From Psychroflexus planctonicus (lineage in GTDB: Bacteria > Bacteroidota > Bacteroidia > Flavobacteriales > Flavobacteriaceae): a stretch of 64,000 nucleotides of DNA. This document shows positions 1-64,000 of the stretch, piece by piece. The stretch lies in contig NZ_BMGM01000001.1 in the NCBI RefSeq assembly GCF_014640195.1, forward strand, positions 1-64,000, read 5' to 3'. Position 1 is the stretch's first letter; each line of letters opens with the position of its first letter. The position numbers were made by a program, and so were the translations under genes. The notes under the pieces are model-generated. The model was not told where the DNA came from. It made no database searches and worked only from the letters and a program-made list of their open reading frames with translations.

Positions 1-169
1 ATTTACATCTTGTTTTACCAAGTTGTGCTGTCAATTCAAAATATCATAGAACTTCTTTCAAATAAAATAATTTAACTATTAAAGCAAATTATCCCAATTT
101 TGATGCAGGTGAAACTTAAATCCCAATCCTACTCTTTAACATGAACTTCGCTGTTTTTCTAAGCGGGTG

Positions 170-200
170 CAAATGTACAACTAAATTTGATTCCGAAAAG
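170..200 (-). promoter_or_regulatory. putative promoter P2, leftward
   Basis: Read on the minus strand, TACATTTG (177 to 170) matches the TAnnTTTG -7 element. The -33 region near 194-200 is only a weak TTTTC. It would start transcription just upstream of a CACCCGCTTAG-type segment. Together with P1 it suggests tandem promoters for an operon to the left of the window. Confidence 0.4.
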
Positions 201-281
201 TGTTTTTGAAAAAAAATTTAAATAATTTTACAAAACACTCTACATTACCAAAACCAAACATCATAGCGAACTTGCGGGGCG

Positions 282-314
282 CAAAAATACAACCTTTTTG
301 CAATACAAAACAAA
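282..314 (-). promoter_or_regulatory. putative promoter P1, leftward
   Basis: Read on the minus strand, TATTTTTG (289 to 282) matches the Bacteroidota -7 consensus TAnnTTTG. TTTG-like -33 candidates lie 16 and 21 bases upstream (306-309 and 311-314). The next 100 bases hold no start codon with a sustained frame, in line with an RNA leader. Confidence 0.4.
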
Positions 315-563
315 TGTTTTTAGGGAAATAATTGAGAGAATTATTGTCGAAGTTAAACATTTGATTAACAGGTAAGCTTTCAGGGCTAAAAGCTTCAATT
401 AAATAAAAAAGTTACACTTTTTAATAAGAAATGTGATTTAAAGTTAGATGTAAACAGAAAAGAAGGTTGTAATTTTTAAGAGCAAATGCATAACTTAGAT
501 AAAATATAACTAATTTCGCAACAATAAAATTTGTTTAAAATTAATTATATCATAAATAATCAT

Positions 564-1685
564 ATGAAGTTTATTGTTTCCAGTTCAGAAATGTTGAAAA
601 AGCTCCAAACACTTGGTGGAATTATCAACAATAATAATACGATGCAAATTCTAGATCATTTCTTATTTCAATTAAAAGGTGACCAATTACATATTTCTGC
701 ATCAGATTTAGAAACTACAATGTCTGCTGTAATTAATGTAGAATCTGAAGACGATGGAGCTATCGCAGTTCCTGCAAAACTTTTATTAGACACGCTGAAA
801 ACTTTTCCTGAACAGCCACTTACCTTTTTAGTTTTAGAAAATTCAACAATAGAAATTAGTTCAGATTATGGGAAATATGCTCTGGCTTACGCTAATGCAG
901 AAGATTTTCCAAATCCTATTGAATTGCAGGAAGCATCAAAAAGTGTAATAACTGCAGATGTCTTAGCAACTGCAATTAACAAAACCCTTTTTGCAACTGG
1001 TAATGATGACTTGAGACCTGTGATGAATGGTATATTTTTTCAATTTACAAAAGAAGGACTTAAGTTTGTTGGAACCGATGCCCATAAATTGGTAAAATAC
1101 TCTAGAGAAGACATTTCGGTTGAAGATGAAGCTCAATTCATTATGCCTAAAAAACCGCTAACTCTATTGAAAAACACACTATCTGGTGACGAATCTGATG
1201 TGCTAGTCGAGTATACAGATGCAAATGCAAAATTTACTTTTGATAACTTTGTGCTAACTTGTAGATTAATCGATGGGAAGTACCCGAACTATGAAGCTGT
1301 AATCCCTAAAGAGAATCCAAATAAATTGGTTATAGACAGACAACAGTTTTTGAATTCTGTTCGACGGGTTTCTATTTTTTCAAATAAAACTACACACCAA
1401 ATTAGAATGAAAATTGCTGGTGCCGAATTAAAAATTTCTGCGGAAGATATTGATTACTCTAATAAAGCAGAAGAAAGACTTACTTGTGAATATCAAGGTG
1501 ATGATATGGAAATTGGATTCAACTCTCGGTTTTTATTAGAAATGCTAGCGAACTTAAATGCATCTACCGTTCAACTAGAAATGAGTTTACCTAACAGAGC
1601 AGGAATTCTTACTCCTGTAGATGGTCTTGAAGATGGCGAACGCGTTACTATGTTAGTTATGCCAGTAATGCTAGGTAATTCTTAG
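564..1685 (+). CDS. dnaN: DNA polymerase III subunit beta (sliding clamp)
   Basis: This is the replicative sliding clamp, a homodimeric ring that tethers DNA polymerase III to DNA. The product is 373 aa, the usual length, with three clamp folds. It begins MKFIVSSSEMLKKL and ends near PVMLGNS; the C-terminal VMPVM segment resembles the clamp's usual closing strand. An upstream in-frame ATG at 531 would add 11 residues (MFKINYIINNH) not expected in the family, so the ATG at 564 is preferred. The gene stands alone, ends in a strong bidirectional hairpin and faces the convergent tsaC-like gene. No dnaA is nearby, so an origin is not indicated. Confidence 0.96.
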   Translation: MKFIVSSSEMLKKLQTLGGIINNNNTMQILDHFLFQLKGDQLHISASDLETTMSAVINVESEDDGAIAVPAKLLLDTLKTFPEQPLTFLVLENSTIEISSDYGKYALAYANAEDFPNPIELQEASKSVITADVLATAINKTLFATGNDDLRPVMNGIFFQFTKEGLKFVGTDAHKLVKYSREDISVEDEAQFIMPKKPLTLLKNTLSGDESDVLVEYTDANAKFTFDNFVLTCRLIDGKYPNYEAVIPKENPNKLVIDRQQFLNSVRRVSIFSNKTTHQIRMKIAGAELKISAEDIDYSNKAEERLTCEYQGDDMEIGFNSRFLLEMLANLNASTVQLEMSLPNRAGILTPVDGLEDGERVTMLVMPVMLGNS

Positions 1686-1712
1686 GTATATCTATTTATC
1701 GAAATCATAAAT

Positions 1713-1744
1713 AAAGCCTTAGCAAAGATTTGCTAAGGCTTTTT
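1713..1744. terminator. bidirectional terminator between dnaN and tsaC-like gene
   Basis: A perfect inverted repeat (AAAGCCTTAGCAAA and its complement) with a tiny loop is followed by TTTTC on the plus strand. It lies between two convergent stop codons and can serve both genes. Confidence 0.85.
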
Positions 1745-1746
1745 CT

Positions 1747-2364
1747 TTAAATCTCAATGCTACCTTTTCCTTTTCTAATTAAACTTGGTTCTGGTGTTGT
1801 AAGATCGATTACAGTAGATGCAATATTTCCACCGAAACCACCATCAATAACCAAGTCTACAAGTTTATCCCATTTTTCTGCAATAAGCTCGGGGTCGGTA
1901 GTATATTCCAATAAATCATCTTCATCTTTAATAGATGTTGAAACAATAGGATTGCCTAGATGTTTAACAATAGCTCTCGGAATTGCATTATCGGGTACAC
2001 GTATACCTACCGTTTTTTTCTTTTTGAAAACCGATGGTAAATTGTTGTTTCCTGGAAGAATAAAGGTATAAGGTCCAGGTAAGTTTCGCTTTAAAATTTT
2101 AAAAGTTTCTGAATCAATTTGTGCAACATATTCAGATAGGTTGCTTAAGTCTTCACAGATAAATGAAAAGTTGGCTTTTTCTAATTTAACACCTCGTATT
2201 TTAGCAATCTTTGAAAGTGCTTGATTATTGTTAATATCGCACCCCAATCCATAAACGGTATCCGTTGGGTAAATGATTAATCCTCCATTTCTTAGCACTT
2301 TTGTGATTTTTGCCAAGACCTTTTCTGAAGGATTTTCTTCATAGAGTTTCACTAATTCTGCCAT
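1747..2364 (-). CDS. L-threonylcarbamoyladenylate synthase family (TsaC/Sua5/YciO)
   Basis: YrdC-domain protein of 205 aa. The family makes threonylcarbamoyl-AMP from threonine, bicarbonate and ATP, the precursor of the t6A modification at position 37 of ANN-decoding tRNAs. The N-terminal YPTDTVYGLGCD motif and the KIRGVKLEKANFSFIC segment form the dsRNA/nucleotide-binding fold, and GPYTFIL and VGIRVPDN follow. The Sua5 C-terminal domain is absent, so it is a short TsaC or YciO type. The KIRGVK stretch replaces the canonical KxR...KRP, which leans towards YciO-like members; true t6A activity is therefore likely but not certain. It is the last gene of a minus-strand run after the K+ channel, 25 bp downstream. 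Confidence 0.85.
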   Translation of the reverse strand: MAELVKLYEENPSEKVLAKITKVLRNGGLIIYPTDTVYGLGCDINNNQALSKIAKIRGVKLEKANFSFICEDLSNLSEYVAQIDSETFKILKRNLPGPYTFILPGNNNLPSVFKKKKTVGIRVPDNAIPRAIVKHLGNPIVSTSIKDEDDLLEYTTDPELIAEKWDKLVDLVIDGGFGGNIASTVIDLTTPEPSLIRKGKGSIEI

Positions 2365-2389
2365 AAGCTTGTGTTTTGTGTTAGCTAAG

Positions 2390-3013
2390 TTAAGGATTTG
2401 ATTTTATACTATTTACTTTATCGGTAACAAATGAGATTACGGCACCAAAAAATCCAATTCCAGTGGCAATAAGAAATGAAGCAGCTAGTTTTCCAAAACC
2501 TGTTACAGGGTAATAATCTCCATAACCAACGGTTGTAATGGTGATAAATGTCCACCATAATGCATCTTCAGCAGTAGTAATGTTTCCCACATCTTTTTCA
2601 AAATAAAGTACAGCTGTTGATGTGATTACTATTGAAACCACAACTAAAAATACAATAAAACCAAAAAGTGATTCTTTTTTATTTTGGGAAATAAATTTAA
2701 TAAGTGTTCTGATGGATCTTATAATTTTAATTACCCGAATAACTCGGATAAACCTCAATACCCTGAACTCGGTAATCACAGGAATGGAAGAAATAAAATC
2801 GAGCCAACCGACGGTATAAAAATAACGCCATTTATTTTCTTCTGAAAAAAGCTGTTTTAAAAAATCGTATAAGAAATATATACATAATGCAAAATCGTAG
2901 TAAGTAATTAATCTATACACTTGCGATTCATATGATAGAAAAAAACTATAAGTCAATAATCCAATGCTGAATATCGAGAAGAGTAAAACCAATAACTTAT
3001 TAATTGTAATCAT
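2390..3013 (-). CDS. voltage-gated-type potassium channel / ion transporter
   Basis: A 207-aa inner-membrane protein of the six-TM cation channel family. The selectivity filter TVGYGD is present near residues 161-166, inside a pore loop between the last two membrane segments. A regularly spaced Arg/Lys helix (RVLRFIRVIRVIKIIRSIR) before it is a voltage-sensor S4. A short cytoplasmic tail follows and no RCK/TrkA-N regulatory domain is fused. It sits 6 bp after the pcrA-like gene in the same direction, so the two are probably co-transcribed, although no functional link is evident. It most likely conducts K+. Confidence 0.88.
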   Translation of the reverse strand: MITINKLLVLLFSIFSIGLLTYSFFLSYESQVYRLITYYDFALCIYFLYDFLKQLFSEENKWRYFYTVGWLDFISSIPVITEFRVLRFIRVIRVIKIIRSIRTLIKFISQNKKESLFGFIVFLVVVSIVITSTAVLYFEKDVGNITTAEDALWWTFITITTVGYGDYYPVTGFGKLAASFLIATGIGFFGAVISFVTDKVNSIKSNP

Positions 3014-3019
3014 AGTTTA

Positions 3020-5338
3020 CTAATTGAGTATTTTCAGTTTAGCAAATTTCAACAAAAGGCTTTTTACGCCTCCTGATTCAAAATTAATGTTTGCTTTTTT
3101 GTTTTGTCCCACTCCAGACAATTCAACTACCGTTCCTTTGCCAAAGCGTTGGTGTTCAACTTTCTGTCCTTCCGCTAGAGAAATAATTTCTTTTTGATCG
3201 GAAACATCAAGATTGTTTTCTGGTTTCACCTTTCTTAATCTTCTTGTGGTCTTTTCTTCGTTTTTTGAAGGCGGTGGAGTTCCTTGTTTTGGTTTTTCTT
3301 TTCTTAATTTAGACTTGTCTTCATCATCAAAAATATCTGGATTTAAGAAAGAACGAAATTGGTAATTGTCTTCTGGAATCATAAAATCCAAAAACTGGTC
3401 GTCAATTTCTTCAATAAAACGGCTAGGTTCTGCATCGTTTAATTTTCCCCATCTATACCGTGAAATTACATAAGTTAAATAGGCTTGTTTTTCAGCTCGG
3501 GTAAGCGCCACATAAAAAAGACGACGCTCTTCTTCCAATTCAGAACGGGTATTCATACTCATGGCCGAAGGAAATAAATCTTCTTCTAAACCAACAATGT
3601 ATACAAATGGAAATTCCAATCCTTTTGCTAAGTGAATGGTCATTAAAGCAACGCGATCATCGTCTCCTTTTTCATTGTCCAAATCGGTTGCAAGCGCAAC
3701 ATCTTCTAAAAACTCTGCTAGTGAACCCTCTGCATCAGCCAATTCTTTCTGTCCTTCAACAAAATCTTGAATACCATTTAAAAGTTCTTCAATATTTTCT
3801 AAGCGGGCAATGCCTTCAGGTGTTCCATCTTTTTTGAATTCTTGAATTAACCCAGTTTTCTTCACTACCAATTCAGCTAATTGAAAAGCATCTTGTGTTT
3901 TTGCTGAAACCTGAAAACTCTTCAACATATTTACAAAATTGGTCAATTTGGTTTGTGTACCTCTGTTGATGCCTAAGTTGAGTTTGTCGATGTGTTCGAC
4001 AATTTCAAAAAGTGAACGTTTGTAGTGATTGGCTGCTAAATTCAATTTATCCATCGTGGTTTGTCCGATTCCTCGTGCAGGATAATTCACTACGCGCACA
4101 AATGCTTCTTCATCTTTTGGGTTAACAATCAACCTAAGGTAAGACAACACATCTTTTATTTCCTTGCGTTGGTAAAAGGAAAGCCCACCAAAAATTCGAT
4201 ACGGAATTTCTTTTTTTCTCAGCGCATCTTCCATTGCTCTACTTTGCGCGTTGGTTCTGTATAAAATGGCGAAGTCGCTATTTTTCATACCCTGCTGCAT
4301 TCGGTTTTCAAAAATAGAACTGGCTACAAAACGCCCTTCTTCAGCATCATTAATTAAACGATTAACATGGATTTTCGGACCTTCATCATTCGCTGTCCAA
4401 ACTACTTTATCTAATCTGGTTTTGTTTTTTTCTATAATGGAATTGGCCGCTTCTACTATGTTTTTAGTAGAACGGTAATTTTGTTCTAATCGAAACTTTT
4501 TTACATCCGAATAATCGTTTTGAAAATTCAAAATGTTATTGATATTAGCACCACGAAATGCATAAATACTTTGTGCATCGTCTCCAACTACACAAATATT
4601 TTGAAAACGGTCGCTCAAAGCACGAACAATCAAATATTGTGAATGGTTTGTATCCTGATACTCGTCTACCAAAATATATTTGAATCGGTTTTGATACTTA
4701 GCCAAAACTTCTGGAAAACGAGTCAATAACTCGTTGGTTCGCAAGAGCAAATCGTCAAAATCCATAGCGCCAGCTTTAAAACATCGATCTACATATTGTT
4801 TGTAAATTTCGCCCATTCTGGGTCGTTTGGCCATGGCATCTGCTTCTTGCAATTCGGGATCTCGCTGGTAAGCTTTTACCGTTATCAAAGAGTTTTTATA
4901 AGACGAAATGCGCGATTGAACCTGCTTGTATTTGTATACGTCTTTGTCTAATTGTAAATCTTTAATGATATTTCTTAAAAGCCGTTGTGAGTCTTGTGTA
5001 TCATAAATGGTGAAGTTGCTCGGGAAACCCAATTTATCTCCTTCAAAGCGAAGAATTTTAGCAAACACTGAGTGAAAAGTTCCCATCCACAAATTTTTAG
5101 CTTCACTGTTTCCTACAATAGAAGCAATTCGAGCTTTCATTTCCCGTGCGGCTTTATTGGTAAAAGTGAGCGCCAAAATATTGAACGGATCTACGCCTTG
5201 ATCCATTAAATAGGCAATCCGAAACGTGAGTACTCTTGTTTTTCCAGAACCAGCTCCAGCAATTACAATCATTGGGCCGTCTTTTTGTAAAACAGCTTCT
5301 CTCTGGGCTTCATTAAGTTGAGCTAAATATTCTTGCAA
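3020..5338 (-). CDS. ATP-dependent DNA helicase, UvrD/PcrA type
   Basis: Superfamily 1A 3'-5' DNA helicase of 772 aa, the usual PcrA length. Visible motifs are Walker A GAGSGKT (about residues 28-34), motif Ia LTFTNKAA, motif II DEYQDTN, motif III GDDAQSIYAFRGA, motif IV QNYRS, motif V TIHLAKGLEF and motif VI VALTRA. The C-terminal segment (EGQKVEHQRFGKGTVVEL...) is the Tudor-like domain of PcrA/UvrD that contacts RNA polymerase. The expected role is nucleotide excision repair, mismatch repair and clearing of replication or transcription blocks. It is the first gene of a minus-strand cluster with the K+ channel and the tsaC-like gene. Confidence 0.93.
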   Translation of the reverse strand: MQEYLAQLNEAQREAVLQKDGPMIVIAGAGSGKTRVLTFRIAYLMDQGVDPFNILALTFTNKAAREMKARIASIVGNSEAKNLWMGTFHSVFAKILRFEGDKLGFPSNFTIYDTQDSQRLLRNIIKDLQLDKDVYKYKQVQSRISSYKNSLITVKAYQRDPELQEADAMAKRPRMGEIYKQYVDRCFKAGAMDFDDLLLRTNELLTRFPEVLAKYQNRFKYILVDEYQDTNHSQYLIVRALSDRFQNICVVGDDAQSIYAFRGANINNILNFQNDYSDVKKFRLEQNYRSTKNIVEAANSIIEKNKTRLDKVVWTANDEGPKIHVNRLINDAEEGRFVASSIFENRMQQGMKNSDFAILYRTNAQSRAMEDALRKKEIPYRIFGGLSFYQRKEIKDVLSYLRLIVNPKDEEAFVRVVNYPARGIGQTTMDKLNLAANHYKRSLFEIVEHIDKLNLGINRGTQTKLTNFVNMLKSFQVSAKTQDAFQLAELVVKKTGLIQEFKKDGTPEGIARLENIEELLNGIQDFVEGQKELADAEGSLAEFLEDVALATDLDNEKGDDDRVALMTIHLAKGLEFPFVYIVGLEEDLFPSAMSMNTRSELEEERRLFYVALTRAEKQAYLTYVISRYRWGKLNDAEPSRFIEEIDDQFLDFMIPEDNYQFRSFLNPDIFDDEDKSKLRKEKPKQGTPPPSKNEEKTTRRLRKVKPENNLDVSDQKEIISLAEGQKVEHQRFGKGTVVELSGVGQNKKANINFESGGVKSLLLKFAKLKILN

Positions 5339-5362
5339 GATTTTTGTTTTTTAGTAGAGTTT

Positions 5363-5370
5363 CAAAATTA
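5363..5370 (-). promoter_or_regulatory. -7 element for the pcrA-like gene
   Basis: TAATTTTG on the minus strand is an exact TAnnTTTG match 24 bp upstream of the helicase ATG. No clear -33 TTTG was found at the right spacing. Confidence 0.5.
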
Positions 5371-5434
5371 GCAAATTTGGTTGATTAATTTCGATATTCT
5401 AAAAAGTGTTTCTGCTAAAGCTACATTATATATG

Positions 5435-5442
5435 TATATTTG
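5435..5442 (+). promoter_or_regulatory. -7 element for the DUF7935 gene
   Basis: TATATTTG is an exact TAnnTTTG match 24 bp before the ATG at 5467, predicting a short leader. It is divergent from the helicase promoter. Confidence 0.5.
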
Positions 5443-5466
5443 GAATTCTAAAATTCAGAATATACA

Positions 5467-5991
5467 ATGGGAGTTGAAAACATCTTAGATTACTTAGCTT
5501 ATTTATTACCCAGTGTGGTAGTAGCAGGAATTGCTTACTATTTTTTTAAAACACATACACAACATTTCGAACAATTGAAACACTTTGAAATCAATGCAGA
5601 ATTGAAAAAAAATGCACTTCCTTTACGCTTACAAGCTTACGAACGATTATGCTTGTTTTTAGAACGAATTTCTCCTGGAAGTTTGGTACCCCGAATAAAA
5701 CCGTATTCTGATGATAAAAACGATTATGAAAATTTGCTCATCAAAACCATTGAACAAGAATTTGAACACAATTTGGCACAGCAAGTCTATGTAAGCAACA
5801 AATGTTGGAGTGTATTGAAAGCTTCCAAAAATGCGACCATCAATATGATTCGTCAAATTGGAATGAAAGAACACGTTACAGATGCCAACAAACTGAGAGA
5901 AGAAATTTTAACCAACTTATTAGACAAAGAAAGTCCGAGTGACACCGGTTTAGCTTTCCTTAAAAATGAAGTTGGAAAACTTTGGAGGTAA
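5467..5991 (+). CDS. conserved hypothetical protein, DUF7935-like
   Basis: A 174-aa protein of unknown function, recognisable as a family widespread in flavobacteria (DUF7935-like). One hydrophobic segment lies at the N-terminus (about residues 9-26, LLPSVVVAGIAYYFF). The rest is a soluble, charged, helical region containing LRLQAYERLCLFLERI, so it is probably a membrane-anchored cytoplasmic protein. No catalytic motif is evident. It stands alone between the divergent helicase and the convergent patatin gene; its stop codon touches the patatin stop. Confidence 0.75.
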   Translation: MGVENILDYLAYLLPSVVVAGIAYYFFKTHTQHFEQLKHFEINAELKKNALPLRLQAYERLCLFLERISPGSLVPRIKPYSDDKNDYENLLIKTIEQEFEHNLAQQVYVSNKCWSVLKASKNATINMIRQIGMKEHVTDANKLREEILTNLLDKESPSDTGLAFLKNEVGKLWR

Positions 5992-6909
5992 TTATTTATC
6001 TCGCAACTCCGATTGTTTATCGTATTCTTTGGCTTTTTGAGCCGCATATTCCAAACCTTGTTGCCACCAATCGCTCATTAATTTTTTGTTGAAAATCAAG
6101 GAATTTTCGGTTAATTTACTTGGGGTGTAATATAAATTGAGTTGCACGTTTTGGTACACAGCTGCCAATTTACCTTCGCGAATATCGTGTCGCTCTACTT
6201 GGTCTAACAGAAATCCGTATAAATTTAACATCAATGAAAATGGATTTTTTCCCAAGACTTTTTCTTGTTCAAGCGTTTCAGCTTCTAAAATAATGGCATC
6301 AATTTGGGTTGCGCCACGGTTGATGGCTTCTCGGATAGGCACCATACTACCAAAACCGCCGTCGGCATATTCGCAGTTGTTTTTGGTAACCAAGCTCATA
6401 AACGGAACCAAGTTGCAGGAAATCCAAATCCAATCTAAAAATTCAGCATAGTCGAATTCTTGAATGGATTTATATTCAATTTTATTTCGGGTTAAGTTGG
6501 AAACGGTAACTACAATTTCTTTATCTGAATTTTTCAACTGTGTAAATTCTGATAAGCTGAAATTCTTCTGAATGGTCTTGCGTAAGTTTTTACTTTCCCC
6601 AAAAGTTCTTCGTTTTTTGATGAATTGCAAAACCGTATTCAAAAAATTGATGCTGACAAACTCGCGATTTTCCTTTTTTCGAATCACAAACGGGTTTAAA
6701 CTGAAAATATCTTTTTGTCGAACGTTGGTATAGATGTTTTTCAATTTATCGATGTTTCCTAAAGCCAACTGCGGAATCAGCAAACTTCCAGTAGATGAAC
6801 CCACAAAAAGTTGATAATCTTTTTGTTGATGCTTCATCAAAAATTCAGCAACACCACCCGCAAATGCGCCTTTACTTCCACCGCCCGAAATGACTAATGC
6901 TTTTTTCAT
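5992..6909 (-). CDS. patatin-like phospholipase family protein
   Basis: A 305-aa lipid acyl hydrolase. The oxyanion-hole loop GGGSKGAFAGG (residues 9-19), the nucleophile elbow GSSTGS (about 38-43, GxSxG) and the catalytic Asp in ADGGFGS (about 183-189) form the Ser-Asp dyad of the patatin fold. No signal peptide is seen, so it probably acts in the cytoplasm or at the inner membrane on phospholipids. Its ATG overlaps the stop of the M1 peptidase by four bases (ATGA), pointing to translational coupling. Confidence 0.9.
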   Translation of the reverse strand: MKKALVISGGGSKGAFAGGVAEFLMKHQQKDYQLFVGSSTGSLLIPQLALGNIDKLKNIYTNVRQKDIFSLNPFVIRKKENREFVSINFLNTVLQFIKKRRTFGESKNLRKTIQKNFSLSEFTQLKNSDKEIVVTVSNLTRNKIEYKSIQEFDYAEFLDWIWISCNLVPFMSLVTKNNCEYADGGFGSMVPIREAINRGATQIDAIILEAETLEQEKVLGKNPFSLMLNLYGFLLDQVERHDIREGKLAAVYQNVQLNLYYTPSKLTENSLIFNKKLMSDWWQQGLEYAAQKAKEYDKQSELRDK

Positions 6910-9008
6910 TCTGAAAGGTATTGGCGAATCAATTTCAGTTCTGCTTCATTTAAAAATTGCTCCAAATCTAAAATACGAACTTGATGTTGCTCTTCTTGAA
7001 GCAATTTTTCTAGCATTTTTCGGGCAAAACTTTTGAAATTCCATTGGTGATGAAAACAAGCATCAATTAAATTTAAATACGTTTGGTCAGCAAATCGATC
7101 TACTTGATATAAATAATTGAAGCTGTTTTCCCTTACTTTAAAATTGTATTTGGGTGAGGTAAAACCATTCAATTCTCGGAAATATTTCATGGCGTTTTCA
7201 GGTTCATGGTCGGGAGTTACCATGCTTAAAAACTTCCAAAGCAACAATACATTTTTGTCTTTAAAGCCTTCAATGTTTTTGGTAATCGCTAAATACGTAG
7301 CACGTTCATCTGGGAAACTCACCCACAAATTAAAAAGCAAATTCTCTGTTAGCAAATACGAATTTTGTGATTTCAATAAAGCTTCAAATTCATTTTGAAA
7401 CGCTTGCGGAATCGGAGAGACTTCGGCTACAATTCGCAATTGAGCGCGAAGGTAATCTGAAGCCAATAGCTGTTTAATCAAACTTTCGGCGTTCGGATTT
7501 TCCATTTCAGCAGATAATTGCAAAGCCATTTCTTTCACTACAAAAGGACTTGGACTTTGATTATATATGCGTTGAAAAATTTCAATTTTATCATTTACAC
7601 TTTGCTCTCTTAGCGAAATGACTCCTAAAAGTTCCTGCATAAACAGCGACTTTTTCAACGAAGCCAACGCATCTTCTGCTTGAAAAGCGGTTTGTAATAA
7701 CCAATCCTTTTTGAATTGACTTACATCTATTTCAGAAACCGCAGCAATTTCATCTAAGAAATCATCCGTTGTTACATTTTGAAAAGCATATTTTTCAAGG
7801 TAATTTTTAACTGCTTCTTTAAAAGCTACTTCCCCTACTCGCTCTCGCAAAATATGTACTGCCCAAGCTCCTTTTTGGTAAAAGGTAAGCGAACTCGCCT
7901 TGGGGTTTAAAATGGCTTGGCCTTTTCCTTGGTCGCTTAATTCTTTGAGTTGCTCTGCCGAAATGTACAATTGGTTGTAAAAATGATCATCGCCAAAAAC
8001 TTCACGTTCGGCTAACAATGCGTAATAAGTCGCGAAACCTTCATGCAACCAATGGTGCTTGGCTTCGGTTTCCGTGACCAAATTCCCAAACCATTGATGC
8101 GCCATTTCGTGGGCATTTACATTTACATAATTAAAATCTTCAAATCCGATGGAATCCACCATAAATTGGTTTGAAAAAACCGTAAGTCCAGTATTTTCCA
8201 TACCCGAATGAAGAAAATCTCGAACGGGTACTTGCTTGTAATTTTGCCAAGGATAAGGAACGCCGATTTCTTCTTCAAAAAAATCGAAGATGAATTGCGT
8301 ATACCGATAAGTAGGTTCAACCAAAAGGGAATCAGCAGTTTCATAATAGTTGTACAGTGGTATTTCAGTTGAAAAAATTTCCGTTTGAAAATCGTAATTT
8401 CCCGCTGCCAAAGCCAATAAATAACTGCTCATGGGCTTTTGCATTTGGAATTTCCAGACAGAAGTAGAATCATTTTCTTCCACTTCAACTTGCTTTCCGT
8501 TGGCAACAACTGTCAAGTATTCTGGCGCTTCAACAGCCAAGTTGAAGGTGATTTTATCATTCATGTCATCTATACTCGGCAACCAGTGCGAAGTGTATTT
8601 CCCTTGACCTTGTGTCCAAATTTGATGATTTTCTTTTTCAAAATCGAAACCTAAAAAATACATAGTTTGTTGGGGTTCGGCTTCAAAAGAAAGAGATAAT
8701 GTATAGCTTTTATTCTTTTTGAATTTTCCTTTTAAAATGAAATGCTTTGAAGTCGTTTCCAATGTTGCATTCCGAAAAGATGCTTCCTCCAAATCTGCTT
8801 TCATGTTTTTAGCATCCAAAAAAATGGAATCGGTTTCATTGAGCATCTGAAAAGAATAGTCAATTTTACCCTTTACTTTTTTTGCTGTTGGAAGTAATTC
8901 GATGGAAACATTGGCGGTTTGAAAATCAACTACTTTCAATTGAGTGGATTGAGCAAACAAACTAAATTGAAAACTGAAAAGTAAAAATAGGATGTAAAAA
9001 AACTTCAT
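6906..9008 (-). CDS. M1 family metallopeptidase (aminopeptidase N-like), exported
   Basis: A 700-aa zinc aminopeptidase. An N-terminal signal peptide ends in LFAQ (about residue 20). The zinc site is HEMAHQWFGN near residue 300, with the third ligand Glu in HEGFATYY, matching the gluzincin pattern HExxH-x18-E. The exopeptidase motif is seen as SGMENTGLT, a GxMEN variant. The C-terminal half is helical. No T9SS sorting domain is visible, so a periplasmic location is likely. It is the upstream partner of the patatin gene, with a four-base overlap. Confidence 0.92.
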   Translation of the reverse strand: MKFFYILFLLFSFQFSLFAQSTQLKVVDFQTANVSIELLPTAKKVKGKIDYSFQMLNETDSIFLDAKNMKADLEEASFRNATLETTSKHFILKGKFKKNKSYTLSLSFEAEPQQTMYFLGFDFEKENHQIWTQGQGKYTSHWLPSIDDMNDKITFNLAVEAPEYLTVVANGKQVEVEENDSTSVWKFQMQKPMSSYLLALAAGNYDFQTEIFSTEIPLYNYYETADSLLVEPTYRYTQFIFDFFEEEIGVPYPWQNYKQVPVRDFLHSGMENTGLTVFSNQFMVDSIGFEDFNYVNVNAHEMAHQWFGNLVTETEAKHHWLHEGFATYYALLAEREVFGDDHFYNQLYISAEQLKELSDQGKGQAILNPKASSLTFYQKGAWAVHILRERVGEVAFKEAVKNYLEKYAFQNVTTDDFLDEIAAVSEIDVSQFKKDWLLQTAFQAEDALASLKKSLFMQELLGVISLREQSVNDKIEIFQRIYNQSPSPFVVKEMALQLSAEMENPNAESLIKQLLASDYLRAQLRIVAEVSPIPQAFQNEFEALLKSQNSYLLTENLLFNLWVSFPDERATYLAITKNIEGFKDKNVLLLWKFLSMVTPDHEPENAMKYFRELNGFTSPKYNFKVRENSFNYLYQVDRFADQTYLNLIDACFHHQWNFKSFARKMLEKLLQEEQHQVRILDLEQFLNEAELKLIRQYLSE

Positions 9009-9052
9009 AAGCTACCAAAATCTGGCGGAAAGGTAGGAAAAGAAACTAAAAA

Positions 9053-10051
9053 TTATTCGTCAAAAGCCAAGATATCTTTGGAATTGAAGCCGATTTTCAA
9101 TTCGTCTCCCAAAACAGCTTCATTGGTAACTACGCTCAGGTTTTCGCCATTGTCGAGTTTCAAAAGCAACTGCGAATGCGTTCCTAAGAAAGTTCGTTTT
9201 ACAATTTGAGCCGTGGTTACATATTCACAATCGGATGCATTGATGGTAATGTTTTCGTTCCGAATGGCATGACAACAATCTTCTTTAAGTGGACATCGAA
9301 AGGCATTTTTCAAGCCTTTATTCAATTGAACGGTGTTCCCAAACAAAGAAGCCACATAAATGGATTGCGGCTTGTGGTACAATCTTGAAGCTTCATCTTT
9401 TTGTACTAATTTTCCGTTTTGTAAAATCAAAATTTCATCGGCAACCGCCAAGGCATCTTGTGTATCGTGCGTAACAAAAATTGCTGTTACGCCTGTTTTT
9501 TTGATGATGTTGAAGACTTCGTTTCGCAATTGGTTGCGCATCATGGCATCCAAATTACTAAAAGGTTCGTCTAAAATTAACAAGGAAGGTTCGGGAGCTA
9601 AAGCGCGCGCCAAAGCTACACGCTGCTGCTGACCGCCAGACAATTCGTGCGCATAGCGCTCTTTGTAAGTACTTAAGCCGACCAATTCCAAAACTACTTC
9701 TGCTCGTTGTTTTTTGTCTTTGCGTTTAGCCAAGCCATAAATGATGTTTTCCAACACATTTAAATGCGGAAACAAGGCATATTCTTGAAAAACCATTCCT
9801 ACATTTCGCTTTTCGGGAACCATCACTTTTTTGATGGAAGAAACTTCCTTACCGCTGATGATGATGTTTCCTTGGTCGGGATTTTCTAAGCCTGCAATCA
9901 AACGGATTAAGGTAGTTTTTCCACTTCCACTTTCGCCGACTACCGCGCAAATATCACCTTGATTTACAAAGAAATCAACTTGATCTATGGCTTTTGTTTT
10001 CCCGCCGTCAAAGCTTTTGGAAAGATTATTTATTTCAAGAATTTTATTCAT
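9053..10051 (-). CDS. Fe3+-type ABC transporter ATP-binding protein
   Basis: A 332-aa ATPase of the CUT/FbpC-PotA class. Walker A is GESGSGKTT (about residues 37-45), the signature LSGGQQQR, Walker B LLILDEPF, and the switch His lies in FVTHD. The C-terminal 100 residues form a TOBE-like domain. A Cys-containing CPLKEDCCH segment (about residues 248-256) lies in that domain; such segments occur in some iron importer ATPases and may be redox-sensitive. It overlaps the permease by 8 bp and completes an importer operon of binding protein, permease and ATPase, transcribed leftwards. Confidence 0.92.
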   Translation of the reverse strand: MNKILEINNLSKSFDGGKTKAIDQVDFFVNQGDICAVVGESGSGKTTLIRLIAGLENPDQGNIIISGKEVSSIKKVMVPEKRNVGMVFQEYALFPHLNVLENIIYGLAKRKDKKQRAEVVLELVGLSTYKERYAHELSGGQQQRVALARALAPEPSLLILDEPFSNLDAMMRNQLRNEVFNIIKKTGVTAIFVTHDTQDALAVADEILILQNGKLVQKDEASRLYHKPQSIYVASLFGNTVQLNKGLKNAFRCPLKEDCCHAIRNENITINASDCEYVTTAQIVKRTFLGTHSQLLLKLDNGENLSVVTNEAVLGDELKIGFNSKDILAFDE

Positions 10052-11699
10052 TTTTCAAAAGTAATTTATTCAAAAAAACTACGGGAATTAAAGCTGTTAA
10101 TATAATAAAAAGCGATGGAATTGCCGCATGCATTACCATTTCGTCGCTAGCAAATTCATAAGCTTTTACCGCCAAGGTGTTGATGTGATAAGGTTTCAAA
10201 ATCAAAGTTAAAGGCAATTCCTTTAAGGTGTCGATAAAAACGAGGATGAAAGCACTTAACATTCCTGCGCGAATCAATGGAAATTCAATTTTTATGAAGG
10301 TCTTGAAATTCCCCATTCCCAAAATTTTAGATGAATCTGGAATGGAATCACTCACCTTAAGTGAAGACGATTCCAAAGGTTGATAAGCCACTGCCAAAAA
10401 CCGAACCACGTAAGCGTAAACCAACGCGATAAGTGTTCCGTTGATCACAAATTGAGTGGCAAAGCCTTCGGTGATGAACCATTTGTCTAAAAACAAAGTG
10501 GGGATCATTACGCCGATGGCAACTACCGCACCCGGTATGGCATAGCCCAAAACACCCAATTTGGCTGCATTTTGTACCAAGGTAATTTTATTCCATTTGG
10601 AAAAATAAAGCAAAATCAATGCGAAAAAAACGGTGAAAAATGCGGTGACAAAAGCAATCCCAAAACTTTGCAAGGACAACCAAAACAAGGATTGATTCAT
10701 TACTTTATCTACGGTTTTGTATGCCCAAATCAGTAACTGCAAAACTGGAATAAAAAAGCCCAACACCACAGGAATAATAACCACCAATGAAATGATGAAT
10801 TGTTGAAATTTGGGTAAAACAATGCGTTTGTTGGTCTTGGTATTCGTCGATTTTACCGAAGAATATTGAATTTTCCTACGCTGCCATTTTTCAATTAAAA
10901 TAAGTCCGAAGACCAAAATGAGCAGCAATGCTGATAAATAAATGGCGGTTTCAGGTTCTTCTAACGAAAACCAAGAGCGGAAAATTCCTGTGGTAAAGGT
11001 GTTTACTCCAAAATACTGCGCAGCGCCGTAATCGTTGAGCACTTCCATAATTACCAATACCAATCCGGCAACAATGGCGGGTCTGGCTAAAGGCAAAATC
11101 AGTTTTACAAAAGATTTGCGTTCACTTACACCGAGTAAGCGAGAAGCTTCTAACAAATTGACCGCCTGGTTTAGAAAAAAAGCCCTAGAACTCACGTATA
11201 CATAAGGAAACAAAGAAATGCTTAACACAAATGCCAATCCGAATACATTCATAATATCGAACTTGGCTTGGGTTACGCCAAAGACTTCCATAAAAATGGA
11301 ATACACTCCACCATAATCTAGAAAACCAGCATAGGCATAAGCCACGATGTAACTAGGTATCGCTAATGGAATGATGAGCAACCATTCCAAAACTTTCCGC
11401 AAAGGAAAATGATAACGCGTGACCAACCAAGCCGAACTCACCCCAAAAAGGATGGTCAACAAACTACATAAAAGCGCTAAGTATAGTGAGTTTTCTAAAT
11501 AACTCGGCAGTAGGTAAGTTGAAATATGCGACCAACTTTCGCCAGGTCCATCAAAGAGTTTTACGCTGATGGTAAGCACCGGAACAGCTATCAACAATAA
11601 AATAAACAAGGTGGCAATGGACCACCTGTTTATATCGCGTTTTAGCTTAAAAAACGAATCTAAAAATGAATTGATATTCCTATTTCCAGCCTGCTTCAT
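10044..11699 (-). CDS. Fe3+-type ABC transporter permease (fused two-half, FbpB-like)
   Basis: A 551-aa inner-membrane permease with about 12 hydrophobic segments, in two homologous halves. Each half carries an EAA-type loop (EASRLLGVSERKSFVKLILP and SKILGMGNFKTFIKIEFPL) that docks the ATPase. This duplicated form is characteristic of FbpB/ThiP-like importers. The true start is ATG at 11699; a TTG codon just before it is unlikely. It overlaps the binding-protein gene by 20 bp and the ATPase gene by 8 bp, so the operon is translationally tight. Confidence 0.92.
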   Translation of the reverse strand: MKQAGNRNINSFLDSFFKLKRDINRWSIATLFILLLIAVPVLTISVKLFDGPGESWSHISTYLLPSYLENSLYLALLCSLLTILFGVSSAWLVTRYHFPLRKVLEWLLIIPLAIPSYIVAYAYAGFLDYGGVYSIFMEVFGVTQAKFDIMNVFGLAFVLSISLFPYVYVSSRAFFLNQAVNLLEASRLLGVSERKSFVKLILPLARPAIVAGLVLVIMEVLNDYGAAQYFGVNTFTTGIFRSWFSLEEPETAIYLSALLLILVFGLILIEKWQRRKIQYSSVKSTNTKTNKRIVLPKFQQFIISLVVIIPVVLGFFIPVLQLLIWAYKTVDKVMNQSLFWLSLQSFGIAFVTAFFTVFFALILLYFSKWNKITLVQNAAKLGVLGYAIPGAVVAIGVMIPTLFLDKWFITEGFATQFVINGTLIALVYAYVVRFLAVAYQPLESSSLKVSDSIPDSSKILGMGNFKTFIKIEFPLIRAGMLSAFILVFIDTLKELPLTLILKPYHINTLAVKAYEFASDEMVMHAAIPSLFIILTALIPVVFLNKLLLKNE

Positions 11700-12720
11700 C
11701 AAATAAGATTACCGCTTTCTTATTGAGTTCTCCCAGTTTGCTCAAATTTAATGTGTCTTCTTTAAAGCTTCCCCAAGATTGTAAAATAGGAGCATTTTCA
11801 ACATTGGGATTTACGGGATATTCGTAATTGGAAGAAGCAAATGTATTTTGTGCATCTTCACTTAATAAGTATTCAATAAGTTGAACAGCTGATTCTTTGT
11901 TGGGAGCATGTTTCGCAACCCCGATTCCGCTTACATTGATGTGTGTTCCTCGATCATCTTGATTGGGGAAAAACACCGCTACTTTTTCGGCTGCATCCAA
12001 TTCGGTTTGATCCTCGGAGTTGAGCATTTTCCCGATGTAATAGGTGTTTACAATGGCTAAATCGGCTTCGCCACCTGCAACTGCTTTTACTTGGTCGCGA
12101 TCGTTTCCTTTTGGCGTTCTTGCCATGTTATTTACCATACCTTTGGCCCACATTTTAGCTGCTTCTTCACCATCATTAGCAATGATAGAAGCCATTAAAG
12201 ATTGGTTGTAAATGTTAGAAGAACTTCGTACTACAATTTTGTTTTCCCATTGTTCATCTACTAAATTTTCATAAGAAGACAATTCCAAAGGATCAACTCT
12301 ATCTTTTGCATAAACAATAACTCTTGCTCTTTTGGTTAAAGCAAACCAATGATTGTCTTCATCTTTTAAATGAGATGGCAAGATGGAATCGATTACCGAA
12401 TTTGAAATCGGTTGCAACAAATCCTTTTCTTTCGCTCGGTGCAATCTGCCTGCATCAACAGTAATTAAAACATCTGCTGGAGATTGCTCGCCTTCCAACA
12501 CCATTTTTTGAATCAACTCATCTGCACTGGCGTTGATTACATTTACTTTGATGCCCGATTTCTTTTCAAATGCTTCAAACAAAGCTTGGTCAGATTCGTA
12601 ATGACGGTGTGTGTAAACATTAATTTCTTCAGAAGTGGTTTTTTCTTCATTTGATTTATTGTCGTTTTTACAAGAAAACAAAACAACTGCTAACAATAAT
12701 ATGTATAAGGGATTTTTCAT
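11680..12720 (-). CDS. Fe3+-type ABC transporter substrate-binding lipoprotein
   Basis: A 346-aa periplasmic-binding lipoprotein. The N-terminus MKNPLYILLLAVVLFSC is a lipoprotein signal with Cys at the lipobox, so the start is ATG at 12720 rather than 21 bases upstream. The mature part resembles FutA/FbpA ferric-binding proteins: INVYTHRHYESDQALFEAFE at the start, VLITVDAGRLHRAKEKDLLQP, IVNTYYIGKM with the paired Tyr typical of iron coordination, and a C-terminal SAVQLIEYLLS helix. It most likely captures Fe3+ released in the periplasm. First gene of the importer operon. Confidence 0.9.
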   Translation of the reverse strand: MKNPLYILLLAVVLFSCKNDNKSNEEKTTSEEINVYTHRHYESDQALFEAFEKKSGIKVNVINASADELIQKMVLEGEQSPADVLITVDAGRLHRAKEKDLLQPISNSVIDSILPSHLKDEDNHWFALTKRARVIVYAKDRVDPLELSSYENLVDEQWENKIVVRSSSNIYNQSLMASIIANDGEEAAKMWAKGMVNNMARTPKGNDRDQVKAVAGGEADLAIVNTYYIGKMLNSEDQTELDAAEKVAVFFPNQDDRGTHINVSGIGVAKHAPNKESAVQLIEYLLSEDAQNTFASSNYEYPVNPNVENAPILQSWGSFKEDTLNLSKLGELNKKAVILFDEAGWK

Positions 12721-12798
12721 GAGTAATATTTTTGTTGGCAAATATAAGGGATTTAAGCTTATTTAGATTGATTTTTAATAAACAATTCCGTGATTAAA

Positions 12799-13137
12799 TT
12801 ATTGTAAACTCAAATACAAAATATATGCATTTACCAATAGAAAGATAAACGATGGTAAGCTTTGCAAAAATGGGTCTTTGATGACTAATCGTGTTCCAAA
12901 ACCCAACAACATGAGCAAACTCAAGCCGGCAGCAGCGATGATTAATATAGGATGAAAAAACAAGCCAACTAACAAACCTATAGCGCCAATAATTTCGAGA
13001 CTACCCGTTAAGACTCGAAATTTAGCTAAGCCATAGCGTTCAAATTCTGCTTTCATGGCTTCTGTGGTTAGCGATCGAAAGCCATACATTAAAAATGATA
13101 CGGCAGAAAATAAAACTAAAGCTTGGAGTAAAGTCAT
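12799..13137 (-). CDS. DoxX family membrane protein
   Basis: A 112-aa protein of four hydrophobic helices with the DoxX-like pattern: LTGSLEIIGAIGLLVGLFF and a closing membrane segment LPSFIFLLVNAYILYLSL. The family spans the inner membrane; molecular functions are poorly defined, though several members relate to redox or oxidative stress. It is monocistronic, divergent from the phzF-like gene. Confidence 0.8.
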   Translation of the reverse strand: MTLLQALVLFSAVSFLMYGFRSLTTEAMKAEFERYGLAKFRVLTGSLEIIGAIGLLVGLFFHPILIIAAAGLSLLMLLGFGTRLVIKDPFLQSLPSFIFLLVNAYILYLSLQ

Positions 13138-13253
13138 GTTTTTGGTTCAAAGAAAATGATAAATAGTTAGGTGCGACTTTTATTTATGGAAAGTTTTGGA
13201 TTCGAAATGTGAAGTTTAATTGAATATTCAATAACTTTATCTAAAATGAAAAA

Positions 13254-14036
13254 ATGAAGTTAGTACTTTATCAAATCGATGCGTTTACCCAAACTGTTTT
13301 TGGAGGGAATCCAGCAGCTGTGATTCCTTTAGATAAGTGGCTTGATGATGCTGTTTTGCGACAAATAGCAACCGAAAACAATTTATCTGAAACTGCTTTT
13401 TTTGTGATAAACAATGAAGTTGTAGAGTTGCGATGGTTCACTCCTGTTGCCGAAGTAAACTTATGTGGTCATGCCACTTTAGCAACGGCTTTTGTACTGT
13501 TTGAAGAACTTCATTTTGAAAGAGATCTCATTCAATTTTCAACAAAAAGTGGCATTTTGGAAGTGCATAAAAAAGAAAATGCTTTTCAAATGAATTTCCC
13601 TGTCGATACCATTGAAAAAATCGATGGAAGCGATTACAATAATTTGTTCGATATTCCACCGCAGGAAATTTGGAAAGGAAAAGAAGATGTATTGTTGCTA
13701 TTTCAAAGCGAAGCGGAAGTCAGCAAAATTAAACCCAATTTAGCTTTAATAGCCAATACTCCATTTCGTGGGGTAATTGCAACAGCTGTTGGTAATGAAG
13801 TAGATTTTGTATCTCGTTTTTTTACTCCACAGTTGGGGATTGATGAAGATCCTGTAACGGGTTCGTCACACACCACCTTGACTCCTTTTTGGGCGAAAAA
13901 ACTAGATCAAGTTCAATTTGAAGCAAAGCAAATTTCCAAACGCGTTGGACAATTGCATTGCCAACTCAGCGGAAACCGAGTGCACATTGCAGGAAATGCA
14001 ATACGTTATTTAAAAGGAGAAATTACCATTAATTAG
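13254..14036 (+). CDS. PhzF family isomerase/epimerase
   Basis: A 260-aa PhzF-type protein. The family signatures are QIDAFTQTVFGGNPAAV at the N-terminus, the catalytic Glu in NNLSETAF (about residue 46), the GHATLATAFVLF loop, and DEDPVTGSSHTTL near residues 200-212. The family isomerises small cyclic or enolic acids; only a few members make phenazine. With no phenazine genes nearby, the substrate cannot be named. It is followed after 34 bp by a DUF2007 gene in the same direction. Confidence 0.9.
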   Translation: MKLVLYQIDAFTQTVFGGNPAAVIPLDKWLDDAVLRQIATENNLSETAFFVINNEVVELRWFTPVAEVNLCGHATLATAFVLFEELHFERDLIQFSTKSGILEVHKKENAFQMNFPVDTIEKIDGSDYNNLFDIPPQEIWKGKEDVLLLFQSEAEVSKIKPNLALIANTPFRGVIATAVGNEVDFVSRFFTPQLGIDEDPVTGSSHTTLTPFWAKKLDQVQFEAKQISKRVGQLHCQLSGNRVHIAGNAIRYLKGEITIN

Positions 14037-14070
14037 ACAAAATAATATTAACCAAAAAAACAAAAATAAT

Positions 14071-14298
14071 ATGGACAATTCAAGCTATCAAAAAGTGTAT
14101 GCTGCTGGCGAAACAGAGACGCTAGCATTAAAAGATGCTTTTAATCAAGAAGGCATTCAATTTATAGAACGAAACAATATTCAATCTGGTTTACGTGGAG
14201 GATTTTACGGTGGAGCAAAAGGAGTTGAAATTCTTGTTCAAGAAAAAGATGTTGCCGCAGCTGAAAAAATAATTGCTGAAATATTCAATGCTGAATAA
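14071..14298 (+). CDS. DUF2007-containing protein (putative signal-transducing protein)
   Basis: A 75-aa protein with the DUF2007 pattern: an N-terminal KVYAAGETETLALKDAF helix region, EGIQFIERN, and VEILVQEKDVAAAEKII with a C-terminal amphipathic helix. The fold is PII-like/ferredoxin-like and the biochemical role is unknown. It probably shares a transcript with the phzF-like gene and ends just before a strong terminator. Confidence 0.8.
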   Translation: MDNSSYQKVYAAGETETLALKDAFNQEGIQFIERNNIQSGLRGGFYGGAKGVEILVQEKDVAAAEKIIAEIFNAE

Positions 14299-14317
14299 GT
14301 GAGCTTATTTAAAAAAA

Positions 14318-14346
14318 CAAAGCCCTGTTTAGAAAACAGGGCTTTG
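14318..14346. terminator. bidirectional terminator between DUF2007 gene and rpsA
   Basis: A 13-bp perfect stem (CAAAGCCCTGTTT and complement) with a 3-base loop is flanked by an A-run on the left and TTT on the right, between convergent genes. Confidence 0.85.
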
Positions 14347-14372
14347 AAATTTAATGGGATAAAATCTAGAAA

Positions 14373-16202
14373 TTACTTTCCTTCCATTTTATCTTTTAAA
14401 GCTTGAAGTTCTGCGTTAGCATCACCAATAGTGGTTTTTTGCTGATCTTCTTTTGCTTTCTTAGCTGCATTTCGAACAATTTTTTGTTCTTCTTCTTTAT
14501 GTAAAGAAGTGTGAGATGCAACAACTCTTTTAAATTCTTTATTGAATTCAATTACAATAAATTCTGCTTCTTCACCTTTACCTAATTTACTTCCGTCTTC
14601 TTTTTCTAGATGACGAGTTGGTATAAATGCAGTAACATCTTCATTGAAATCTATGGTTGCTCCTTTGTCTACCATTTCGGTAATAGCTGCGGTATGTTTT
14701 GTACCAACAGCAAACTCAGTAGCATATTCGTCCCAAGGATTTTTCTCAGTTTGTTTGTGACCAAGGCTTAATTTTCTACCTTCTACATCCAATTCTAACA
14801 CAACTACTTCTAGATTATCTTCTACTTTACAGAATTCTGATGGATGTTTTATTTTCTTAGTCCAAGATAAATCTGAGATGTAAATCAAACCATCAATTCC
14901 TTCTTCAAGTTCAACAAAAACACCAAAGTTAGTAAAGTTTCTTACTTCACCTTTGTGAGTTGAACCAACTGGATATTTAGTTGTAATGTCTGTCCATGGG
15001 TCTGGAGTTAATTGCTTAATACCAAGTGACATTTTACGCTCTTCTCTGTCTAAAGTTAAGATTTTAGCTTTCACTTTATCTCCTACTTTTACAAAGTCTT
15101 GTGCAGAACGTAAATGTGTACTCCATGACATTTCAGAAACGTGAATTAAACCTTCAACGCCTTCTTCTACTTCAATAAACGCACCGTAATCTGCAATAAC
15201 AGTTACAACACCTTCAACAACATCTCCTTCTTTAATATTTTCATCAAGTGCTTCCCAAGGATGCTTGCTCAATTGTTTTAAACCAAGTTGAATTCTTGTT
15301 TTGTCTTCATCAAAGTCTAAAATTACCACATTTAGAGTTTGATCTAATTCAACTACTTCATTTGGATGGTTAATTCTTGACCAAGAAAGATCTGTAATGT
15401 GAACTAACCCATCTACACCTCCTAAATCTACAAACACACCATAAGAAGTAATGTTTTTAACCACACCTTCTAAAACTTGACCTTTTTCTAACTGGCCAAT
15501 AATTTCTTTTTTCTGCTCTTCGATATCTGCTTCGATGATAGCTTTATGCGATACCACAACGTTTTTGAATTCATGGTTAATTTTAACCACTTTAAATTCC
15601 ATTGTTTTACCAACATACGCATCGTAATCGCGAATTGGTCTTACATCAATTTGAGAACCTGGTAAGAAAGCTTCAATACCAAATACGTCTACAATCATAC
15701 CACCTTTAGTTCTGCATTTTACAAAACCATTTACAATAGTACCATCTGCTTGCGCATCGTTAACGCGTTCCCAAGCTTTGATTACTCGAGCTTTACGGTG
15801 AGAAAGTACCAATTGACCTTCTTCGTCTTCACGAACATCAATAAGTACATCAACTTTATCGCCAACTTTTAAGTCAGGATTGTATCTAAACTCATTTAAA
15901 GAAATAACACCTTCACTTTTCGCGTTAATGTCAATAATAGCATCTTGATCGGTTAAATTAACAACTTCTCCAGATACAACTTCATTGTTTAGTGTTTCAA
16001 CAAAGTTTTCTTCTACTAATTTTTCGAATTCAGATAATTTTTCATCTTCAACTTCTTCGATACCTTCTTCATAACGGTGCCAGTTAAAGTTAGATAAAAA
16101 TTCTTTTGGGTTTTGTTGTTGCTCAGAAGGAGTAACAACTTGAGATTTATTCTCTTTGCTATCAACTTTTTGTTGATCAGCTTGTTTAGTTTCTTCAGCC
16201 AT
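14373..16202 (-). CDS. rpsA: 30S ribosomal protein S1
   Basis: A 609-aa S1 protein with six S1/OB domains at about residues 74-140, 153-218, 238-310, 325-395, 412-482 and 497-565. Repeated hallmarks are GVFVDLGGVDGLVHITDLSW, GAFIEVEEGVEGLIHVSEMSW and GVFVELEEGIDGLIYISDLSW. The first 50 residues are a low-complexity Gln/Lys-rich extension, common in Bacteroidota. S1 binds mRNA on the small subunit and matters especially here, because Shine-Dalgarno sequences are rare in this phylum. It is monocistronic with a long leader (promoter near 16320). Confidence 0.96.
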   Translation of the reverse strand: MAEETKQADQQKVDSKENKSQVVTPSEQQQNPKEFLSNFNWHRYEEGIEEVEDEKLSEFEKLVEENFVETLNNEVVSGEVVNLTDQDAIIDINAKSEGVISLNEFRYNPDLKVGDKVDVLIDVREDEEGQLVLSHRKARVIKAWERVNDAQADGTIVNGFVKCRTKGGMIVDVFGIEAFLPGSQIDVRPIRDYDAYVGKTMEFKVVKINHEFKNVVVSHKAIIEADIEEQKKEIIGQLEKGQVLEGVVKNITSYGVFVDLGGVDGLVHITDLSWSRINHPNEVVELDQTLNVVILDFDEDKTRIQLGLKQLSKHPWEALDENIKEGDVVEGVVTVIADYGAFIEVEEGVEGLIHVSEMSWSTHLRSAQDFVKVGDKVKAKILTLDREERKMSLGIKQLTPDPWTDITTKYPVGSTHKGEVRNFTNFGVFVELEEGIDGLIYISDLSWTKKIKHPSEFCKVEDNLEVVVLELDVEGRKLSLGHKQTEKNPWDEYATEFAVGTKHTAAITEMVDKGATIDFNEDVTAFIPTRHLEKEDGSKLGKGEEAEFIVIEFNKEFKRVVASHTSLHKEEEQKIVRNAAKKAKEDQQKTTIGDANAELQALKDKMEGK

Positions 16203-16624
16203 TGAAGATTAATTTTTGTATTCTACACATACTAGAAAAATTAAGCATTTATGCATAGAAGATGTTTAAATTCTATTTAATTGACCTTCAAGCTTTTCCT
16301 ATTTGCACTTTAAGGATTGCAAAAGTAATTCTTTTTACACAAATAGACAATTCTAAAAAACAATAATTTTAATCAATTCATTTTCTTATTATTAAACAAA
16401 TTTACAAAAGTTTAACCTAGCTTTGCTTTTTAAGAAGCCTACTGTTTAATTTTTGTAAATTAAATACTACGATTTTTAACACACCATGACACCTATACAA
16501 AACATTACCAAAACTTTAGGCTATAAAAATTTAGTGTTTAACAAATTTAATTTATCAATATTTTTTATTAATTTGCATTGCTATTTACTATTATAAATAA
16601 TTAAGTTATATCTTTTTATAAATT
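16203..16624. other. intergenic region between rpsA and the giant adhesin
   Basis: A divergent, very AT-rich spacer with no coding frame. It holds the rpsA promoter (16320-16350, leftward). On the plus strand a TTAATTTGC box near 16567-16575 may be the adhesin -7 region, about 50 bp before its ATG. The stretch 16430-16560 has no recognised element. Confidence 0.5.
16320..16350 (-). promoter_or_regulatory. promoter of rpsA
   Basis: On the minus strand TACTTTTG (16327 to 16320) is an exact -7 match, with TTG 20 bases upstream (16350 to 16348). Transcription would begin near 16313, giving a leader of about 110 bases that could host S1 autoregulation. Confidence 0.6.
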
Positions 16625-19600
16625 ATGAAAAATTATCATTCATATTTATTTTTCATTTTCCTTCTTTTTTACATGGGCTTTCAAGCAGGCTCTTTTGCTC
16701 AATCGCCTTTAGATAATTTTTTAGAAACCTTAAGCAGCAATGCTGTTATTGAAGGTAGAGTATATTTAGATACTAACGGAAACGGAACGCAAGATAATAA
16801 TGAAAATGGAATAGAGAATGTTACCATGCTTATTATCAATAATAATAACACTGGTCAATTTGCCACAACTAATGCAGATGGAGATTGGTCTATTACGGTT
16901 ATACCCGGGTTAACACAAGTTTTTGCAGCAACCAATAGCTTACCAAACGGAGTAATACAAACGGAAGGTACTAACCCTACCATTCTTAATGTACCTGATG
17001 TAAGCGATGAACCAGACGCAGAACCAATAGATATTGGCAGCTACGGATTCTTTTTAGTTGGAAATTTACAAGGAAATTTATATCTCGATGTAAATGGAAA
17101 TGGAACGCAAGATGATGGAGAGTCTGGAATTGAAGATGTTGAAATATTCCTCACTGATCAATTTGGAAACGTTCAAACCGTTCTCACTAATGAAGTTGGC
17201 GAATGGGAATTTCAAATCGGTGCAGGAGAAGTTATTTCAGAAATTAATCAAAATCACCCCAACTTTCCAACAGGTGCTTTCCAAACCGAAGGAACAGACC
17301 CAACAACAACAATTATTGAGCCCGGAGAAACCGTTTTCTCTGAAGACGATGGTTTTTTTGAAGCAGGAATCATCGAAGGAACTCTCTACCTAGATAGTAA
17401 TGGAAATGGAACACAAGATGCAGGTGAGCCAGGAATTGCAAATGTAGAAGTTGAAGTTGAAACCAGCTTAAACACAACCATTACATTAACTACAGATACA
17501 GATGGAAATTGGTCGGTTATGACTGCTGTGGGTGACACAAATGTAAGTATAGACGAAACTCAAGAAAATTTTCCAATTGGCTCAACACAAACCGAAGGCA
17601 CAAACCCAACAAACTACACTATTGAAATTGGCCAAGTTTATCAGCAAGTTGACGGGTTTTATGAATCTGGAAATATACAAGGACGTGTTTATTTAGATGA
17701 AAATGCTAACGGAACACAAGATAATGGCGAAACGGGTATTCCAAATATTCCTGTTGACATTTTAAAAAGTACTGGCGAAACAGAGACCGTAATTAGCGAT
17801 ACAGAAGGTGATTGGTCCTTAGAAGTTCCAATTGGCGAAACCGTTTCTACTATCGATACATCTTCTCCTGAATTTCCTAATCTTTTTATTCAAACAGAAG
17901 GAACAAATCCTACAACAAGCAATATATTAACTAACGAAAGCATAAGTGAGTTTGATGGTTTTGCTGAAGCAGCAGAAATAAGTGGAACAGTTTACGAAGA
18001 TGCCGATGGAAACGGAAACCAAGAAGCTGGTGAAACTGGTTTACAAGGCATTGAAGTTAGCATCGAAGATCAGTTTGGAAATGTTCAGGTTGTAACAACC
18101 AATCCAGATGGTATTTGGTCTGTATTAGTTTTAGCAGGTAATGTTACGGTTGAAATAGACGAAAATCAACCCAACTTTCCAGACAATGCCATACTTACTG
18201 AAGGTAGTAATCCTTTCTCTACACTAACTGTTGGCGGTGAAACCTACACAGCAAATTATGGTTATTTTATATTAGAAGATGACACTGCAGAAATAAATGG
18301 AAATCTTTACTTAGACATTAATGGCAACGGAAACCAAGATGCCAATGAACCTGGAATACCAGACGTTGAAATTGAAATAATAGATGCAACTAATGCCACA
18401 AATATAACTGAAACTGACGAAAACGGAAACTTTACTGCAATTGTAACGGGCGGACCTACAGGAGTTATTACATATACCATTAATGAAAACGATCCTGATT
18501 TTCCAATTGGAGCAATACAAACTGAAGGAACAAACCCGACTAGTGTTGTTGTTTCAGAAGGTATTTCTAATTTTGTTGGTGACAATGGATATTTTGTGCC
18601 TGACCAAAATACAGATGCATCTCTAGATGCAAGCGTTTATGAAGATGCTAATGGAAATGGAACACAAGATAATGGTGAAACTGGAATACCTAATACCGAT
18701 GTTATTATTACCGATAGCTTTGGAAATTCTCAAACAGTAGTAACCGATGCAAATGGGAATTTTACAGCCACAGTTACAGCTGGAAATGTAACTTATGAAA
18801 TAGACGAAAACGATACTGATTTCCCAACAGGAGCTATACAAACAGAAGGAACAAACCCAACTACTATATTTGCTCAACCAAACCAAAATAACTTTGGAGG
18901 CAATAATGGTTATTTTGTACCAGACCAAAATTCAACTGGCACCTTAGACGCTCATTTATATTTCGATGAAAACGGAGATGGAATACAACAAGCAACCGAA
19001 GCAGATATGCCTAATGTTGATGTAGAAATCACAGATGTCTTTGGAAATTCTCAAACTCTTCAAACCAATGCTAACGGAGATTTTTCAGCAAATGTGGTTG
19101 CAGGGAATGTAACTTACAACATCAATGAAAACGACCCTGATTTTCCAACGGGAGCAATTCAAACAGAAGGAACAAACCCAACTACGGTTTTTATAAACCC
19201 CGACCAAACCACATTTGGCGGAAACAATGGTTTCTTTTCTCCTGACCTAGAACTAGAAGCTACACTATCCGCGCATTTATACATTGATGAAAATGGAAAT
19301 GCTACACAACAAGCATCTGAACCAAACTTACCAAATGTAGAAGTTACTATAACAGATTCATTTGGAAATGAACAGACTGTAAACACAGATGCAAATGGTG
19401 ATTTTTCAGCAACGGTAGTCGCTGGAAGCGTGACATACCAAATCAACGAAGATGATCCTGATTTCCCTGTGGCTGCAATTCAAACCGAAGGTACCAATCC
19501 TACTACATTATTCATTGTGCCCAACACAGATGCATTTGGCGGAAATAATGGTTTTTTTGTCCCAGACTCTAACGAACAAGGCAACCTAACCGCTCACCTT

Positions 19601-22600
19601 TACTTTGATGAAAATGGTGACGGAACACAACAAGCCACTGAACCAAATATGCCCAATGTTGAAGTAGAAATAACAGATGTTTTTGGAAATTCTCAAATAC
19701 TCGAGACCGATGAAAACGGTGATTTTACAACAACAGTAATAGCTGGAAATGTAACTTATGAAATCGACGTAAATGATCTTGATTTTCCAATTGGAGCTAT
19801 ACAAACAGAAGGCACTAATCCTACACTTGTATTTATAACACCTGATAGCAATACTTTTGGTGGCAACAATGGCTTTTTCGACTTTTCTGATAGTGAAGAT
19901 GAAGGTGCAGTTACAGGCTTGGTCTATTTAGACGAAAATGGAAATGGAACACAAGACAGCAGTGAGCCTGGAATAGCAAACATTGAAGTTATCATACAAT
20001 TGGCAAATGGAAATACACTTAGTGTTTTTACAGGACTTAACGGTGTATTTTCTGCTCTAGTAGAAGAAGGATTTGTTGAAATTACAATTAATGAAGATGA
20101 TCCTAACTTCCCGGAACAAGCAGTTCAAACCGAAGGAATTAACCCAAACAATGTTGTGGTTTCAGCAGGAAACACAACAGATTCTGGCAGTTACGGTTAT
20201 TTTGTGCCCGACGAAAACATAACCACCAACATTTTTACACATTTGTACATAGATGAAGATGGAAATGGAACACAAGATGCAGGTGAGCCAGATTTAGCAA
20301 ATATTGATGTATTGTTTACGGATGCATTTGGAAATAACCTTACGGTTAGCACAGATGCAAATGGAAATGCTGAAGCTAATCTTTCAGCAGGAAATATAGA
20401 AATATTAGTAGATGAAGACGATCCTGATTTTCCAGTTGATGCTATACAAACTGAAGGAACAAACCCGACTAATATTATTGCTTTAGCAAGCCAAAATAAC
20501 TTTGGTGGTGAAAATGGTTTCTTTGTTCCAGATGACAACGGTGGCGAAGATCAAACCATTTTAAGTGCTCATCTCTATTTAGACCAAAACGGAAATGGAA
20601 CACAAGATCTAACAGAACCTGACTTAGAAAATGTTTCCGTAGAAGTTATTGATAATGCAGGTGCTATTCAAAATATACAAACCAACGCTAATGGAGATTT
20701 CAGTGTAATAGTTGCGGTTGGTAGTGTAACTTATACCATAGATGAAGATGATCCAAATTTACCAAATAACGCTGTTCAAACTGAAGGAACCAATCCTACT
20801 ACCCTAACAGCAATAGCCGATCAAAATAATTTTGGCGGAAACAATGGTTTCTTTGAACCTGACGAAAACATAACCACCAGTTTGGTTTTAAATATTTATT
20901 TAGACGAAAATGGAAATGGAACACAAGATGGCACAGAACCTAATTTAGTAGATGTAAGCGTAACTTTAACAGATGCTTTAGGAAATGAAACACAATTAAA
21001 TACCAATGCTAACGGAATCATCAATGCGATTATACCTCCTGGTCAAACAACCTACTTAATAGACGAAAACGATCCTAATATCCCAGAAAATGCAATTCAA
21101 ACTGAAGGAACTAACCCAACTACTATAATTGCACTTACCGAAATTGAAAATCAAGGTGGAAGCAACGGCTTTTTTGTTCCCAATGACAATGAAGACCAAA
21201 CCATTTTTAGTACGCATGTATATTTCGATGAAAACGGAAATGGAACACAAGACAACAATGAGCCCGATTTACCCAATGTAGATATTAGTATTTTAGAAGC
21301 CTCTGGAAATCAATTTACACTTACTACTAATGCTAACGGAAATATCTCTACTCAAGTTGAAGCGGGAGAAATTACTTACACCATTGACGAAGAAAGTCCA
21401 GGAATACCTGAAGATGCTTTTCAAACAGAAGGGACAAACCCAACTACCTTAACTGCAGAACTCAACCAAAACAACTTTGGAGGCAACAATGGCTATTTTG
21501 TACCGCAGCCGTCAGGTGGAACAGCGTTTATTATAACACATTTATATTTTGATATCAATGGAGATGGAAATCAAGATGCAGACGAACCTAATATGGTAGA
21601 TGTAGAAGTTTTTGTTACCGACCCAAACCAAACTATAAGTTTATCTTCAGACGGAAACGGTAACATTATTACCCAAGTTACGGCAGGAGAAATTACTGTG
21701 GAAATAAACGAATTAGACCCTGACTTCCCAACTGGTGCAATACAAACCGAAGGCACCAATCCAACAACGGTAAATGTAAATCAAGGTTCCACTTTTTATA
21801 TTGGAGACAACGGTTTCTTTGTTCCTGATGATGATGATATTACAACACTAGTCGGGCATTTATATCTAGATGATAACGCAAATGGAACACAGGACAATAA
21901 CGAAGCCGACTTACCAAATATCGATGTAATTATAACCGATAGTGACGGAAATGAACAAACCGTTTCTACTAATCCAAATGGTGATTTTGTAGCAAATGTT
22001 TCACCTGGAAATCTAATTTATCTAATAGACGAAGATGATCCAGATTTTCCTGCAAACGCCATTCAAACTGAAGGCACCAACCCTACTAATGTAAATGCTA
22101 TTGAAGGTGAAGAAAATTTTGGTGGCAACAATGGCTATTTTACTGAGGAGCCTTCAGAAGGAAATGCTATTATTATTACACATCTTTATTATGATGATGA
22201 TGGAAATGGAAATCAAGATAATATTGAAGCTGATATGACCGATGTGGAAGTTTTTGTTACGGATGCAAATGGTACGCAAAGTTTTATTTCAGATGACAAT
22301 GGAAACATTATTGCTGAAGTTTCTTCTGGTGAAATTACAATAGACATTAACCAATTAGACCCTAACTTTCCAACAGGTGCAGTTCAAACCGAAGGAACAA
22401 ATCCTACCACAGTTAATGTAAACGAAGGAACTACACTATACGTTGGAGACAACGGCTTCTTTTTTGTTGAAGATGTTAATACAAGCATATTCGGACACAT
22501 ATATTTAGATGAAAATTCAAACGGAACACAAGATAATAACGAGCCTGATTTAGCCAATATAAATGTTATTGTAAACGATAGCGCTGGAAACGAACAGACT

Positions 22601-23440
22601 ATTATTACTAATCCAAACGGAGATTTTATAGCCAATGTAGAGCCGGGTGAAGTCACTTATTTAATAGACGAAAGCAGTCCAGCTTTTCCAGCAGGAGCAG
22701 TTCAAACAGAAGGAACTAACCCAACTACGGTAACTGCCTTAGAAGCAGATAACACTTTTGGAGGTAATAATGGTTACTTTTTACCAACAAACGAAATAGA
22801 TGCAGCCGTATTTGGCCATCTTTATGAAGATCTAAACAATAACGGAACACAAGATGCAGACGATCCCAATTTAGTTGATGTAGAAGTTGAGATTATAGAT
22901 CAAACTGGAACCATCTATACTTTATTTAGCGACAATAATGGAGATTTTGATACGGAGTTAGCTTCTGGATTAGCAACGATTACCATTAACGAAAATGACC
23001 CAAATTTCCCACAAGGTGCAATACAAACAGAAGGAACAAACCCAACTTCAATTTTACTTCCTGTAGATGAAAATACAGACGCAGGTAACTTTGGATTTTA
23101 TTCTGATGATGATGATGGCGGTGGTGGCGAAGACGATGACGGGATAGATATCTTTAATGCGGTTTCTCCAAATGGTGATGGCAATAATGAGTTTCTTAGA
23201 ATAGAAGGACTTCAAGAATTTCCTGACAACAATGTAAAAATATATGACCGTTCTGGCGTTAAAGTTTTTGATACCAATAGATACGGATTTAATGGGAACG
23301 TTTTTAGAGGAATAAGCGAAGGAAGAATTAGCGTACAAAAAAACAAGCGTCTCCCTACAGGTACTTATTTTTATCTTTTAGAATACGAAGACGAAAATGG
23401 AGAACAAAAAAGAAAACAAGGTTACCTGTACTTAAACTAA
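16625..23440 (+). CDS. giant T9SS-secreted repeat adhesin (SdrD B-like repeats, type B sorting domain)
   Basis: A 2271-aa secreted surface protein. A signal peptide ends near SFAQ (about residue 26). Residues about 42-2160 are 20 tandem units of roughly 105 aa. Each starts with a YLDxNGNGTQDxxEPGI-like segment, an Asp/Asn-rich possible Ca2+ site as in SdrD B/Cna-B beta-sandwich domains, and carries the signature QTEGTNPT near its end. A short Asp/Gly linker precedes residues about 2173-2271, which match the gliding-motility-type (type B) T9SS sorting domain: FNAVSPNGDG, VKIYDRSG, LPTGTYFYLLEY. It is strongly acidic. It lies 6 bp upstream of a porP/sprF gene, its likely dedicated partner. The ligand is unknown. 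Confidence 0.9.
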   Translation: MKNYHSYLFFIFLLFYMGFQAGSFAQSPLDNFLETLSSNAVIEGRVYLDTNGNGTQDNNENGIENVTMLIINNNNTGQFATTNADGDWSITVIPGLTQVFAATNSLPNGVIQTEGTNPTILNVPDVSDEPDAEPIDIGSYGFFLVGNLQGNLYLDVNGNGTQDDGESGIEDVEIFLTDQFGNVQTVLTNEVGEWEFQIGAGEVISEINQNHPNFPTGAFQTEGTDPTTTIIEPGETVFSEDDGFFEAGIIEGTLYLDSNGNGTQDAGEPGIANVEVEVETSLNTTITLTTDTDGNWSVMTAVGDTNVSIDETQENFPIGSTQTEGTNPTNYTIEIGQVYQQVDGFYESGNIQGRVYLDENANGTQDNGETGIPNIPVDILKSTGETETVISDTEGDWSLEVPIGETVSTIDTSSPEFPNLFIQTEGTNPTTSNILTNESISEFDGFAEAAEISGTVYEDADGNGNQEAGETGLQGIEVSIEDQFGNVQVVTTNPDGIWSVLVLAGNVTVEIDENQPNFPDNAILTEGSNPFSTLTVGGETYTANYGYFILEDDTAEINGNLYLDINGNGNQDANEPGIPDVEIEIIDATNATNITETDENGNFTAIVTGGPTGVITYTINENDPDFPIGAIQTEGTNPTSVVVSEGISNFVGDNGYFVPDQNTDASLDASVYEDANGNGTQDNGETGIPNTDVIITDSFGNSQTVVTDANGNFTATVTAGNVTYEIDENDTDFPTGAIQTEGTNPTTIFAQPNQNNFGGNNGYFVPDQNSTGTLDAHLYFDENGDGIQQATEADMPNVDVEITDVFGNSQTLQTNANGDFSANVVAGNVTYNINENDPDFPTGAIQTEGTNPTTVFINPDQTTFGGNNGFFSPDLELEATLSAHLYIDENGNATQQASEPNLPNVEVTITDSFGNEQTVNTDANGDFSATVVAGSVTYQINEDDPDFPVAAIQTEGTNPTTLFIVPNTDAFGGNNGFFVPDSNEQGNLTAHLYFDENGDGTQQATEPNMPNVEVEITDVFGNSQILETDENGDFTTTVIAGNVTYEIDVNDLDFPIGAIQTEGTNPTLVFITPDSNTFGGNNGFFDFSDSEDEGAVTGLVYLDENGNGTQDSSEPGIANIEVIIQLANGNTLSVFTGLNGVFSALVEEGFVEITINEDDPNFPEQAVQTEGINPNNVVVSAGNTTDSGSYGYFVPDENITTNIFTHLYIDEDGNGTQDAGEPDLANIDVLFTDAFGNNLTVSTDANGNAEANLSAGNIEILVDEDDPDFPVDAIQTEGTNPTNIIALASQNNFGGENGFFVPDDNGGEDQTILSAHLYLDQNGNGTQDLTEPDLENVSVEVIDNAGAIQNIQTNANGDFSVIVAVGSVTYTIDEDDPNLPNNAVQTEGTNPTTLTAIADQNNFGGNNGFFEPDENITTSLVLNIYLDENGNGTQDGTEPNLVDVSVTLTDALGNETQLNTNANGIINAIIPPGQTTYLIDENDPNIPENAIQTEGTNPTTIIALTEIENQGGSNGFFVPNDNEDQTIFSTHVYFDENGNGTQDNNEPDLPNVDISILEASGNQFTLTTNANGNISTQVEAGEITYTIDEESPGIPEDAFQTEGTNPTTLTAELNQNNFGGNNGYFVPQPSGGTAFIITHLYFDINGDGNQDADEPNMVDVEVFVTDPNQTISLSSDGNGNIITQVTAGEITVEINELDPDFPTGAIQTEGTNPTTVNVNQGSTFYIGDNGFFVPDDDDITTLVGHLYLDDNANGTQDNNEADLPNIDVIITDSDGNEQTVSTNPNGDFVANVSPGNLIYLIDEDDPDFPANAIQTEGTNPTNVNAIEGEENFGGNNGYFTEEPSEGNAIIITHLYYDDDGNGNQDNIEADMTDVEVFVTDANGTQSFISDDNGNIIAEVSSGEITIDINQLDPNFPTGAVQTEGTNPTTVNVNEGTTLYVGDNGFFFVEDVNTSIFGHIYLDENSNGTQDNNEPDLANINVIVNDSAGNEQTIITNPNGDFIANVEPGEVTYLIDESSPAFPAGAVQTEGTNPTTVTALEADNTFGGNNGYFLPTNEIDAAVFGHLYEDLNNNGTQDADDPNLVDVEVEIIDQTGTIYTLFSDNNGDFDTELASGLATITINENDPNFPQGAIQTEGTNPTSILLPVDENTDAGNFGFYSDDDDGGGGEDDDGIDIFNAVSPNGDGNNEFLRIEGLQEFPDNNVKIYDRSGVKVFDTNRYGFNGNVFRGISEGRISVQKNKRLPTGTYFYLLEYEDENGEQKRKQGYLYLN

Positions 23441-23446
23441 TCACAC

Positions 23447-24388
23447 ATGCTATACGTAAGCAAAACATATAATTTTCTTTTCATAATTTTCACACTAGTG
23501 TTCTTGATACCGAAAGCTGTAAAGGCTCAACAAGATCCTAATTTTACGCAGTACATGTATAACACCATGACTATAAATCCGGCTTATGCAGGAACCAGAG
23601 ATGTTTGGAGTACTGGACTTTTATTTAGATCGCAATGGACGGGTATTGATGGTGCACCTATAACAGGTACATTTTCTACACACTCGCCATTAAAAGATGG
23701 AACTATGGGATTGGGAATGAATATTATCCATGATCGAATTGGTCCAGAACAAGACACTTACGTAAACGGAAACTATAGTTATATTTTACAATTAGATAGA
23801 TATACTAATTTTAGTATGGGAATTAGTGCTGGAGCGCATTTTAGAGATGTAAATTTTAATGACCTTAATATTTATAATCCTGGCGACCCTAATTTTGAAA
23901 ACATTAGAAACCAAATTTCACCACAAGTAGGCTTAGGTTTTCAATTGTATAGCGAAAAATATTATGTAGGTTTAAGTTCTCCTTTTTTACTCAGAACCCG
24001 TCACTTTGACGATGGTGGCAGCCAAAATTCTAGAATTAGAGACGAGATTCATTATTATTTTACAGCAGGCTATGTTTTTGATTTGTCAAGAAATATTCAG
24101 TTTAAGCCTTCTGTTCTCACAAGAGTAGTACAAGGTGCACCAACCCGTATAGATGTTTCTGCTAACTTTTTATTTTATGAAAAATTTACACTTGGTGCCG
24201 CGTATCGTTTAGATGCATCCATCAGTGCTATGACAGCAATACAAGCCACAGATGCCTTAATGCTTGGTTTTGCTTATGATTATGATACAAATGATTTTAC
24301 AGAATTTGGTAATGTTTCTTTTGAAGTATTTTTGCGTTACGAATTATTTAAAAAGTACAAAAAAATGTATACTCCAAGATTCTTCTAG
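23447..24388 (+). CDS. PorP/SprF family T9SS outer-membrane protein
   Basis: A 313-aa outer-membrane beta-barrel. A signal peptide ends in VKAQ, followed by the family hallmark QQDPNFTQYMYNTMTINPAYAGT, GLLFRSQWTGIDGAP, and alternating amphipathic strands to the end. SprF-like proteins are needed to secrete type B-sorted cargo such as SprB in Flavobacterium johnsoniae. The position directly after a type B adhesin implies it retains or secretes that protein at the cell surface. Middle gene of a three-gene operon. Confidence 0.93.
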   Translation: MLYVSKTYNFLFIIFTLVFLIPKAVKAQQDPNFTQYMYNTMTINPAYAGTRDVWSTGLLFRSQWTGIDGAPITGTFSTHSPLKDGTMGLGMNIIHDRIGPEQDTYVNGNYSYILQLDRYTNFSMGISAGAHFRDVNFNDLNIYNPGDPNFENIRNQISPQVGLGFQLYSEKYYVGLSSPFLLRTRHFDDGGSQNSRIRDEIHYYFTAGYVFDLSRNIQFKPSVLTRVVQGAPTRIDVSANFLFYEKFTLGAAYRLDASISAMTAIQATDALMLGFAYDYDTNDFTEFGNVSFEVFLRYELFKKYKKMYTPRFF

Positions 24389-24417
24389 TTACCTTTAGGA
24401 GCAAATAAAAGTAAAGT

Positions 24418-26796
24418 ATGAAAAATAACGCATATGTAATACTAATTTTAGCAGTAATAACTTTACTGCAAAGTCCTTTGTACGCTCAAGTTGACCGTTT
24501 AGAAGAAGCAGACAAAAAGTTTGAACGTTTTGCATTTATAGATGCACAAGAAATTTACTTAGAAGTTGCAGAAGCAGGCTACAAATCTGAAAACCTTTTC
24601 AAAAAACTAGGCGATTCTTATTATTTTAATGGCGATTTAGTAAATGCTGAAAAGTGGTATACTGAACTATTCGCGCTTCAACCTGAATTAAGTAAAGAAT
24701 ATTATTACCGTTATGCGCAAGCACTTAGAAGTGTTGAAAAATATGAAGATGCAGATCAACTTATGCTGCAGTATGATGAGTTAAGTGAAACAGAAGACTC
24801 ACGTGTAAAACGCATCAAACAAGAAAAAAACTACTTAGAATTAATCGAATTACAATCAGGTAAATTTGACATAGATTCTACAAACATCAACTCTAAACTT
24901 TCCGATTTTGCACCTGCATTTTTTGGTGATAAATTAATTTTTGCTTCCAATAGAGAAACATCTTCAGCAGTAAAACGAATTCACGAATGGAATAACCAAC
25001 CTTACTTAAATCTGTATCAAGTTAGCATTGATGAAGACTTTAAACCTGTAGGTTCTCCAGAAGCATTTGCAGAAGAATTAACTTCTAAATTTCATGAAGC
25101 ATCGGCTACTTTTACCAAAGACGGAAAAACCATTTATTTTACTAGAAATAATTTTACAGATAACAAGTACAAGGAAAGCGAAGAAGGCATTAACTATTTA
25201 AAAATATATAGATCTGAGTTTGACCCAATAGAAAAAACTTGGTCTAAACCAGTTGAACTTCCGTTTAATAGCGATGAATTTACTTGTGCACATCCTGCGC
25301 TAAGTCCAGATGAAAAACAATTGTACTTTGCTTCAGATATGGAAGGCTCACTAGGCATGTCTGATATTTTTGTAGTAGATATTAACGAAGATGGATCTTA
25401 CGGTGAGCCCAAAAACTTAGGCAAAGAGATAAATACAGAAGGAAGAGAAACTTTCCCTTTTGTAAGTGATAATGGTTTGCTATTTTTCTCATCTAATGGT
25501 CATATAGGCTTAGGTGGTTTAGACGTATTTGTTGCCGTTATTAAAAAAGATGGAACATACGGCGAAGTTTTTAATTTAGGCAGACCTATTAATAGCTCTA
25601 AAGACGATTTTAGCTTCATTATTAATTCAAAAATGCAAGCGGGTTTCTTTTCGTCTAACCGTGATGATGAAGGTGGAACCGGCTCAGACAACATTTATAA
25701 ATTTAAACAAAATGAAGATTTAATTACAGAATGCCAGCAATACCTTAGTGGAACAATTTCTAAAGTGAACAGCGAAGCTGGAATACCAAACGTAAAAGTA
25801 GATTTATTTGACGAAGAACTTAACTTCTTAGAATCAACTCAAACCAATGAACAAGGAGAATACACATTTTCAGTTGAATGTGACAAGCGTTTTGTAGTTC
25901 GCGTTTCTAAAGAAGGCTTTATTACTTTTGAAGAGTTAATTCGTTCTGGAAATGCATACGAAGATTCTTTTAAACAAAACCTTCAACTAGAAGAAGGAGA
26001 CGATTTAGGTGTTACACAAGCAGGGAAAGGAGACGATTTAAGAAACATTCTACAACTAGACCCTATATATTTCGATTTAGATAAATCAAACATTCGTCAA
26101 GATGCAGAAGTAGAACTTCAAAAAGTAATAGCGGTTTTAAAATCCTATCCTGAAATGAAAATTGATGTTCGTTCTCATACCGATAGTCGTGCTGGTGATG
26201 CGTATAACAAAATACTTTCAGAAAAAAGAGCTAAATCTACCGTGGCTTACATTGCCGAAAAAGGAATTTCTGCAAATCGAGTTTCAGGAAAAGGCTATGG
26301 CGAAACCCAATTAGTAAATAATTGTAGCAATAACGTAGATTGCACGGAAGAAGAACACGCTTTAAATAGAAGAAGTGAGTTTATTATTCTAAACGAGAAT
26401 GAAACTCCTGGAGATGTTCGCAAAAAAATATCAGACAAAACTAAAGCAAGCCAGCAACAAGAAAAAAATAGAGCAAAAGAAAACGATAATCAGGTAGGCA
26501 AAGCTCCTAAAAAAATAGCTGAAAGTCCTGCACAATCAACTGGAAACCAATACAACTTTGAAGCTGAAAGCCCTGAAGAAGTTTTTACCGTACAAATTGG
26601 TGCATTCGGCATCATGTCTGATGTTAAGTTTAACTTACCAGATGTGTTTAGTCATGCTTACAGTGACGGTTATAAACGATACTTTTCTGGTATTTTTACT
26701 ACACGAGAAGAAGCAGATAAACACAAAGCTTTTGTAAGAGCAAATGGTGCTGAAGGTGCTTTTGTAGTAGGACTTCAAGGTGAAGAACGTTTTTGA
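24418..26796 (+). CDS. OmpA family protein with TPR, PD40 propeller and SPOR-like domains
   Basis: A 792-aa envelope protein. A signal peptide ends near YAQ (about residue 24). TPR-like helices span 27-130, a PD40/WD40-like beta-propeller about 155-430 (repeats such as YFASDMEGSLGMSDIF and LFFSSNGHIGLGGLDVF), a carboxypeptidase-regulatory/Cna-B-like domain about 440-510, and an OmpA peptidoglycan-binding domain about 550-660 (YFDLDKSNIR, NRRSEFII). The last 70 residues look SPOR-like (FTVQIGAFG). It likely anchors the adhesin/PorP complex to the cell wall. This adhesin-PorP/SprF-OmpA order recurs in Bacteroidota; the C-terminal SPOR-like segment is an extra. Confidence 0.88.
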   Translation: MKNNAYVILILAVITLLQSPLYAQVDRLEEADKKFERFAFIDAQEIYLEVAEAGYKSENLFKKLGDSYYFNGDLVNAEKWYTELFALQPELSKEYYYRYAQALRSVEKYEDADQLMLQYDELSETEDSRVKRIKQEKNYLELIELQSGKFDIDSTNINSKLSDFAPAFFGDKLIFASNRETSSAVKRIHEWNNQPYLNLYQVSIDEDFKPVGSPEAFAEELTSKFHEASATFTKDGKTIYFTRNNFTDNKYKESEEGINYLKIYRSEFDPIEKTWSKPVELPFNSDEFTCAHPALSPDEKQLYFASDMEGSLGMSDIFVVDINEDGSYGEPKNLGKEINTEGRETFPFVSDNGLLFFSSNGHIGLGGLDVFVAVIKKDGTYGEVFNLGRPINSSKDDFSFIINSKMQAGFFSSNRDDEGGTGSDNIYKFKQNEDLITECQQYLSGTISKVNSEAGIPNVKVDLFDEELNFLESTQTNEQGEYTFSVECDKRFVVRVSKEGFITFEELIRSGNAYEDSFKQNLQLEEGDDLGVTQAGKGDDLRNILQLDPIYFDLDKSNIRQDAEVELQKVIAVLKSYPEMKIDVRSHTDSRAGDAYNKILSEKRAKSTVAYIAEKGISANRVSGKGYGETQLVNNCSNNVDCTEEEHALNRRSEFIILNENETPGDVRKKISDKTKASQQQEKNRAKENDNQVGKAPKKIAESPAQSTGNQYNFEAESPEEVFTVQIGAFGIMSDVKFNLPDVFSHAYSDGYKRYFSGIFTTREEADKHKAFVRANGAEGAFVVGLQGEERF

Positions 26797-26883
26797 TGAA
26801 AACTCAATTCAATTGATAAATTATTCATAAATCAATGCGTATCTGAGCAACTAGCTTTTTCTTTGTGAGAAAACGATTTGCGA

Positions 26884-27417
26884 ATGACTACCCCAACTGA
26901 AGAACAAGTAATTTTAGTGAATGAAAAGGACGAAGTATTAGGTTTAATGCCTAAAATGGAAGCCCACGAAAAAGCTAAATTACACCGAGCATTTTCTGTA
27001 TTTATTTACAACAACAAAAACCAATTAATGCTTCAACAAAGAGCATTAACTAAATACCACACTCCTGGACTCTGGACAAACACATGCTGTAGTCATCAAC
27101 GCTTAGGCGAAAGTAATATTGAAGCTGGAAAACGTAGACTACAAGAAGAAATGGGTTTTACGACAGATTTAGAAGAAACTATTTCGTTTATATACAAAGC
27201 GCCTTTTGAAAATGGGTTAACCGAACATGAGTATGATTATATTTTAGTAGGTAAGTATAACGAAGACCCAAATCCAAACCCAGCAGAAGTTGCCGATTGG
27301 AAATGGATTGATTTGGAAGATATTAAAAAAGATATTGCTGAAAATCCTACCCTATACACAGCTTGGTTCAAGATTATATTTGATAAACACTACAACAATA
27401 TACTAAGCAAAAAATAA
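26884..27417 (+). CDS. idi: isopentenyl-diphosphate delta-isomerase (type 1)
   Basis: A 177-aa Nudix-fold enzyme that interconverts isopentenyl and dimethylallyl diphosphate for isoprenoid synthesis. The catalytic Cys lies in TNTCCSHQR, the metal-binding Nudix-like helix is AGKRRLQEEMG, and the second active-site Glu is in EHEYDYIL. KYHTPGLWTN is also family-typical. The ATG at 26884 is preferred over the TTG six bases upstream. It begins a short plus-strand run idi - queD-family - peroxiredoxin with tiny gaps. Confidence 0.93.
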   Translation: MTTPTEEQVILVNEKDEVLGLMPKMEAHEKAKLHRAFSVFIYNNKNQLMLQQRALTKYHTPGLWTNTCCSHQRLGESNIEAGKRRLQEEMGFTTDLEETISFIYKAPFENGLTEHEYDYILVGKYNEDPNPNPAEVADWKWIDLEDIKKDIAENPTLYTAWFKIIFDKHYNNILSKK

Positions 27418-27421
27418 ACCT

Positions 27422-27832
27422 ATGGAAGTAACTGTACATCGTAAAGCGCATTTTAATGCAGCACATAGATTATATAGGAAAGATTGGAGTTTTGAAAAAA
27501 ACCAAGAAGTGTTTGGAAAGTGCAACAATCCTGCATACCATGGCCATAATTACGAACTTATTGTAAGTGTAACTGGGAAAATAAATCCCGAAACTGGTTA
27601 TGTAATGGACATGAAGCTGTTAAAAGACATTATTAAAGATGAAGTTGAAGAAGCATTTGATCATAAAAACTTAAATGAACAAGTTCCTGAATTTGAAAAC
27701 CTAAATCCAACTGCAGAAAATATAGCAGTTGTAATTTGGAACAAAATACGGGAGAAAATTGATGCTGAAAAGAAAATAGAAATTACACTATACGAAACAC
27801 CAAGGAATTTTGTAACCTATAAAGGAAATTAA
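27422..27832 (+). CDS. 6-carboxytetrahydropterin synthase / 6-pyruvoyl-tetrahydropterin synthase family (QueD)
   Basis: A 136-aa T-fold enzyme. Zinc-binding His residues are in HFNAAH and HGHNY, the catalytic Cys in FGKCNN, and FDHKNLNEQ with the closing TLYETPRNF is typical. In bacteria the family usually converts dihydroneopterin triphosphate into the queuosine/7-deazaguanine precursor, or makes pyruvoyl-tetrahydropterin. No other queuosine genes are near. It follows idi by 4 bp and precedes the peroxiredoxin by 1 bp. Confidence 0.88.
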   Translation: MEVTVHRKAHFNAAHRLYRKDWSFEKNQEVFGKCNNPAYHGHNYELIVSVTGKINPETGYVMDMKLLKDIIKDEVEEAFDHKNLNEQVPEFENLNPTAENIAVVIWNKIREKIDAEKKIEITLYETPRNFVTYKGN

Positions 27833-27833
27833 T

Positions 27834-28289
27834 ATGGGACTAGAAGTAGGAGATATTATGCCTAATTTTAAGGCGAAAAATCAAGAAGGAGCTGCATTTG
27901 ATTCATCAAGTATAATCGGTAAAAAACCAGCAGTTATTTATTTTTACCCTAAAGATTTTACGCCAGGCTGTACCAAAGAAGCATGTAACTTTAGAGATAG
28001 TTATCAAGATTTTAAAGATGCAGGTGCTGAAGTAATTGGCATTAGTGGTGATTCTGAAAAGTCACATCAAAAATTTGCTAAAAAGCACCAACTCCCTTTT
28101 ATACTTTTAAGTGATGAAAATGGAAAAATTAGAAAAAAATTAGGGGTAAAAAAAAGCTTATTAGGTTTAATACCTGGTCGCGAAACTTTTGTAATAGATA
28201 GCAAAGGAGTTGTACAAATGAAGTTTAACAACTTAGATGCATCAAGACACATGCAAAAGGCATTAAAAAAGGTGAAAGACTTAAGTTAA
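27834..28289 (+). CDS. thioredoxin-dependent peroxiredoxin, Bcp/PrxQ type
   Basis: A 151-aa AhpC/TSA-family peroxidase. The motif PKDFTPGCTKEACNFRD shows the peroxidatic Cys and a resolving Cys five residues later, as in two-Cys atypical PrxQ/Bcp enzymes. GISGDSEKSHQKFAKKH and GRETFVIDSKG are the conserved following segments. It reduces hydrogen peroxide and organic hydroperoxides in the cytoplasm. It is probably co-transcribed with idi and the queD-family gene. Confidence 0.92.
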   Translation: MGLEVGDIMPNFKAKNQEGAAFDSSSIIGKKPAVIYFYPKDFTPGCTKEACNFRDSYQDFKDAGAEVIGISGDSEKSHQKFAKKHQLPFILLSDENGKIRKKLGVKKSLLGLIPGRETFVIDSKGVVQMKFNNLDASRHMQKALKKVKDLS

Positions 28290-28339
28290 ATATTTTAACC
28301 TATTTTTTATGCTTAACTTTGCTGCTTTAAATAAAAATT

Positions 28340-28606
28340 ATGGCAAGTATAAAAAACTTAAAACAAGACTTGAATAACGCTGTTGGCGAAATTATTGAAG
28401 GCAGCATGCTCCAACAAGTTATTGGAGACGAAAAGAGTCAAAAAAATGCAGAAGAGTTAGTAGATGAGAGCATCGCTTTTTTTGATGAAATGATTTCTGA
28501 AATAAATATCAAGAAAGTTGAAGATCGTTCAAAACACCTGAAGGAAGTCAACCAAAAAATTGATAAAAAATTAGAAGAACTAGTTGAAAAACTAAATCAA
28601 CTTTAA
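28340..28606 (+). CDS. small conserved hypothetical protein, helical
   Basis: An 88-aa, highly charged, almost wholly helical protein with no Cys and no membrane segment. Heptad-like spacing (VNQKIDKKLEELVEKLNQL at the C-terminus) suggests a coiled coil. No function can be assigned. It follows the peroxiredoxin by 50 bp, may belong to the same transcript, and ends at a strong terminator. Confidence 0.7.
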   Translation: MASIKNLKQDLNNAVGEIIEGSMLQQVIGDEKSQKNAEELVDESIAFFDEMISEINIKKVEDRSKHLKEVNQKIDKKLEELVEKLNQL

Positions 28607-28643
28607 ATTAAAGAGCCGCTATTTTATAGCGGCTCTTTAATTT
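28605..28643. terminator. bidirectional terminator after the small helical gene
   Basis: A 17-bp perfect stem (AAAGAGCCGCTA core and complement) with a 5-base loop and AT-rich flanks lies between convergent genes. Confidence 0.85.
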
Positions 28644-28675
28644 TTACATTCTCATTACAATAATATATTGAGAAG

Positions 28676-29425
28676 TTACTTAATTTTCTTGTCTATAGTT
28701 TCCACCTCAACATTTTGCTTTTTAGCTTCTTCTGCTCTAAGTTGAATTAAGCTTTCTAATTCCAAGCCGTACTTAGATTTCTTCACATTCTTTGAAAGCG
28801 ATTTATAAACGGTATCCAGATAGCGTTTGTTTGCATTGTATGCTTCGGATAGAACTAAAAATGGTGCAATTTCATAATCAGCATTTTTTACAGCAAAATT
28901 AATGGTATACAAATATTTTCTACGCAATAAGTTGCTGTATTTCTCATCGATTTTTCGCTGCCCTAAGGTGTCTTCCGCTTCCGTTTTAATTCGCTCAGTA
29001 ATTAAGTCTAAATTTTGATCGTTAAAGCGCTTTAAAATTTCTTGATAGGCTTCATATTTAGTTTGATTTTCTGGTGCTTTATCAGCTTTAGCCTGAGAAA
29101 ATTCTTCCATTTTGGTATTGAATTCAAATTCTCCAGCTTCAGCAAAAAAGTCTAGGTATTCAACATCTTCTTCGCTACCAAACTTTTTCAAATACAAATA
29201 CATAAGTTGTGGCTCATCAATATTGGCTTTCAACTCAAAATCTTCATTTCCAAAAAATTGAACCGAATCTAAGTTAACCAGCAAAGTATCTTCCAATTTC
29301 TGCAAATAAATATCGCCTTTTCTAACGCCTTCAATATTTCCTTTTACAAATAAGTTTGCTTTGGGTTCATTTTCACATGATAGAAAGGTAAAAGCAAAGA
29401 GTATTATTACAAATTTTAATTTCAT
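28676..29425 (-). CDS. DUF4369-like lipoprotein
   Basis: A 249-aa protein with a lipoprotein signal (LFAFTFLSCEN). The first 100 residues after the Cys resemble DUF4369: VKGNIEGVRKGDIYLQK...LVNLDSVQF. In many Bacteroidota this domain sits before a thioredoxin domain (TlpA-like). Here no CxxC follows; the C-terminal half is helical and charged. It is probably anchored in the periplasm or outer membrane; function unknown. It lies 9 bp after the DUF819 transporter gene, probably in one operon. Confidence 0.75.
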   Translation of the reverse strand: MKLKFVIILFAFTFLSCENEPKANLFVKGNIEGVRKGDIYLQKLEDTLLVNLDSVQFFGNEDFELKANIDEPQLMYLYLKKFGSEEDVEYLDFFAEAGEFEFNTKMEEFSQAKADKAPENQTKYEAYQEILKRFNDQNLDLITERIKTEAEDTLGQRKIDEKYSNLLRRKYLYTINFAVKNADYEIAPFLVLSEAYNANKRYLDTVYKSLSKNVKKSKYGLELESLIQLRAEEAKKQNVEVETIDKKIK

Positions 29426-29433
29426 GATGTTAT

Positions 29434-30762
29434 TTATAAATTAGATGCGTATTCCATTAACATTGCACAGCCTAAGGCTGCATAAGTACCTACAACATAA
29501 CCAAAAACGGCAAGCAAAACTCCTACGCTGGTTAAAGACGGATGAAAAGCAGATGCTACAACAGGAGCTGAAGCAGCACCACCAACATTGGCTTGACTTC
29601 CTACAGCTAAGAAAAAGTAAGGTGCTTTAATTAGTTTAGCAACTACAATTAACAATGCAGCATGTATGGCCATCCATACCATTCCTATGGCCAATAAACC
29701 AGGATTTTCAAAAACTGTAGATAAATCCATATGCATACCAATAGTAGCTACCAAAAAGTAAATAAAAATACTTCCTATTTTACTTGCGCCTGCTCCTTCG
29801 TAGGATTTAGCTTTGGTGAAAGATAAAATTACACCTATAAATGTAGCAATACTTACCAACCAAAAAAACGTAGATGCAAAAGAATGTAAAGCAGAAGTTT
29901 TGTCTGCAAAAACTTCAAAATTGCTAAGTAAAAAATCAGAGATTTCTTCAGAAAGCCAATGCGAAATTCCTACAGCTACAAAAGCAAAACTCAAAATAAC
30001 CATATAATCTTTTAAATTTGGATTTCGAGTTACACTAGCCGAATAATTCGATACTTTTTCTTTCAACTTTTCTATGGCGGTATTATCTGCTTTTAACCAT
30101 TTATCAATGCGTTTACGTTGACCAATACCAAGTAAAATAATAGCCATCCATAAATTGGCCACTAAAATATCTACCAAGACCATTCCACCATATTTATCGC
30201 GATTGTATTCAAAAATTTCCAGCATAGCGGCTTGGTTTGCTCCTCCACCAATCCAACTTCCTGCTATGGTAGCTAAGCCACGCCAAACTGCGTCTGGCCC
30301 TGCCCCACCCACGGTTTCTGGAGAAAATATAGAAATGATTAAAATGGCAATCGGGCCACCAATTAAAATACCAATAGTTCCAGTAAAAAACATAATTAAG
30401 GCTTTGTAACCTAAGTTTACAATAGCTTTTAAATCTATAGTCAAGGTCAACAAAACCAAAGCCGCAGGTAAAAAATACCGACTAGCTATAGGATATAACT
30501 GCGATTTAAAATGAACTTCTTCTTTGTTTTCATAAACTACTTTCCATTCGGCTGAAATTAAGTCTAGGGAATTAAAAATAGCAGGAATTAAGTAACAAAG
30601 CAACAAAGCGGGAACAATGCCGTAGAACTTTTTCCAAAAACCTGTTTTAATTGAGGATGTGTAAAAAATTAAACCCAAGGATAACATTAAAATACCTAAA
30701 ACAATAGCATCGTCAGTTATTAATGGCGTGGTATCTTCTACAACCTTAAGTTGATCAATCAT
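29434..30762 (-). CDS. DUF819 family membrane protein (putative transporter)
   Basis: A 442-aa polytopic inner-membrane protein with about 10-12 hydrophobic segments. Family hallmarks are LGLIFYTSSIKTGFWKKF, AGSWIGGGANQAAM and AVGSQANVGGAASAPVVA. The duplicated Gly/Asn-rich loops resemble sodium:solute symporter binding loops, so a sodium-coupled carrier is plausible. The substrate is unknown. It is followed by the DUF4369-like lipoprotein gene. Confidence 0.85.
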   Translation of the reverse strand: MIDQLKVVEDTTPLITDDAIVLGILMLSLGLIFYTSSIKTGFWKKFYGIVPALLLCYLIPAIFNSLDLISAEWKVVYENKEEVHFKSQLYPIASRYFLPAALVLLTLTIDLKAIVNLGYKALIMFFTGTIGILIGGPIAILIISIFSPETVGGAGPDAVWRGLATIAGSWIGGGANQAAMLEIFEYNRDKYGGMVLVDILVANLWMAIILLGIGQRKRIDKWLKADNTAIEKLKEKVSNYSASVTRNPNLKDYMVILSFAFVAVGISHWLSEEISDFLLSNFEVFADKTSALHSFASTFFWLVSIATFIGVILSFTKAKSYEGAGASKIGSIFIYFLVATIGMHMDLSTVFENPGLLAIGMVWMAIHAALLIVVAKLIKAPYFFLAVGSQANVGGAASAPVVASAFHPSLTSVGVLLAVFGYVVGTYAALGCAMLMEYASNL

Positions 30763-30807
30763 TTTTTAAATTTGTGTAAAAATATAAAAATGCTGGACTT
30801 GGATAAA

Positions 30808-31620
30808 TTAAAGTTGAAAAAGCTGAACTAAATGTTTTGCAACACCATCTTGTTTTCCTTCAGTGGTTTCTACTTTTGCAACTGCTTTTACAGGTTCTAC
30901 AGCATTAGCAACGGCTACTCCTAAGCCAACTCCTTTTAACAACTCAACATCGTTATAATTATCTCCGTAAGCAACAATTTCATCGGCTTTTACTTGATAA
31001 ACTTCGTCCGCAATGCTTAATATGCCAGTTAATTTTGAAATAGCTTTAGGAGCAATTTCTATATATGTTGGTTTAGAACGATACAAATGCAATTCGTTTG
31101 AAAAAGCTTCAGTTAGAGCTGTAAAAACTTGTTCAACTTTCTCTTCATCGCCCATGCACATTAATTTATGAGCTTCCTTGTTTTCTTTTTCCCAAGCAGA
31201 AAAAACTTCATCTGGAGATTTCAACACTGGAGCCACTTTAGTGTTGTTTTCTTCTCGTTCTGCCCATTGGTCTTGTTTAGAAACAAACCATTCGTCTTGA
31301 TGATATATTCCAAAATGCAAATCTTTTTCCAGAACAATTTGAGAAACTTTTTTTGCAATTTCTTGCGAAATAACCGTGCTTCCTAAAACTTGATTTCCGT
31401 GTAAAATTAAACCGCCGTTATAACAAACCATGGGAGAATTTTCAATTCCTAAGTCTTGTTGAATATGACGCATTGCCTTTGGCATTCTAGCTGAAATAAG
31501 TACAAATGGCAACTTGTCACGAAGCGCTTTTACCGTTTGTATGGTAAACTCAGAAACACTACGATTGCTATTTAAAAGCGTTCCGTCTATATCGCTACAA
31601 ATTAGTTTGTATGTTTTCAT
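30808..31620 (-). CDS. Cof-type HAD-IIB family phosphatase
   Basis: A 270-aa HAD hydrolase. Motif I is SDIDGTLLNS (nucleophile and acid Asp), motif II VLISAR, motif III Lys near residue 195 (ISKLTGI), and motif IV GDNYNDVELL. The C2B cap lies between motifs II and III. Family members dephosphorylate sugar phosphates, pyridoxal phosphate or flavin intermediates; the substrate is not predictable here. Divergent from the S1/P1 nuclease gene. Confidence 0.9.
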   Translation of the reverse strand: MKTYKLICSDIDGTLLNSNRSVSEFTIQTVKALRDKLPFVLISARMPKAMRHIQQDLGIENSPMVCYNGGLILHGNQVLGSTVISQEIAKKVSQIVLEKDLHFGIYHQDEWFVSKQDQWAEREENNTKVAPVLKSPDEVFSAWEKENKEAHKLMCMGDEEKVEQVFTALTEAFSNELHLYRSKPTYIEIAPKAISKLTGILSIADEVYQVKADEIVAYGDNYNDVELLKGVGLGVAVANAVEPVKAVAKVETTEGKQDGVAKHLVQLFQL

Positions 31621-31695
31621 GTATTGAATTTTTAACGCAATTTAAAATAAACATTAAGGTTTCAAAAGTAAACGGATTTAACCAAAGGCTATTCT

Positions 31696-31703
31696 TATTT
31701 TTG
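31696..31703 (+). promoter_or_regulatory. -7 element of the S1/P1 nuclease gene
   Basis: TATTTTTG is an exact TAnnTTTG match only 10 bp before the ATG at 31714, implying a leader of a few bases. Confidence 0.45.
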
Positions 31704-31713
31704 ACAAAAAAAG

Positions 31714-32496
31714 ATGAAAAAAACCTTATTCATTGTATTCAGCATTTTATTAGTTCCATTTTTCTGTTCAGCAGAAGATGATTGGGGACAAAATGGCCAC
31801 AGAGCGGTTGCAGAAATTGCCTTTCAATACCTTGATGAAGACGTAAAGCAAAAAATTATTCATTTATTAAAAGGTGAAAGCTTAGCATTGGCTTCAACTT
31901 ATGCAGATGAAATTAAAAGCGATAAAAAGTACGATGCCTATAAAGTTTGGCATTACGTAAATATGCCGCTGGATAGGAATTATGAAAAGGCAGAAAAAAA
32001 TGAAGAAGGAGATATAGTTGTCGGAATTCAAAAAAGCATTCAGGTCTTGCAAAATGAAACATCAACTACAGAAGCGAAAATCTTTCACTTAAAAATGTTG
32101 ATTCATTTAATTGGTGACTTACATCAACCTTTTCATATTGGCTTAAAAGAAGATCGTGGCGGAAACGATTTCAAGGTATTTTGGTTTGGAGAGCAAACCA
32201 ACATTCATAAACTCTGGGACACACAGCTTATTGAAAGTTATAAAATGAGTTATAGTGAATTGGCTACTAATAAATTTCCTTTTAGTGAAAATGAAGTAAC
32301 CGAATTTAAAAACAAAGATTTAATGGATTGGTTAGCAGACACGCATAAACTAACTGAAGATGTATATGCTTCTGCCCAACCGAATGATAATTTGAGTTAT
32401 GCATACACTTATAAATGGTTTCCTGTTTTAAGGCAGCAATTGCACAAAGCAGGAATTCATTTAGCAACACAATTAAACGAAATTTTTAAGGCATAA
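31714..32496 (+). CDS. S1/P1 nuclease family protein, exported
   Basis: A 260-aa zinc-dependent nuclease of the phospholipase C/P1 fold. A signal peptide ends near CSAED; the mature N-terminus begins with the metal-ligand Trp in DDWGQNGHRAVAEIA. Further His/Asp ligands are in YADEIKSD, VWHYVN, LIHLIGDLHQPFHIG and GGNDFKV...NIHKLWDTQLI. The family cleaves single-stranded DNA and RNA, giving 3'-nucleotides or 5'-mononucleotides; probably used for nucleic-acid scavenging in the periplasm. No T9SS domain. Monocistronic. Confidence 0.92.
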   Translation: MKKTLFIVFSILLVPFFCSAEDDWGQNGHRAVAEIAFQYLDEDVKQKIIHLLKGESLALASTYADEIKSDKKYDAYKVWHYVNMPLDRNYEKAEKNEEGDIVVGIQKSIQVLQNETSTTEAKIFHLKMLIHLIGDLHQPFHIGLKEDRGGNDFKVFWFGEQTNIHKLWDTQLIESYKMSYSELATNKFPFSENEVTEFKNKDLMDWLADTHKLTEDVYASAQPNDNLSYAYTYKWFPVLRQQLHKAGIHLATQLNEIFKA

Positions 32497-32525
32497 AAAA
32501 AGCGACCAAACAAGGTCGCTTTTTA
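32496..32525. terminator. bidirectional terminator between S1/P1 nuclease gene and metK
   Basis: Stem AAAAAGCGACC with its complement GGTCGCTTTTT, loop of 6 bases, between convergent stop codons. Confidence 0.85.
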
Positions 32526-32542
32526 TTTATGAAACAGTCCAT

Positions 32543-33808
32543 TTATTGATCTTTTAATCCAAATTCCTTTTGAAGTCGTTCTACATAATCTAGCTTTTCC
32601 CAAGTAAATAGCTCTACTTCTTTAGTAACTTCACCAGAATAAGCCGAGTAATAATTTTTGGTAACTATTTCTGGGGATTTCCCCATATGGCCGTAAGCAG
32701 CTGTTTCTAAATAAATAGGATTTCTAAGCTTTAAGGTTTTCTCAATTCCTGCTGGAGTTAAGTCGAAAATAGAGCGTAACTTTTTAGCAATTTCTCCATC
32801 GCTTAAACTCATTTTTGACGTATTGTAGGTATTAACATAAATAGAAGTAGGTTCTTTAACACCAATGGCATACGAAATTTGAACTAGAATTTCATCGGCT
32901 AAACCAGCTGCTACCATGTTTTTAGCAATGTGTCTCGCTGCGTAAGCTGCAGAACGATCTACCTTACTCGGATCTTTTCCAGAAAATGCTCCACCACCAT
33001 GAGCGCCTTTTCCTCCGTAAGTATCTACAATAATTTTTCTTCCAGTTAAACCAGCATCGCCATGTGGTCCACCAATTACAAATTTTCCAGTGGGATTAAT
33101 GTGATACGTTATATCATCATTAAAAAGCGATTGAATTTCTGCTGCATATTTGGCTTTAACACGTGGAATTAAAATTTCAATAATATCTTTCTTAATTCTT
33201 GCAAGCATTTGTTCATCATTCTGATCAAAGGCATCGTGCTGAGTTGAAACTACAATAGTATCAATTCGAATCGGTCGATTATCATCGTCGTACTCTATGG
33301 TTACTTGTGCCTTTGCATCTGGACGTAAATACAAGATTTCTTTGGCTTCTCTTCTTAAAACAGCTAATTCTTCTAGCAATTTATGCGAAATATCTAATGC
33401 CAATGGCATGTAATTGTCAGTTTCGTTAGTTGCGTAACCAAACATCATTCCTTGGTCTCCAGCGCCTTGGTCTTCTTTACTGGCTTTATCTACTCCTTGG
33501 TTAATGTCTTCAGATTGTTCGTGTATTAAAGAAATTACGCCACAAGAGTCTCCGCTAAATTTGTATTCGCCTTTGGTATAACCAATTTTGTTAATTACAT
33601 CTCGGGCAATTTGTTGTAAATCTACGTAGGTATCGCTTTTAACTTCGCCGGCTAAAACAACTTGTCCGGTGGCTACTAAAGTTTCGCAAGCCACTTTAGA
33701 TTCTTCGTCGAAAGCTAAAAAATAATCAAGTAATGCATCGCTAATTTGGTCTGCAATTTTATCTGGATGTCCTTCAGAAACACTTTCTGATGTAAATAAA
33801 TAAGGCAT
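32543..33808 (-). CDS. metK: S-adenosylmethionine synthetase
   Basis: A 421-aa methionine adenosyltransferase making SAM from methionine and ATP. The N-terminal [15 protein letters not shown], the central [19 protein letters not shown], and the phosphate-binding [19 protein letters not shown] are all intact. It is about 30-40 aa longer than the E. coli enzyme, as usual in Bacteroidota. Monocistronic. It has a leader of about 118 bases with an imperfect long-range stem (see regulatory entry). Confidence 0.96.
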
Positions 33809-33852
33809 TCGTTTGAATTTTAAGTTTTACTAAAATGAAAAATAAAGGCTGG

Positions 33853-33939
33853 GCGATCTCAAACGAAAAAATAGAAAAGTTCTGTTTTAGCATTTTTTAG
33901 AGGTCGCAATCAGTCAAATTTTTCCTCGCTGCAAATTTA
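33853..33939 (-). promoter_or_regulatory. metK promoter and structured leader
   Basis: On the minus strand TAAATTTG (33939 to 33932) is an exact -7 element. Downstream, GCGACCTC (33907-33900) can pair with GAGATCGC (33860-33853) with one mismatch, enclosing about 39 bases. This could be a regulatory leader, but it does not match the SAM-I or SAM-II riboswitch cores known to me. Confidence 0.4.
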
Positions 33940-34013
33940 GTAAATTAGACTGCTTCTAAACAATCTTAACTAATTTTTATTATCCTAAATGAATTTCAAA
34001 AAAAGCTAGGTCT

Positions 34014-34021
34014 TACTTTTG
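34014..34021 (+). promoter_or_regulatory. -7 element of the OsmC-family gene
   Basis: TACTTTTG is an exact TAnnTTTG match. Transcription would begin near 34026, downstream of the first possible ATG (34023), which favours the second ATG at 34038 as the real start. Confidence 0.5.
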
Positions 34022-34037
34022 AATGAAAATAAAGAAC

Positions 34038-34463
34038 ATGCAAATTAAACTTCAGAAAAAGAAAAATAGCGACTTTGAATATGTAGCCGAAAACCATTTG
34101 GGTCACCAAATAGAATTATGTAATTCTAGCATGGAAAATCCTACTTCAGCGAGTCCTATGGAATTGGTTTTAATGGCCATTTCAGGTTGTAGCAGCATTG
34201 ATATTGTACATATTTTGAAGAAGCAAAATCTAGAAATTGAAGATTTACAAGTAGAAACTTTGGGCACTCGAAAAGAAACTGAGCCGAAAGTGTTTACTGA
34301 AATAAATTTACTGGTAAAATTAAAAGGAAAAATTCCTGCTAAAAAAGCCTTGCGTGCTGCACAACTTTCGTTTGAAAAATACTGCTCGGTTTCTAAAATG
34401 TTAGACCAAACAGTAAACATAAACTACCAAGTAGAATTAAATGGAAACTTGATTGAAGACTAA
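34038..34463 (+). CDS. OsmC family peroxidase-like protein
   Basis: A 141-aa OsmC/Ohr-fold protein. The two family cysteines are present: GCSSIDIVHIL and KYCSVSKML. PTSASPMELVLMAISGC is the characteristic helix leading to the first Cys. Proteins of this fold reduce organic hydroperoxides using dithiol partners; this YhfA-like subgroup is less well characterised. The ATG at 34038 is chosen because of promoter position and because the protein then starts MQIKLQKK, like its relatives. It is convergent with the ABC ATPase gene. Confidence 0.85.
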   Translation: MQIKLQKKKNSDFEYVAENHLGHQIELCNSSMENPTSASPMELVLMAISGCSSIDIVHILKKQNLEIEDLQVETLGTRKETEPKVFTEINLLVKLKGKIPAKKALRAAQLSFEKYCSVSKMLDQTVNINYQVELNGNLIED

Positions 34464-34478
34464 AGCGAATTTAAAATA

Positions 34479-34516
34479 AAATCCCTGCAAAGTTTTACAA
34501 CTTTGCAGGGATTTTT
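34479..34516. terminator. bidirectional terminator between OsmC gene and ABC ATPase gene
   Basis: A 16-bp perfect stem (AAATCCCTGCAAAGTT and complement), 4-base loop, T-run on the plus side, between convergent genes. Confidence 0.85.
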
Positions 34517-34536
34517 AATAAGTTAGAAACCAAAAA

Positions 34537-35232
34537 CTATCTCTCAAAATAGGCTTCAAGTTCTTTTAAAGTAGCTTCGTTTGTAGCTAAATCTTTAACT
34601 ACTTCGCCTTTATCTATAACCACAATACGTTCGCAAACATCGGTTACGTGAAGTAAATCGTGACTGGAAACCAACACACTCACTCCTTTTTGTTGACTCA
34701 AATCTTTCAAGATTTTCTTTAGTCTAATTTGTGTAGTTGGGTCTAAATTTGCAAACGGCTCATCTAGGATAATCACTTCTGGATTACCGATTAAAGCAGC
34801 TACAATTCCTGCTTTTTTCTGGTTTCCTTTAGACAAATCGCGCAAGTATTTTTTCTGATTCAGAATTTCTCCATGAAAAAAGTCTTCAAACTCAGCGAGC
34901 AAAGCATCTACTTCTGCTTTGCTCTGGTTTCGTAAATCGCCAATAAAATAGAAATATTCTTCTGGAGTCAGATAGCCAATCAGGAAACTCTCGTCTATAA
35001 ATGAAGATGTAAAAGGTTTCCATTCTTCGCTTTCATGTACAGCAATATTGTTGTTGGTAATGTGTCCTGTAGTGGGCTGAATTAAATCGAGTAAAAGGCT
35101 AAATAAGGTAGTTTTACCTGCGCCATTGTTGCCAACTAAACCAAAGCTTTGTCCTTTTGGAATGCTAAGCTGTTCAACATTTAAGACTTGTACGCCTTTG
35201 TATGATTTACTGATTTGGTTAATTTGTATCAT
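34537..35232 (-). CDS. ABC transporter ATP-binding protein (exporter type)
   Basis: A 231-aa ATPase of the CcmA/ABC-2 exporter class. Walker A GNNGAGKTT (about residues 34-42), Walker B VIILDEPF, and the switch His in VSSHD are intact. The signature is the variant LSKGNQKK instead of LSGGQ, common in this subgroup. It pairs with the upstream DUF5687 membrane protein (91-bp spacer with a hairpin) to make a putative exporter. The substrate is unknown. Confidence 0.88.
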   Translation of the reverse strand: MIQINQISKSYKGVQVLNVEQLSIPKGQSFGLVGNNGAGKTTLFSLLLDLIQPTTGHITNNNIAVHESEEWKPFTSSFIDESFLIGYLTPEEYFYFIGDLRNQSKAEVDALLAEFEDFFHGEILNQKKYLRDLSKGNQKKAGIVAALIGNPEVIILDEPFANLDPTTQIRLKKILKDLSQQKGVSVLVSSHDLLHVTDVCERIVVIDKGEVVKDLATNEATLKELEAYFER

Positions 35233-35276
35233 TTGTATTTGTTTTAATTTGGCTTAGGAATGGAGACTTTGTAGGA

Positions 35277-35311
35277 GCTCTCGCCTAACATTGGAAATGT
35301 TAGGCGAGAGC
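35277..35311. repeat. perfect 16-bp hairpin between the ABC exporter genes
   Basis: GCTCTCGCCTAACATT and its exact complement are separated by three bases (GGA). No T-run follows on the transcribed (minus) strand, so it is not a standard terminator. It is GC-richer than its surroundings and could tune expression of the ATPase or stabilise the upstream mRNA. Confidence 0.75.
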
Positions 35312-35323
35312 CCCAGATTCTAT

Positions 35324-36793
35324 TTATTTTTCTGCAAATGCTGCAATGGTTTTATATTTTCCTTTTTGATATGTTTTTTCGATAAATTTTAAAAAGTATT
35401 TCATAAAAACTAATCCTATAATTCCACTTAGTGCTAAGGCAATTACACCAGCTTTAAACCCCAGAAAATAATACGGAACGATAAAAATTACGTACGGACC
35501 GAGCATTTTAGGGATAGAAATTAAAAGTTGGGTTGCATTAAAACCTTGGGTATTTCCAAAGGCGTTGGCTTTAGTATTCAACTCGACAGGAACGCGATTT
35601 AAGGCACCGCCATATAAGGTTATAAATGAGTTTAATCCTAAATTGAATAAAGCGGCTGCGCTAATCATGGCAAAGGTTTCTAAACCAAAATAAATATACG
35701 GAATGCTTAAAATATAAGCGATAACTACACCAACCACCATTAAAGACCATTTGGACTTTAAGTATTGGTAATACGGAATGTTTTGACTCATCATGAGTTT
35801 ATAATATTCGCTATCCCAAGACGGAACGTATTGACCGAAAGTAAGTAAAAAACCGCCTGTTATAAATATGGAAGCAAATGCAGTGAAGAAATAGTTATCT
35901 TTATACATATCGAATGTAAAGAAAAACAAACCGTAAAACACAAAAAAGAAACCGGTGAGCAAAACTTGTTTTGGACGTTTGTTTCGCCAGACCATACGGA
36001 CATCGTTTTTAAGAAATGGCGCAATGTCTCCCAGTTGATCTATAAAACTAAGGTCTTTAGTTTCTACTTGTTTAACTTTTTTACGAATGATGCCATCTAA
36101 ATAAAATTGCTTGGCTACCATATTGAAATTGAATTTGTATAAAAAGTAAGCAAGAAGTAAGGGTATTACTACTAAGTAAGGCGTTTGGTAAAGCGAATAA
36201 AAAATACTTTCTGAAATACTAGTAAACGAAATAACATCGTACTTATTTAAAGCAATAGACAAAGCGGCTATACTTACTATAATGTAAAAGTATGTGTTAT
36301 TTTTGTTGATGATGAAGTTAACAAAATTGAGACATAATACAATACTTCCCAAACTTAACAACCAACCCAGTACTTGAAAAGGTGGGTAGCCTTTATAAAG
36401 CAAAACAGCTGAAAAAGGAATAAAAAAGAACAAAGCAATAAGGTTGAAAAATGAAAAAATAGTTTTGTTGAGTAAAAACTGAATTACTTTGTTTCGTTTA
36501 ATAGGAAGCACCATCAATGGTTTGATATTCATTACAGGCAGTTGATGCATGAAAAATCGGAAGGCTAATTCGCCTAAAACCCAGTACATCAAAAATTGAT
36601 TTACGGTAATCAACGGATCTACATCAGGAACCGCTTTTTGTAGGATTTTAAATGAAAACACACCCAGTACAATGGCAATGCCACCAAAATAAAGCGCACC
36701 GATAATCATTAAAATTTTTATTACCATTCCCTTCGTAAAGGCAGCGGAACGAAAAAATTTTTTCCATTCTAAGGATAAAAAAGTTTTGGTCAT
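35324..36793 (-). CDS. DUF5687 family membrane protein (putative ABC exporter permease)
   Basis: A 489-aa inner-membrane protein with about 12 hydrophobic segments. The start FLSLEWKKFFRSAAFTKGM and the central cytoplasmic DIAPFLKNDVRMVWRNKRPKQ are typical of DUF5687. Its place directly upstream of an ABC ATPase makes it the probable membrane subunit of an ABC-2-like exporter. The transported compound is unknown. Confidence 0.85.
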   Translation of the reverse strand: MTKTFLSLEWKKFFRSAAFTKGMVIKILMIIGALYFGGIAIVLGVFSFKILQKAVPDVDPLITVNQFLMYWVLGELAFRFFMHQLPVMNIKPLMVLPIKRNKVIQFLLNKTIFSFFNLIALFFFIPFSAVLLYKGYPPFQVLGWLLSLGSIVLCLNFVNFIINKNNTYFYIIVSIAALSIALNKYDVISFTSISESIFYSLYQTPYLVVIPLLLAYFLYKFNFNMVAKQFYLDGIIRKKVKQVETKDLSFIDQLGDIAPFLKNDVRMVWRNKRPKQVLLTGFFFVFYGLFFFTFDMYKDNYFFTAFASIFITGGFLLTFGQYVPSWDSEYYKLMMSQNIPYYQYLKSKWSLMVVGVVIAYILSIPYIYFGLETFAMISAAALFNLGLNSFITLYGGALNRVPVELNTKANAFGNTQGFNATQLLISIPKMLGPYVIFIVPYYFLGFKAGVIALALSGIIGLVFMKYFLKFIEKTYQKGKYKTIAAFAEK

Positions 36794-36894
36794 TGTGTAA
36801 GATTTAGCTAGTTGTTTTGCTTATGAGTAGATGTATGTTAGATTTTGTTACACAGATGAATGTTATTTTTTTAGATTGGAAAGACTTAAGGTCT

Positions 36895-37023
36895 GATGTA
36901 TTAGAAGTTAGATATTAGAAGTTAGATGTGAGATATTAGATATAAGATATTGGAAGTGAGATGTGATGTGTTTAAATTGAGAAAAGAGAATTAATGCTAA
37001 AAGCTAACAACTACTAGCTAAAA
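36895..37023. repeat. degenerate GATGTGAGATATTAGA-type repeat, copy 1
   Basis: A 7-base-period field of TTAGATG/TGAGATA-like units is followed by a conserved tail of about 77 bp. The tail runs from GATATTGGAAGTGAGAT to CTACTAGCTAAAA. Copy 2 is at 37251-37417, with the tails about 88% identical by eye. Confidence 0.75.
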
Positions 37024-37250
37024 ACAGGTGTGTCGATTTTAAAAATTTAGTGTATGCTTTAGGAAACACAACAAAATCTGGTCTTCACTACTTAGAAAGT
37101 TGTCTGATACCGATTCACACGAACCAAAATATTTAATTGTACAATTTTCCCTTGAGGGAAATGCCCAAAGGCAAAGGGTGTTATTTGTAAAAAATATTAT
37201 TAATGTTCTATTAAAAATGGACTTGCTTCAATTATAAGCAAAACAATCAA

Positions 37251-37417
37251 TTGAGATATTAGAAGTTAGATTTGAGATATTAAATATTAGATGTGAGATG
37301 TTAGATGTGAGATGTGAGATGTGAGATGTGAGATATGAGATATTGGAAGTGAGATATGATGTGTTTGAATTGAGAAAAAAGAATTAATGCTTCCAGCTAC
37401 TCACTACTAGCTAAAAG
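37251..37417. repeat. degenerate GATGTGAGATATTAGA-type repeat, copy 2
   Basis: The same layout as copy 1, with a longer microsatellite part containing four consecutive GATGTGA units near 37310-37340. The shared tail ends in CACTACTAGCTAAAAGCT, abutting the corA stop. Confidence 0.75.
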
Positions 37418-38472
37418 CTAAAACCATTTTTTCCGTTTAAAAAACAGCATCATACCTATAAATAACACAATAAATAAAATCCAGATAATTAAGTAACTAA
37501 ATTTATATTCCAATTCTGGCATGTGTACAAAATTCATCCCATATATTCCTGCAATAAATGTAAGTGGAATAAAAATAGTAGACACAATAGTAAGAATTTT
37601 CATCACTTGATTCATTCGGTGACTTTGTATAGAGAAAAATAAATTGATGTTGGCTTCTAAAGTTACTTTGGCTTCTTCGGTATCATCTAATAAATTTCTA
37701 CAATATTCTTTTATATCTTTAAAATATTTGAGATTGGTTTCTTCAATAAACGGATTTTTATAAGTTTCAAGATGTGTACAAAATTCTTTTATGGGAAAGA
37801 TGGCTTTTCTAATAACTTGAACTTTCTTTTCTGATATTCAATTTCCTTTAATAAATCAGGTGAAGGATCTACATTTACATCCATTAGCTGAAAATTTTCA
37901 ACTTCAATTTGTAGCTTTTCAATCATGTAGTTATATTCGGTTAAAATAGCTTCCAGCATCAAAAACAACAAATAATCTACTCCGCGTTCTCTTACAATTC
38001 CTTTATCTTGACGAATGCGTTCACGTAAATGCTGGAAATGGTCTCGCTTTTTTTCCTGAAAACTCACTAAAAAATCCTTTCCTAACACAAAACTGATTTG
38101 CTCTGTAGTTAAGTCTGTATTTTCTTCTACAAACTTAGATTTAATGTTGAAATAAAAGTAATGATCAAATTCCTGAAACTTTGGCCGTTGTTGAATATCA
38201 AAAATATCTTGAATACTCAGATGATGCAACTGAAGTTGATTGGCAATCTTGATAATTTTTTTAGTTTCGTGAATTCCATGAACATTTAACCACGAATTAA
38301 ATCCATTTCTAGGAAAACTATTGATCTCAGTAATCTTGAACTTTGCAAATTCTTCAAATTCATTTTCATTATAAAAAAACACCTGAGCTTCTGTAGGTTG
38401 CTGAGACTGTTTTGGGAGCACATCGTATTCAGTTGGGTCTACTTTTGGTTTTTTCTTAAAAGCTAGTTTCAT
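37418..38472 (-). pseudogene. corA: magnesium/cobalt transporter CorA, frameshifted
   Basis: Two frames together make a full CorA of about 350 aa. The upstream frame (ATG at 38472) holds the soluble N-terminal domain and runs into a stop at 37789. The downstream frame, open from about 37815 to 37418, gives LRKAIFPIKEFCTHLETY..., then the two TM helices with the signature GMN (in IAGIYGMNFVHMP) and KRKKWF at the end. A single missing base around 37805-37816, in TTATTAGAAAAGCC read on the minus strand, restores the frame. The pore part is intact, so the break is recent or a sequence error. No slippery heptamer supports programmed shifting. A TTG 18 bases upstream of the ATG is unlikely to be used. 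Confidence 0.85.
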
Positions 38473-38509
38473 TCGGTTTACTTTGCCCAAAAGATAGTGT
38501 TTTTTAGTG

Positions 38510-38517
38510 TAATTTTG
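38510..38517 (+). promoter_or_regulatory. -7 element of the thioredoxin-like gene
   Basis: TAATTTTG, an exact TAnnTTTG match, lies 27 bp before the ATG at 38545. Confidence 0.45.
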
Positions 38518-38544
38518 TGTCTTTACTAATTAAATGCTTTTGAA

Positions 38545-38973
38545 ATGAAATTTCAATTTAACCAAGAATTAACGAACTTAAAAGGGAAAACAAAAGTGTT
38601 TTCTTATTCGTCATTACAAGGAAAAAAACATTTACTATTGTTTTATCATACCCAATGTTTAGGCTGCACCGGAAGAGCTATACCTTTGGCTTACCAATTA
38701 CAGAAATTACATCCCGAAATTGAAGTTCTACTAATTCATTCCAATCTAGGAAGCTGGAAGCCTACTAACCAAGAAATATTAGGTGTATTTGTAGATGGTA
38801 AAAGTCCACTTCCTATTTATATAGATAAAAATGCCGAATTGTATCATTTGTTAAATTGCGAAGGCACGCCACATTGGATTTTTTTAAATGAAAAAGCTGA
38901 AATACAAAACTCAATTTTTGGCTCACAGGCTAATGCTCAAAACCGACTGATGTATACATTAGATCAGTTTTAA
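38545..38973 (+). CDS. thioredoxin-like/redoxin domain protein
   Basis: A 142-aa protein with a thioredoxin fold: LLLFYHTQCLGCTGRAIPLAYQLQ gives a CxxC site (CLGC) after a beta strand, and EGTPHWIFLNEKAEI gives the cis-Pro loop. It resembles TlpA/ResA-like reductases but has no signal peptide or membrane anchor, so it is probably cytoplasmic. Substrate unknown. Divergent from corA. Confidence 0.8.
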   Translation: MKFQFNQELTNLKGKTKVFSYSSLQGKKHLLLFYHTQCLGCTGRAIPLAYQLQKLHPEIEVLLIHSNLGSWKPTNQEILGVFVDGKSPLPIYIDKNAELYHLLNCEGTPHWIFLNEKAEIQNSIFGSQANAQNRLMYTLDQF

Positions 38974-39096
38974 ATATTGATAATTGTCTTATATAAAGTA
39001 CAAATTTGAAAATATTTTAAGTCTTAAAAAATAGTTTTCAGGTTAATGTTTTAAAAAAAAGGCAACTAGAAACGGAGTCATTACTAATTTAGCAAC

Positions 39097-39453
39097 ATGA
39101 CAGAAGATTGGGGATTAAATAGCATGGCTATAATGTATATGTTTTCTGGGCTAATGCATTTTATTAAGCCGAAAGCCTATTTACGGATTATGCCACGCTT
39201 TTTACCAGCACATAAAACGCTGGTTTATTTAAGTGGAATTGCAGAAATTATTCTAGGAATAGCTTTATTTTTTGAATCGCTGAGAAACTTTGCTATTATT
39301 GGAATTGTTTTAATGTTGCTTGTTTTTTTGCTCGTTCATTTCAACATGTTACGTGGCGAAAAAGAAGCAGCTGGAATACCAAAATGGATCTTAGTTTTAC
39401 GAATTCCCATACAGTTTGTATTGATCTGGTGGGCTTTTTATTATTGGGTATAA
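39097..39453 (+). CDS. DoxX-like membrane protein
   Basis: A 118-aa protein with four hydrophobic helices and the DoxX-like motifs MFSGLMHFIKPKAYLRIMPRFLP and YLSGIAEIILGIALFF. A tail helix IPIQFVLIWWAFYYWV ends it. Function not established. It starts a tight plus-strand run with alkB-like (1-bp gap) and TIGR03643 genes. An internal Met at residue 10 is a possible alternative start. Confidence 0.8.
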   Translation: MTEDWGLNSMAIMYMFSGLMHFIKPKAYLRIMPRFLPAHKTLVYLSGIAEIILGIALFFESLRNFAIIGIVLMLLVFLLVHFNMLRGEKEAAGIPKWILVLRIPIQFVLIWWAFYYWV

Positions 39454-39454
39454 A

Positions 39455-40039
39455 ATGAAAAAAGAAGTTTATAACTTACCTGATGCTAAGCTTATTTTTT
39501 ATCCCAACTTTATTGAAGCAGAAGAAGCCAGCAGAATTTTCATGGATTTAAAGAATGGAATTCCCTGGCAACACGACCAAATTAAAGTCTTTGGAAAAAC
39601 ATACGACCAACCTAGATTAACCGCTTTGTTTGCTGATAATGAAAAAAGTTACTCCTACTCCAACATTACCATGCAACCTCATCCATTTGAAGGTGAGCTG
39701 CAAACCATAAAAGAAAAAGTAGAGAAGTTAGCTGAATTGAAATTCACTACTTGCTTGTTAAATTTGTATAGAAACGGACAAGACAGCAACGGTTGGCATG
39801 CCGACGATGAAAAAGAATTGGGTGAATTTCCACAAATTGCATCGGTAAGTTTTGGAGCAACTCGAAAATTTAAAATGCGAAGAAAAGACAATCACAAAGA
39901 AAAGTTTGATTTGGAATTAACCCACGGCAGCTTATTGCTCATGTTAGGAAAAACACAAGCTTTTTGGGAGCATCAAATTCCAAAAACCAAAAAAGCAATC
40001 AACAAACGAATAAATTTAACCTTCAGAATTATTGAATAA
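39455..40039 (+). CDS. AlkB-like alpha-ketoglutarate-dependent dioxygenase
   Basis: A 194-aa Fe(II)/2-oxoglutarate oxygenase. The iron ligands are HxD in GWHADDE and a distal His in WEHQIPK; the 2-oxoglutarate-binding Arg lies in NKRINLTFR. IASVSFGATRKFKMRR is the typical core strand. The family repairs alkylated bases (1-methyladenine, 3-methylcytosine) in DNA or RNA. Its last base overlaps the start of the TIGR03643 gene. Confidence 0.9.
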   Translation: MKKEVYNLPDAKLIFYPNFIEAEEASRIFMDLKNGIPWQHDQIKVFGKTYDQPRLTALFADNEKSYSYSNITMQPHPFEGELQTIKEKVEKLAELKFTTCLLNLYRNGQDSNGWHADDEKELGEFPQIASVSFGATRKFKMRRKDNHKEKFDLELTHGSLLLMLGKTQAFWEHQIPKTKKAINKRINLTFRIIE

Positions 40040-40326
40040 TGGACAACTATAAAGAAAAATTTACTGAACGAGAAATTGACCGAATTATAGAAATGGCATG
40101 GGAAGACCGCACTCCGTTTGGAGCTATTGAGTTTCAATTTGGTGTAAAAGAAGCCGATGTCATTAAAATAATGCGTCTAGAAATGAAGCCTTCTAGCTTT
40201 AGAATGTGGAGAAAACGCGTACAAGGCAGAAAAACCAAACATAGAAGTTTACGAGGTGATGATGTAAAGGGTTTTAGATGCTCAAGGCAACGACATATTT
40301 CTGGCAATAAGATTTCGAAGCGGTAG
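40039..40326 (+). CDS. TIGR03643 family protein
   Basis: A 95-aa small basic protein whose core (EIDRIIEMAWEDRTPFGAI, EADVIKIMRLEMKPSSFRMWRKRVQGRKTKH) matches TIGR03643, a short family of unknown function. A helix-turn-helix-like layout and the Arg/Lys-rich C-terminus suggest nucleic-acid binding. It starts at the last base of the AlkB stop (TAATGG), so coupled translation with the repair enzyme is likely. The last 20 residues diverge from what I recall of the family. Confidence 0.82.
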   Translation: MDNYKEKFTEREIDRIIEMAWEDRTPFGAIEFQFGVKEADVIKIMRLEMKPSSFRMWRKRVQGRKTKHRSLRGDDVKGFRCSRQRHISGNKISKR

Positions 40327-40343
40327 AAATTAGATTAACCAAA

Positions 40344-41525
40344 TTAATACAAAAACCCAAACAACCAAAGCGGGATAGATTTATTTGTACCAGCCTTTAT
40401 GTCTAGCGCCAAATAAGAAAGCGGAATACCTTTTATTTGCTTTAATCCTTTTGATGGCCCACCAATTTCGAAAGTATATTGATCATCTACCATAAAATCT
40501 CCAAATCTTGATGATGCAACTTGATGCTCATAATTCAATTGATTAAAGAAAAATGTTTCTCTTAGACTTCCTATATTGGGTTTGTTTTGAGTAAACAAGT
40601 GTATTAAATTAGTGTTTTCTAGATAAATTTTTTCAGGTTTTTGTAAATAACTTATTCCTTTTGTTCCGCTTTTAAGCAACTTGATTAGTTTTGCTTGGTC
40701 TAAAATATCCAATAGTTTAAGAAGCGTATTTCTAGGGATTTCCAAATGTGCTGAGAGCTTACTTATATTGGGCATAAATGGTGCTGATTGACTAATTACA
40801 AAAAGTAATTTCTTTAAACTATGAATGGTTTTATAGTTCAAGCCTTCAAATGGAGTAATATCGCTTTCAATAACCAGGTGAGCTGTTTTCTCTAACTTTC
40901 CAAAATAAGATTGCTTACTTTCTTTAAAAAAAGGATAATATCCATATTTCAGATAATTTTTAAAGTCAGATTCCCATGAAAATTGGTCGGTTAAATTAGA
41001 AGTAATTTCTTGATGATTAGTCAGCAACTCTTCCAATTGTAGAATAGGTAATGTAATTCCATGCGCTAACAACAAAAATTCTCTGAAAGACAAACCTTGC
41101 AATTGATAAACCACTGCTCTTCTAGATAAATCTGCACTTCCTTTGGAAACATCTAAAATAGAAGACCCAGTTGCAATTAAAAATACATCGCCATAGTCAT
41201 CAACTATTTGTTTCAAATCTTTAGACCAATTTTGGTAACGATGCACTTCATCTAAGTAAAATCGATGGTAACCTTCTTTGTAAAAATGATCTATCACTTC
41301 AACTAACCTATGGGTCTCAAAGAAAAAATCATCTAAACTTAAATACATCCCTTTTTCATTATCCTGCTTTAAGCGCTGAAGCATCATGGTTGTTTTCCCT
41401 GCACCTCTATGCCCTAACAACATGATTAAGCGTTCATTCCAATCTATTTGATGATATAATGACCGATGTTGATTTTCCTTTAGTTGATCAACTTTCCGTT
41501 TAGATTTTTCAATTAATCGTTTCAT
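40344..41525 (-). CDS. AAA family ATPase with DUF4143-like C-terminal domain
   Basis: A 393-aa predicted ATPase. Walker A GHRGAGKTTMM (about residues 41-51), Walker B YRFYLDEVHRY-like (seen as HRFYLDEVHRY), then a sensor-like IATGSS. The C-terminal third (SLRETFFFNQL...FGDFMVDDQYTFEIGG) resembles DUF4143. Such proteins are common and scattered in Bacteroidota and archaea; their role is uncertain, with proposals including mobile-element or toxin-antitoxin functions. The ATG at 41525 is preferred, since the upstream TTG start would lie in the promoter repeats. Monocistronic with unusual tandem promoter repeats. Confidence 0.85.
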   Translation of the reverse strand: MKRLIEKSKRKVDQLKENQHRSLYHQIDWNERLIMLLGHRGAGKTTMMLQRLKQDNEKGMYLSLDDFFFETHRLVEVIDHFYKEGYHRFYLDEVHRYQNWSKDLKQIVDDYGDVFLIATGSSILDVSKGSADLSRRAVVYQLQGLSFREFLLLAHGITLPILQLEELLTNHQEITSNLTDQFSWESDFKNYLKYGYYPFFKESKQSYFGKLEKTAHLVIESDITPFEGLNYKTIHSLKKLLFVISQSAPFMPNISKLSAHLEIPRNTLLKLLDILDQAKLIKLLKSGTKGISYLQKPEKIYLENTNLIHLFTQNKPNIGSLRETFFFNQLNYEHQVASSRFGDFMVDDQYTFEIGGPSKGLKQIKGIPLSYLALDIKAGTNKSIPLWLFGFLY

Positions 41526-41608
41526 ATTGTTAAATATATAAAGCAAATATACATATTGTTAATTGTAAAAAGCAAATATTAAAAGTGTTAATTACAAAAA
41601 GCAACTTA
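41523..41608 (-). promoter_or_regulatory. three 29-bp-spaced repeats forming tandem promoters
   Basis: On the plus strand the core TGTTAAT (or TGTTAAA) followed by AAAAGCAA recurs at 41529, 41558 and 41587, exactly 29 bp apart. Read on the minus strand each unit carries TTTGC; TTTG to the TTTG of TATATTTG spans the -33/-7 distance (21-base spacer). The repeats therefore look like overlapping tandem promoters or operator sites. The leftmost unit overlaps the AAA ATPase start codon. Confidence 0.65.
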
Positions 41609-41943
41609 TCAAAAGGTGAAAATAAATTTCTAATTCTTCGTATTTTACAAAAGTGAACAATCGATTAGCAGCATTAAAATGATTTGAAAAACGAATCACT
41701 AGTACACAATTCATACAAAGCTTCATTTCTAGTTTATAAAATAAAGTTTATATACTTACATCCTAAAAAAACTTCAAAAAAACTTGATGTTTTCAAAACT
41801 AAACACAACTAATAAAAGAATTTCGTTTTATCAATATGCTATAAAACAATAGAAAAATTCAAAATTTAGCATTTAGAAAGCCTCGGCTATAATAAAATCT
41901 GAAAATAATTCTTATTTTGCAAGGTAAATTCAATATAAGCAAA
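41609..41943. other. AT-rich spacer before the acyl-CoA synthetase
   Basis: No coding frame and no clear repeat. A TTATTTTGC box at about 41912-41920 is a plausible -7 region for the downstream acyl-CoA synthetase (ATG 41944). The rest holds nothing I can name. Confidence 0.45.
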
Positions 41944-43725
41944 ATGACTGCAATAAAAAGATTATTCGATTTTCCGAGATATCAATTAGAAAAATACAAT
42001 CTAGATGCCGCTTTAGTAACCAAATATAATGGCGAATGGAAAGCTACCACTACAAAAGAATTTGTAGAAAAAGCCAACCAAATTAGTCGTGGATTATTGT
42101 CTTTGGGCGTTCAACCTAACGATAAAGTCGCCATCATTTCTACCAACAATAGAACCGAATGGAATATTGTAGACATTGGAGTAATGCAGTTAGGTGCGCA
42201 AGATGTTCCAATTTACCCTACCATTTCTAAAGACGATTATCAATTTGTATTGAATCATAGTGAATCTAAATTTTGTTTTGTCTCAGACCAAGAAGTGTAC
42301 GACAAGGTCATGGCCATAAAAGACCAAGTACCGAGCCTAAAAGATGTATATACCTTTGATGATATTCAAGGCGCAAAAAGCTGGAATGAAGTATTAAAGT
42401 TAGGACAAGATGAAGACAAGCAACCCGAAGTAGAGGCTTTAATGGCGAAAGTAACCGAAAACGATTTAGCCACTTTAATTTATACTTCGGGAACAACAGG
42501 AAGACCAAAAGGCGTAATGCTTTCGCATAAAAACATTAGCAGTAATGCCATACATAGTTCAACGCGTTTACCACTTCACGAAGGCGAAGCCATCGCTTTG
42601 AGTTTTTTACCGGTTTGCCATATTTACGAACGCATGCTGCAATACATGTACATGTACAACGGCGTAAGTGTTTATTTTGCTGAAAGTATTGAAACCATTA
42701 GCGACAACCTTAAAGAAGTGAAACCCGATGTCATGTCGGCAGTACCGCGTCTTTTAGAAAAAGTGTACGATAAAATTATCGCTAAAGGTGCAGACCTTAC
42801 AGGTATTAAAAAGAATTTATTTTTCTGGGCGGTAGAGCTTGGTTTAAAATATGAACCCTATGGTCAAAATGGTGCTTGGTATGAATTCAAATTGAAAATT
42901 GCTAGAAAGTTGATTTTCAGCAAATGGCAAGAAGCTTTAGGTGGAAATTTAAAAGTAATTGCCTCTGGAAGTGCTGCATTGCAATCCAGATTGGCACGCG
43001 TGTTTAATGCAGCTGACATTCGTGTTATGGAAGGCTACGGTTTAACCGAAACATCTCCAGTAGTAGCGGTAAATGATTTAAGAAATAAAGGTTTTAAAAT
43101 TGGTACGGTTGGTAAGCCCATCCCAGAAACCGAAGTAAAAATTGCTGAAGACGGTGAAATTTTAGTAAAAGGTCCACAAGTAATGATGGGCTACTACAAA
43201 AACAAAGAAAAAACAGATGAAGTTTTACAAAATGAATATTTCCACACGGGTGATATCGGTGAAATTGACAACGAAGGTTTCCTTCGCATCACCGACCGCA
43301 AAAAAGAGATGTTCAAAACTTCGGGCGGAAAGTATATTGCTCCACAAGTGATTGAAAATATGATGAAACAATCTCGCTTCATTGAACAAATTATGGTGAT
43401 TGGCGATGGTGAAAAAATGCCCGCTGCATTGATTCAACCCAACTTCGAATTTGTTGAAGAATGGGCAAAACGAAAAAATGTCTCGTTCTCATCGCCTGCA
43501 GATTTAGTAACCAAACCTGAATTAATAGACCGAATTCAAGAAGAAGTAGACCTTTTTAATGAAAAATTTGGGAAGTGGGAGAAAATCAAACGATTTGAAC
43601 TGACCAAAGAAGCTTGGTCTGTAGAAGAAGGTCACCTTACACCAACCATGAAAATTAAACGTAGAGAAATCAAAGCAAAATACATAGACTTATACGAAAA
43701 AATATACGGTCACCGACCAAACTAA
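41944..43725 (+). CDS. long-chain fatty acid-CoA ligase (AMP-forming)
   Basis: A 593-aa ANL-superfamily enzyme activating fatty acids to acyl-CoA via acyl-AMP. The P-loop YTSGTTGRPKGVMLSH, the A5 motif YGLTETSP, and the A7/A8 region YFHTGDIGEIDNEGFLRITDRKK are intact. The closing KIKRREIKAKY contains the catalytic-lid Lys. No signal peptide, so it acts at the inner membrane face. The ATG at 41944 is chosen over the TTG at 41917, which falls in the promoter. It ends at a strong terminator. Confidence 0.93.
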   Translation: MTAIKRLFDFPRYQLEKYNLDAALVTKYNGEWKATTTKEFVEKANQISRGLLSLGVQPNDKVAIISTNNRTEWNIVDIGVMQLGAQDVPIYPTISKDDYQFVLNHSESKFCFVSDQEVYDKVMAIKDQVPSLKDVYTFDDIQGAKSWNEVLKLGQDEDKQPEVEALMAKVTENDLATLIYTSGTTGRPKGVMLSHKNISSNAIHSSTRLPLHEGEAIALSFLPVCHIYERMLQYMYMYNGVSVYFAESIETISDNLKEVKPDVMSAVPRLLEKVYDKIIAKGADLTGIKKNLFFWAVELGLKYEPYGQNGAWYEFKLKIARKLIFSKWQEALGGNLKVIASGSAALQSRLARVFNAADIRVMEGYGLTETSPVVAVNDLRNKGFKIGTVGKPIPETEVKIAEDGEILVKGPQVMMGYYKNKEKTDEVLQNEYFHTGDIGEIDNEGFLRITDRKKEMFKTSGGKYIAPQVIENMMKQSRFIEQIMVIGDGEKMPAALIQPNFEFVEEWAKRKNVSFSSPADLVTKPELIDRIQEEVDLFNEKFGKWEKIKRFELTKEAWSVEEGHLTPTMKIKRREIKAKYIDLYEKIYGHRPN

Positions 43726-43731
43726 TTCCTC

Positions 43732-43762
43732 AAATCCTGAATCAAAATTCAGGATTTTTTTT
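43732..43762 (+). terminator. terminator of the acyl-CoA synthetase gene
   Basis: An 11-bp stem (AAATCCTGAAT and complement), loop CAAA, followed by a run of eight T. Confidence 0.9.
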
Positions 43763-43829
43763 AGAATAAAGCCCACTAGTTTGTAAAGCAGCTAATTTTA
43801 AACGAAATTTGTTGTTTTACGAATAGCAC

Positions 43830-44375
43830 ATGAAAAAAACCATTGCTCAATACGACAAAGTAATTGAAACCTGCCAAAATCTTTTTACTAAAAAGTTAAA
43901 AGACTATGGCTGCGCTTGGCGAATATTAAGATTGCCATCGTTAACCGACCAAATTTTCATCAAAGCACAACGCTTAAGAAGCATCCAAGAAAAGAAAGAA
44001 CAAAAAGTAGCAGACGATGCCAATGGAGAATTTATAGGAATTATTAATTATTCCATCATGGCGTTGATTCAACTTGAGCTTGGCATAGCCGAACAACCCG
44101 ATTTAAGTACCGAAAAAGCAATAGCACTTTTTGAAAAACACAGCCAAGAAACCAAGCATCTCATGCTAAACAAAAATCATGATTATGGCGAAGCTTGGCG
44201 AGATATGCGCATCAGCTCGTTAACCGATTTAATTTTACAAAAACTTCTCCGTGTAAAACAAATTGAAGACAATCAAGGTAAAACCGAAGTAAGCGAAGGC
44301 GTAGATGCCAATTACCAAGATATGATCAATTACGCTGTTTTCGCTTTAATTTTAATCGAAGAAAAAAAGTCTTAA
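43830..44375 (+). CDS. DUF1599 domain-containing protein (two repeats)
   Basis: A 181-aa protein with a duplicated DUF1599 module: KKLKDYGCAWRILRLPSLTDQI (first) and KNHDYGEAWRDMRISSLTDLI (second), each followed by a DxxGE...INYxxxALIxxE helix. The family resembles all-alpha NTP-pyrophosphohydrolase folds, but its activity is unproven. It leads a plus-strand operon with BT_3928, a permease, tpiA, prmA and (beyond the insertion) clpS; the first gap is 1 bp. Confidence 0.85.
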   Translation: MKKTIAQYDKVIETCQNLFTKKLKDYGCAWRILRLPSLTDQIFIKAQRLRSIQEKKEQKVADDANGEFIGIINYSIMALIQLELGIAEQPDLSTEKAIALFEKHSQETKHLMLNKNHDYGEAWRDMRISSLTDLILQKLLRVKQIEDNQGKTEVSEGVDANYQDMINYAVFALILIEEKKS

Positions 44376-44376
44376 C

Positions 44377-45474
44377 ATGAAAAATGCCATTGTACAATTC
44401 GCTAGAATATTTGTTGGAGTGCTATTCATTTTTAGTGGTTTCATTAAATTGAATGATCCTGTAGGTTTTTCCTATAAGTTGGAAGAATATTTTGGTGAAG
44501 GTGTTTTGAACTTAGAGTTTTTAATTCCACATGCATTATTCCTAGCCTTGTTCATCGTCATTTATGAAATGTTGCTAGGGGTTACTTTATTATTAGGAAT
44601 CGCTAAAAAAGTAACAAATTGGAGCTTATTGCTCATGATTGTTTTCTTCACTTTCCTTACTTTTTATTCGGCTTATTTCAATAAGGTAACCGATTGTGGT
44701 TGTTTTGGTGATGCTATCCCACTAACTCCGTGGCAGTCGTTCTACAAAGATGTAATTTTACTGATACTTATTCTCATTTTATTCTTCAACCAAAAATACA
44801 TCAAACCACTTTTTTCTGAAAAGGTGAATTGGGGTTTATTTGGTGTTCTTTTCATATTTAGTTTTTGGTTTGGAAATTATGTATTGAACCACTTGCCCTA
44901 TTTCGATTTTAGAGCTTACAAAATAGGAACCAACATACCCGATAACATGAAAATCCCAGAAGGTGCTCCGGAAGCAGAATACCGTTACGACTGGAAATTC
45001 AATATTGATGGGAAAGAAGAAATCATTAGTAACCAAGGAAGTTATCCAGAAGTAGCTGGCGAATTTATTGAAGTAAACACCATACTGGTAGATGAAGGCT
45101 TTGTTCCCAAAATTAAAGATTTTGGTTTTTATAAAGATGGAGAAGATTATACTGACGAAATGTTGAATGAACCAAAATTGATGGTAATTTCTGCCTACAA
45201 TTTATCCAAAAGTGAAAATGAAGCTTGGCCAAACATAAAAGAAGTCATTGATAAAGCTCAGCAAGCAGATTATAAAGTCATCGGTTTGTCTGCTTCTGGA
45301 AATGAAGCTATTCAAGAACTTAAAAAAGAACATGGTATTCAAATTCCATTTTACTTTACAGATGAAACGGCCATAAAAACCATCGTGCGATCCAATCCTG
45401 GAATTTTTGTAATTGAAGATGCCGTAATCACACAAAAATGGCATTGGAACGATGCTAACAAAACTCAATTCTAG
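44377..45474 (+). CDS. BT_3928 family protein (DoxX/MauE-like membrane domain plus periplasmic domain)
   Basis: A 365-aa protein. Four hydrophobic helices in the first 145 residues form a DoxX/MauE-like domain (FARIFVGVLFIFSGFIKLNDP, TDCGCFGDAIPLTPWQSF with a CGC pair). A fifth helix near 150-170 is followed by an exported C-terminal domain of about 195 residues with a thioredoxin-like strand-helix order but no CxxC. This architecture is the conserved Bacteroidota BT_3928 family; a role in periplasmic thiol or redox chemistry is guessed from the MauE-like part only. Confidence 0.82.
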   Translation: MKNAIVQFARIFVGVLFIFSGFIKLNDPVGFSYKLEEYFGEGVLNLEFLIPHALFLALFIVIYEMLLGVTLLLGIAKKVTNWSLLLMIVFFTFLTFYSAYFNKVTDCGCFGDAIPLTPWQSFYKDVILLILILILFFNQKYIKPLFSEKVNWGLFGVLFIFSFWFGNYVLNHLPYFDFRAYKIGTNIPDNMKIPEGAPEAEYRYDWKFNIDGKEEIISNQGSYPEVAGEFIEVNTILVDEGFVPKIKDFGFYKDGEDYTDEMLNEPKLMVISAYNLSKSENEAWPNIKEVIDKAQQADYKVIGLSASGNEAIQELKKEHGIQIPFYFTDETAIKTIVRSNPGIFVIEDAVITQKWHWNDANKTQF

Positions 45475-45483
45475 AACGCTAAA

Positions 45484-46554
45484 ATGCCTATTCTTCAAAA
45501 AATAGCTTATGCCTTGCTCACTTTGTTTGGGGTAGTAACGGTTATCTTTTTTTTGTTCACCATTTTACCCGGAGATCCAGCGCAAATGATGTTGGGTCAG
45601 AATCAAAGTCAAGAACAAATCAATAACATCAATGCGAAATATGGTTTTGATGAGTCTTTAGGCAAACAATATCTATTGTACCTAAATGACTTGTCACCAA
45701 TTTCCCTTCATAGTACGAATGTTTCAGATTTTACTTCGCTAGAATCAGGTAAATATTCTGCTCAATCTTTGTTTTGTACAGCTTCATTTTGTGTAGCATT
45801 AAAGTTTCCACATTTACGAGAATCTTTTCAAAAAAATGGAAAAACCGTCAATAGTGTTATTTCAGAAACCCTACCCAATACTGCATTGTTAGCTATTTCG
45901 GCTATCAGCATTGCATTAGTTATTGGAATATTTCTAGGAATTATTTCTGCTATTTACAAAGACGGATTTTTAGACAACAGCATTCAGGTACTTTCTACTT
46001 TAGGCATGAGTGTACCTTCTTTTTTTAGTGCTATCTTATTTGCTTGGTTTTTTGCTTTCGTTTTACAGGAATACACCCACCTTAACATGAGCGGTAATTT
46101 ATACGAATTAGACGATTATGGAGAACAAAATCAATTGGTACTCAAAAATTTAATTTTGCCTGCGGTGGTTTTGGGCATTCGCCCTTTAGCCGTTGTAACC
46201 CAATTAATGCGAAATGCTTTGCTTGATATTTTGCATCAGGATTACATTCGAACGGCAAAAGCAAAAGGCTTAACCAATTATCAAATCATTAAAAATCATG
46301 CTTTAAAAAACGCACTCAATCCGGTGATTACTGCCATATCAGGCTGGTTTGCATCCATGCTTGCAGGCGCTGTTTTTGTGGAATACATTTTTGGATGGAA
46401 TGGCTTAGGAAAAGAAATTGTAGATGCACTAAATGCTTTAGATTTGCCTATCATCATGGGAGCAGTTTTGGTCATTGCTTTCTTATTTATTTGCATAAAT
46501 ATAGTGGTTGATTTAATTCATGCTTATCTTGACCCAAAATTAAAACTAAACTAA
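45484..46554 (+). CDS. ABC transporter permease, DppB/OppB-like
   Basis: A 356-aa inner-membrane permease of the peptide/nickel importer class. The first helix with FTILPGDPAQMMLG, an ETLPNTALLAISAISIALVIGI core, and the EAA loop DYIRTAKAKGLTNYQIIKNHALKNALNPVIT are classic. No partner permease (DppC), ATPase or binding protein is adjacent, so its system must be encoded elsewhere. It sits inside the DUF1599-tpiA-prmA operon. Confidence 0.9.
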   Translation: MPILQKIAYALLTLFGVVTVIFFLFTILPGDPAQMMLGQNQSQEQINNINAKYGFDESLGKQYLLYLNDLSPISLHSTNVSDFTSLESGKYSAQSLFCTASFCVALKFPHLRESFQKNGKTVNSVISETLPNTALLAISAISIALVIGIFLGIISAIYKDGFLDNSIQVLSTLGMSVPSFFSAILFAWFFAFVLQEYTHLNMSGNLYELDDYGEQNQLVLKNLILPAVVLGIRPLAVVTQLMRNALLDILHQDYIRTAKAKGLTNYQIIKNHALKNALNPVITAISGWFASMLAGAVFVEYIFGWNGLGKEIVDALNALDLPIIMGAVLVIAFLFICINIVVDLIHAYLDPKLKLN

Positions 46555-46565
46555 AACTAGAAAAT

Positions 46566-47318
46566 ATGAGAACTAAAATTGTAGCTGGAAACTGGAAAAT
46601 GAATTGCGACCTTTCTGAAACCAAATTGCTTTTGGAAGGATTGGCAGGAAATGTAGAAGCAAAAGAAAATAAAAAAGTAATTGTTGCGCCACCTTATACT
46701 AATTTACATTATGCTTTTGAAAGCCTAAAGGATTCACCTATTGCAGTTGCTGCACAAAACATCAATGAAAATGAATCAGGAGCGCATACTGGCGAAATTT
46801 CGGCAAAAATGCTGAAAGGCGTTGGAGTAGAATACGTAATTATTGGGCATAGCGAAAGACGTTCCATTTATAATGAAACCGATGCCACTTTGGCGGCGAA
46901 AACAAATCAAGCCATAGCGGAAGGCTTCCAAGTTATTTTTTGTGTTGGCGAAGAATTAGAAAGTCGAAAAGCTGAAAAACACTTTGATGTTGTAAAATCG
47001 CAGTTGAAAAATGGACTATTTCAATTGAATGAAAACGAAATGGAAAATGTAGTTATCGCCTACGAACCGGTTTGGGCAATTGGAACGGGTGAAACAGCAA
47101 GCCCTGAGCAAGCGCAAGAAATGCATGCTTACATCCGCCAATTATTGGCTGATAAATATGAAACTTCTACGGCAGAAAACACAAGCATTTTATACGGTGG
47201 AAGTGTAAAACCGAATAATGCTGAAGAAATTTTCAGTAAACCCGATGTAGATGGTGGTTTAATTGGTGGAGCTTCTTTAAAAGCAGAAGATTTCCTTGCC
47301 ATTGTGAATAGCCATTAA
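46566..47318 (+). CDS. tpiA: triosephosphate isomerase
   Basis: A 250-aa TIM barrel interconverting dihydroxyacetone phosphate and glyceraldehyde 3-phosphate. GNWKMN carries the catalytic Lys, GHSERR the catalytic His, AYEPVWAIGTG the catalytic Glu loop 6, and LYGGSVKPNN and GLIGGASL bind phosphate. It is followed directly by prmA (stop TAA overlaps the next ATG context, no gap). Confidence 0.96.
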   Translation: MRTKIVAGNWKMNCDLSETKLLLEGLAGNVEAKENKKVIVAPPYTNLHYAFESLKDSPIAVAAQNINENESGAHTGEISAKMLKGVGVEYVIIGHSERRSIYNETDATLAAKTNQAIAEGFQVIFCVGEELESRKAEKHFDVVKSQLKNGLFQLNENEMENVVIAYEPVWAIGTGETASPEQAQEMHAYIRQLLADKYETSTAENTSILYGGSVKPNNAEEIFSKPDVDGGLIGGASLKAEDFLAIVNSH

Positions 47319-48146
47319 ATGAATTACATAGCTTATCATTTTCAAATTGAACCCAAAGAAGAATTCACCGATATGTTATTGGCTGAATTAAGCCTTTTCG
47401 ATTTTGAAACTTTTGAAGAAACAGAGCAAGGATTATCGGCTTATATTCAAGAAGAATTAGATGAAGAAGATTTGGTTTCCCAATTGAATCTTCTTCAAAA
47501 TAAGGAAGTGAGCATTTCTTATAAAAGGGAAAAAGTAGAAACCATCAATTGGAACAAAGAATGGGAAAAAAACTTCTCACCTATTGAAGTAGGTTCAACA
47601 TGTAGGGTTCGAGCTCCTTTTCATGAAAAAAAGGAAGTTGAATTTGATATTGTCATCGAGCCTAAAATGTCCTTCGGTACGGGTCATCATGCAACCACTT
47701 ACCAAATGATTCAGTTAATTTTAGAAGAAGACTGGCACAGCAAGAAGGTTTTAGACATGGGTTGTGGAACTGGAGTCCTTGGTATTTTAAGCAGCATGAA
47801 AGGTGCAAAAGAAGTTACTTATATTGATATTGACGATTGGTGTGTTGAAAATACAGAAGAAAATTTAATCAGAAATCAGGTAAAAGGCAAAGTAATTTTA
47901 GGTGGAGCTGAAAAAATTAATGCAAATTTTGATGTTATTATTGCGAACATAAATCGAAACATTTTACTGAATGATTTAGCTACATATTCAGCACATCTCA
48001 ATGAAAATGGACAAATTTACTTAAGTGGTTTTTACAAAGAAGATTTACCCATCATTAGGGATGAAGCTAGTAAGCAAGGTCTTACATTTGTTAAAAATGT
48101 AGAAAAAGACAATTGGATTGCTGCTAAATTTATGAAATTGTGCTGA
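47319..48146 (+). CDS. prmA: ribosomal protein L11 methyltransferase, with replaced C-terminal end
   Basis: A 275-aa SAM-dependent methyltransferase that trimethylates L11. The N-terminal substrate domain (about 1-115) and the class I motif VLDMGCGTGVLGIL (about 146-159), DIDDWCVENTEEN and IIANINRNILL (NPPY-like loop) are intact. The last four residues after KFxx, MKLC, differ from those encoded by the second copy of this 3' end at 53072-53145 (VKQRS). The 56 bp at 48076-48131 are exactly repeated there. The catalytic part is untouched, so the enzyme should work with an altered tail. Confidence 0.95.
   Translation: MNYIAYHFQIEPKEEFTDMLLAELSLFDFETFEETEQGLSAYIQEELDEEDLVSQLNLLQNKEVSISYKREKVETINWNKEWEKNFSPIEVGSTCRVRAPFHEKKEVEFDIVIEPKMSFGTGHHATTYQMIQLILEEDWHSKKVLDMGCGTGVLGILSSMKGAKEVTYIDIDDWCVENTEENLIRNQVKGKVILGGAEKINANFDVIIANINRNILLNDLATYSAHLNENGQIYLSGFYKEDLPIIRDEASKQGLTFVKNVEKDNWIAAKFMKLC
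48076..48131 (+). repeat. 56-bp direct repeat, left copy (inside prmA 3' end)
   Basis: Starts AAGGTCTTACATTTG and ends GCTGCTAAATTT; identical over all 56 bases to 53072-53127. It encodes the final conserved residues GLTFVKNVEKDNWIAAKF of PrmA. The two copies bound a 4940-bp segment (48132-53071). Confidence 0.95.
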
Positions 48147-48196
48147 ATTAGTACTTATACCTACAAACTAAGAACAAGGTTTTATTCAACAACAAA

Positions 48197-48225
48197 TTTG
48201 TAAAAAATTTTATTTACTAAGTTTG
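48197..48225 (+). promoter_or_regulatory. promoter of the BspA-like gene, inside the inserted segment
   Basis: TAAGTTTG (48218-48225) is an exact TAnnTTTG -7 element, with TTTG (48197-48200) 17 bases upstream. Transcription would begin near 48232, 25 bp before the ATG at 48257. Confidence 0.5.
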
Positions 48226-48256
48226 TGTTTTTAAGATATTTTAACTTTTCTATATT

Positions 48257-51200
48257 ATGAAAAACTTAGGCTTTAGAATCACTGTATTTTTTTGGGTTGG
48301 TATCCTTTTAATTTCAAATAAAACTTTTTCTCAAGACAACCCAAATTTTCAACTAGCTGCAAACGGAGTGACTTGTCTATGCCCCGATGCCACTTTTGGC
48401 GAAACAGGGACTTTAACAATTAATGGCGAAGAAAAAACCTTCACCAAAAGAAGCAGAAACCAATTATTGCAATTAATATATACTGATGTTTATAGTCCAG
48501 AAATAACATTGACTTGCACAAGTGGTATTTCTGACATGAGTAATTTATTGAGTCTTCCATATTTCAACCAACCGATTGAGAATTGGGATGTTTCTAATGT
48601 TACAAACATGCAAAGCATGTTTTATAATTCTACTTTTTTTAACCAAGATATTTCATCTTGGGATGTTTCTAATGTAGAGAATATGGAAAGTATGTTTGAA
48701 TCTGCAGTAGTTTTTAATCAACCACTTAATAGCTGGGATGTTTCTAATGTAATTAACATGAAATCTATGTTTTATGGTGCTTCAGTGTTCGATCAGGCCC
48801 TTGATAATTGGAATGTAAGTGACGTAACAAATATGGAAAGAATGTTTCAAAATACTGTTTTCAATCAGGATATATCTTCATGGGATGTAGGCAATGTGAA
48901 CAATATGGAAAATTTATTTTCCTATGCAGAACTGTTTAATCAACCGGTTAACGATTGGGATGTTAGTAATGTGACTAAAATGAACGGTTTATTTTCAGGT
49001 GCTAAATCGTTCAATCAAAATTTAAACAATTGGAACGTAAGTAACGTTACCGAGATGAGAAGTATGTTTTACGATGCAGAAAGTTTTGATAAATCATTAA
49101 ATGATTGGGATGTAAGTAATGTTACTGATATGACGTTCATGTTTAGTTTTGCAATTAATTTCAATCAACCTTTAAACAATTGGGATGTATCTAATGTGGA
49201 AAGCATGGCAGTGATGTTCGAAAGTGCATATGAATTTAATCAAATAGTTGAAAACTGGGATGTAAGTAGCGTAAATAGTATGGATAGAATGTTTGAAAAT
49301 GCTATATCTTTTAATCAAGATTTAAGTTTATGGAATTTTAATGCAGGTGTTATTCTAAATGATTTCTTAAGCTTAAGTGACTTTAGTGTTGTAAATTACG
49401 ATTCTTTATTAGCCAGTTTTGAAAATCAAAACCTTACTAATTTAGTTTTAGGTGCTGATAATATTGGATATTGTAATCAAGAAATTAGAGACAACCTAGT
49501 TAATAATCTTGGCTGGACTATTAGTGGAGATATTGAAAGCACATGTGATGAAACTTTAAATCCTTCTACGACAGCATTCATTACAAAATGGGCAGTAAAT
49601 AGTGAAGATTTAAACATAGATATTTACACAATAAACGCATTTGATTATGATTTTACAATTGATTGGGGCGATGGGAATATAGATTTGAATGTAAACTCAG
49701 ATATCAGCCATACCTATGCTAGTGAAGGAACATACACAATAAGTATAACAGGAGTCTTTCCTTATTTTAAAACATGCGAAAATACAGCAACTAACACTTC
49801 AAACATTTGTAGTAATAAGAATAAATTAAAAAGTGTAGAATCATGGGGCAATCAAGAATGGAAAAGTATGATTGGAAGCTTTTTCCGCGCTCAAGATTTA
49901 GCAATAAACACAACAGAAGTTCCAGACTTATCTAAAGTGAAAAGCATGAAAAATATGTTTCATGCAGCTACAAACTTTGACAGCAATATTAATAATTGGG
50001 ATATTTCTAACATAGAAGATTTAGAATCTTTATTTTATGGAACAAACTTCAACCAACCGCTAAATAATTGGAATGTTTCTAATGTTTTGAATATGAAATT
50101 TTTATTCAGCCAATCTAACTTCAATCAAAATATTAATGTTTGGGATGTTTCTGGTGTAAAAACTATGCAAGGGATGTTTTCTTTTAGTTCTTTTAATGCA
50201 CCTATTAATTCTTGGGATGTATCAAATGTAGAAAATATGTCTGGAATGTTTCTGGGCAATACAAATTTTAACCAACCCATTGGCAGCTGGGATACGAGTA
50301 GTGCCATAACGATGCGTAGTATGTTTGCGGGTGCAAATACCTTTAATCAAGATATTGGAAGCTGGGATATTTCTTTGGTTCAAGATTTGGGATTAATGTT
50401 TTATCAAGCTACAAATTTTAATCAAAACTTAAACAGCTGGTGTGTAGAATTAATAGAAAGCGAACCTGAAGCTTTTAGATATCAGTCTGCTTTAACAGAT
50501 TTTAATCTTCCTAATTGGGGGGAAGAATGTATTGATGATGGACCGAATCCAAACTTCTACCTTGCACCTAATGGAATAACTTGTATGTGTCCTGATGCAA
50601 ATTTTGGAGAAACTGGAATATTGGTAGTTAATGGAGAAGAAAAAACATTTACTAAACGAACTAAAAACGAGTTAAACTCTATCATAGAAACCAATGCTCA
50701 AAGCGAACTCATCTCACTTACATGTACTACCAGCATTACTAACATGGCATTTTTATTTGCAGGTAAAGAAGATTTTAATCAAGATATTAGTTCTTGGGAT
50801 ACAAGTAATGTTATATCAATGTACGGTTTATTTATTGGCGCTAGCAGTTTCAACCAAAATATTGAAGCTTGGAATGTTAGTAATGTAAATCAAATGGCGC
50901 AAATGTTTGCTTCTACGAGCTTTAATCAAAATATCAACTCTTGGGATGTAAGCAATGTTACAGATATGAGTGACATGTTTAATAACGCAGAAAATTTTAA
51001 TCAAACCTTAAATAATTGGGATGTAGGTAAGGTTTCTGATATGTCTGGTATGTTTTCTAAAGCAATCTCATTTAACCAACCTTTAGATAATTGGAATGTA
51101 GAATCTGTTATATATATGTGGGGAATGTTTCGTGATGCAGCATCATTTAATCAACCGTTAAACAATTGGAATGTAAATTATGTTGTTGAAATGGGCGAAT

Positions 51201-52957
51201 TATTTAGGGGACAAGATTATGAGACTATCTTTAACCAACCATTAGATAATTGGAATGTAAGTAGTGTTACAGCAATGCAGCGAATGTTTCAGAATAATAT
51301 TGCTTTTAACCAGGATATTTCAGGATGGTGCGTAGAATTGATAACCGAAGAACCAACTTACTTTACTAGCGAAAATTCAGTTTTGGACGCAAACTATTAT
51401 CCAACTTGGGGTGAGTGCATAATTACTCCTAATCCAAATCCAAATTTCACATTAGCTCCAAATGGAGTGACATGTTTTTGTGAAAATGCAGATATTGGTG
51501 AAACAGGCACATTGATTATTGATGGAGAAGAAATAACATTTACTAAACGTAACAGAAATCAGTTATATACGCTTATAGAAGGAAACGAGAATAATCCTTT
51601 AATTAATACTACATGTACAAGTGGTATTACAAATATGGATAATTTATTTGCCAATCAGTATATGGATGAAACTATCACACTTATACATTGGGATGTAAGC
51701 AATGTGACAAGCATGGAATCCATGTTTAAAGATTCATTTTATTTTGATGGAAATATTACTCATTGGAATGTAGGTAATGTTATTAATATGAAAGAGATGT
51801 TTAGAGGAACTTATTTTTTCAACCAATCTTTAAACGATTGGGATGTTAGTAATGTTACGAATATGAAAGGTATGTTTGAATTTACTGATTCGTTCGACCA
51901 GCCTTTAAATAATTGGGATGTGAGTAATGTCACCAATATGGAAAAAATGTTTAGCGCAAGTAGTTTTAACCAACCATTGAATAATTGGGATGTTTCTAAT
52001 GTTACGAGTATGAAAGGGATGTTTAGTTACAGTGAATTTTTCAACCAACCTATAAATAACTGGGATGTAAGTAATGTTACAAATACGGAAGAAATGTTCA
52101 AGGTTGCTTTTGTCTTTAACCAACATCTAAATGATTGGGATGTAAGTAACGTAACCAATATGTTTGAGATGTTTTATCTTTCTGATTTTAATAAACCTCT
52201 TAATAATTGGGATGTATCTAGTGTAACAAATATGTCAGGTATGTTTAATGTTGCAGATCAATTTAACCAATCTATTGAAAATTGGGATGTTAGCAATGTA
52301 ACGGACATGTCTAGAATGTTTAGTTCTGCTGATCAATTTAATCAACCAATTGAAAGTTGGGATGTTAGTAATGTAACGAACATGTTTTGGATGTTTTATA
52401 ATGCTGATGCTTTTAACCAACCTTTAAACAATTGGGATGTTTCTAATGTAGAATCTACGTATGGAATGTTTAGTGCAAACAATAATAATCAAACAATCTA
52501 CAACCAACCACTTCACAATTGGGATGTATCTAGTGTAATTAATATGGATTATATGTTTAACAACAACATAGCTTTTAATCAAGACATATCAGGCTGGTGT
52601 GTTGAAAATATTTCTACAGAGCCTATTTCATTTGCAATGGGATCTCCTTTACAATCAGATTTTTATCCACAATGGGGTGTAGACTGTGAGAGTTTAAGCC
52701 TAAACGGTGAAGACCTTACATATTTTGATATTTATCCAAATCCCACAGAACATCAATTGACGTTAGTTTGGCCAAATAAGTTGGTTTATGAAGATTTAAA
52801 TATTGGCATCTATTCTATTACAGGAAAAAAATTATATGATAAGAAGTTTAAGCAGCAGCCCAATAAAATAAACGTAGAATTCCTAAGCAGCGGTTTATAC
52901 TTGTTAAGAATACAGGATGAAAATATATCAGTCAATAAAAAATTTGTCAAAAAATAG
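48257..52957 (+). CDS. giant BspA-like leucine-rich repeat surface protein, T9SS type A sorting
   Basis: A 1566-aa secreted protein. The signal peptide ends near TFSQ (about residue 26). A head module with NPNFxLAxNGVTCxCPDA, GETGTL and EEKTFTKR occurs three times (about residues 28, 763 and 1058). Each head leads into BspA/DUF285 repeats of about 25 aa with the core NWDVSNVTNMxxMF...FNQPLN. I count about 35 repeats in blocks of 10, 6, 7 and 12. A PKD-like region (DWGDGN, HTYASEGTYTISITG; about 438-540) splits the first unit. Residues about 1485-1566 are a type A T9SS sorting domain (FDIYPNPTE, SSGLYLLRI). Likely an adhesin; target unknown. It lies between 56-bp repeats derived from prmA. Confidence 0.9.
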   Translation: MKNLGFRITVFFWVGILLISNKTFSQDNPNFQLAANGVTCLCPDATFGETGTLTINGEEKTFTKRSRNQLLQLIYTDVYSPEITLTCTSGISDMSNLLSLPYFNQPIENWDVSNVTNMQSMFYNSTFFNQDISSWDVSNVENMESMFESAVVFNQPLNSWDVSNVINMKSMFYGASVFDQALDNWNVSDVTNMERMFQNTVFNQDISSWDVGNVNNMENLFSYAELFNQPVNDWDVSNVTKMNGLFSGAKSFNQNLNNWNVSNVTEMRSMFYDAESFDKSLNDWDVSNVTDMTFMFSFAINFNQPLNNWDVSNVESMAVMFESAYEFNQIVENWDVSSVNSMDRMFENAISFNQDLSLWNFNAGVILNDFLSLSDFSVVNYDSLLASFENQNLTNLVLGADNIGYCNQEIRDNLVNNLGWTISGDIESTCDETLNPSTTAFITKWAVNSEDLNIDIYTINAFDYDFTIDWGDGNIDLNVNSDISHTYASEGTYTISITGVFPYFKTCENTATNTSNICSNKNKLKSVESWGNQEWKSMIGSFFRAQDLAINTTEVPDLSKVKSMKNMFHAATNFDSNINNWDISNIEDLESLFYGTNFNQPLNNWNVSNVLNMKFLFSQSNFNQNINVWDVSGVKTMQGMFSFSSFNAPINSWDVSNVENMSGMFLGNTNFNQPIGSWDTSSAITMRSMFAGANTFNQDIGSWDISLVQDLGLMFYQATNFNQNLNSWCVELIESEPEAFRYQSALTDFNLPNWGEECIDDGPNPNFYLAPNGITCMCPDANFGETGILVVNGEEKTFTKRTKNELNSIIETNAQSELISLTCTTSITNMAFLFAGKEDFNQDISSWDTSNVISMYGLFIGASSFNQNIEAWNVSNVNQMAQMFASTSFNQNINSWDVSNVTDMSDMFNNAENFNQTLNNWDVGKVSDMSGMFSKAISFNQPLDNWNVESVIYMWGMFRDAASFNQPLNNWNVNYVVEMGELFRGQDYETIFNQPLDNWNVSSVTAMQRMFQNNIAFNQDISGWCVELITEEPTYFTSENSVLDANYYPTWGECIITPNPNPNFTLAPNGVTCFCENADIGETGTLIIDGEEITFTKRNRNQLYTLIEGNENNPLINTTCTSGITNMDNLFANQYMDETITLIHWDVSNVTSMESMFKDSFYFDGNITHWNVGNVINMKEMFRGTYFFNQSLNDWDVSNVTNMKGMFEFTDSFDQPLNNWDVSNVTNMEKMFSASSFNQPLNNWDVSNVTSMKGMFSYSEFFNQPINNWDVSNVTNTEEMFKVAFVFNQHLNDWDVSNVTNMFEMFYLSDFNKPLNNWDVSSVTNMSGMFNVADQFNQSIENWDVSNVTDMSRMFSSADQFNQPIESWDVSNVTNMFWMFYNADAFNQPLNNWDVSNVESTYGMFSANNNNQTIYNQPLHNWDVSSVINMDYMFNNNIAFNQDISGWCVENISTEPISFAMGSPLQSDFYPQWGVDCESLSLNGEDLTYFDIYPNPTEHQLTLVWPNKLVYEDLNIGIYSITGKKLYDKKFKQQPNKINVEFLSSGLYLLRIQDENISVNKKFVKK

Positions 52958-53071
52958 TGTCTAATATTTTATGAAAAGTAGAGTAACATCTATTAGTAGA
53001 TATACTAAAATAATAGTAACAAATTTTGCTTAGTATATTAATAGAACAAAAATGAATATACTAAAAATATA

Positions 53072-53127
53072 AAGGTCTTACATTTGTTAAAAATGTAGAA
53101 AAAGACAATTGGATTGCTGCTAAATTT
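53072..53127 (+). repeat. 56-bp direct repeat, right copy
   Basis: Identical to 48076-48131 over all 56 bases. Flanking bases differ on both sides (C versus A to the left; ATGAAATTG versus GTTAAACAA to the right). Confidence 0.95.
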
Positions 53128-53145
53128 GTTAAACAACGAAGTTAG
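53072..53145 (+). pseudogene. prmA: orphan 3' fragment of prmA
   Basis: In the prmA frame this segment reads GLTFVKNVEKDNWIAAKF then VKQRS and a TAG stop (53143-53145). An in-frame stop lies just upstream at 53062, so it is not expressed as a protein. It is probably the original end of prmA, left behind 34 bp upstream of clpS. Confidence 0.8.
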
Positions 53146-53160
53146 AAAAGATGTATTTTA

Positions 53161-53168
53161 TATTTTTG
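53161..53168 (+). promoter_or_regulatory. possible -7 element of clpS
   Basis: TATTTTTG is an exact TAnnTTTG match 11 bp before the clpS ATG. It might let clpS be transcribed independently now that it is separated from prmA by the insertion. Confidence 0.35.
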
Positions 53169-53179
53169 AAAAAAAAAGC

Positions 53180-53455
53180 ATGGGATATAAAGAACAAGTT
53201 TTAGAACAAGTTAAAGTTGCTGAAAATGTTCAAAAAGAACATGAGCTTATTGTACATAACGACGAAGTAAATACCTTTGATCACGTAATTGAGACCTTGA
53301 TAGAATTTTGTGATCACACTCCTACTCAAGCAGAACAATGCACGATTTTAATTCACTACAAAGGAAAATGTGGTGTAAAAACAGGTGATTTTGAAGACCT
53401 TAAAAAAAGATGCTCTAAAATTTTAGAAGTTGGTATATCAGCCGAAGTAATCTAA
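53180..53455 (+). CDS. clpS: ATP-dependent Clp protease adaptor ClpS
   Basis: A 91-aa N-degron adaptor that delivers substrates with destabilising N-terminal residues to ClpAP/ClpCP. The core LIVHNDEVNTFDHVIETLIEFCDHTPTQAEQC carries the NDxxNT motif and the His region; IHYKGKCGVKTGDFEDL follows. The start MGYKEQVLEQ is chosen; the longer upstream frame runs through the prmA repeat in another reading frame and is fortuitous. Normally it would follow prmA directly. Confidence 0.9.
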   Translation: MGYKEQVLEQVKVAENVQKEHELIVHNDEVNTFDHVIETLIEFCDHTPTQAEQCTILIHYKGKCGVKTGDFEDLKKRCSKILEVGISAEVI

Positions 53456-53490
53456 TAACTTAGAATAAAACAAATAAAAAGTAAATATTT

Positions 53491-53640
53491 TTATTTAGCC
53501 TTGTTCTTGTTGGCTTTTCGAGGTGCGTTTTGTTGTCGCATTTTCTTTTGTTTAGTTAAAAGTGCTTTGTTAAAATGAACACCATCATCATGCATGTCAG
53601 CTAAAATAACTTCTCGATTTTTTGTTTTTTGTGGTTTCAT
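53491..53640 (-). CDS. small basic hypothetical protein (49 aa)
   Basis: A 49-aa frame starting MKPQKTKNREVILADMHDDG and ending RKANKNKAK. It is rich in Lys, Arg, Gln and Asn, with no membrane segment. An AT-rich region with a purine stretch (AAAAAAAG) precedes the ATG. It lies alone between clpS and the azurin-like gene. A basic unstructured peptide could bind RNA or ribosomes; this is a guess, and the frame may not be expressed. Confidence 0.45.
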   Translation of the reverse strand: MKPQKTKNREVILADMHDDGVHFNKALLTKQKKMRQQNAPRKANKNKAK

Positions 53641-53696
53641 AACTTTTTTTAATAAATATAAAACTTTAGAAACTTAGCGATTGTGAACATCAGGTT

Positions 53697-53728
53697 AAAA
53701 AAAAGCTGACCATTTCCTGATCAGCTTT
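53697..53728 (-). terminator. terminator of the azurin-like gene
   Basis: On the minus strand AAAGCTGA and TCAGCTTT form a stem with an 11-base loop, followed by a T-run; it lies 29 bp after the azurin-like stop. Confidence 0.8.
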
Positions 53729-53756
53729 CAATATAAAGTTATTTAAAAGGAAATAA

Positions 53757-54305
53757 TTAATTCACTATAAATTTACCTTTCATTAGTGCAACGTGCCCTG
53801 GAAAAGAGCAAATAAAATCGTATTCACCTTTTTCTGTTGGTGCTGTAAACTTCAAAACTGTAGATTCGCCTCCACCTAACATTTCGGTATGTGCAATGAT
53901 TGCATCCGTATCTTCTGGAATGTAATCATTATCAACTGCACCAGCAGCTTTTTCACCAAATTCCATTATGTCAGTTCCTTTTTTCAACAAAACGAAATTG
54001 TGTCCCATGGCTTGTTTAGACATTTCACCAACATGCTTAAAGGTAAGCTCAACTTCTGCTCCTGCTTTAGCTCGTAGTCTTTTTTTATTATACTTCATTT
54101 GATCATTTCCTTCCAACGAAAGTTCAATAACGTCACTTTCATTATCAGCAGTCATCTTATCTTCAGATTCTTCAGAAGTAGCTTCCGTATTTGTACCTCC
54201 CACTGTAATTTTAGAATCATCTTTCTTATTCTCTTCTCCACCACATGCGATTAAAAGCAAAGACAGAGCACTTAGCAATATTGCATTTTTCATTTTAGTT
54301 TTCAT
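53757..54305 (-). CDS. azurin/plastocyanin-like copper-binding lipoprotein
   Basis: A 182-aa protein with a lipoprotein signal (LLSALSLLLIACGG) and a low-complexity acidic linker to about residue 57. The C-terminal 120 residues are a cupredoxin: the first ligand His in MGHNFVLLKKG, and Cys, His and Met ligands in DFICSFPGHVALMKG, the azurin pattern. The expected role is electron transfer in the periplasm. The start may be the ATG at 54305 or the one at 54293. Follows gltA by 23 bp, same strand. Confidence 0.9.
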   Translation of the reverse strand: MKTKMKNAILLSALSLLLIACGGEENKKDDSKITVGGTNTEATSEESEDKMTADNESDVIELSLEGNDQMKYNKKRLRAKAGAEVELTFKHVGEMSKQAMGHNFVLLKKGTDIMEFGEKAAGAVDNDYIPEDTDAIIAHTEMLGGGESTVLKFTAPTEKGEYDFICSFPGHVALMKGKFIVN

Positions 54306-54328
54306 TTTAGATTTATTTTTAAATTAAA

Positions 54329-55609
54329 TTATCTTTTAGTTATATCTACAAAAGCTCTATGCGTTTCACCAGTATAAACTTGTCTTGGTCTTCCAATTGG
54401 TTCTTTTTGTAGGCGCATTTCTCTCCATTGAGAAATCCAACCTGGAAGTCTTCCTAGTGCGAACATAACGGTAAACATATCGGTTGGTATTCCTAAAGCT
54501 CTATAAATAATTCCTGAATAGAAATCTACGTTTGGATATAGTTTTCTGTCTACAAAATATTGATCTTCTAAGGCTTCTTTTTCAAGTCCTTTAGCAATAT
54601 CTAAAACTGGGTCTTCAATTCCTAGGCTAGATAATACATCGTCTGCAGACTTTTTAATGATTTTGGCTCTTGGGTCAAAGTTTTTATACACTCGGTGACC
54701 AAAGCCCATTAATCTAAACGGATCATTTTTATCTTTAGCTTTTGCCATGTATTTTTTAGTATCGCCGCCATCTTCTTTAATTCCTTCAAGCATATCAATT
54801 ACTGCTTGGTTAGCTCCACCATGAAGTGGTCCCCATAATGCTGAAATTCCAGCAGAAATAGAAGCAAATAAGCCTGCGTGCGAAGAACCCACAATACGAA
54901 CTGTTGAAGCAGAACAGTTTTGCTCGTGATCTGCATGTAAAATAAGTAGTTTATTGAGAGCTGAAGAAACAACAGGATCAATTTCGAAATCTTCATTCGC
55001 TTTTTTGAACATCATCTTCAAAACATTATCCACATAACTCAACGAAGAATCTCCGTAGTCTAAGGGTTGTCCTGTTCTTTTTCTTAAAGCCCAAGCACAA
55101 AGCACAGGGAATTTAGCTAATATTTTAATGATAGCTTTATACATTTCTTCTTCAGATTCAACATTTACAGAAGAAGGGTTAAATGCAATTAAAGCATTGG
55201 TTAATGAAGAAACAACTCCCATTGGATGAGCAGATTTTGGAAAACCGTCTAAGATTTTCTTCATCTCTTCATCTACATGAGATTCTTCTTTTATGTCTTT
55301 ATAAAATTTTTCAAGTTGAGTTTCGTTTGGTAATTCACCAAATATTAAAAGATAAGCAACTTCTAAGAAACTAGCATTTTCAGCAAGTTCTTCAATTGCA
55401 TAACCACGGTAACGTAAAATTCCTTTTTCGCCGTCTAAGAAGGTTATAGCACTTTCACAAGAACCGGTATTTTTAAAACCACGATCTAAAGTAATTAAGC
55501 CTCCTGTTGAAGAACGTAAAGTTGAAATATCTATAGCATTTTCATTTTCTGTTCCAGTGACTACAGGTAGGGTGTATTTTTTTCCTTCGAACTCAATTGA
55601 TGCATTCAT
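54329..55609 (-). CDS. gltA: citrate synthase
   Basis: A 426-aa type II citrate synthase condensing oxaloacetate and acetyl-CoA, first step of the TCA cycle. The substrate-binding His are in LHADHEQNCS and GPLHGGANQAV; GFGHRVYKNFDPRA holds the catalytic His; NVDFYSGI holds the catalytic Asp. The N-terminal beta-rich segment (residues 1-40) marks the bacterial hexameric type. A -7 element lies at 55646-55653. Confidence 0.96.
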   Translation of the reverse strand: MNASIEFEGKKYTLPVVTGTENENAIDISTLRSSTGGLITLDRGFKNTGSCESAITFLDGEKGILRYRGYAIEELAENASFLEVAYLLIFGELPNETQLEKFYKDIKEESHVDEEMKKILDGFPKSAHPMGVVSSLTNALIAFNPSSVNVESEEEMYKAIIKILAKFPVLCAWALRKRTGQPLDYGDSSLSYVDNVLKMMFKKANEDFEIDPVVSSALNKLLILHADHEQNCSASTVRIVGSSHAGLFASISAGISALWGPLHGGANQAVIDMLEGIKEDGGDTKKYMAKAKDKNDPFRLMGFGHRVYKNFDPRAKIIKKSADDVLSSLGIEDPVLDIAKGLEKEALEDQYFVDRKLYPNVDFYSGIIYRALGIPTDMFTVMFALGRLPGWISQWREMRLQKEPIGRPRQVYTGETHRAFVDITKR

Positions 55610-55645
55610 ATATGTTGACTATTTTTTGTTATAAATTAATTTTCA

Positions 55646-55653
55646 CAAATTTA
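55646..55653 (-). promoter_or_regulatory. -7 element of gltA
   Basis: TAAATTTG on the minus strand, an exact TAnnTTTG match, lies 36 bp before the gltA ATG. Confidence 0.5.
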
Positions 55654-55694
55654 CAAAATCCAGTGTTAACTATAGGTTAATGCATCAATAAACA

Positions 55695-55739
55695 AAGCGA
55701 TAAGATGCATAACTTTATGTTAATTGCAACTTATCGCTT
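55695..55739 (-). terminator. inverted repeat downstream of eno, possible terminator
   Basis: AAGCGATAAG and CTTATCGCTT form a perfect 10-bp stem around a 25-base loop between eno and gltA. The T-run after it is weak (TTTGTTTATTG on the minus strand), so it may instead be an mRNA-stabilising or regulatory hairpin. Confidence 0.4.
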
Positions 55740-55768
55740 ACATTTTTTAAGCTTTTAAAAGTGTTGTC

Positions 55769-57378
<1,610 letters not shown>

Positions 57379-57885
57379 ATGAAAATTACAAATTTATTAT
57401 TCGTTGCAGTTTTTTTATTTACCAGTTTAGGTTTTAGCCAAAACAAAGACATTGTAGATATTGCTGCTGGATCTGATGATCACACTACATTAGTCGCTGC
57501 TGTAAAAGCAGGAGATTTAGTTCAAACGCTTAAATCAGAAGGACCATTTACGGTATTTGCTCCAACTAATGAAGCTTTTACTGCCTTACCAGAAGGTACC
57601 GTTGATTACTTACTAAAAGCTGAGAACAAACAAAAACTACAATCCGTATTAAATTACCATGTAATTGCAGGTAAGTTAGACGCAAAAGCTTTAGTAAATG
57701 CCATTAAGAAAGGTGGTGGTAAAGCTGAAGTGGAAACAGTTGATGGCGAAGTTCTAACTTTTATGCTTGACGGTAAAAAGGTAAAAGTTAAAGATGTAAA
57801 TGGAAATGTAGCTACTGTTTTAGCAGCAGATTTAAATGCATCAAACGGAGTAATTCACGTAGTAGATACGGTTTTACTTCCTTAA
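57379..57885 (+). CDS. fasciclin (FAS1) domain protein, secreted
   Basis: A 168-aa protein with a signal peptide ending in GFSQ (about residue 21) and one FAS1 domain. It shows the H1 motif FTVFAPTNEAFTALPEGTVDYLL, the YHVIAGKL segment, and the H2-like closing NGVIHVVDTVLLP. FAS1 domains mediate cell adhesion or matrix binding. No T9SS sorting domain, so it is periplasmic or released by another route. Monocistronic, ending at a strong terminator. Confidence 0.9.
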   Translation: MKITNLLFVAVFLFTSLGFSQNKDIVDIAAGSDDHTTLVAAVKAGDLVQTLKSEGPFTVFAPTNEAFTALPEGTVDYLLKAENKQKLQSVLNYHVIAGKLDAKALVNAIKKGGGKAEVETVDGEVLTFMLDGKKVKVKDVNGNVATVLAADLNASNGVIHVVDTVLLP

Positions 57886-57900
57886 GTAAAAAAATCAACT

Positions 57901-57947
57901 AAATTAAAAAGCCGTCTCCATTTATGTTGGAGACGGCTTTTTAATTT
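57901..57947. terminator. bidirectional terminator between fasciclin gene and carA
   Basis: A 20-bp perfect stem with the core AAAAAGCCGTCTCCA, 7-base loop, and T-rich right arm, between convergent genes. Confidence 0.9.
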
Positions 57948-57956
57948 GTATTCCTA

Positions 57957-59072
57957 CTACTTTTTTTGAATCATATCTATAAACTGATCGAATAAATAAG
58001 TAGCATCGTTTGGACCAGGTCCAGCTTCTGGATGATATTGGACACAAAAACAAGGTTTTCCTTTTACTTTAAAACCAGCAATTGAATCATCATTTAAGTG
58101 TTTGTGTGTAATTTCGATTAAATCGCTAGATTCTGCAGCTGACTTTTCAACTACAAATCCATGGTTTTGCGAAGTAATTTCTCCTTTACCGGTCTGTAAA
58201 TTGAGAACCGGATGGTTGATTCCACGATGTCCATGATGCATTTTTTCCGTTGGAATCCCAAGGGCAAGAGAAATTATTTGTTGTCCTAAACAAATTCCGA
58301 ATAAGGGAAAATCCTCTTCGATTGCTTTTTTAGCAATTTGTATAGCATTAGTCAAAGGTTCTGGATCGCCAGGACCATTAGAAATGAAAAGCGCATCAGG
58401 TTTCCAAGACATCAATTCTTCATAAGAAGTATCAAATGGAAAAACTTTTAAACTACAATTGCGTTTCTTTAAGTTTCTTAGGATATTTTGTTTTACACCT
58501 AAATCTAAAACGGCAACTTTAGTCTGATCAGTTTCATTAAACAAATCGTAGATTTCTTTGGTTGAAACTTGATTGGCTAAACCAAGACCTTTCATAGAAG
58601 GTTGCTTAGCTAATTGAGCGTGTAATCCTTCAATATTGTTGGTTTCAGTAGAAATAACAGCGTTCATAGCTCCATTTTCGCGAATATGTTCTACTAAAGC
58701 ACGTGTATCTACATCAGAAACTACTAATAAATTGCTTTCGGTTAAAAAATCTACTAAACTTTTATCCATATTAACACGAGAAGGAAACATGGAAAAGTTT
58801 TTACAAACTAATCCTGAAATTTTTGGTGAATTAGATTCAGATTCATCTGCATTAGTTCCGTAATTACCAATATGAGCATTTGTGGTTACCATAATTTGAC
58901 CAAAATAAGATGGATCTGTAAAAATTTCTTGGTAACCTGTCATTCCGGTATTGAAGCAAATTTCTCCAAAACTGGTTTGAACTTCAGATGAATTGGCATT
59001 TGGTGTTTTACCAAAAAACACACTTCCATCTTCTAACAATACTACGGCGTCTTTTTTTTGTTGGTATTTCAT
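57957..59072 (-). CDS. carA: carbamoyl-phosphate synthase small subunit
   Basis: A 371-aa glutamine amidotransferase subunit supplying ammonia to CarB for carbamoyl phosphate (arginine and pyrimidine synthesis). The N-terminal CPSase domain has ALVLLEDG-like VVLLEDGSVFFG and FNTGMTGYQEI; the class I GATase part has ISNGPGDP, the nucleophile Cys in FGICLGQQ, and the His/Glu pair in QYHPEAGPGPND. The start is ATG at 59072 (MKYQQKKD); the longer frame from 59111 would run through a terminator hairpin. No carB is adjacent. It follows the ribosomal operon on the same strand. Confidence 0.95.
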   Translation of the reverse strand: MKYQQKKDAVVLLEDGSVFFGKTPNANSSEVQTSFGEICFNTGMTGYQEIFTDPSYFGQIMVTTNAHIGNYGTNADESESNSPKISGLVCKNFSMFPSRVNMDKSLVDFLTESNLLVVSDVDTRALVEHIRENGAMNAVISTETNNIEGLHAQLAKQPSMKGLGLANQVSTKEIYDLFNETDQTKVAVLDLGVKQNILRNLKKRNCSLKVFPFDTSYEELMSWKPDALFISNGPGDPEPLTNAIQIAKKAIEEDFPLFGICLGQQIISLALGIPTEKMHHGHRGINHPVLNLQTGKGEITSQNHGFVVEKSAAESSDLIEITHKHLNDDSIAGFKVKGKPCFCVQYHPEAGPGPNDATYLFDQFIDMIQKK

Positions 59073-59084
59073 GACATTTGGGTT

Positions 59085-59117
59085 AAAAAAAAGGGATAAG
59101 CTTAAAGCCAATCCCTT
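59085..59117 (-). terminator. terminator or attenuator hairpin between rplQ and carA
   Basis: On the minus strand AAGGGAT and ATCCCTT pair around a 13-base loop and are followed by eight T. The T-run ends about 12 bases before the carA ATG, leaving no room for a separate carA promoter after it. Confidence 0.7.
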
Positions 59118-59144
59118 AAAAATTAAGTTATATCAAAAAAGATT

Positions 59145-59639
59145 TTATTCTTCTTTTTTATCATCTTCTTTTGTTGTGTTAGCTTCAGTTGAAGCAGGTG
59201 CAGAATCTGTGGTCTTCGCTTTTTTACCAGCACGACGAGTAGTTTTCTTCTTACCTTGTCCTGCCTTTGGATCGTAGATTTCGTTAAAATCAACTAATTC
59301 TACCATTGCCATTTCAGCATTATCACCTAAACGATTACCTAGCTTGATAATTCTTAAATATCCGCCCGGTCTATCTCCAACCTTTGGAGCTACATCTCTG
59401 AACAAAGTAATAATTGCTTCTTTGCTTCTTAACTTAGCAAAAACCAAACGTCTGTTGTGAGTAGTGTCCTCTTTAGACTTTGTAATTAATGGTTCTGCAA
59501 AAACACGTAATGCTTTTGCTTTTGCTAAAGTTGTATTTATGCGTTTATGTTCAATTAGGGAGCAAGCCATATTAGCAAGCATAGATTTACGATGAGCAGT
59601 CTTGCGTCCTAAATGATTAAATTTCTTTCCGTGTCTCAT
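59145..59639 (-). CDS. rplQ: 50S ribosomal protein L17
   Basis: A 164-aa L17. Residues 1-120 are the conserved part ([39 protein letters not shown]). The C-terminal 40 residues are a low-complexity Lys/Ala/Thr/Glu extension after [13 protein letters not shown], common in Bacteroidota. Last gene of the ribosomal/RNA polymerase operon. Confidence 0.96.
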
Positions 59640-59663
59640 TGTTCTTTATTTTAAGACTTCAAA

Positions 59664-60656
59664 TTAGTCTTTATCTAATTTATATTTTGATAAATCCATT
59701 CCAAAGTCAAGACCTTTGTTAGCAACAAGCTCTTCTAACTCTGTTAAAGATTTTTTACCGAAGTTTCTAAACTTCATCAAGTCGTTTTTGTTATACGAAA
59801 CTAAATCTCCTAATGTATCCACTTCAGCAGCTTTTAAACAATTTAAAGCTCGAACTGATAAATCTAGATCTACTAGTTTTGTTTTTAACAACTGACGCAT
59901 GTGCAATGACTCTTCGTCATAGGTTTCTACCTGAGATAATTCATCTGTTTCTAAAGTAATGCGTTCATCAGAGAACAACATAAAGTGATGAATAAGTGTT
60001 TTTGCTGCTTCAGTTAAAGCGTCTTTAGGATGAATTGAACCGTCAGATTGAATTTCGAAAACTAATTTTTCGTAATCTGTTTTTTGTTCAACTCTGAAAT
60101 TTTCAATGCTGTATTTTACATTTTTGATTGGTGTAAAAACAGAATCTGTAAAAATAGTTCCTAATGGAGCTTTATCGGTTTTGTTTTCTTCTGCTGGAAC
60201 ATAGCCTCTACCTTTTTCGATAGAAAGCTCCATGTTTATAGAAACATCTTTGTTCATGTTGCAGATTACTAAATCAGGATTTAGTACTTCAAAACCATTG
60301 ATGAATTTTTGAAAATCGCCAGCTTTTAATTGGTTAACTCCTGATACAGAAACAGAAACTGCTTCGTTATCTAAGTCTTCCAATTGCTTTTTAAAGCGAA
60401 TTTGTTTTAAATTCAATATAATTTCGGTTACGTCTTCAACAACACCTGGAATGGTAGAAAACTCGTGTTCTACGCCTTCAAAGCGAACTGAAGTGATTGC
60501 GAATCCTTCTAAAGCAGATAACAGCACTCTACGTAAGGCGTTACCAACTGTTAAACCGTATCCCGGCTCTAAAGGTCTAAATTCGAAGATTCCTTCGAAT
60601 TCAGTTGATTCGATCATAATTACCTTATCCGGTTTCTGAAAATTAAATAATGCCAT
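59664..60656 (-). CDS. rpoA: DNA-directed RNA polymerase subunit alpha
   Basis: A 330-aa alpha subunit. The N-terminal assembly domain has [26 protein letters not shown] and [17 protein letters not shown]; the C-terminal DNA/activator-binding domain has [23 protein letters not shown] and [13 protein letters not shown]. Between rpsD and rplQ in the standard order. Confidence 0.97.
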
Positions 60657-60677
60657 AATTTGAATTCTGTCTGTTAA

Positions 60678-61283
60678 TTATTTAGAATACAATTCTACGA
60701 TGTACTGTTCATTGATGTTTTCTGGAATTTGAGTACGTTCTGGTGTATTAACAAAAGTACCTTCTTTTTTCTCAGCATTCCAAGACATCCATTCATAAAC
60801 AGATTTGCTGTTTTGTAAAGATTCTTGAATAACAGTCAATGATTTAGATTTTTCTCTAACTCCAATAACATCGCCTGGTTTAACTTGGTAAGATGGGATG
60901 TTTACCAACTCTCCGTTAACAGTAATGTGTTTGTGAGAAACTAATTGTCTAGCTGCACTTCTTGTTGGTGCTACTCCAAATCTGTATACTACATTGTCTA
61001 GTCTAGATTCACAAAGTTGAAGCAAAACTTCACCTGTAATACCTGTAGCTCTAGTAGCTTTTTTAAACATGTTTCTGAACTGACGCTCTAGAATACCATA
61101 AGTATACTTAGCTTTTTGCTTTTCCATTAACTGGACAGCATATTCAGATTTTTTACCTCTTCTACGGTTGTTACCGTGTTGTCCAGGAGGGTAATTCCTT
61201 TTTTCGAAAGACTTATCGTCTCCGAAGATAGCTTCACCGAATTTTCGGGCTATTTTAGTTTTAGGACCAGTATATCTTGCCAT
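60678..61283 (-). CDS. rpsD: 30S ribosomal protein S4
   Basis: A 201-aa small-subunit assembly protein that binds 16S rRNA early. [17 protein letters not shown] and the S4 RNA-binding domain [29 protein letters not shown] are intact. No zinc-type Cys cluster is present, so it is the C-minus form. Confidence 0.97.
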
Positions 61284-61336
61284 TTCGTTTGTTTTGTGAT
61301 TATGAATTAAGGTCTATTCCTTCGATAATCGTATTG

Positions 61337-61720
61337 TTATACTCTTCTTCTTTTAGGTGGTCTACACCCATTGTGTGGTAATGGAGTAACATCGATAATT
61401 TCAGTTACATCTATACCCGCATTGTGAATAGCTCTGATTGCAGATTCTCTTCCGTTACCAGGACCTTTCACATAAACTTTAACCTTTTTAAGGCCTAATT
61501 CTGAAGCAACTTTACAAGCATCTTCAGCAGCTAATTGAGCAGCATAAGGAGTATTTTTCTTACTTCCTCTAAAACCCATTTTACCAGCAGATGACCATGA
61601 AATTACATCTCCGTTTTTATTAGATAAAGATACAATGATGTTATTGAAAGAAGCTGAAACATGAGCTTCTCCAAAAGCATCAACAGATACTTTACGTTTT
61701 TTGTTAGTTGACTTAGCCAT
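61337..61720 (-). CDS. rpsK: 30S ribosomal protein S11
   Basis: A 127-aa platform protein of the small subunit. [30 protein letters not shown] and the C-terminal [18 protein letters not shown] are characteristic. It lies 8 bp after rpsM. Confidence 0.97.
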
Positions 61721-61728
61721 ACTTAAAA

Positions 61729-62103
61729 TTATTTAGTTACCTTTTTCTTGTTGGCAACAGTTTTACGTCTTCCCTTACGTGTTCTAGAATTGTTCTTAGT
61801 ACGTTGTCCACGAAGTGGTAAACTTGATCTGTGTCTAATTCCACGGTAACAACCAATATCCATTAGTCGTTTAATGTTCATAGAAACTTCAGATCTTAGT
61901 TCACCTTCTATGGTGTACTCTCCAACGGCGTCTCTAATACTACCGATTTGTGAATCAGTCCAATCAGTTACCTTGGTACTTTCGTCTACTTTGGCAGTAG
62001 CTAAAATCTTTTTAGCTGTACTTCTGCCAATTCCGAAGATATAGGTTAATGCTATAACTCCTCGCTTTTGTTTGGGTATGTCTACACCTGCAATTCTTGC
62101 CAT
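61729..62103 (-). CDS. rpsM: 30S ribosomal protein S13
   Basis: A 124-aa head protein contacting tRNA and the large subunit. [29 protein letters not shown] and the C-terminal [14 protein letters not shown] are conserved. Follows rpmJ closely. Confidence 0.97.
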
Positions 62104-62105
62104 AA

Positions 62106-62222
62106 TTAGCCTTGTCTTTGTTTGAATTTAGGATTCTTTTTGTTGATTACGTAAAGTCTACCTTTACGGCGAACAATTTTGCAATCAGCACTTCTCTTTT
62201 TTATTGATGCTCTAACTTTCAT
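62106..62222 (-). CDS. rpmJ: 50S ribosomal protein L36
   Basis: A 38-aa protein: [20 protein letters not shown] at the start, then [18 protein letters not shown]. It has only one Cys (residue 14) and lacks the usual zinc-binding CxxC...CxxxxH set, so it is the zinc-independent (C-minus) form. It lies between infA and rpsM, 2 bp from rpsM and 4 bp from infA. Confidence 0.95.
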
Positions 62223-62226
62223 AACG

Positions 62227-62442
62227 TTAATATCTATAGGTTATTCGAGCCTTAGTCAAGTCGTAAGGACTCATTTCTAATTTAACTTTATCTCCAGGTA
62301 ATAACTTGATATAGTGCATACGCATTTTACCTGAAATATGTGCGGTCACAATATGACCGTTCTCTAGTTCTACACGAAACATTGCGTTAGACAATGCTTC
62401 AATAATAGTTCCGTCTTGTTCTATTGATGGTTGTTTTGCCAT
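62227..62442 (-). CDS. infA: translation initiation factor IF-1
   Basis: A 71-aa OB-fold factor that binds the ribosomal A site at initiation. [41 protein letters not shown] and [10 protein letters not shown] are conserved. It lies 2 bp after secY. Confidence 0.97.
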
Positions 62443-62444
62443 AA

Positions 62445-63785
62445 CTATGCTACTGCTTTTCTGTTTTTTCCAGACTTCATCAATCCGTCGTAATGTCTAT
62501 TCAATAAATATGAATTTACCTGCTGTATTGTATCTATTGAAACACCGACCATAATAAGTAAAGATGTTCCACCGAAAAACAATCCCCAACCTTGTTGTAC
62601 TCCTAATAAAGAAACAATGATTGCTGGAAAAATTGCAATTACGGCTAGAAAAATAGATCCAGGTAACGTAATTTGAGACATAATTTTGTCTAAATATTCA
62701 GATGTTTCCGTTCCAGGTCTAATCCCAGGAATAAAACCACCGCTTCGTTTCAAGTCATCCGCCATCTTATTTGTAGGTACTGTAATTGCTGTATAAAAGT
62801 AAGTAAATACTATAATTAATAAAGCAAATACAAGATTGTACCAAAAACCGAACATATCATTAAAAGCTGCAGTAATGCCTTGAGCTGCTTCGGATTCTGA
62901 TAAACCAGCAACTGCCGCAGGAACAAACATAATTGCTTGTGCAAATATAATTGGCATTACACCAGACGCGTTTAAGCGAAGTGGAATAAATTGCCTTGCT
63001 CCAGCAAAATTACTTTTCTCATATTTACCAGAAGCATTTTTACGTGCATACTGAACAGGTATTTTTCGGACAGCCATAACTAACATTACCGATGCTAGAA
63101 TAATTAAGAACCAAATTACTAATTCGATTAAAATCATGATCAAACCACCATTGGATTGGAAAACTCTTGAAGCAAATTCTTGCACAAAAGATTGTGGTAA
63201 AGTGGCAATAATACCTACCATAATTAATAATGAAATACCATTACCAATTCCACGATCTGTTATTTTCTCTCCTAACCACATGGCAAAAATACAACCTGTA
63301 GTAAGAATGATAACTGAAGATGCAACAAAAGCAACTGAATCTTGCATTACAAAAGCAGCTGATGGAAGGATATTATACAAATTGTAAATGTATCCAGGTC
63401 CTTGCACTAAAGTAATACCAATTGTAAGCCATCTGGTAATTTGAGTGATTTTCTTTCTTCCGCTTTCTCCTTCCTTTTGAAGTTTTTGCAAATAGGGAAC
63501 AGCAATTGTCATTAATTGAACAACAATAGATGCAGAGATATAAGGCATAATTCCTAAAGCGAACACAGATGCATTAGAAAATGCACCACCTGTGAAAGCA
63601 TTAAGTAAACCTAATAAACCACCATCGGTTTGCTCAGACAATTTTGCCAATTGTGCAGTATCAATACCTGGTAAAACAACTTGTGCTCCGAAACGATATA
63701 CCAATAACAAACCAAGTGTTAAAAGTATACGATTTCTAAGTTCGTCTATTTTCCAAATATTCTGTAAGGTTTCAAAAAACTTCAT
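62445..63785 (-). CDS. secY: preprotein translocase subunit SecY
   Basis: A 446-aa inner-membrane translocon channel with ten membrane helices. [20 protein letters not shown], the plug region [43 protein letters not shown] and [13 protein letters not shown] are typical. Downstream of rplO in the standard operon order. Confidence 0.97.
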
Positions 63786-63794
63786 GCGGAAAAA

Positions 63795-64000
63795 TTAAAG
63801 AGTTATTGCTTCACCGCCTGCTGCTTCAATTGCAGCTTTAGCAGATTTAGTAAATTTGTGAGCGCTAACTTTAAGCTTCGCTTTTAATTCGCCGCGACCC
63901 ATAACTTTTAAAAGATCATTCTTTTTAATAACCCCTAATTCTATTAATTGATTGTGATCTAGAGTATCTTTAACTCCTTTCTCATCAACTAATGTTTGTA
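63795..64000 (-). CDS. rplO: 50S ribosomal protein L15 (C-terminal part; runs off the right edge)
   Basis: The last 67 codons of L15 are visible: [20 protein letters not shown]... to [12 protein letters not shown] and a TAA stop. IEAAGG near the end is the L15 family signature. The start lies beyond base 64000. It precedes secY with a 9-bp gap. Confidence 0.93.

Follow-up and report, generated by a model that had tools for sequence, protein, structure and literature searches.

The prmA-clpS interval

The window analysed here is the whole stretch of 64,000 bases from Psychroflexus planctonicus (NZ_BMGM01000001.1, positions 1-64,000), whose assembly (GCF_014640195.1, the own genome in what follows) comprises 3,113,709 bases. 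In this window a giant adhesin gene stands between prmA and clpS, enclosed by two identical copies of a segment of the prmA 3' end, and the following features are found:

46566-47318 (+): left neighbour of prmA in the ORF list, which we take to be tpiA from its sequence
47319-48146 (+): prmA, full length, 275 aa, with a substituted C-terminus MKLC (Pfam PF06325, tails of relatives)
48076-48131 (+): direct repeat, left copy, within prmA (window self-comparison, own-genome search)
48132-48146 (+): new prmA end derived from the insert (ATGAAATTGTGCTGA), unlike the native end beside clpS and that of P. salis
48147-48256 (+): leader of the adhesin gene, part of the insert and containing a promoter-like motif (sequence reading)
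48257-52957 (+): DUF285/BspA-type (PARCEL) repeat protein, 1566 aa, with a type IX secretion sorting domain (Pfam PF03382, PF18962)
52958-53071 (+): insert-borne 3' region with an inverted repeat (sequence reading, motif positions, DNA fold)
53072-53127 (+): direct repeat, right copy (window self-comparison, own-genome search)
53128-53145 (+): native prmA end, VKQRS and stop, severed from its gene (placed like the prmA end and spacer of P. salis)
53180-53455 (+): clpS, right neighbour (Pfam PF02617, spacer alignment)

As an earlier note on this DNA had described, the two copies of the repeat, which start 4996 bp apart, are identical at 56/56 bases when the window is compared with itself, and the pair may be stretched to 62 bp with 60/62 matching positions (97%). 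An exact repeat of this length is not due to chance, since some 9e-23 pairs would be expected in the window, and the genome-wide search that the note had proposed returned exactly two copies of the 56-mer in the own genome, both at these positions. The direct repeat contains an inverted repeat with 7-bp arms and a 5-nt spacer (TACATTT-GTTAA-AAATGTA), and another of 10 bp is located just inside the right end of the insert (TTAGTATATT, 53030-53039, and AATATACTAA, 53055-53064). When folded as single-stranded DNA, the segment 52958-53127 gave a z of -3.27, with 0/200 shuffles folding as well.

The PrmA protein matches PF06325 over residues 34-271 (E 3.6e-48), and reading its frame confirmed the two ends reported in the note. 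The left copy is read as ...AAKF-MKLC and a stop, and the right copy, in the same frame, as ...AAKF-VKQRS with a stop at 53143-53145, which is 34 bp upstream of the clpS ATG (53180). Given that 27% of random offsets provide a stop inside five codons, no evolved site for restoring the tail is required.

The ORF list and Pfam also agree with the note that a single BspA-like T9SS gene, without a recombinase, lies between the repeats. Its 1566-aa product has 13 DUF285 stretches (1029.9 bits) and a Por_Secre_tail domain at residues 1492-1564 (E 1.3e-13), i.e., the tandem DUF285 repeats and the host-suited export signal (here the type IX sorting domain) of the PARCEL/DUF285 proteins. The further ORFs between the repeats (minimum length 60 aa) have 60-73 aa and all overlap the adhesin gene; on neither strand does any ORF besides the adhesin exceed 73 aa, and the adhesin has no domains other than DUF285 and Por_Secre_tail. 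The promoter claimed for this gene is presumably the motif TTTG-N17-TAAGTTTG (48197-48225), which we take to be of the Bacteroidota type and on which the claim is founded, the sigma-70 promoter scan being one that does not cover promoters of this type. A transposon with a target-site duplication was considered and rejected, as no ORF of transposase size besides the adhesin is found between the repeats, and 56 bp is longer than the usual duplications of this kind.

The empty site and the prmA-clpS gaps of relatives

Psychroflexus salis, the closest relative found, has an empty site, whose prmA end and clpS spacer can be aligned with the right copy as far as clpS. By this match the native prmA end is that of the right copy, and the motif TATATTTTTG (53159-53168) upstream of clpS is common to P. 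salis. These comparisons show the insertion and its polarity, and the near-identity of the copies points to a recent event: they differ from each other at 0/56 positions and from P. salis at 9/56, and the insertion looks recent on this sequence comparison.

The empty arrangement is seen more widely. At the 19 other Psychroflexus loci read, P. salis included, the prmA-clpS gaps measure 19-46 bp, and the two genes are adjacent in 130 of 144 family genomes (own included), with no more than 200 bp between them in 120 of those 130; among the 130, a gap near 5 kb is found in the own genome only. The note's proposal that an insertion struck prmA at its 3' end and provided a substitute end is supported by the empty site and by the native end beside clpS. 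Among the observations that the note named as speaking against this proposal are a prmA-bspA-clpS order without the repeat in all relatives and a PrmA that commonly ends in MKLC; the relatives have the empty site instead, and MKLC resembles no PrmA end among the tails compared. Given these data, it is hardly credible that no insertion occurred, with the repeat being either an assembly artefact or a chance or tandem duplication of the tail in an old prmA-bspA-clpS order. No point in support of such a history was found, the site is 48 kb inside a contig of 458,111 bases (C1), the relatives carry the empty site, and the right copy runs on into the native spacer.

Two other types of gene occupy the prmA-clpS gap elsewhere. 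One, present in 8 genera, encodes an M57 metalloprotease, and the other, in Aquimarina agarivorans, is a T9SS gene with lectin/Vps10 domains; no duplication of the prmA tail was detectable at either type. No recombinase gene was present in the gaps read at loci where prmA and clpS are adjacent, and the comparison with related genomes suggested in the note, made here for the prmA-clpS gap, revealed the empty sites and produced no other cargo between copies of the 56-bp repeat in the other genomes read, all of other species. Among the matches listed for 60 and for 144 genomes, a second short match to the PrmA tail appeared in the own genome alone; this is a weak test, as a diverged tail of 22 residues would miss the cut-off and the list for the 144 genomes does not extend to the second match of one of them (G134). 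The suggestion of an att-type system for swapping adhesins at prmA is not, therefore, supported, there being no inner recombinase, no other repeat-bearing cargo, and two other types of gap gene without the repeat. As a general claim, a dedicated swap site at prmA is rejected, since no other cargo with the 56-bp repeat was found. The locus is a scar of how adhesin genes move, not proof of a dedicated swapping machine, and it shows a housekeeping gene tolerating an insertion within its last codons.

Possible routes of entry at prmA

The explanation towards which we lean, if only slightly, is that a horizontally acquired single-gene unit was inserted by non-dedicated recombination, with a local duplication of the prmA target. 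A unit consisting of the promoter-like leader, the giant PARCEL/BspA-type T9SS adhesin gene and its 3' region would have entered the last codons of prmA and left the 56 local bases at both flanks. The left copy, still joined to prmA, would then run into the insert and reach a new stop after four codons, and the right copy would retain the native prmA end and the native clpS spacer. We infer that the 56 bases were copied from a local or conspecific prmA in a non-dedicated event, and not through an integrase adapted to prmA. Candidate routes for such an event would be a switch of template in the course of repair, or the integration of a fragment or circle that has the prmA tail in common. The repeat, once formed, would permit the excision of a circle via homologous recombination. 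The 0/56 differences between the copies, against 9/56 to P. salis, were counted for the local origin of the repeat as well as for its recency, and the island-like 3'-end architecture, the inverted repeats and the lack of a second such scar in the stretches screened were counted against this explanation, as were the repeats at other DUF285 genes that do not copy the 3' end of a neighbour.

The adhesin gene itself presumably came from outside. DUF285 is patchily distributed among relatives (17/45 genomes, own included), and DUF285/PARCEL surface proteins are present in many unrelated bacteria, phages and plasmids (see also PMC2996958, in the part consulted). Within the own genome, the segment 48132-48300, which includes the new prmA end and the leader, is matched at a single further place (26 bp at 92%), and across 27 genomes of the genus the 3' region is matched elsewhere just once (26 bp at 92%, inside a P. 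salis coding gene); both are taken as chance, and a donor of the insert ends was found neither in the own genome for the leader nor in the 27 genus genomes for the 3' region. The C15 paralogue of the own genome was rejected as a recent source, with 64% identity over the N-terminal 100 residues and a DNA likeness that lies in the coding repeats (64-88% over the pieces listed); among the 40 matches listed, none touches the leader or the 3' region.

On the other hand, the insert may be a passive cassette whose attP core equalled the prmA tail and whose insertion was the work of a recombinase, of the tyrosine or serine type, that has since been lost or has its gene at another place; this is possible, if rather unlikely. 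An exact 56-bp repeat at the 3' end of a gene with a substituted tail is the same architecture that is left by site-specific islands, such as those at tRNA 3' ends, and the 7-bp inverted repeat within the repeat, the 10-bp one just inside the right end of the insert and the fold of this region would also suit such a process. SCC elements insert at the 3' end of rlmH, which thereby gains a substituted end. The ECC att sites are 50-bp direct repeats with inverted repeats, and these elements carry ccrAB serine recombinases and have att sites that share a motif with SCCmec (PMC6222049, in the part consulted). The prmA unit is thus similar to SCC/ECC in its integration at a core gene, its direct repeats of about 50 bp, the inverted repeats at its ends and the substituted end of the target gene, but it differs in consisting of a single gene and lacking a recombinase, and its repeat was not found in use by another element. 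Of the features of a genomic island, or of SCC, flanking direct repeats that copy the target gene's 3' end are present and an element recombinase is absent, and the use of the same core by other elements was not seen in the genomes read or, as an exact match, in IMG/VR. Much the same applies to the ssrA-specific islands of Dehalococcoides, of which 31 are known at one site, 16 with an integration module (PMC3146451, in the part consulted): there, too, accessory genes are inserted, repeatedly, at one conserved gene, whereas at prmA a single insert with the 56-bp repeat is known, and it has no integration module. The parts consulted of the literature on integrases, islands and prmA contain no report of such an insertion into prmA, and describe a ribosomal protein L11 methyltransferase gene as lying inside an island, not as an insertion target.

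A recombinase acting in trans is possible, given the ten tyrosine-recombinase matches of the own genome, nine of them above the family cut-off, yet none is encoded between the repeats or in the gaps read, and the 56-mer has no exact match in IMG/VR. Furthermore, divergence should be seen in a tail that came with an element of another species, and the block is identical at 56/56 positions. The repeat and the insert ends were compared with seven integrase stretches of the own genome, which contain 9 of the 10 tyrosine-recombinase matches, and the similarity did not go beyond that of 15 shuffles for each, except for a borderline score at L233 (16 versus a shuffle maximum of 15). Against the attC-like array of L237, the one such array compared, they scored no higher than shuffles, and the attC site that an integron cassette has at the 3' end of its gene was not recognised in this comparison.

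Repeats at other DUF285 genes

The PARCEL ORFs (DUF285 repeats, Roske et al. 2010) are described as patchily distributed, with a likely horizontal spread and movement inside genomes; two isolates of Prochlorococcus carry them at places that differ and are "devoid of apparent mobility genes", and Psychroflexus torquis is listed among the carriers (PMC2996958, in the part consulted). The insert gene is similar to them as a tandem-repeat DUF285 surface protein, but the accessible part of that report describes neither an empty site nor a duplicated target or a scar of insertion, whereas a base-resolved scar of a single gene is available here.

Flanking repeats are also found at other DUF285 genes. 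At L272, repeats of ~397 bp again comprise a neighbour's 3' end together with the 3' UTR of that gene. The genome concerned has 170 contigs, and the target gene, which is broken as read, did not turn up in the other 26 genomes of the genus searched. The repeats of L255 and L269 (42-44 bp), L318 (74 bp) and L306 (90 bp) are not duplicates of a neighbour's 3' end. These variable lengths and differing sequences fit non-dedicated recombination better than a single integrase, and they count against a site-specific process at prmA.

Alternatively, the repeat and the adhesin gene may form a reversible cassette, excised as a circle and reintegrated by RecA, through which strains with the flanking gene in common would exchange adhesin genes. 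Several DUF285 genes stand between repeats of 56-397 bp, which, by the length that RecA needs, are perhaps long enough, and two Psychroflexus species (L255 and L269) have one DUF285 gene in common, with identical 42-44 bp repeats, which in each is located ~0.2 kb from a different tRNA gene. Since the left repeat of this last pair is within the gene's own leader, however, the pair is not a duplicated target, and such a cassette would leave the first linkage of the prmA tail to the adhesin gene unexplained, so that we consider it very unlikely.

Within the Psychroflexus stretches, flanking repeats occur at 4/25 DUF285 genes versus 12/446 other ORFs (Fisher p 0.007, or 0.036 with the window itself removed), and in other genera and families at 10/63 versus 19/378 (p 0.004), ORFs near stretch ends having been excluded beforehand. 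This enrichment is a lead, since it is uncorrected and was tested post hoc, and since tandem paralogues (mostly of G047) and terminator hairpins inflate it. A broader reading, which we hold as doubtful, is that the DUF285/PARCEL adhesin genes of the Flavobacteriaceae are recombinase-less single-gene mobile units with long and variable target duplications (tens to hundreds of bases, sometimes the 3' end of a neighbour), excisable by homologous recombination. If true, this class would provide one mechanism for the mobility of PARCEL genes without mobility genes, which is described and left unexplained in the literature consulted (PMC2996958, in part). The scar at prmA, base-resolved, probably recent and with a known empty site, makes the route of entry of an adhesin gene testable in marine bacteria.

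Finally, no similar scar was recognised at other T9SS genes in 44 stretches of the own genome, considering at most six repeats per stretch. These stretches (678,792 bases including the window and overlaps, about 1/5 of the genome) are centred on DUF285 and on many, not all, of the 77 Por_Secre_tail matches. The repeats of L180 and L187 are tandem paralogues, and in L169, L176, L195 and L200 both copies belong to gene pairs, judged by position. In L179, one copy is in the 3' end of a T9SS gene and the other beside a weak tail match, and the copies of the L182 repeat are intergenic.

The repeat pair and the native end of prmA

Sequence comparison confirmed the two exact repeats reported in the earlier note, which are identical over their whole 56 bp and 4996 bp apart. 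A genome-wide search of the 3,113,709 bases found this sequence at these two places and nowhere else; an exact repeat of such length is not expected by chance. The window forms the start of contig C1 (458,111 bases), with the insertion site 48 kb from the contig start, and the flanking genes were identified by Pfam as PrmA and ClpS.

48076-48131: left copy of the repeat, inside prmA, which then ends in MKLC
48257-52957: 1566-aa adhesin gene; Pfam matches are 13 stretches of DUF285 and a sorting domain for type IX secretion (T9SS)
53072-53127: right copy of the repeat, followed by VKQRS, before clpS

In the nearest relative found, Psychroflexus salis, whose PrmA is 75% identical (loci L056, and L027 of the same-genus genome G009), prmA terminates in ...AAATTTGTTAAAGCAATTATCTAG; the spacer from there to clpS aligns with the right copy. 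Given this alignment of both the prmA end and the spacer, the VKQRS of the right copy is the native end of prmA, and the MKLC of the left copy derives from the insert.

Of the 56 positions, none differs between the two copies, whereas 9 differ in the P. salis prmA tail. As the right copy, which no longer ends prmA, should drift, this identity indicates either that the insertion is young or that the copies have been kept alike by conversion. An element from another species is expected to bring a diverged tail, and the 56-bp block derives most simply from the prmA of the species itself.

Occupants of the prmA-clpS gap

The empty sites anticipated in related genomes are present, as in P. salis, where prmA stands directly before clpS. 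The gap measured 19 to 46 bp in all 19 readable Psychroflexus loci besides the present one (P. salis included; seven further genomes of the genus were left out of this count). Among 109 other loci from the PrmA match lists, in which some genomes are counted twice, clpS followed prmA in 84, with a gap of 3 to 79 bp in 83 and of 4787 bp in one, Aquimarina agarivorans; clpS was not seen downstream of prmA in the other 25, mostly from other groups or cut contigs.

A survey of 144 genomes of the family, the present one included, found PrmA in 135, ClpS in 138 and both in 133, the two genes being neighbours in 130. The gap was at most 200 bp in 120 of these adjacent pairs, 1.1-1.2 kb in eight, 433 bp in one and 5037 bp in the present genome. 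On the basis of these empty sites, the family survey and the P. salis alignment, an insertion at the 3' end of prmA that gave the gene a substitute end, as the earlier note proposed, is very likely.

All eight genomes with a gap of 1.1-1.2 kb, from eight genera (L209-L215, L217), carry there an M57 'HEIGH' metallopeptidase-like gene, with a PF12388 match in all five of the ORFs tested by Pfam and a product that is probably secreted, judging from its N-terminus. No exact repeats of at least 12 bp were found around this gene in the eight genomes, except in one, where a single 12-bp repeat occurs. In A. agarivorans HQM9, the gap holds a 1092-aa Vps10/ricin-lectin T9SS gene (L089:9614-12892), around which a duplication of the prmA tail was not detectable (alignment score 33, against a mean of 20.7 and a maximum of 40 in shuffles). 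Given that M57-like and Vps10/lectin genes also occupy it, the gap can accommodate a single gene of the M57, Vps10-lectin or DUF285 sort; among the gaps surveyed, the tail duplication was seen in the window only.

Flanking repeats at other DUF285 genes

In the part of Roske et al. consulted (PMC2996958), DUF285 repeats are treated as PARCELs, for which horizontal spread and intragenomic movement are argued; they are also carried on plasmids, and in two Prochlorococcus isolates one PARCEL ORF occupies differing positions that lack mobility genes. By tblastn, 72 plasmid and 111 phage records encode proteins resembling the adhesin, all of them below 60% identity. What seems new here is an insertion scar resolved to the base, with the empty site in a relative; a literature search found no report of such an insertion among the papers listed.

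Flanks were aligned for the DUF285 ORFs of the stretches compared (57 in the first set, seven of them too near a stretch edge). Usable flanks were available for 88 ORFs, 25 from Psychroflexus and 63 from other genera or families. Only two of these, in the window and in L272, a stretch of a Psychroflexus genome in 170 contigs, showed a recognisable duplication of an unrelated gene's 3' end. In L272, a 688-aa DUF285/T9SS gene lies between copies of 394 and 397 bp, which hold the last 100 or so codons of a neighbouring gene and its 3' UTR; this neighbour, as read, is broken on the left side, and a search of the other 26 genomes of the genus did not find its tail.

Two Psychroflexus species share a DUF285 gene whose leader and 3' region are about 78% alike between them and which lies some 0.2 kb from different tRNA genes (L255:8045-9940, L269:8113-10300); a repeat of 42-44 bp in its leader recurs at the right boundary, a point at which the similarity stops sharply. 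Repeats also surround DUF285 genes of other genera in L318 (74 bp) and L306 (90 bp). A larger share of DUF285 genes than of other ORFs had flanking repeats (4/25 versus 12/446 and 10/63 versus 19/378), a post hoc difference inflated by tandem families.

Several repeats were rejected as scars, some from the table alone: those of L291, L292, L298 and L312 belong to tandem paralogues, those of L276 and L331 are terminator-like hairpins, and that of L274 is a 112-bp leader preceding two tandem T9SS genes. In L268 (G025:C1:893000-912900), a DUF285 cluster is broken up by ORFs that, by eye, resemble transposases, and a sequence related to the 43-bp leader repeat lies at 3660-3700.

Route of insertion and other repetitive loci

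The route that we favour, at slightly better than even chances, is non-dedicated recombination, which would have duplicated local target DNA around the insert. Site-specific integration by a recombinase acting in trans is rather unlikely, even though the anatomy of the insert fits integration at a gene end, and inverted repeats lie both within the 56-bp repeat and just inward of the right end (z -3.27 for the fold of the single-stranded DNA). The att sites of ECC cassettes are somewhat alike, with 50-bp direct repeats and inverted repeats in the part of the source consulted (PMC6222049).

However, ORFs and Pfam bear out that the insert holds no recombinase gene, no other user of the prmA-tail site was found, and there was no resemblance above shuffled controls to the stretches around nine of the ten tyrosine-integrase matches of the genome, one borderline score excepted. 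The new prmA end is also unlike those of the relatives compared, although from an evolved site one would expect a restored tail, an argument that is soft because PrmA C-termini vary among relatives; a stop within five codons arises at 27% of random offsets and is not rare by chance. The suggestion of a dedicated adhesin-swapping system at prmA is not supported, given that the unit has no recombinase and that no other user of the site was found.

Elsewhere in this genome, an integron-like locus (L237, C2:280000-299900, about 9039-19870) encodes a 411-aa tyrosine integrase with Phage_integrase and SAM-like domains, followed by five copies of CGCCACTTTCGTTATGCGCGA that sit inside longer repeats of putatively attC-like character. 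L200 (C16:1-20000) has a tandem run of three long T9SS genes with exact stretches in common (94 to 133 bp for the six longest), which likely reflect recent duplication or conversion. Finally, tandem repeats of about 321 bp extend over window positions 16763-23109, apparently one very long repetitive gene.
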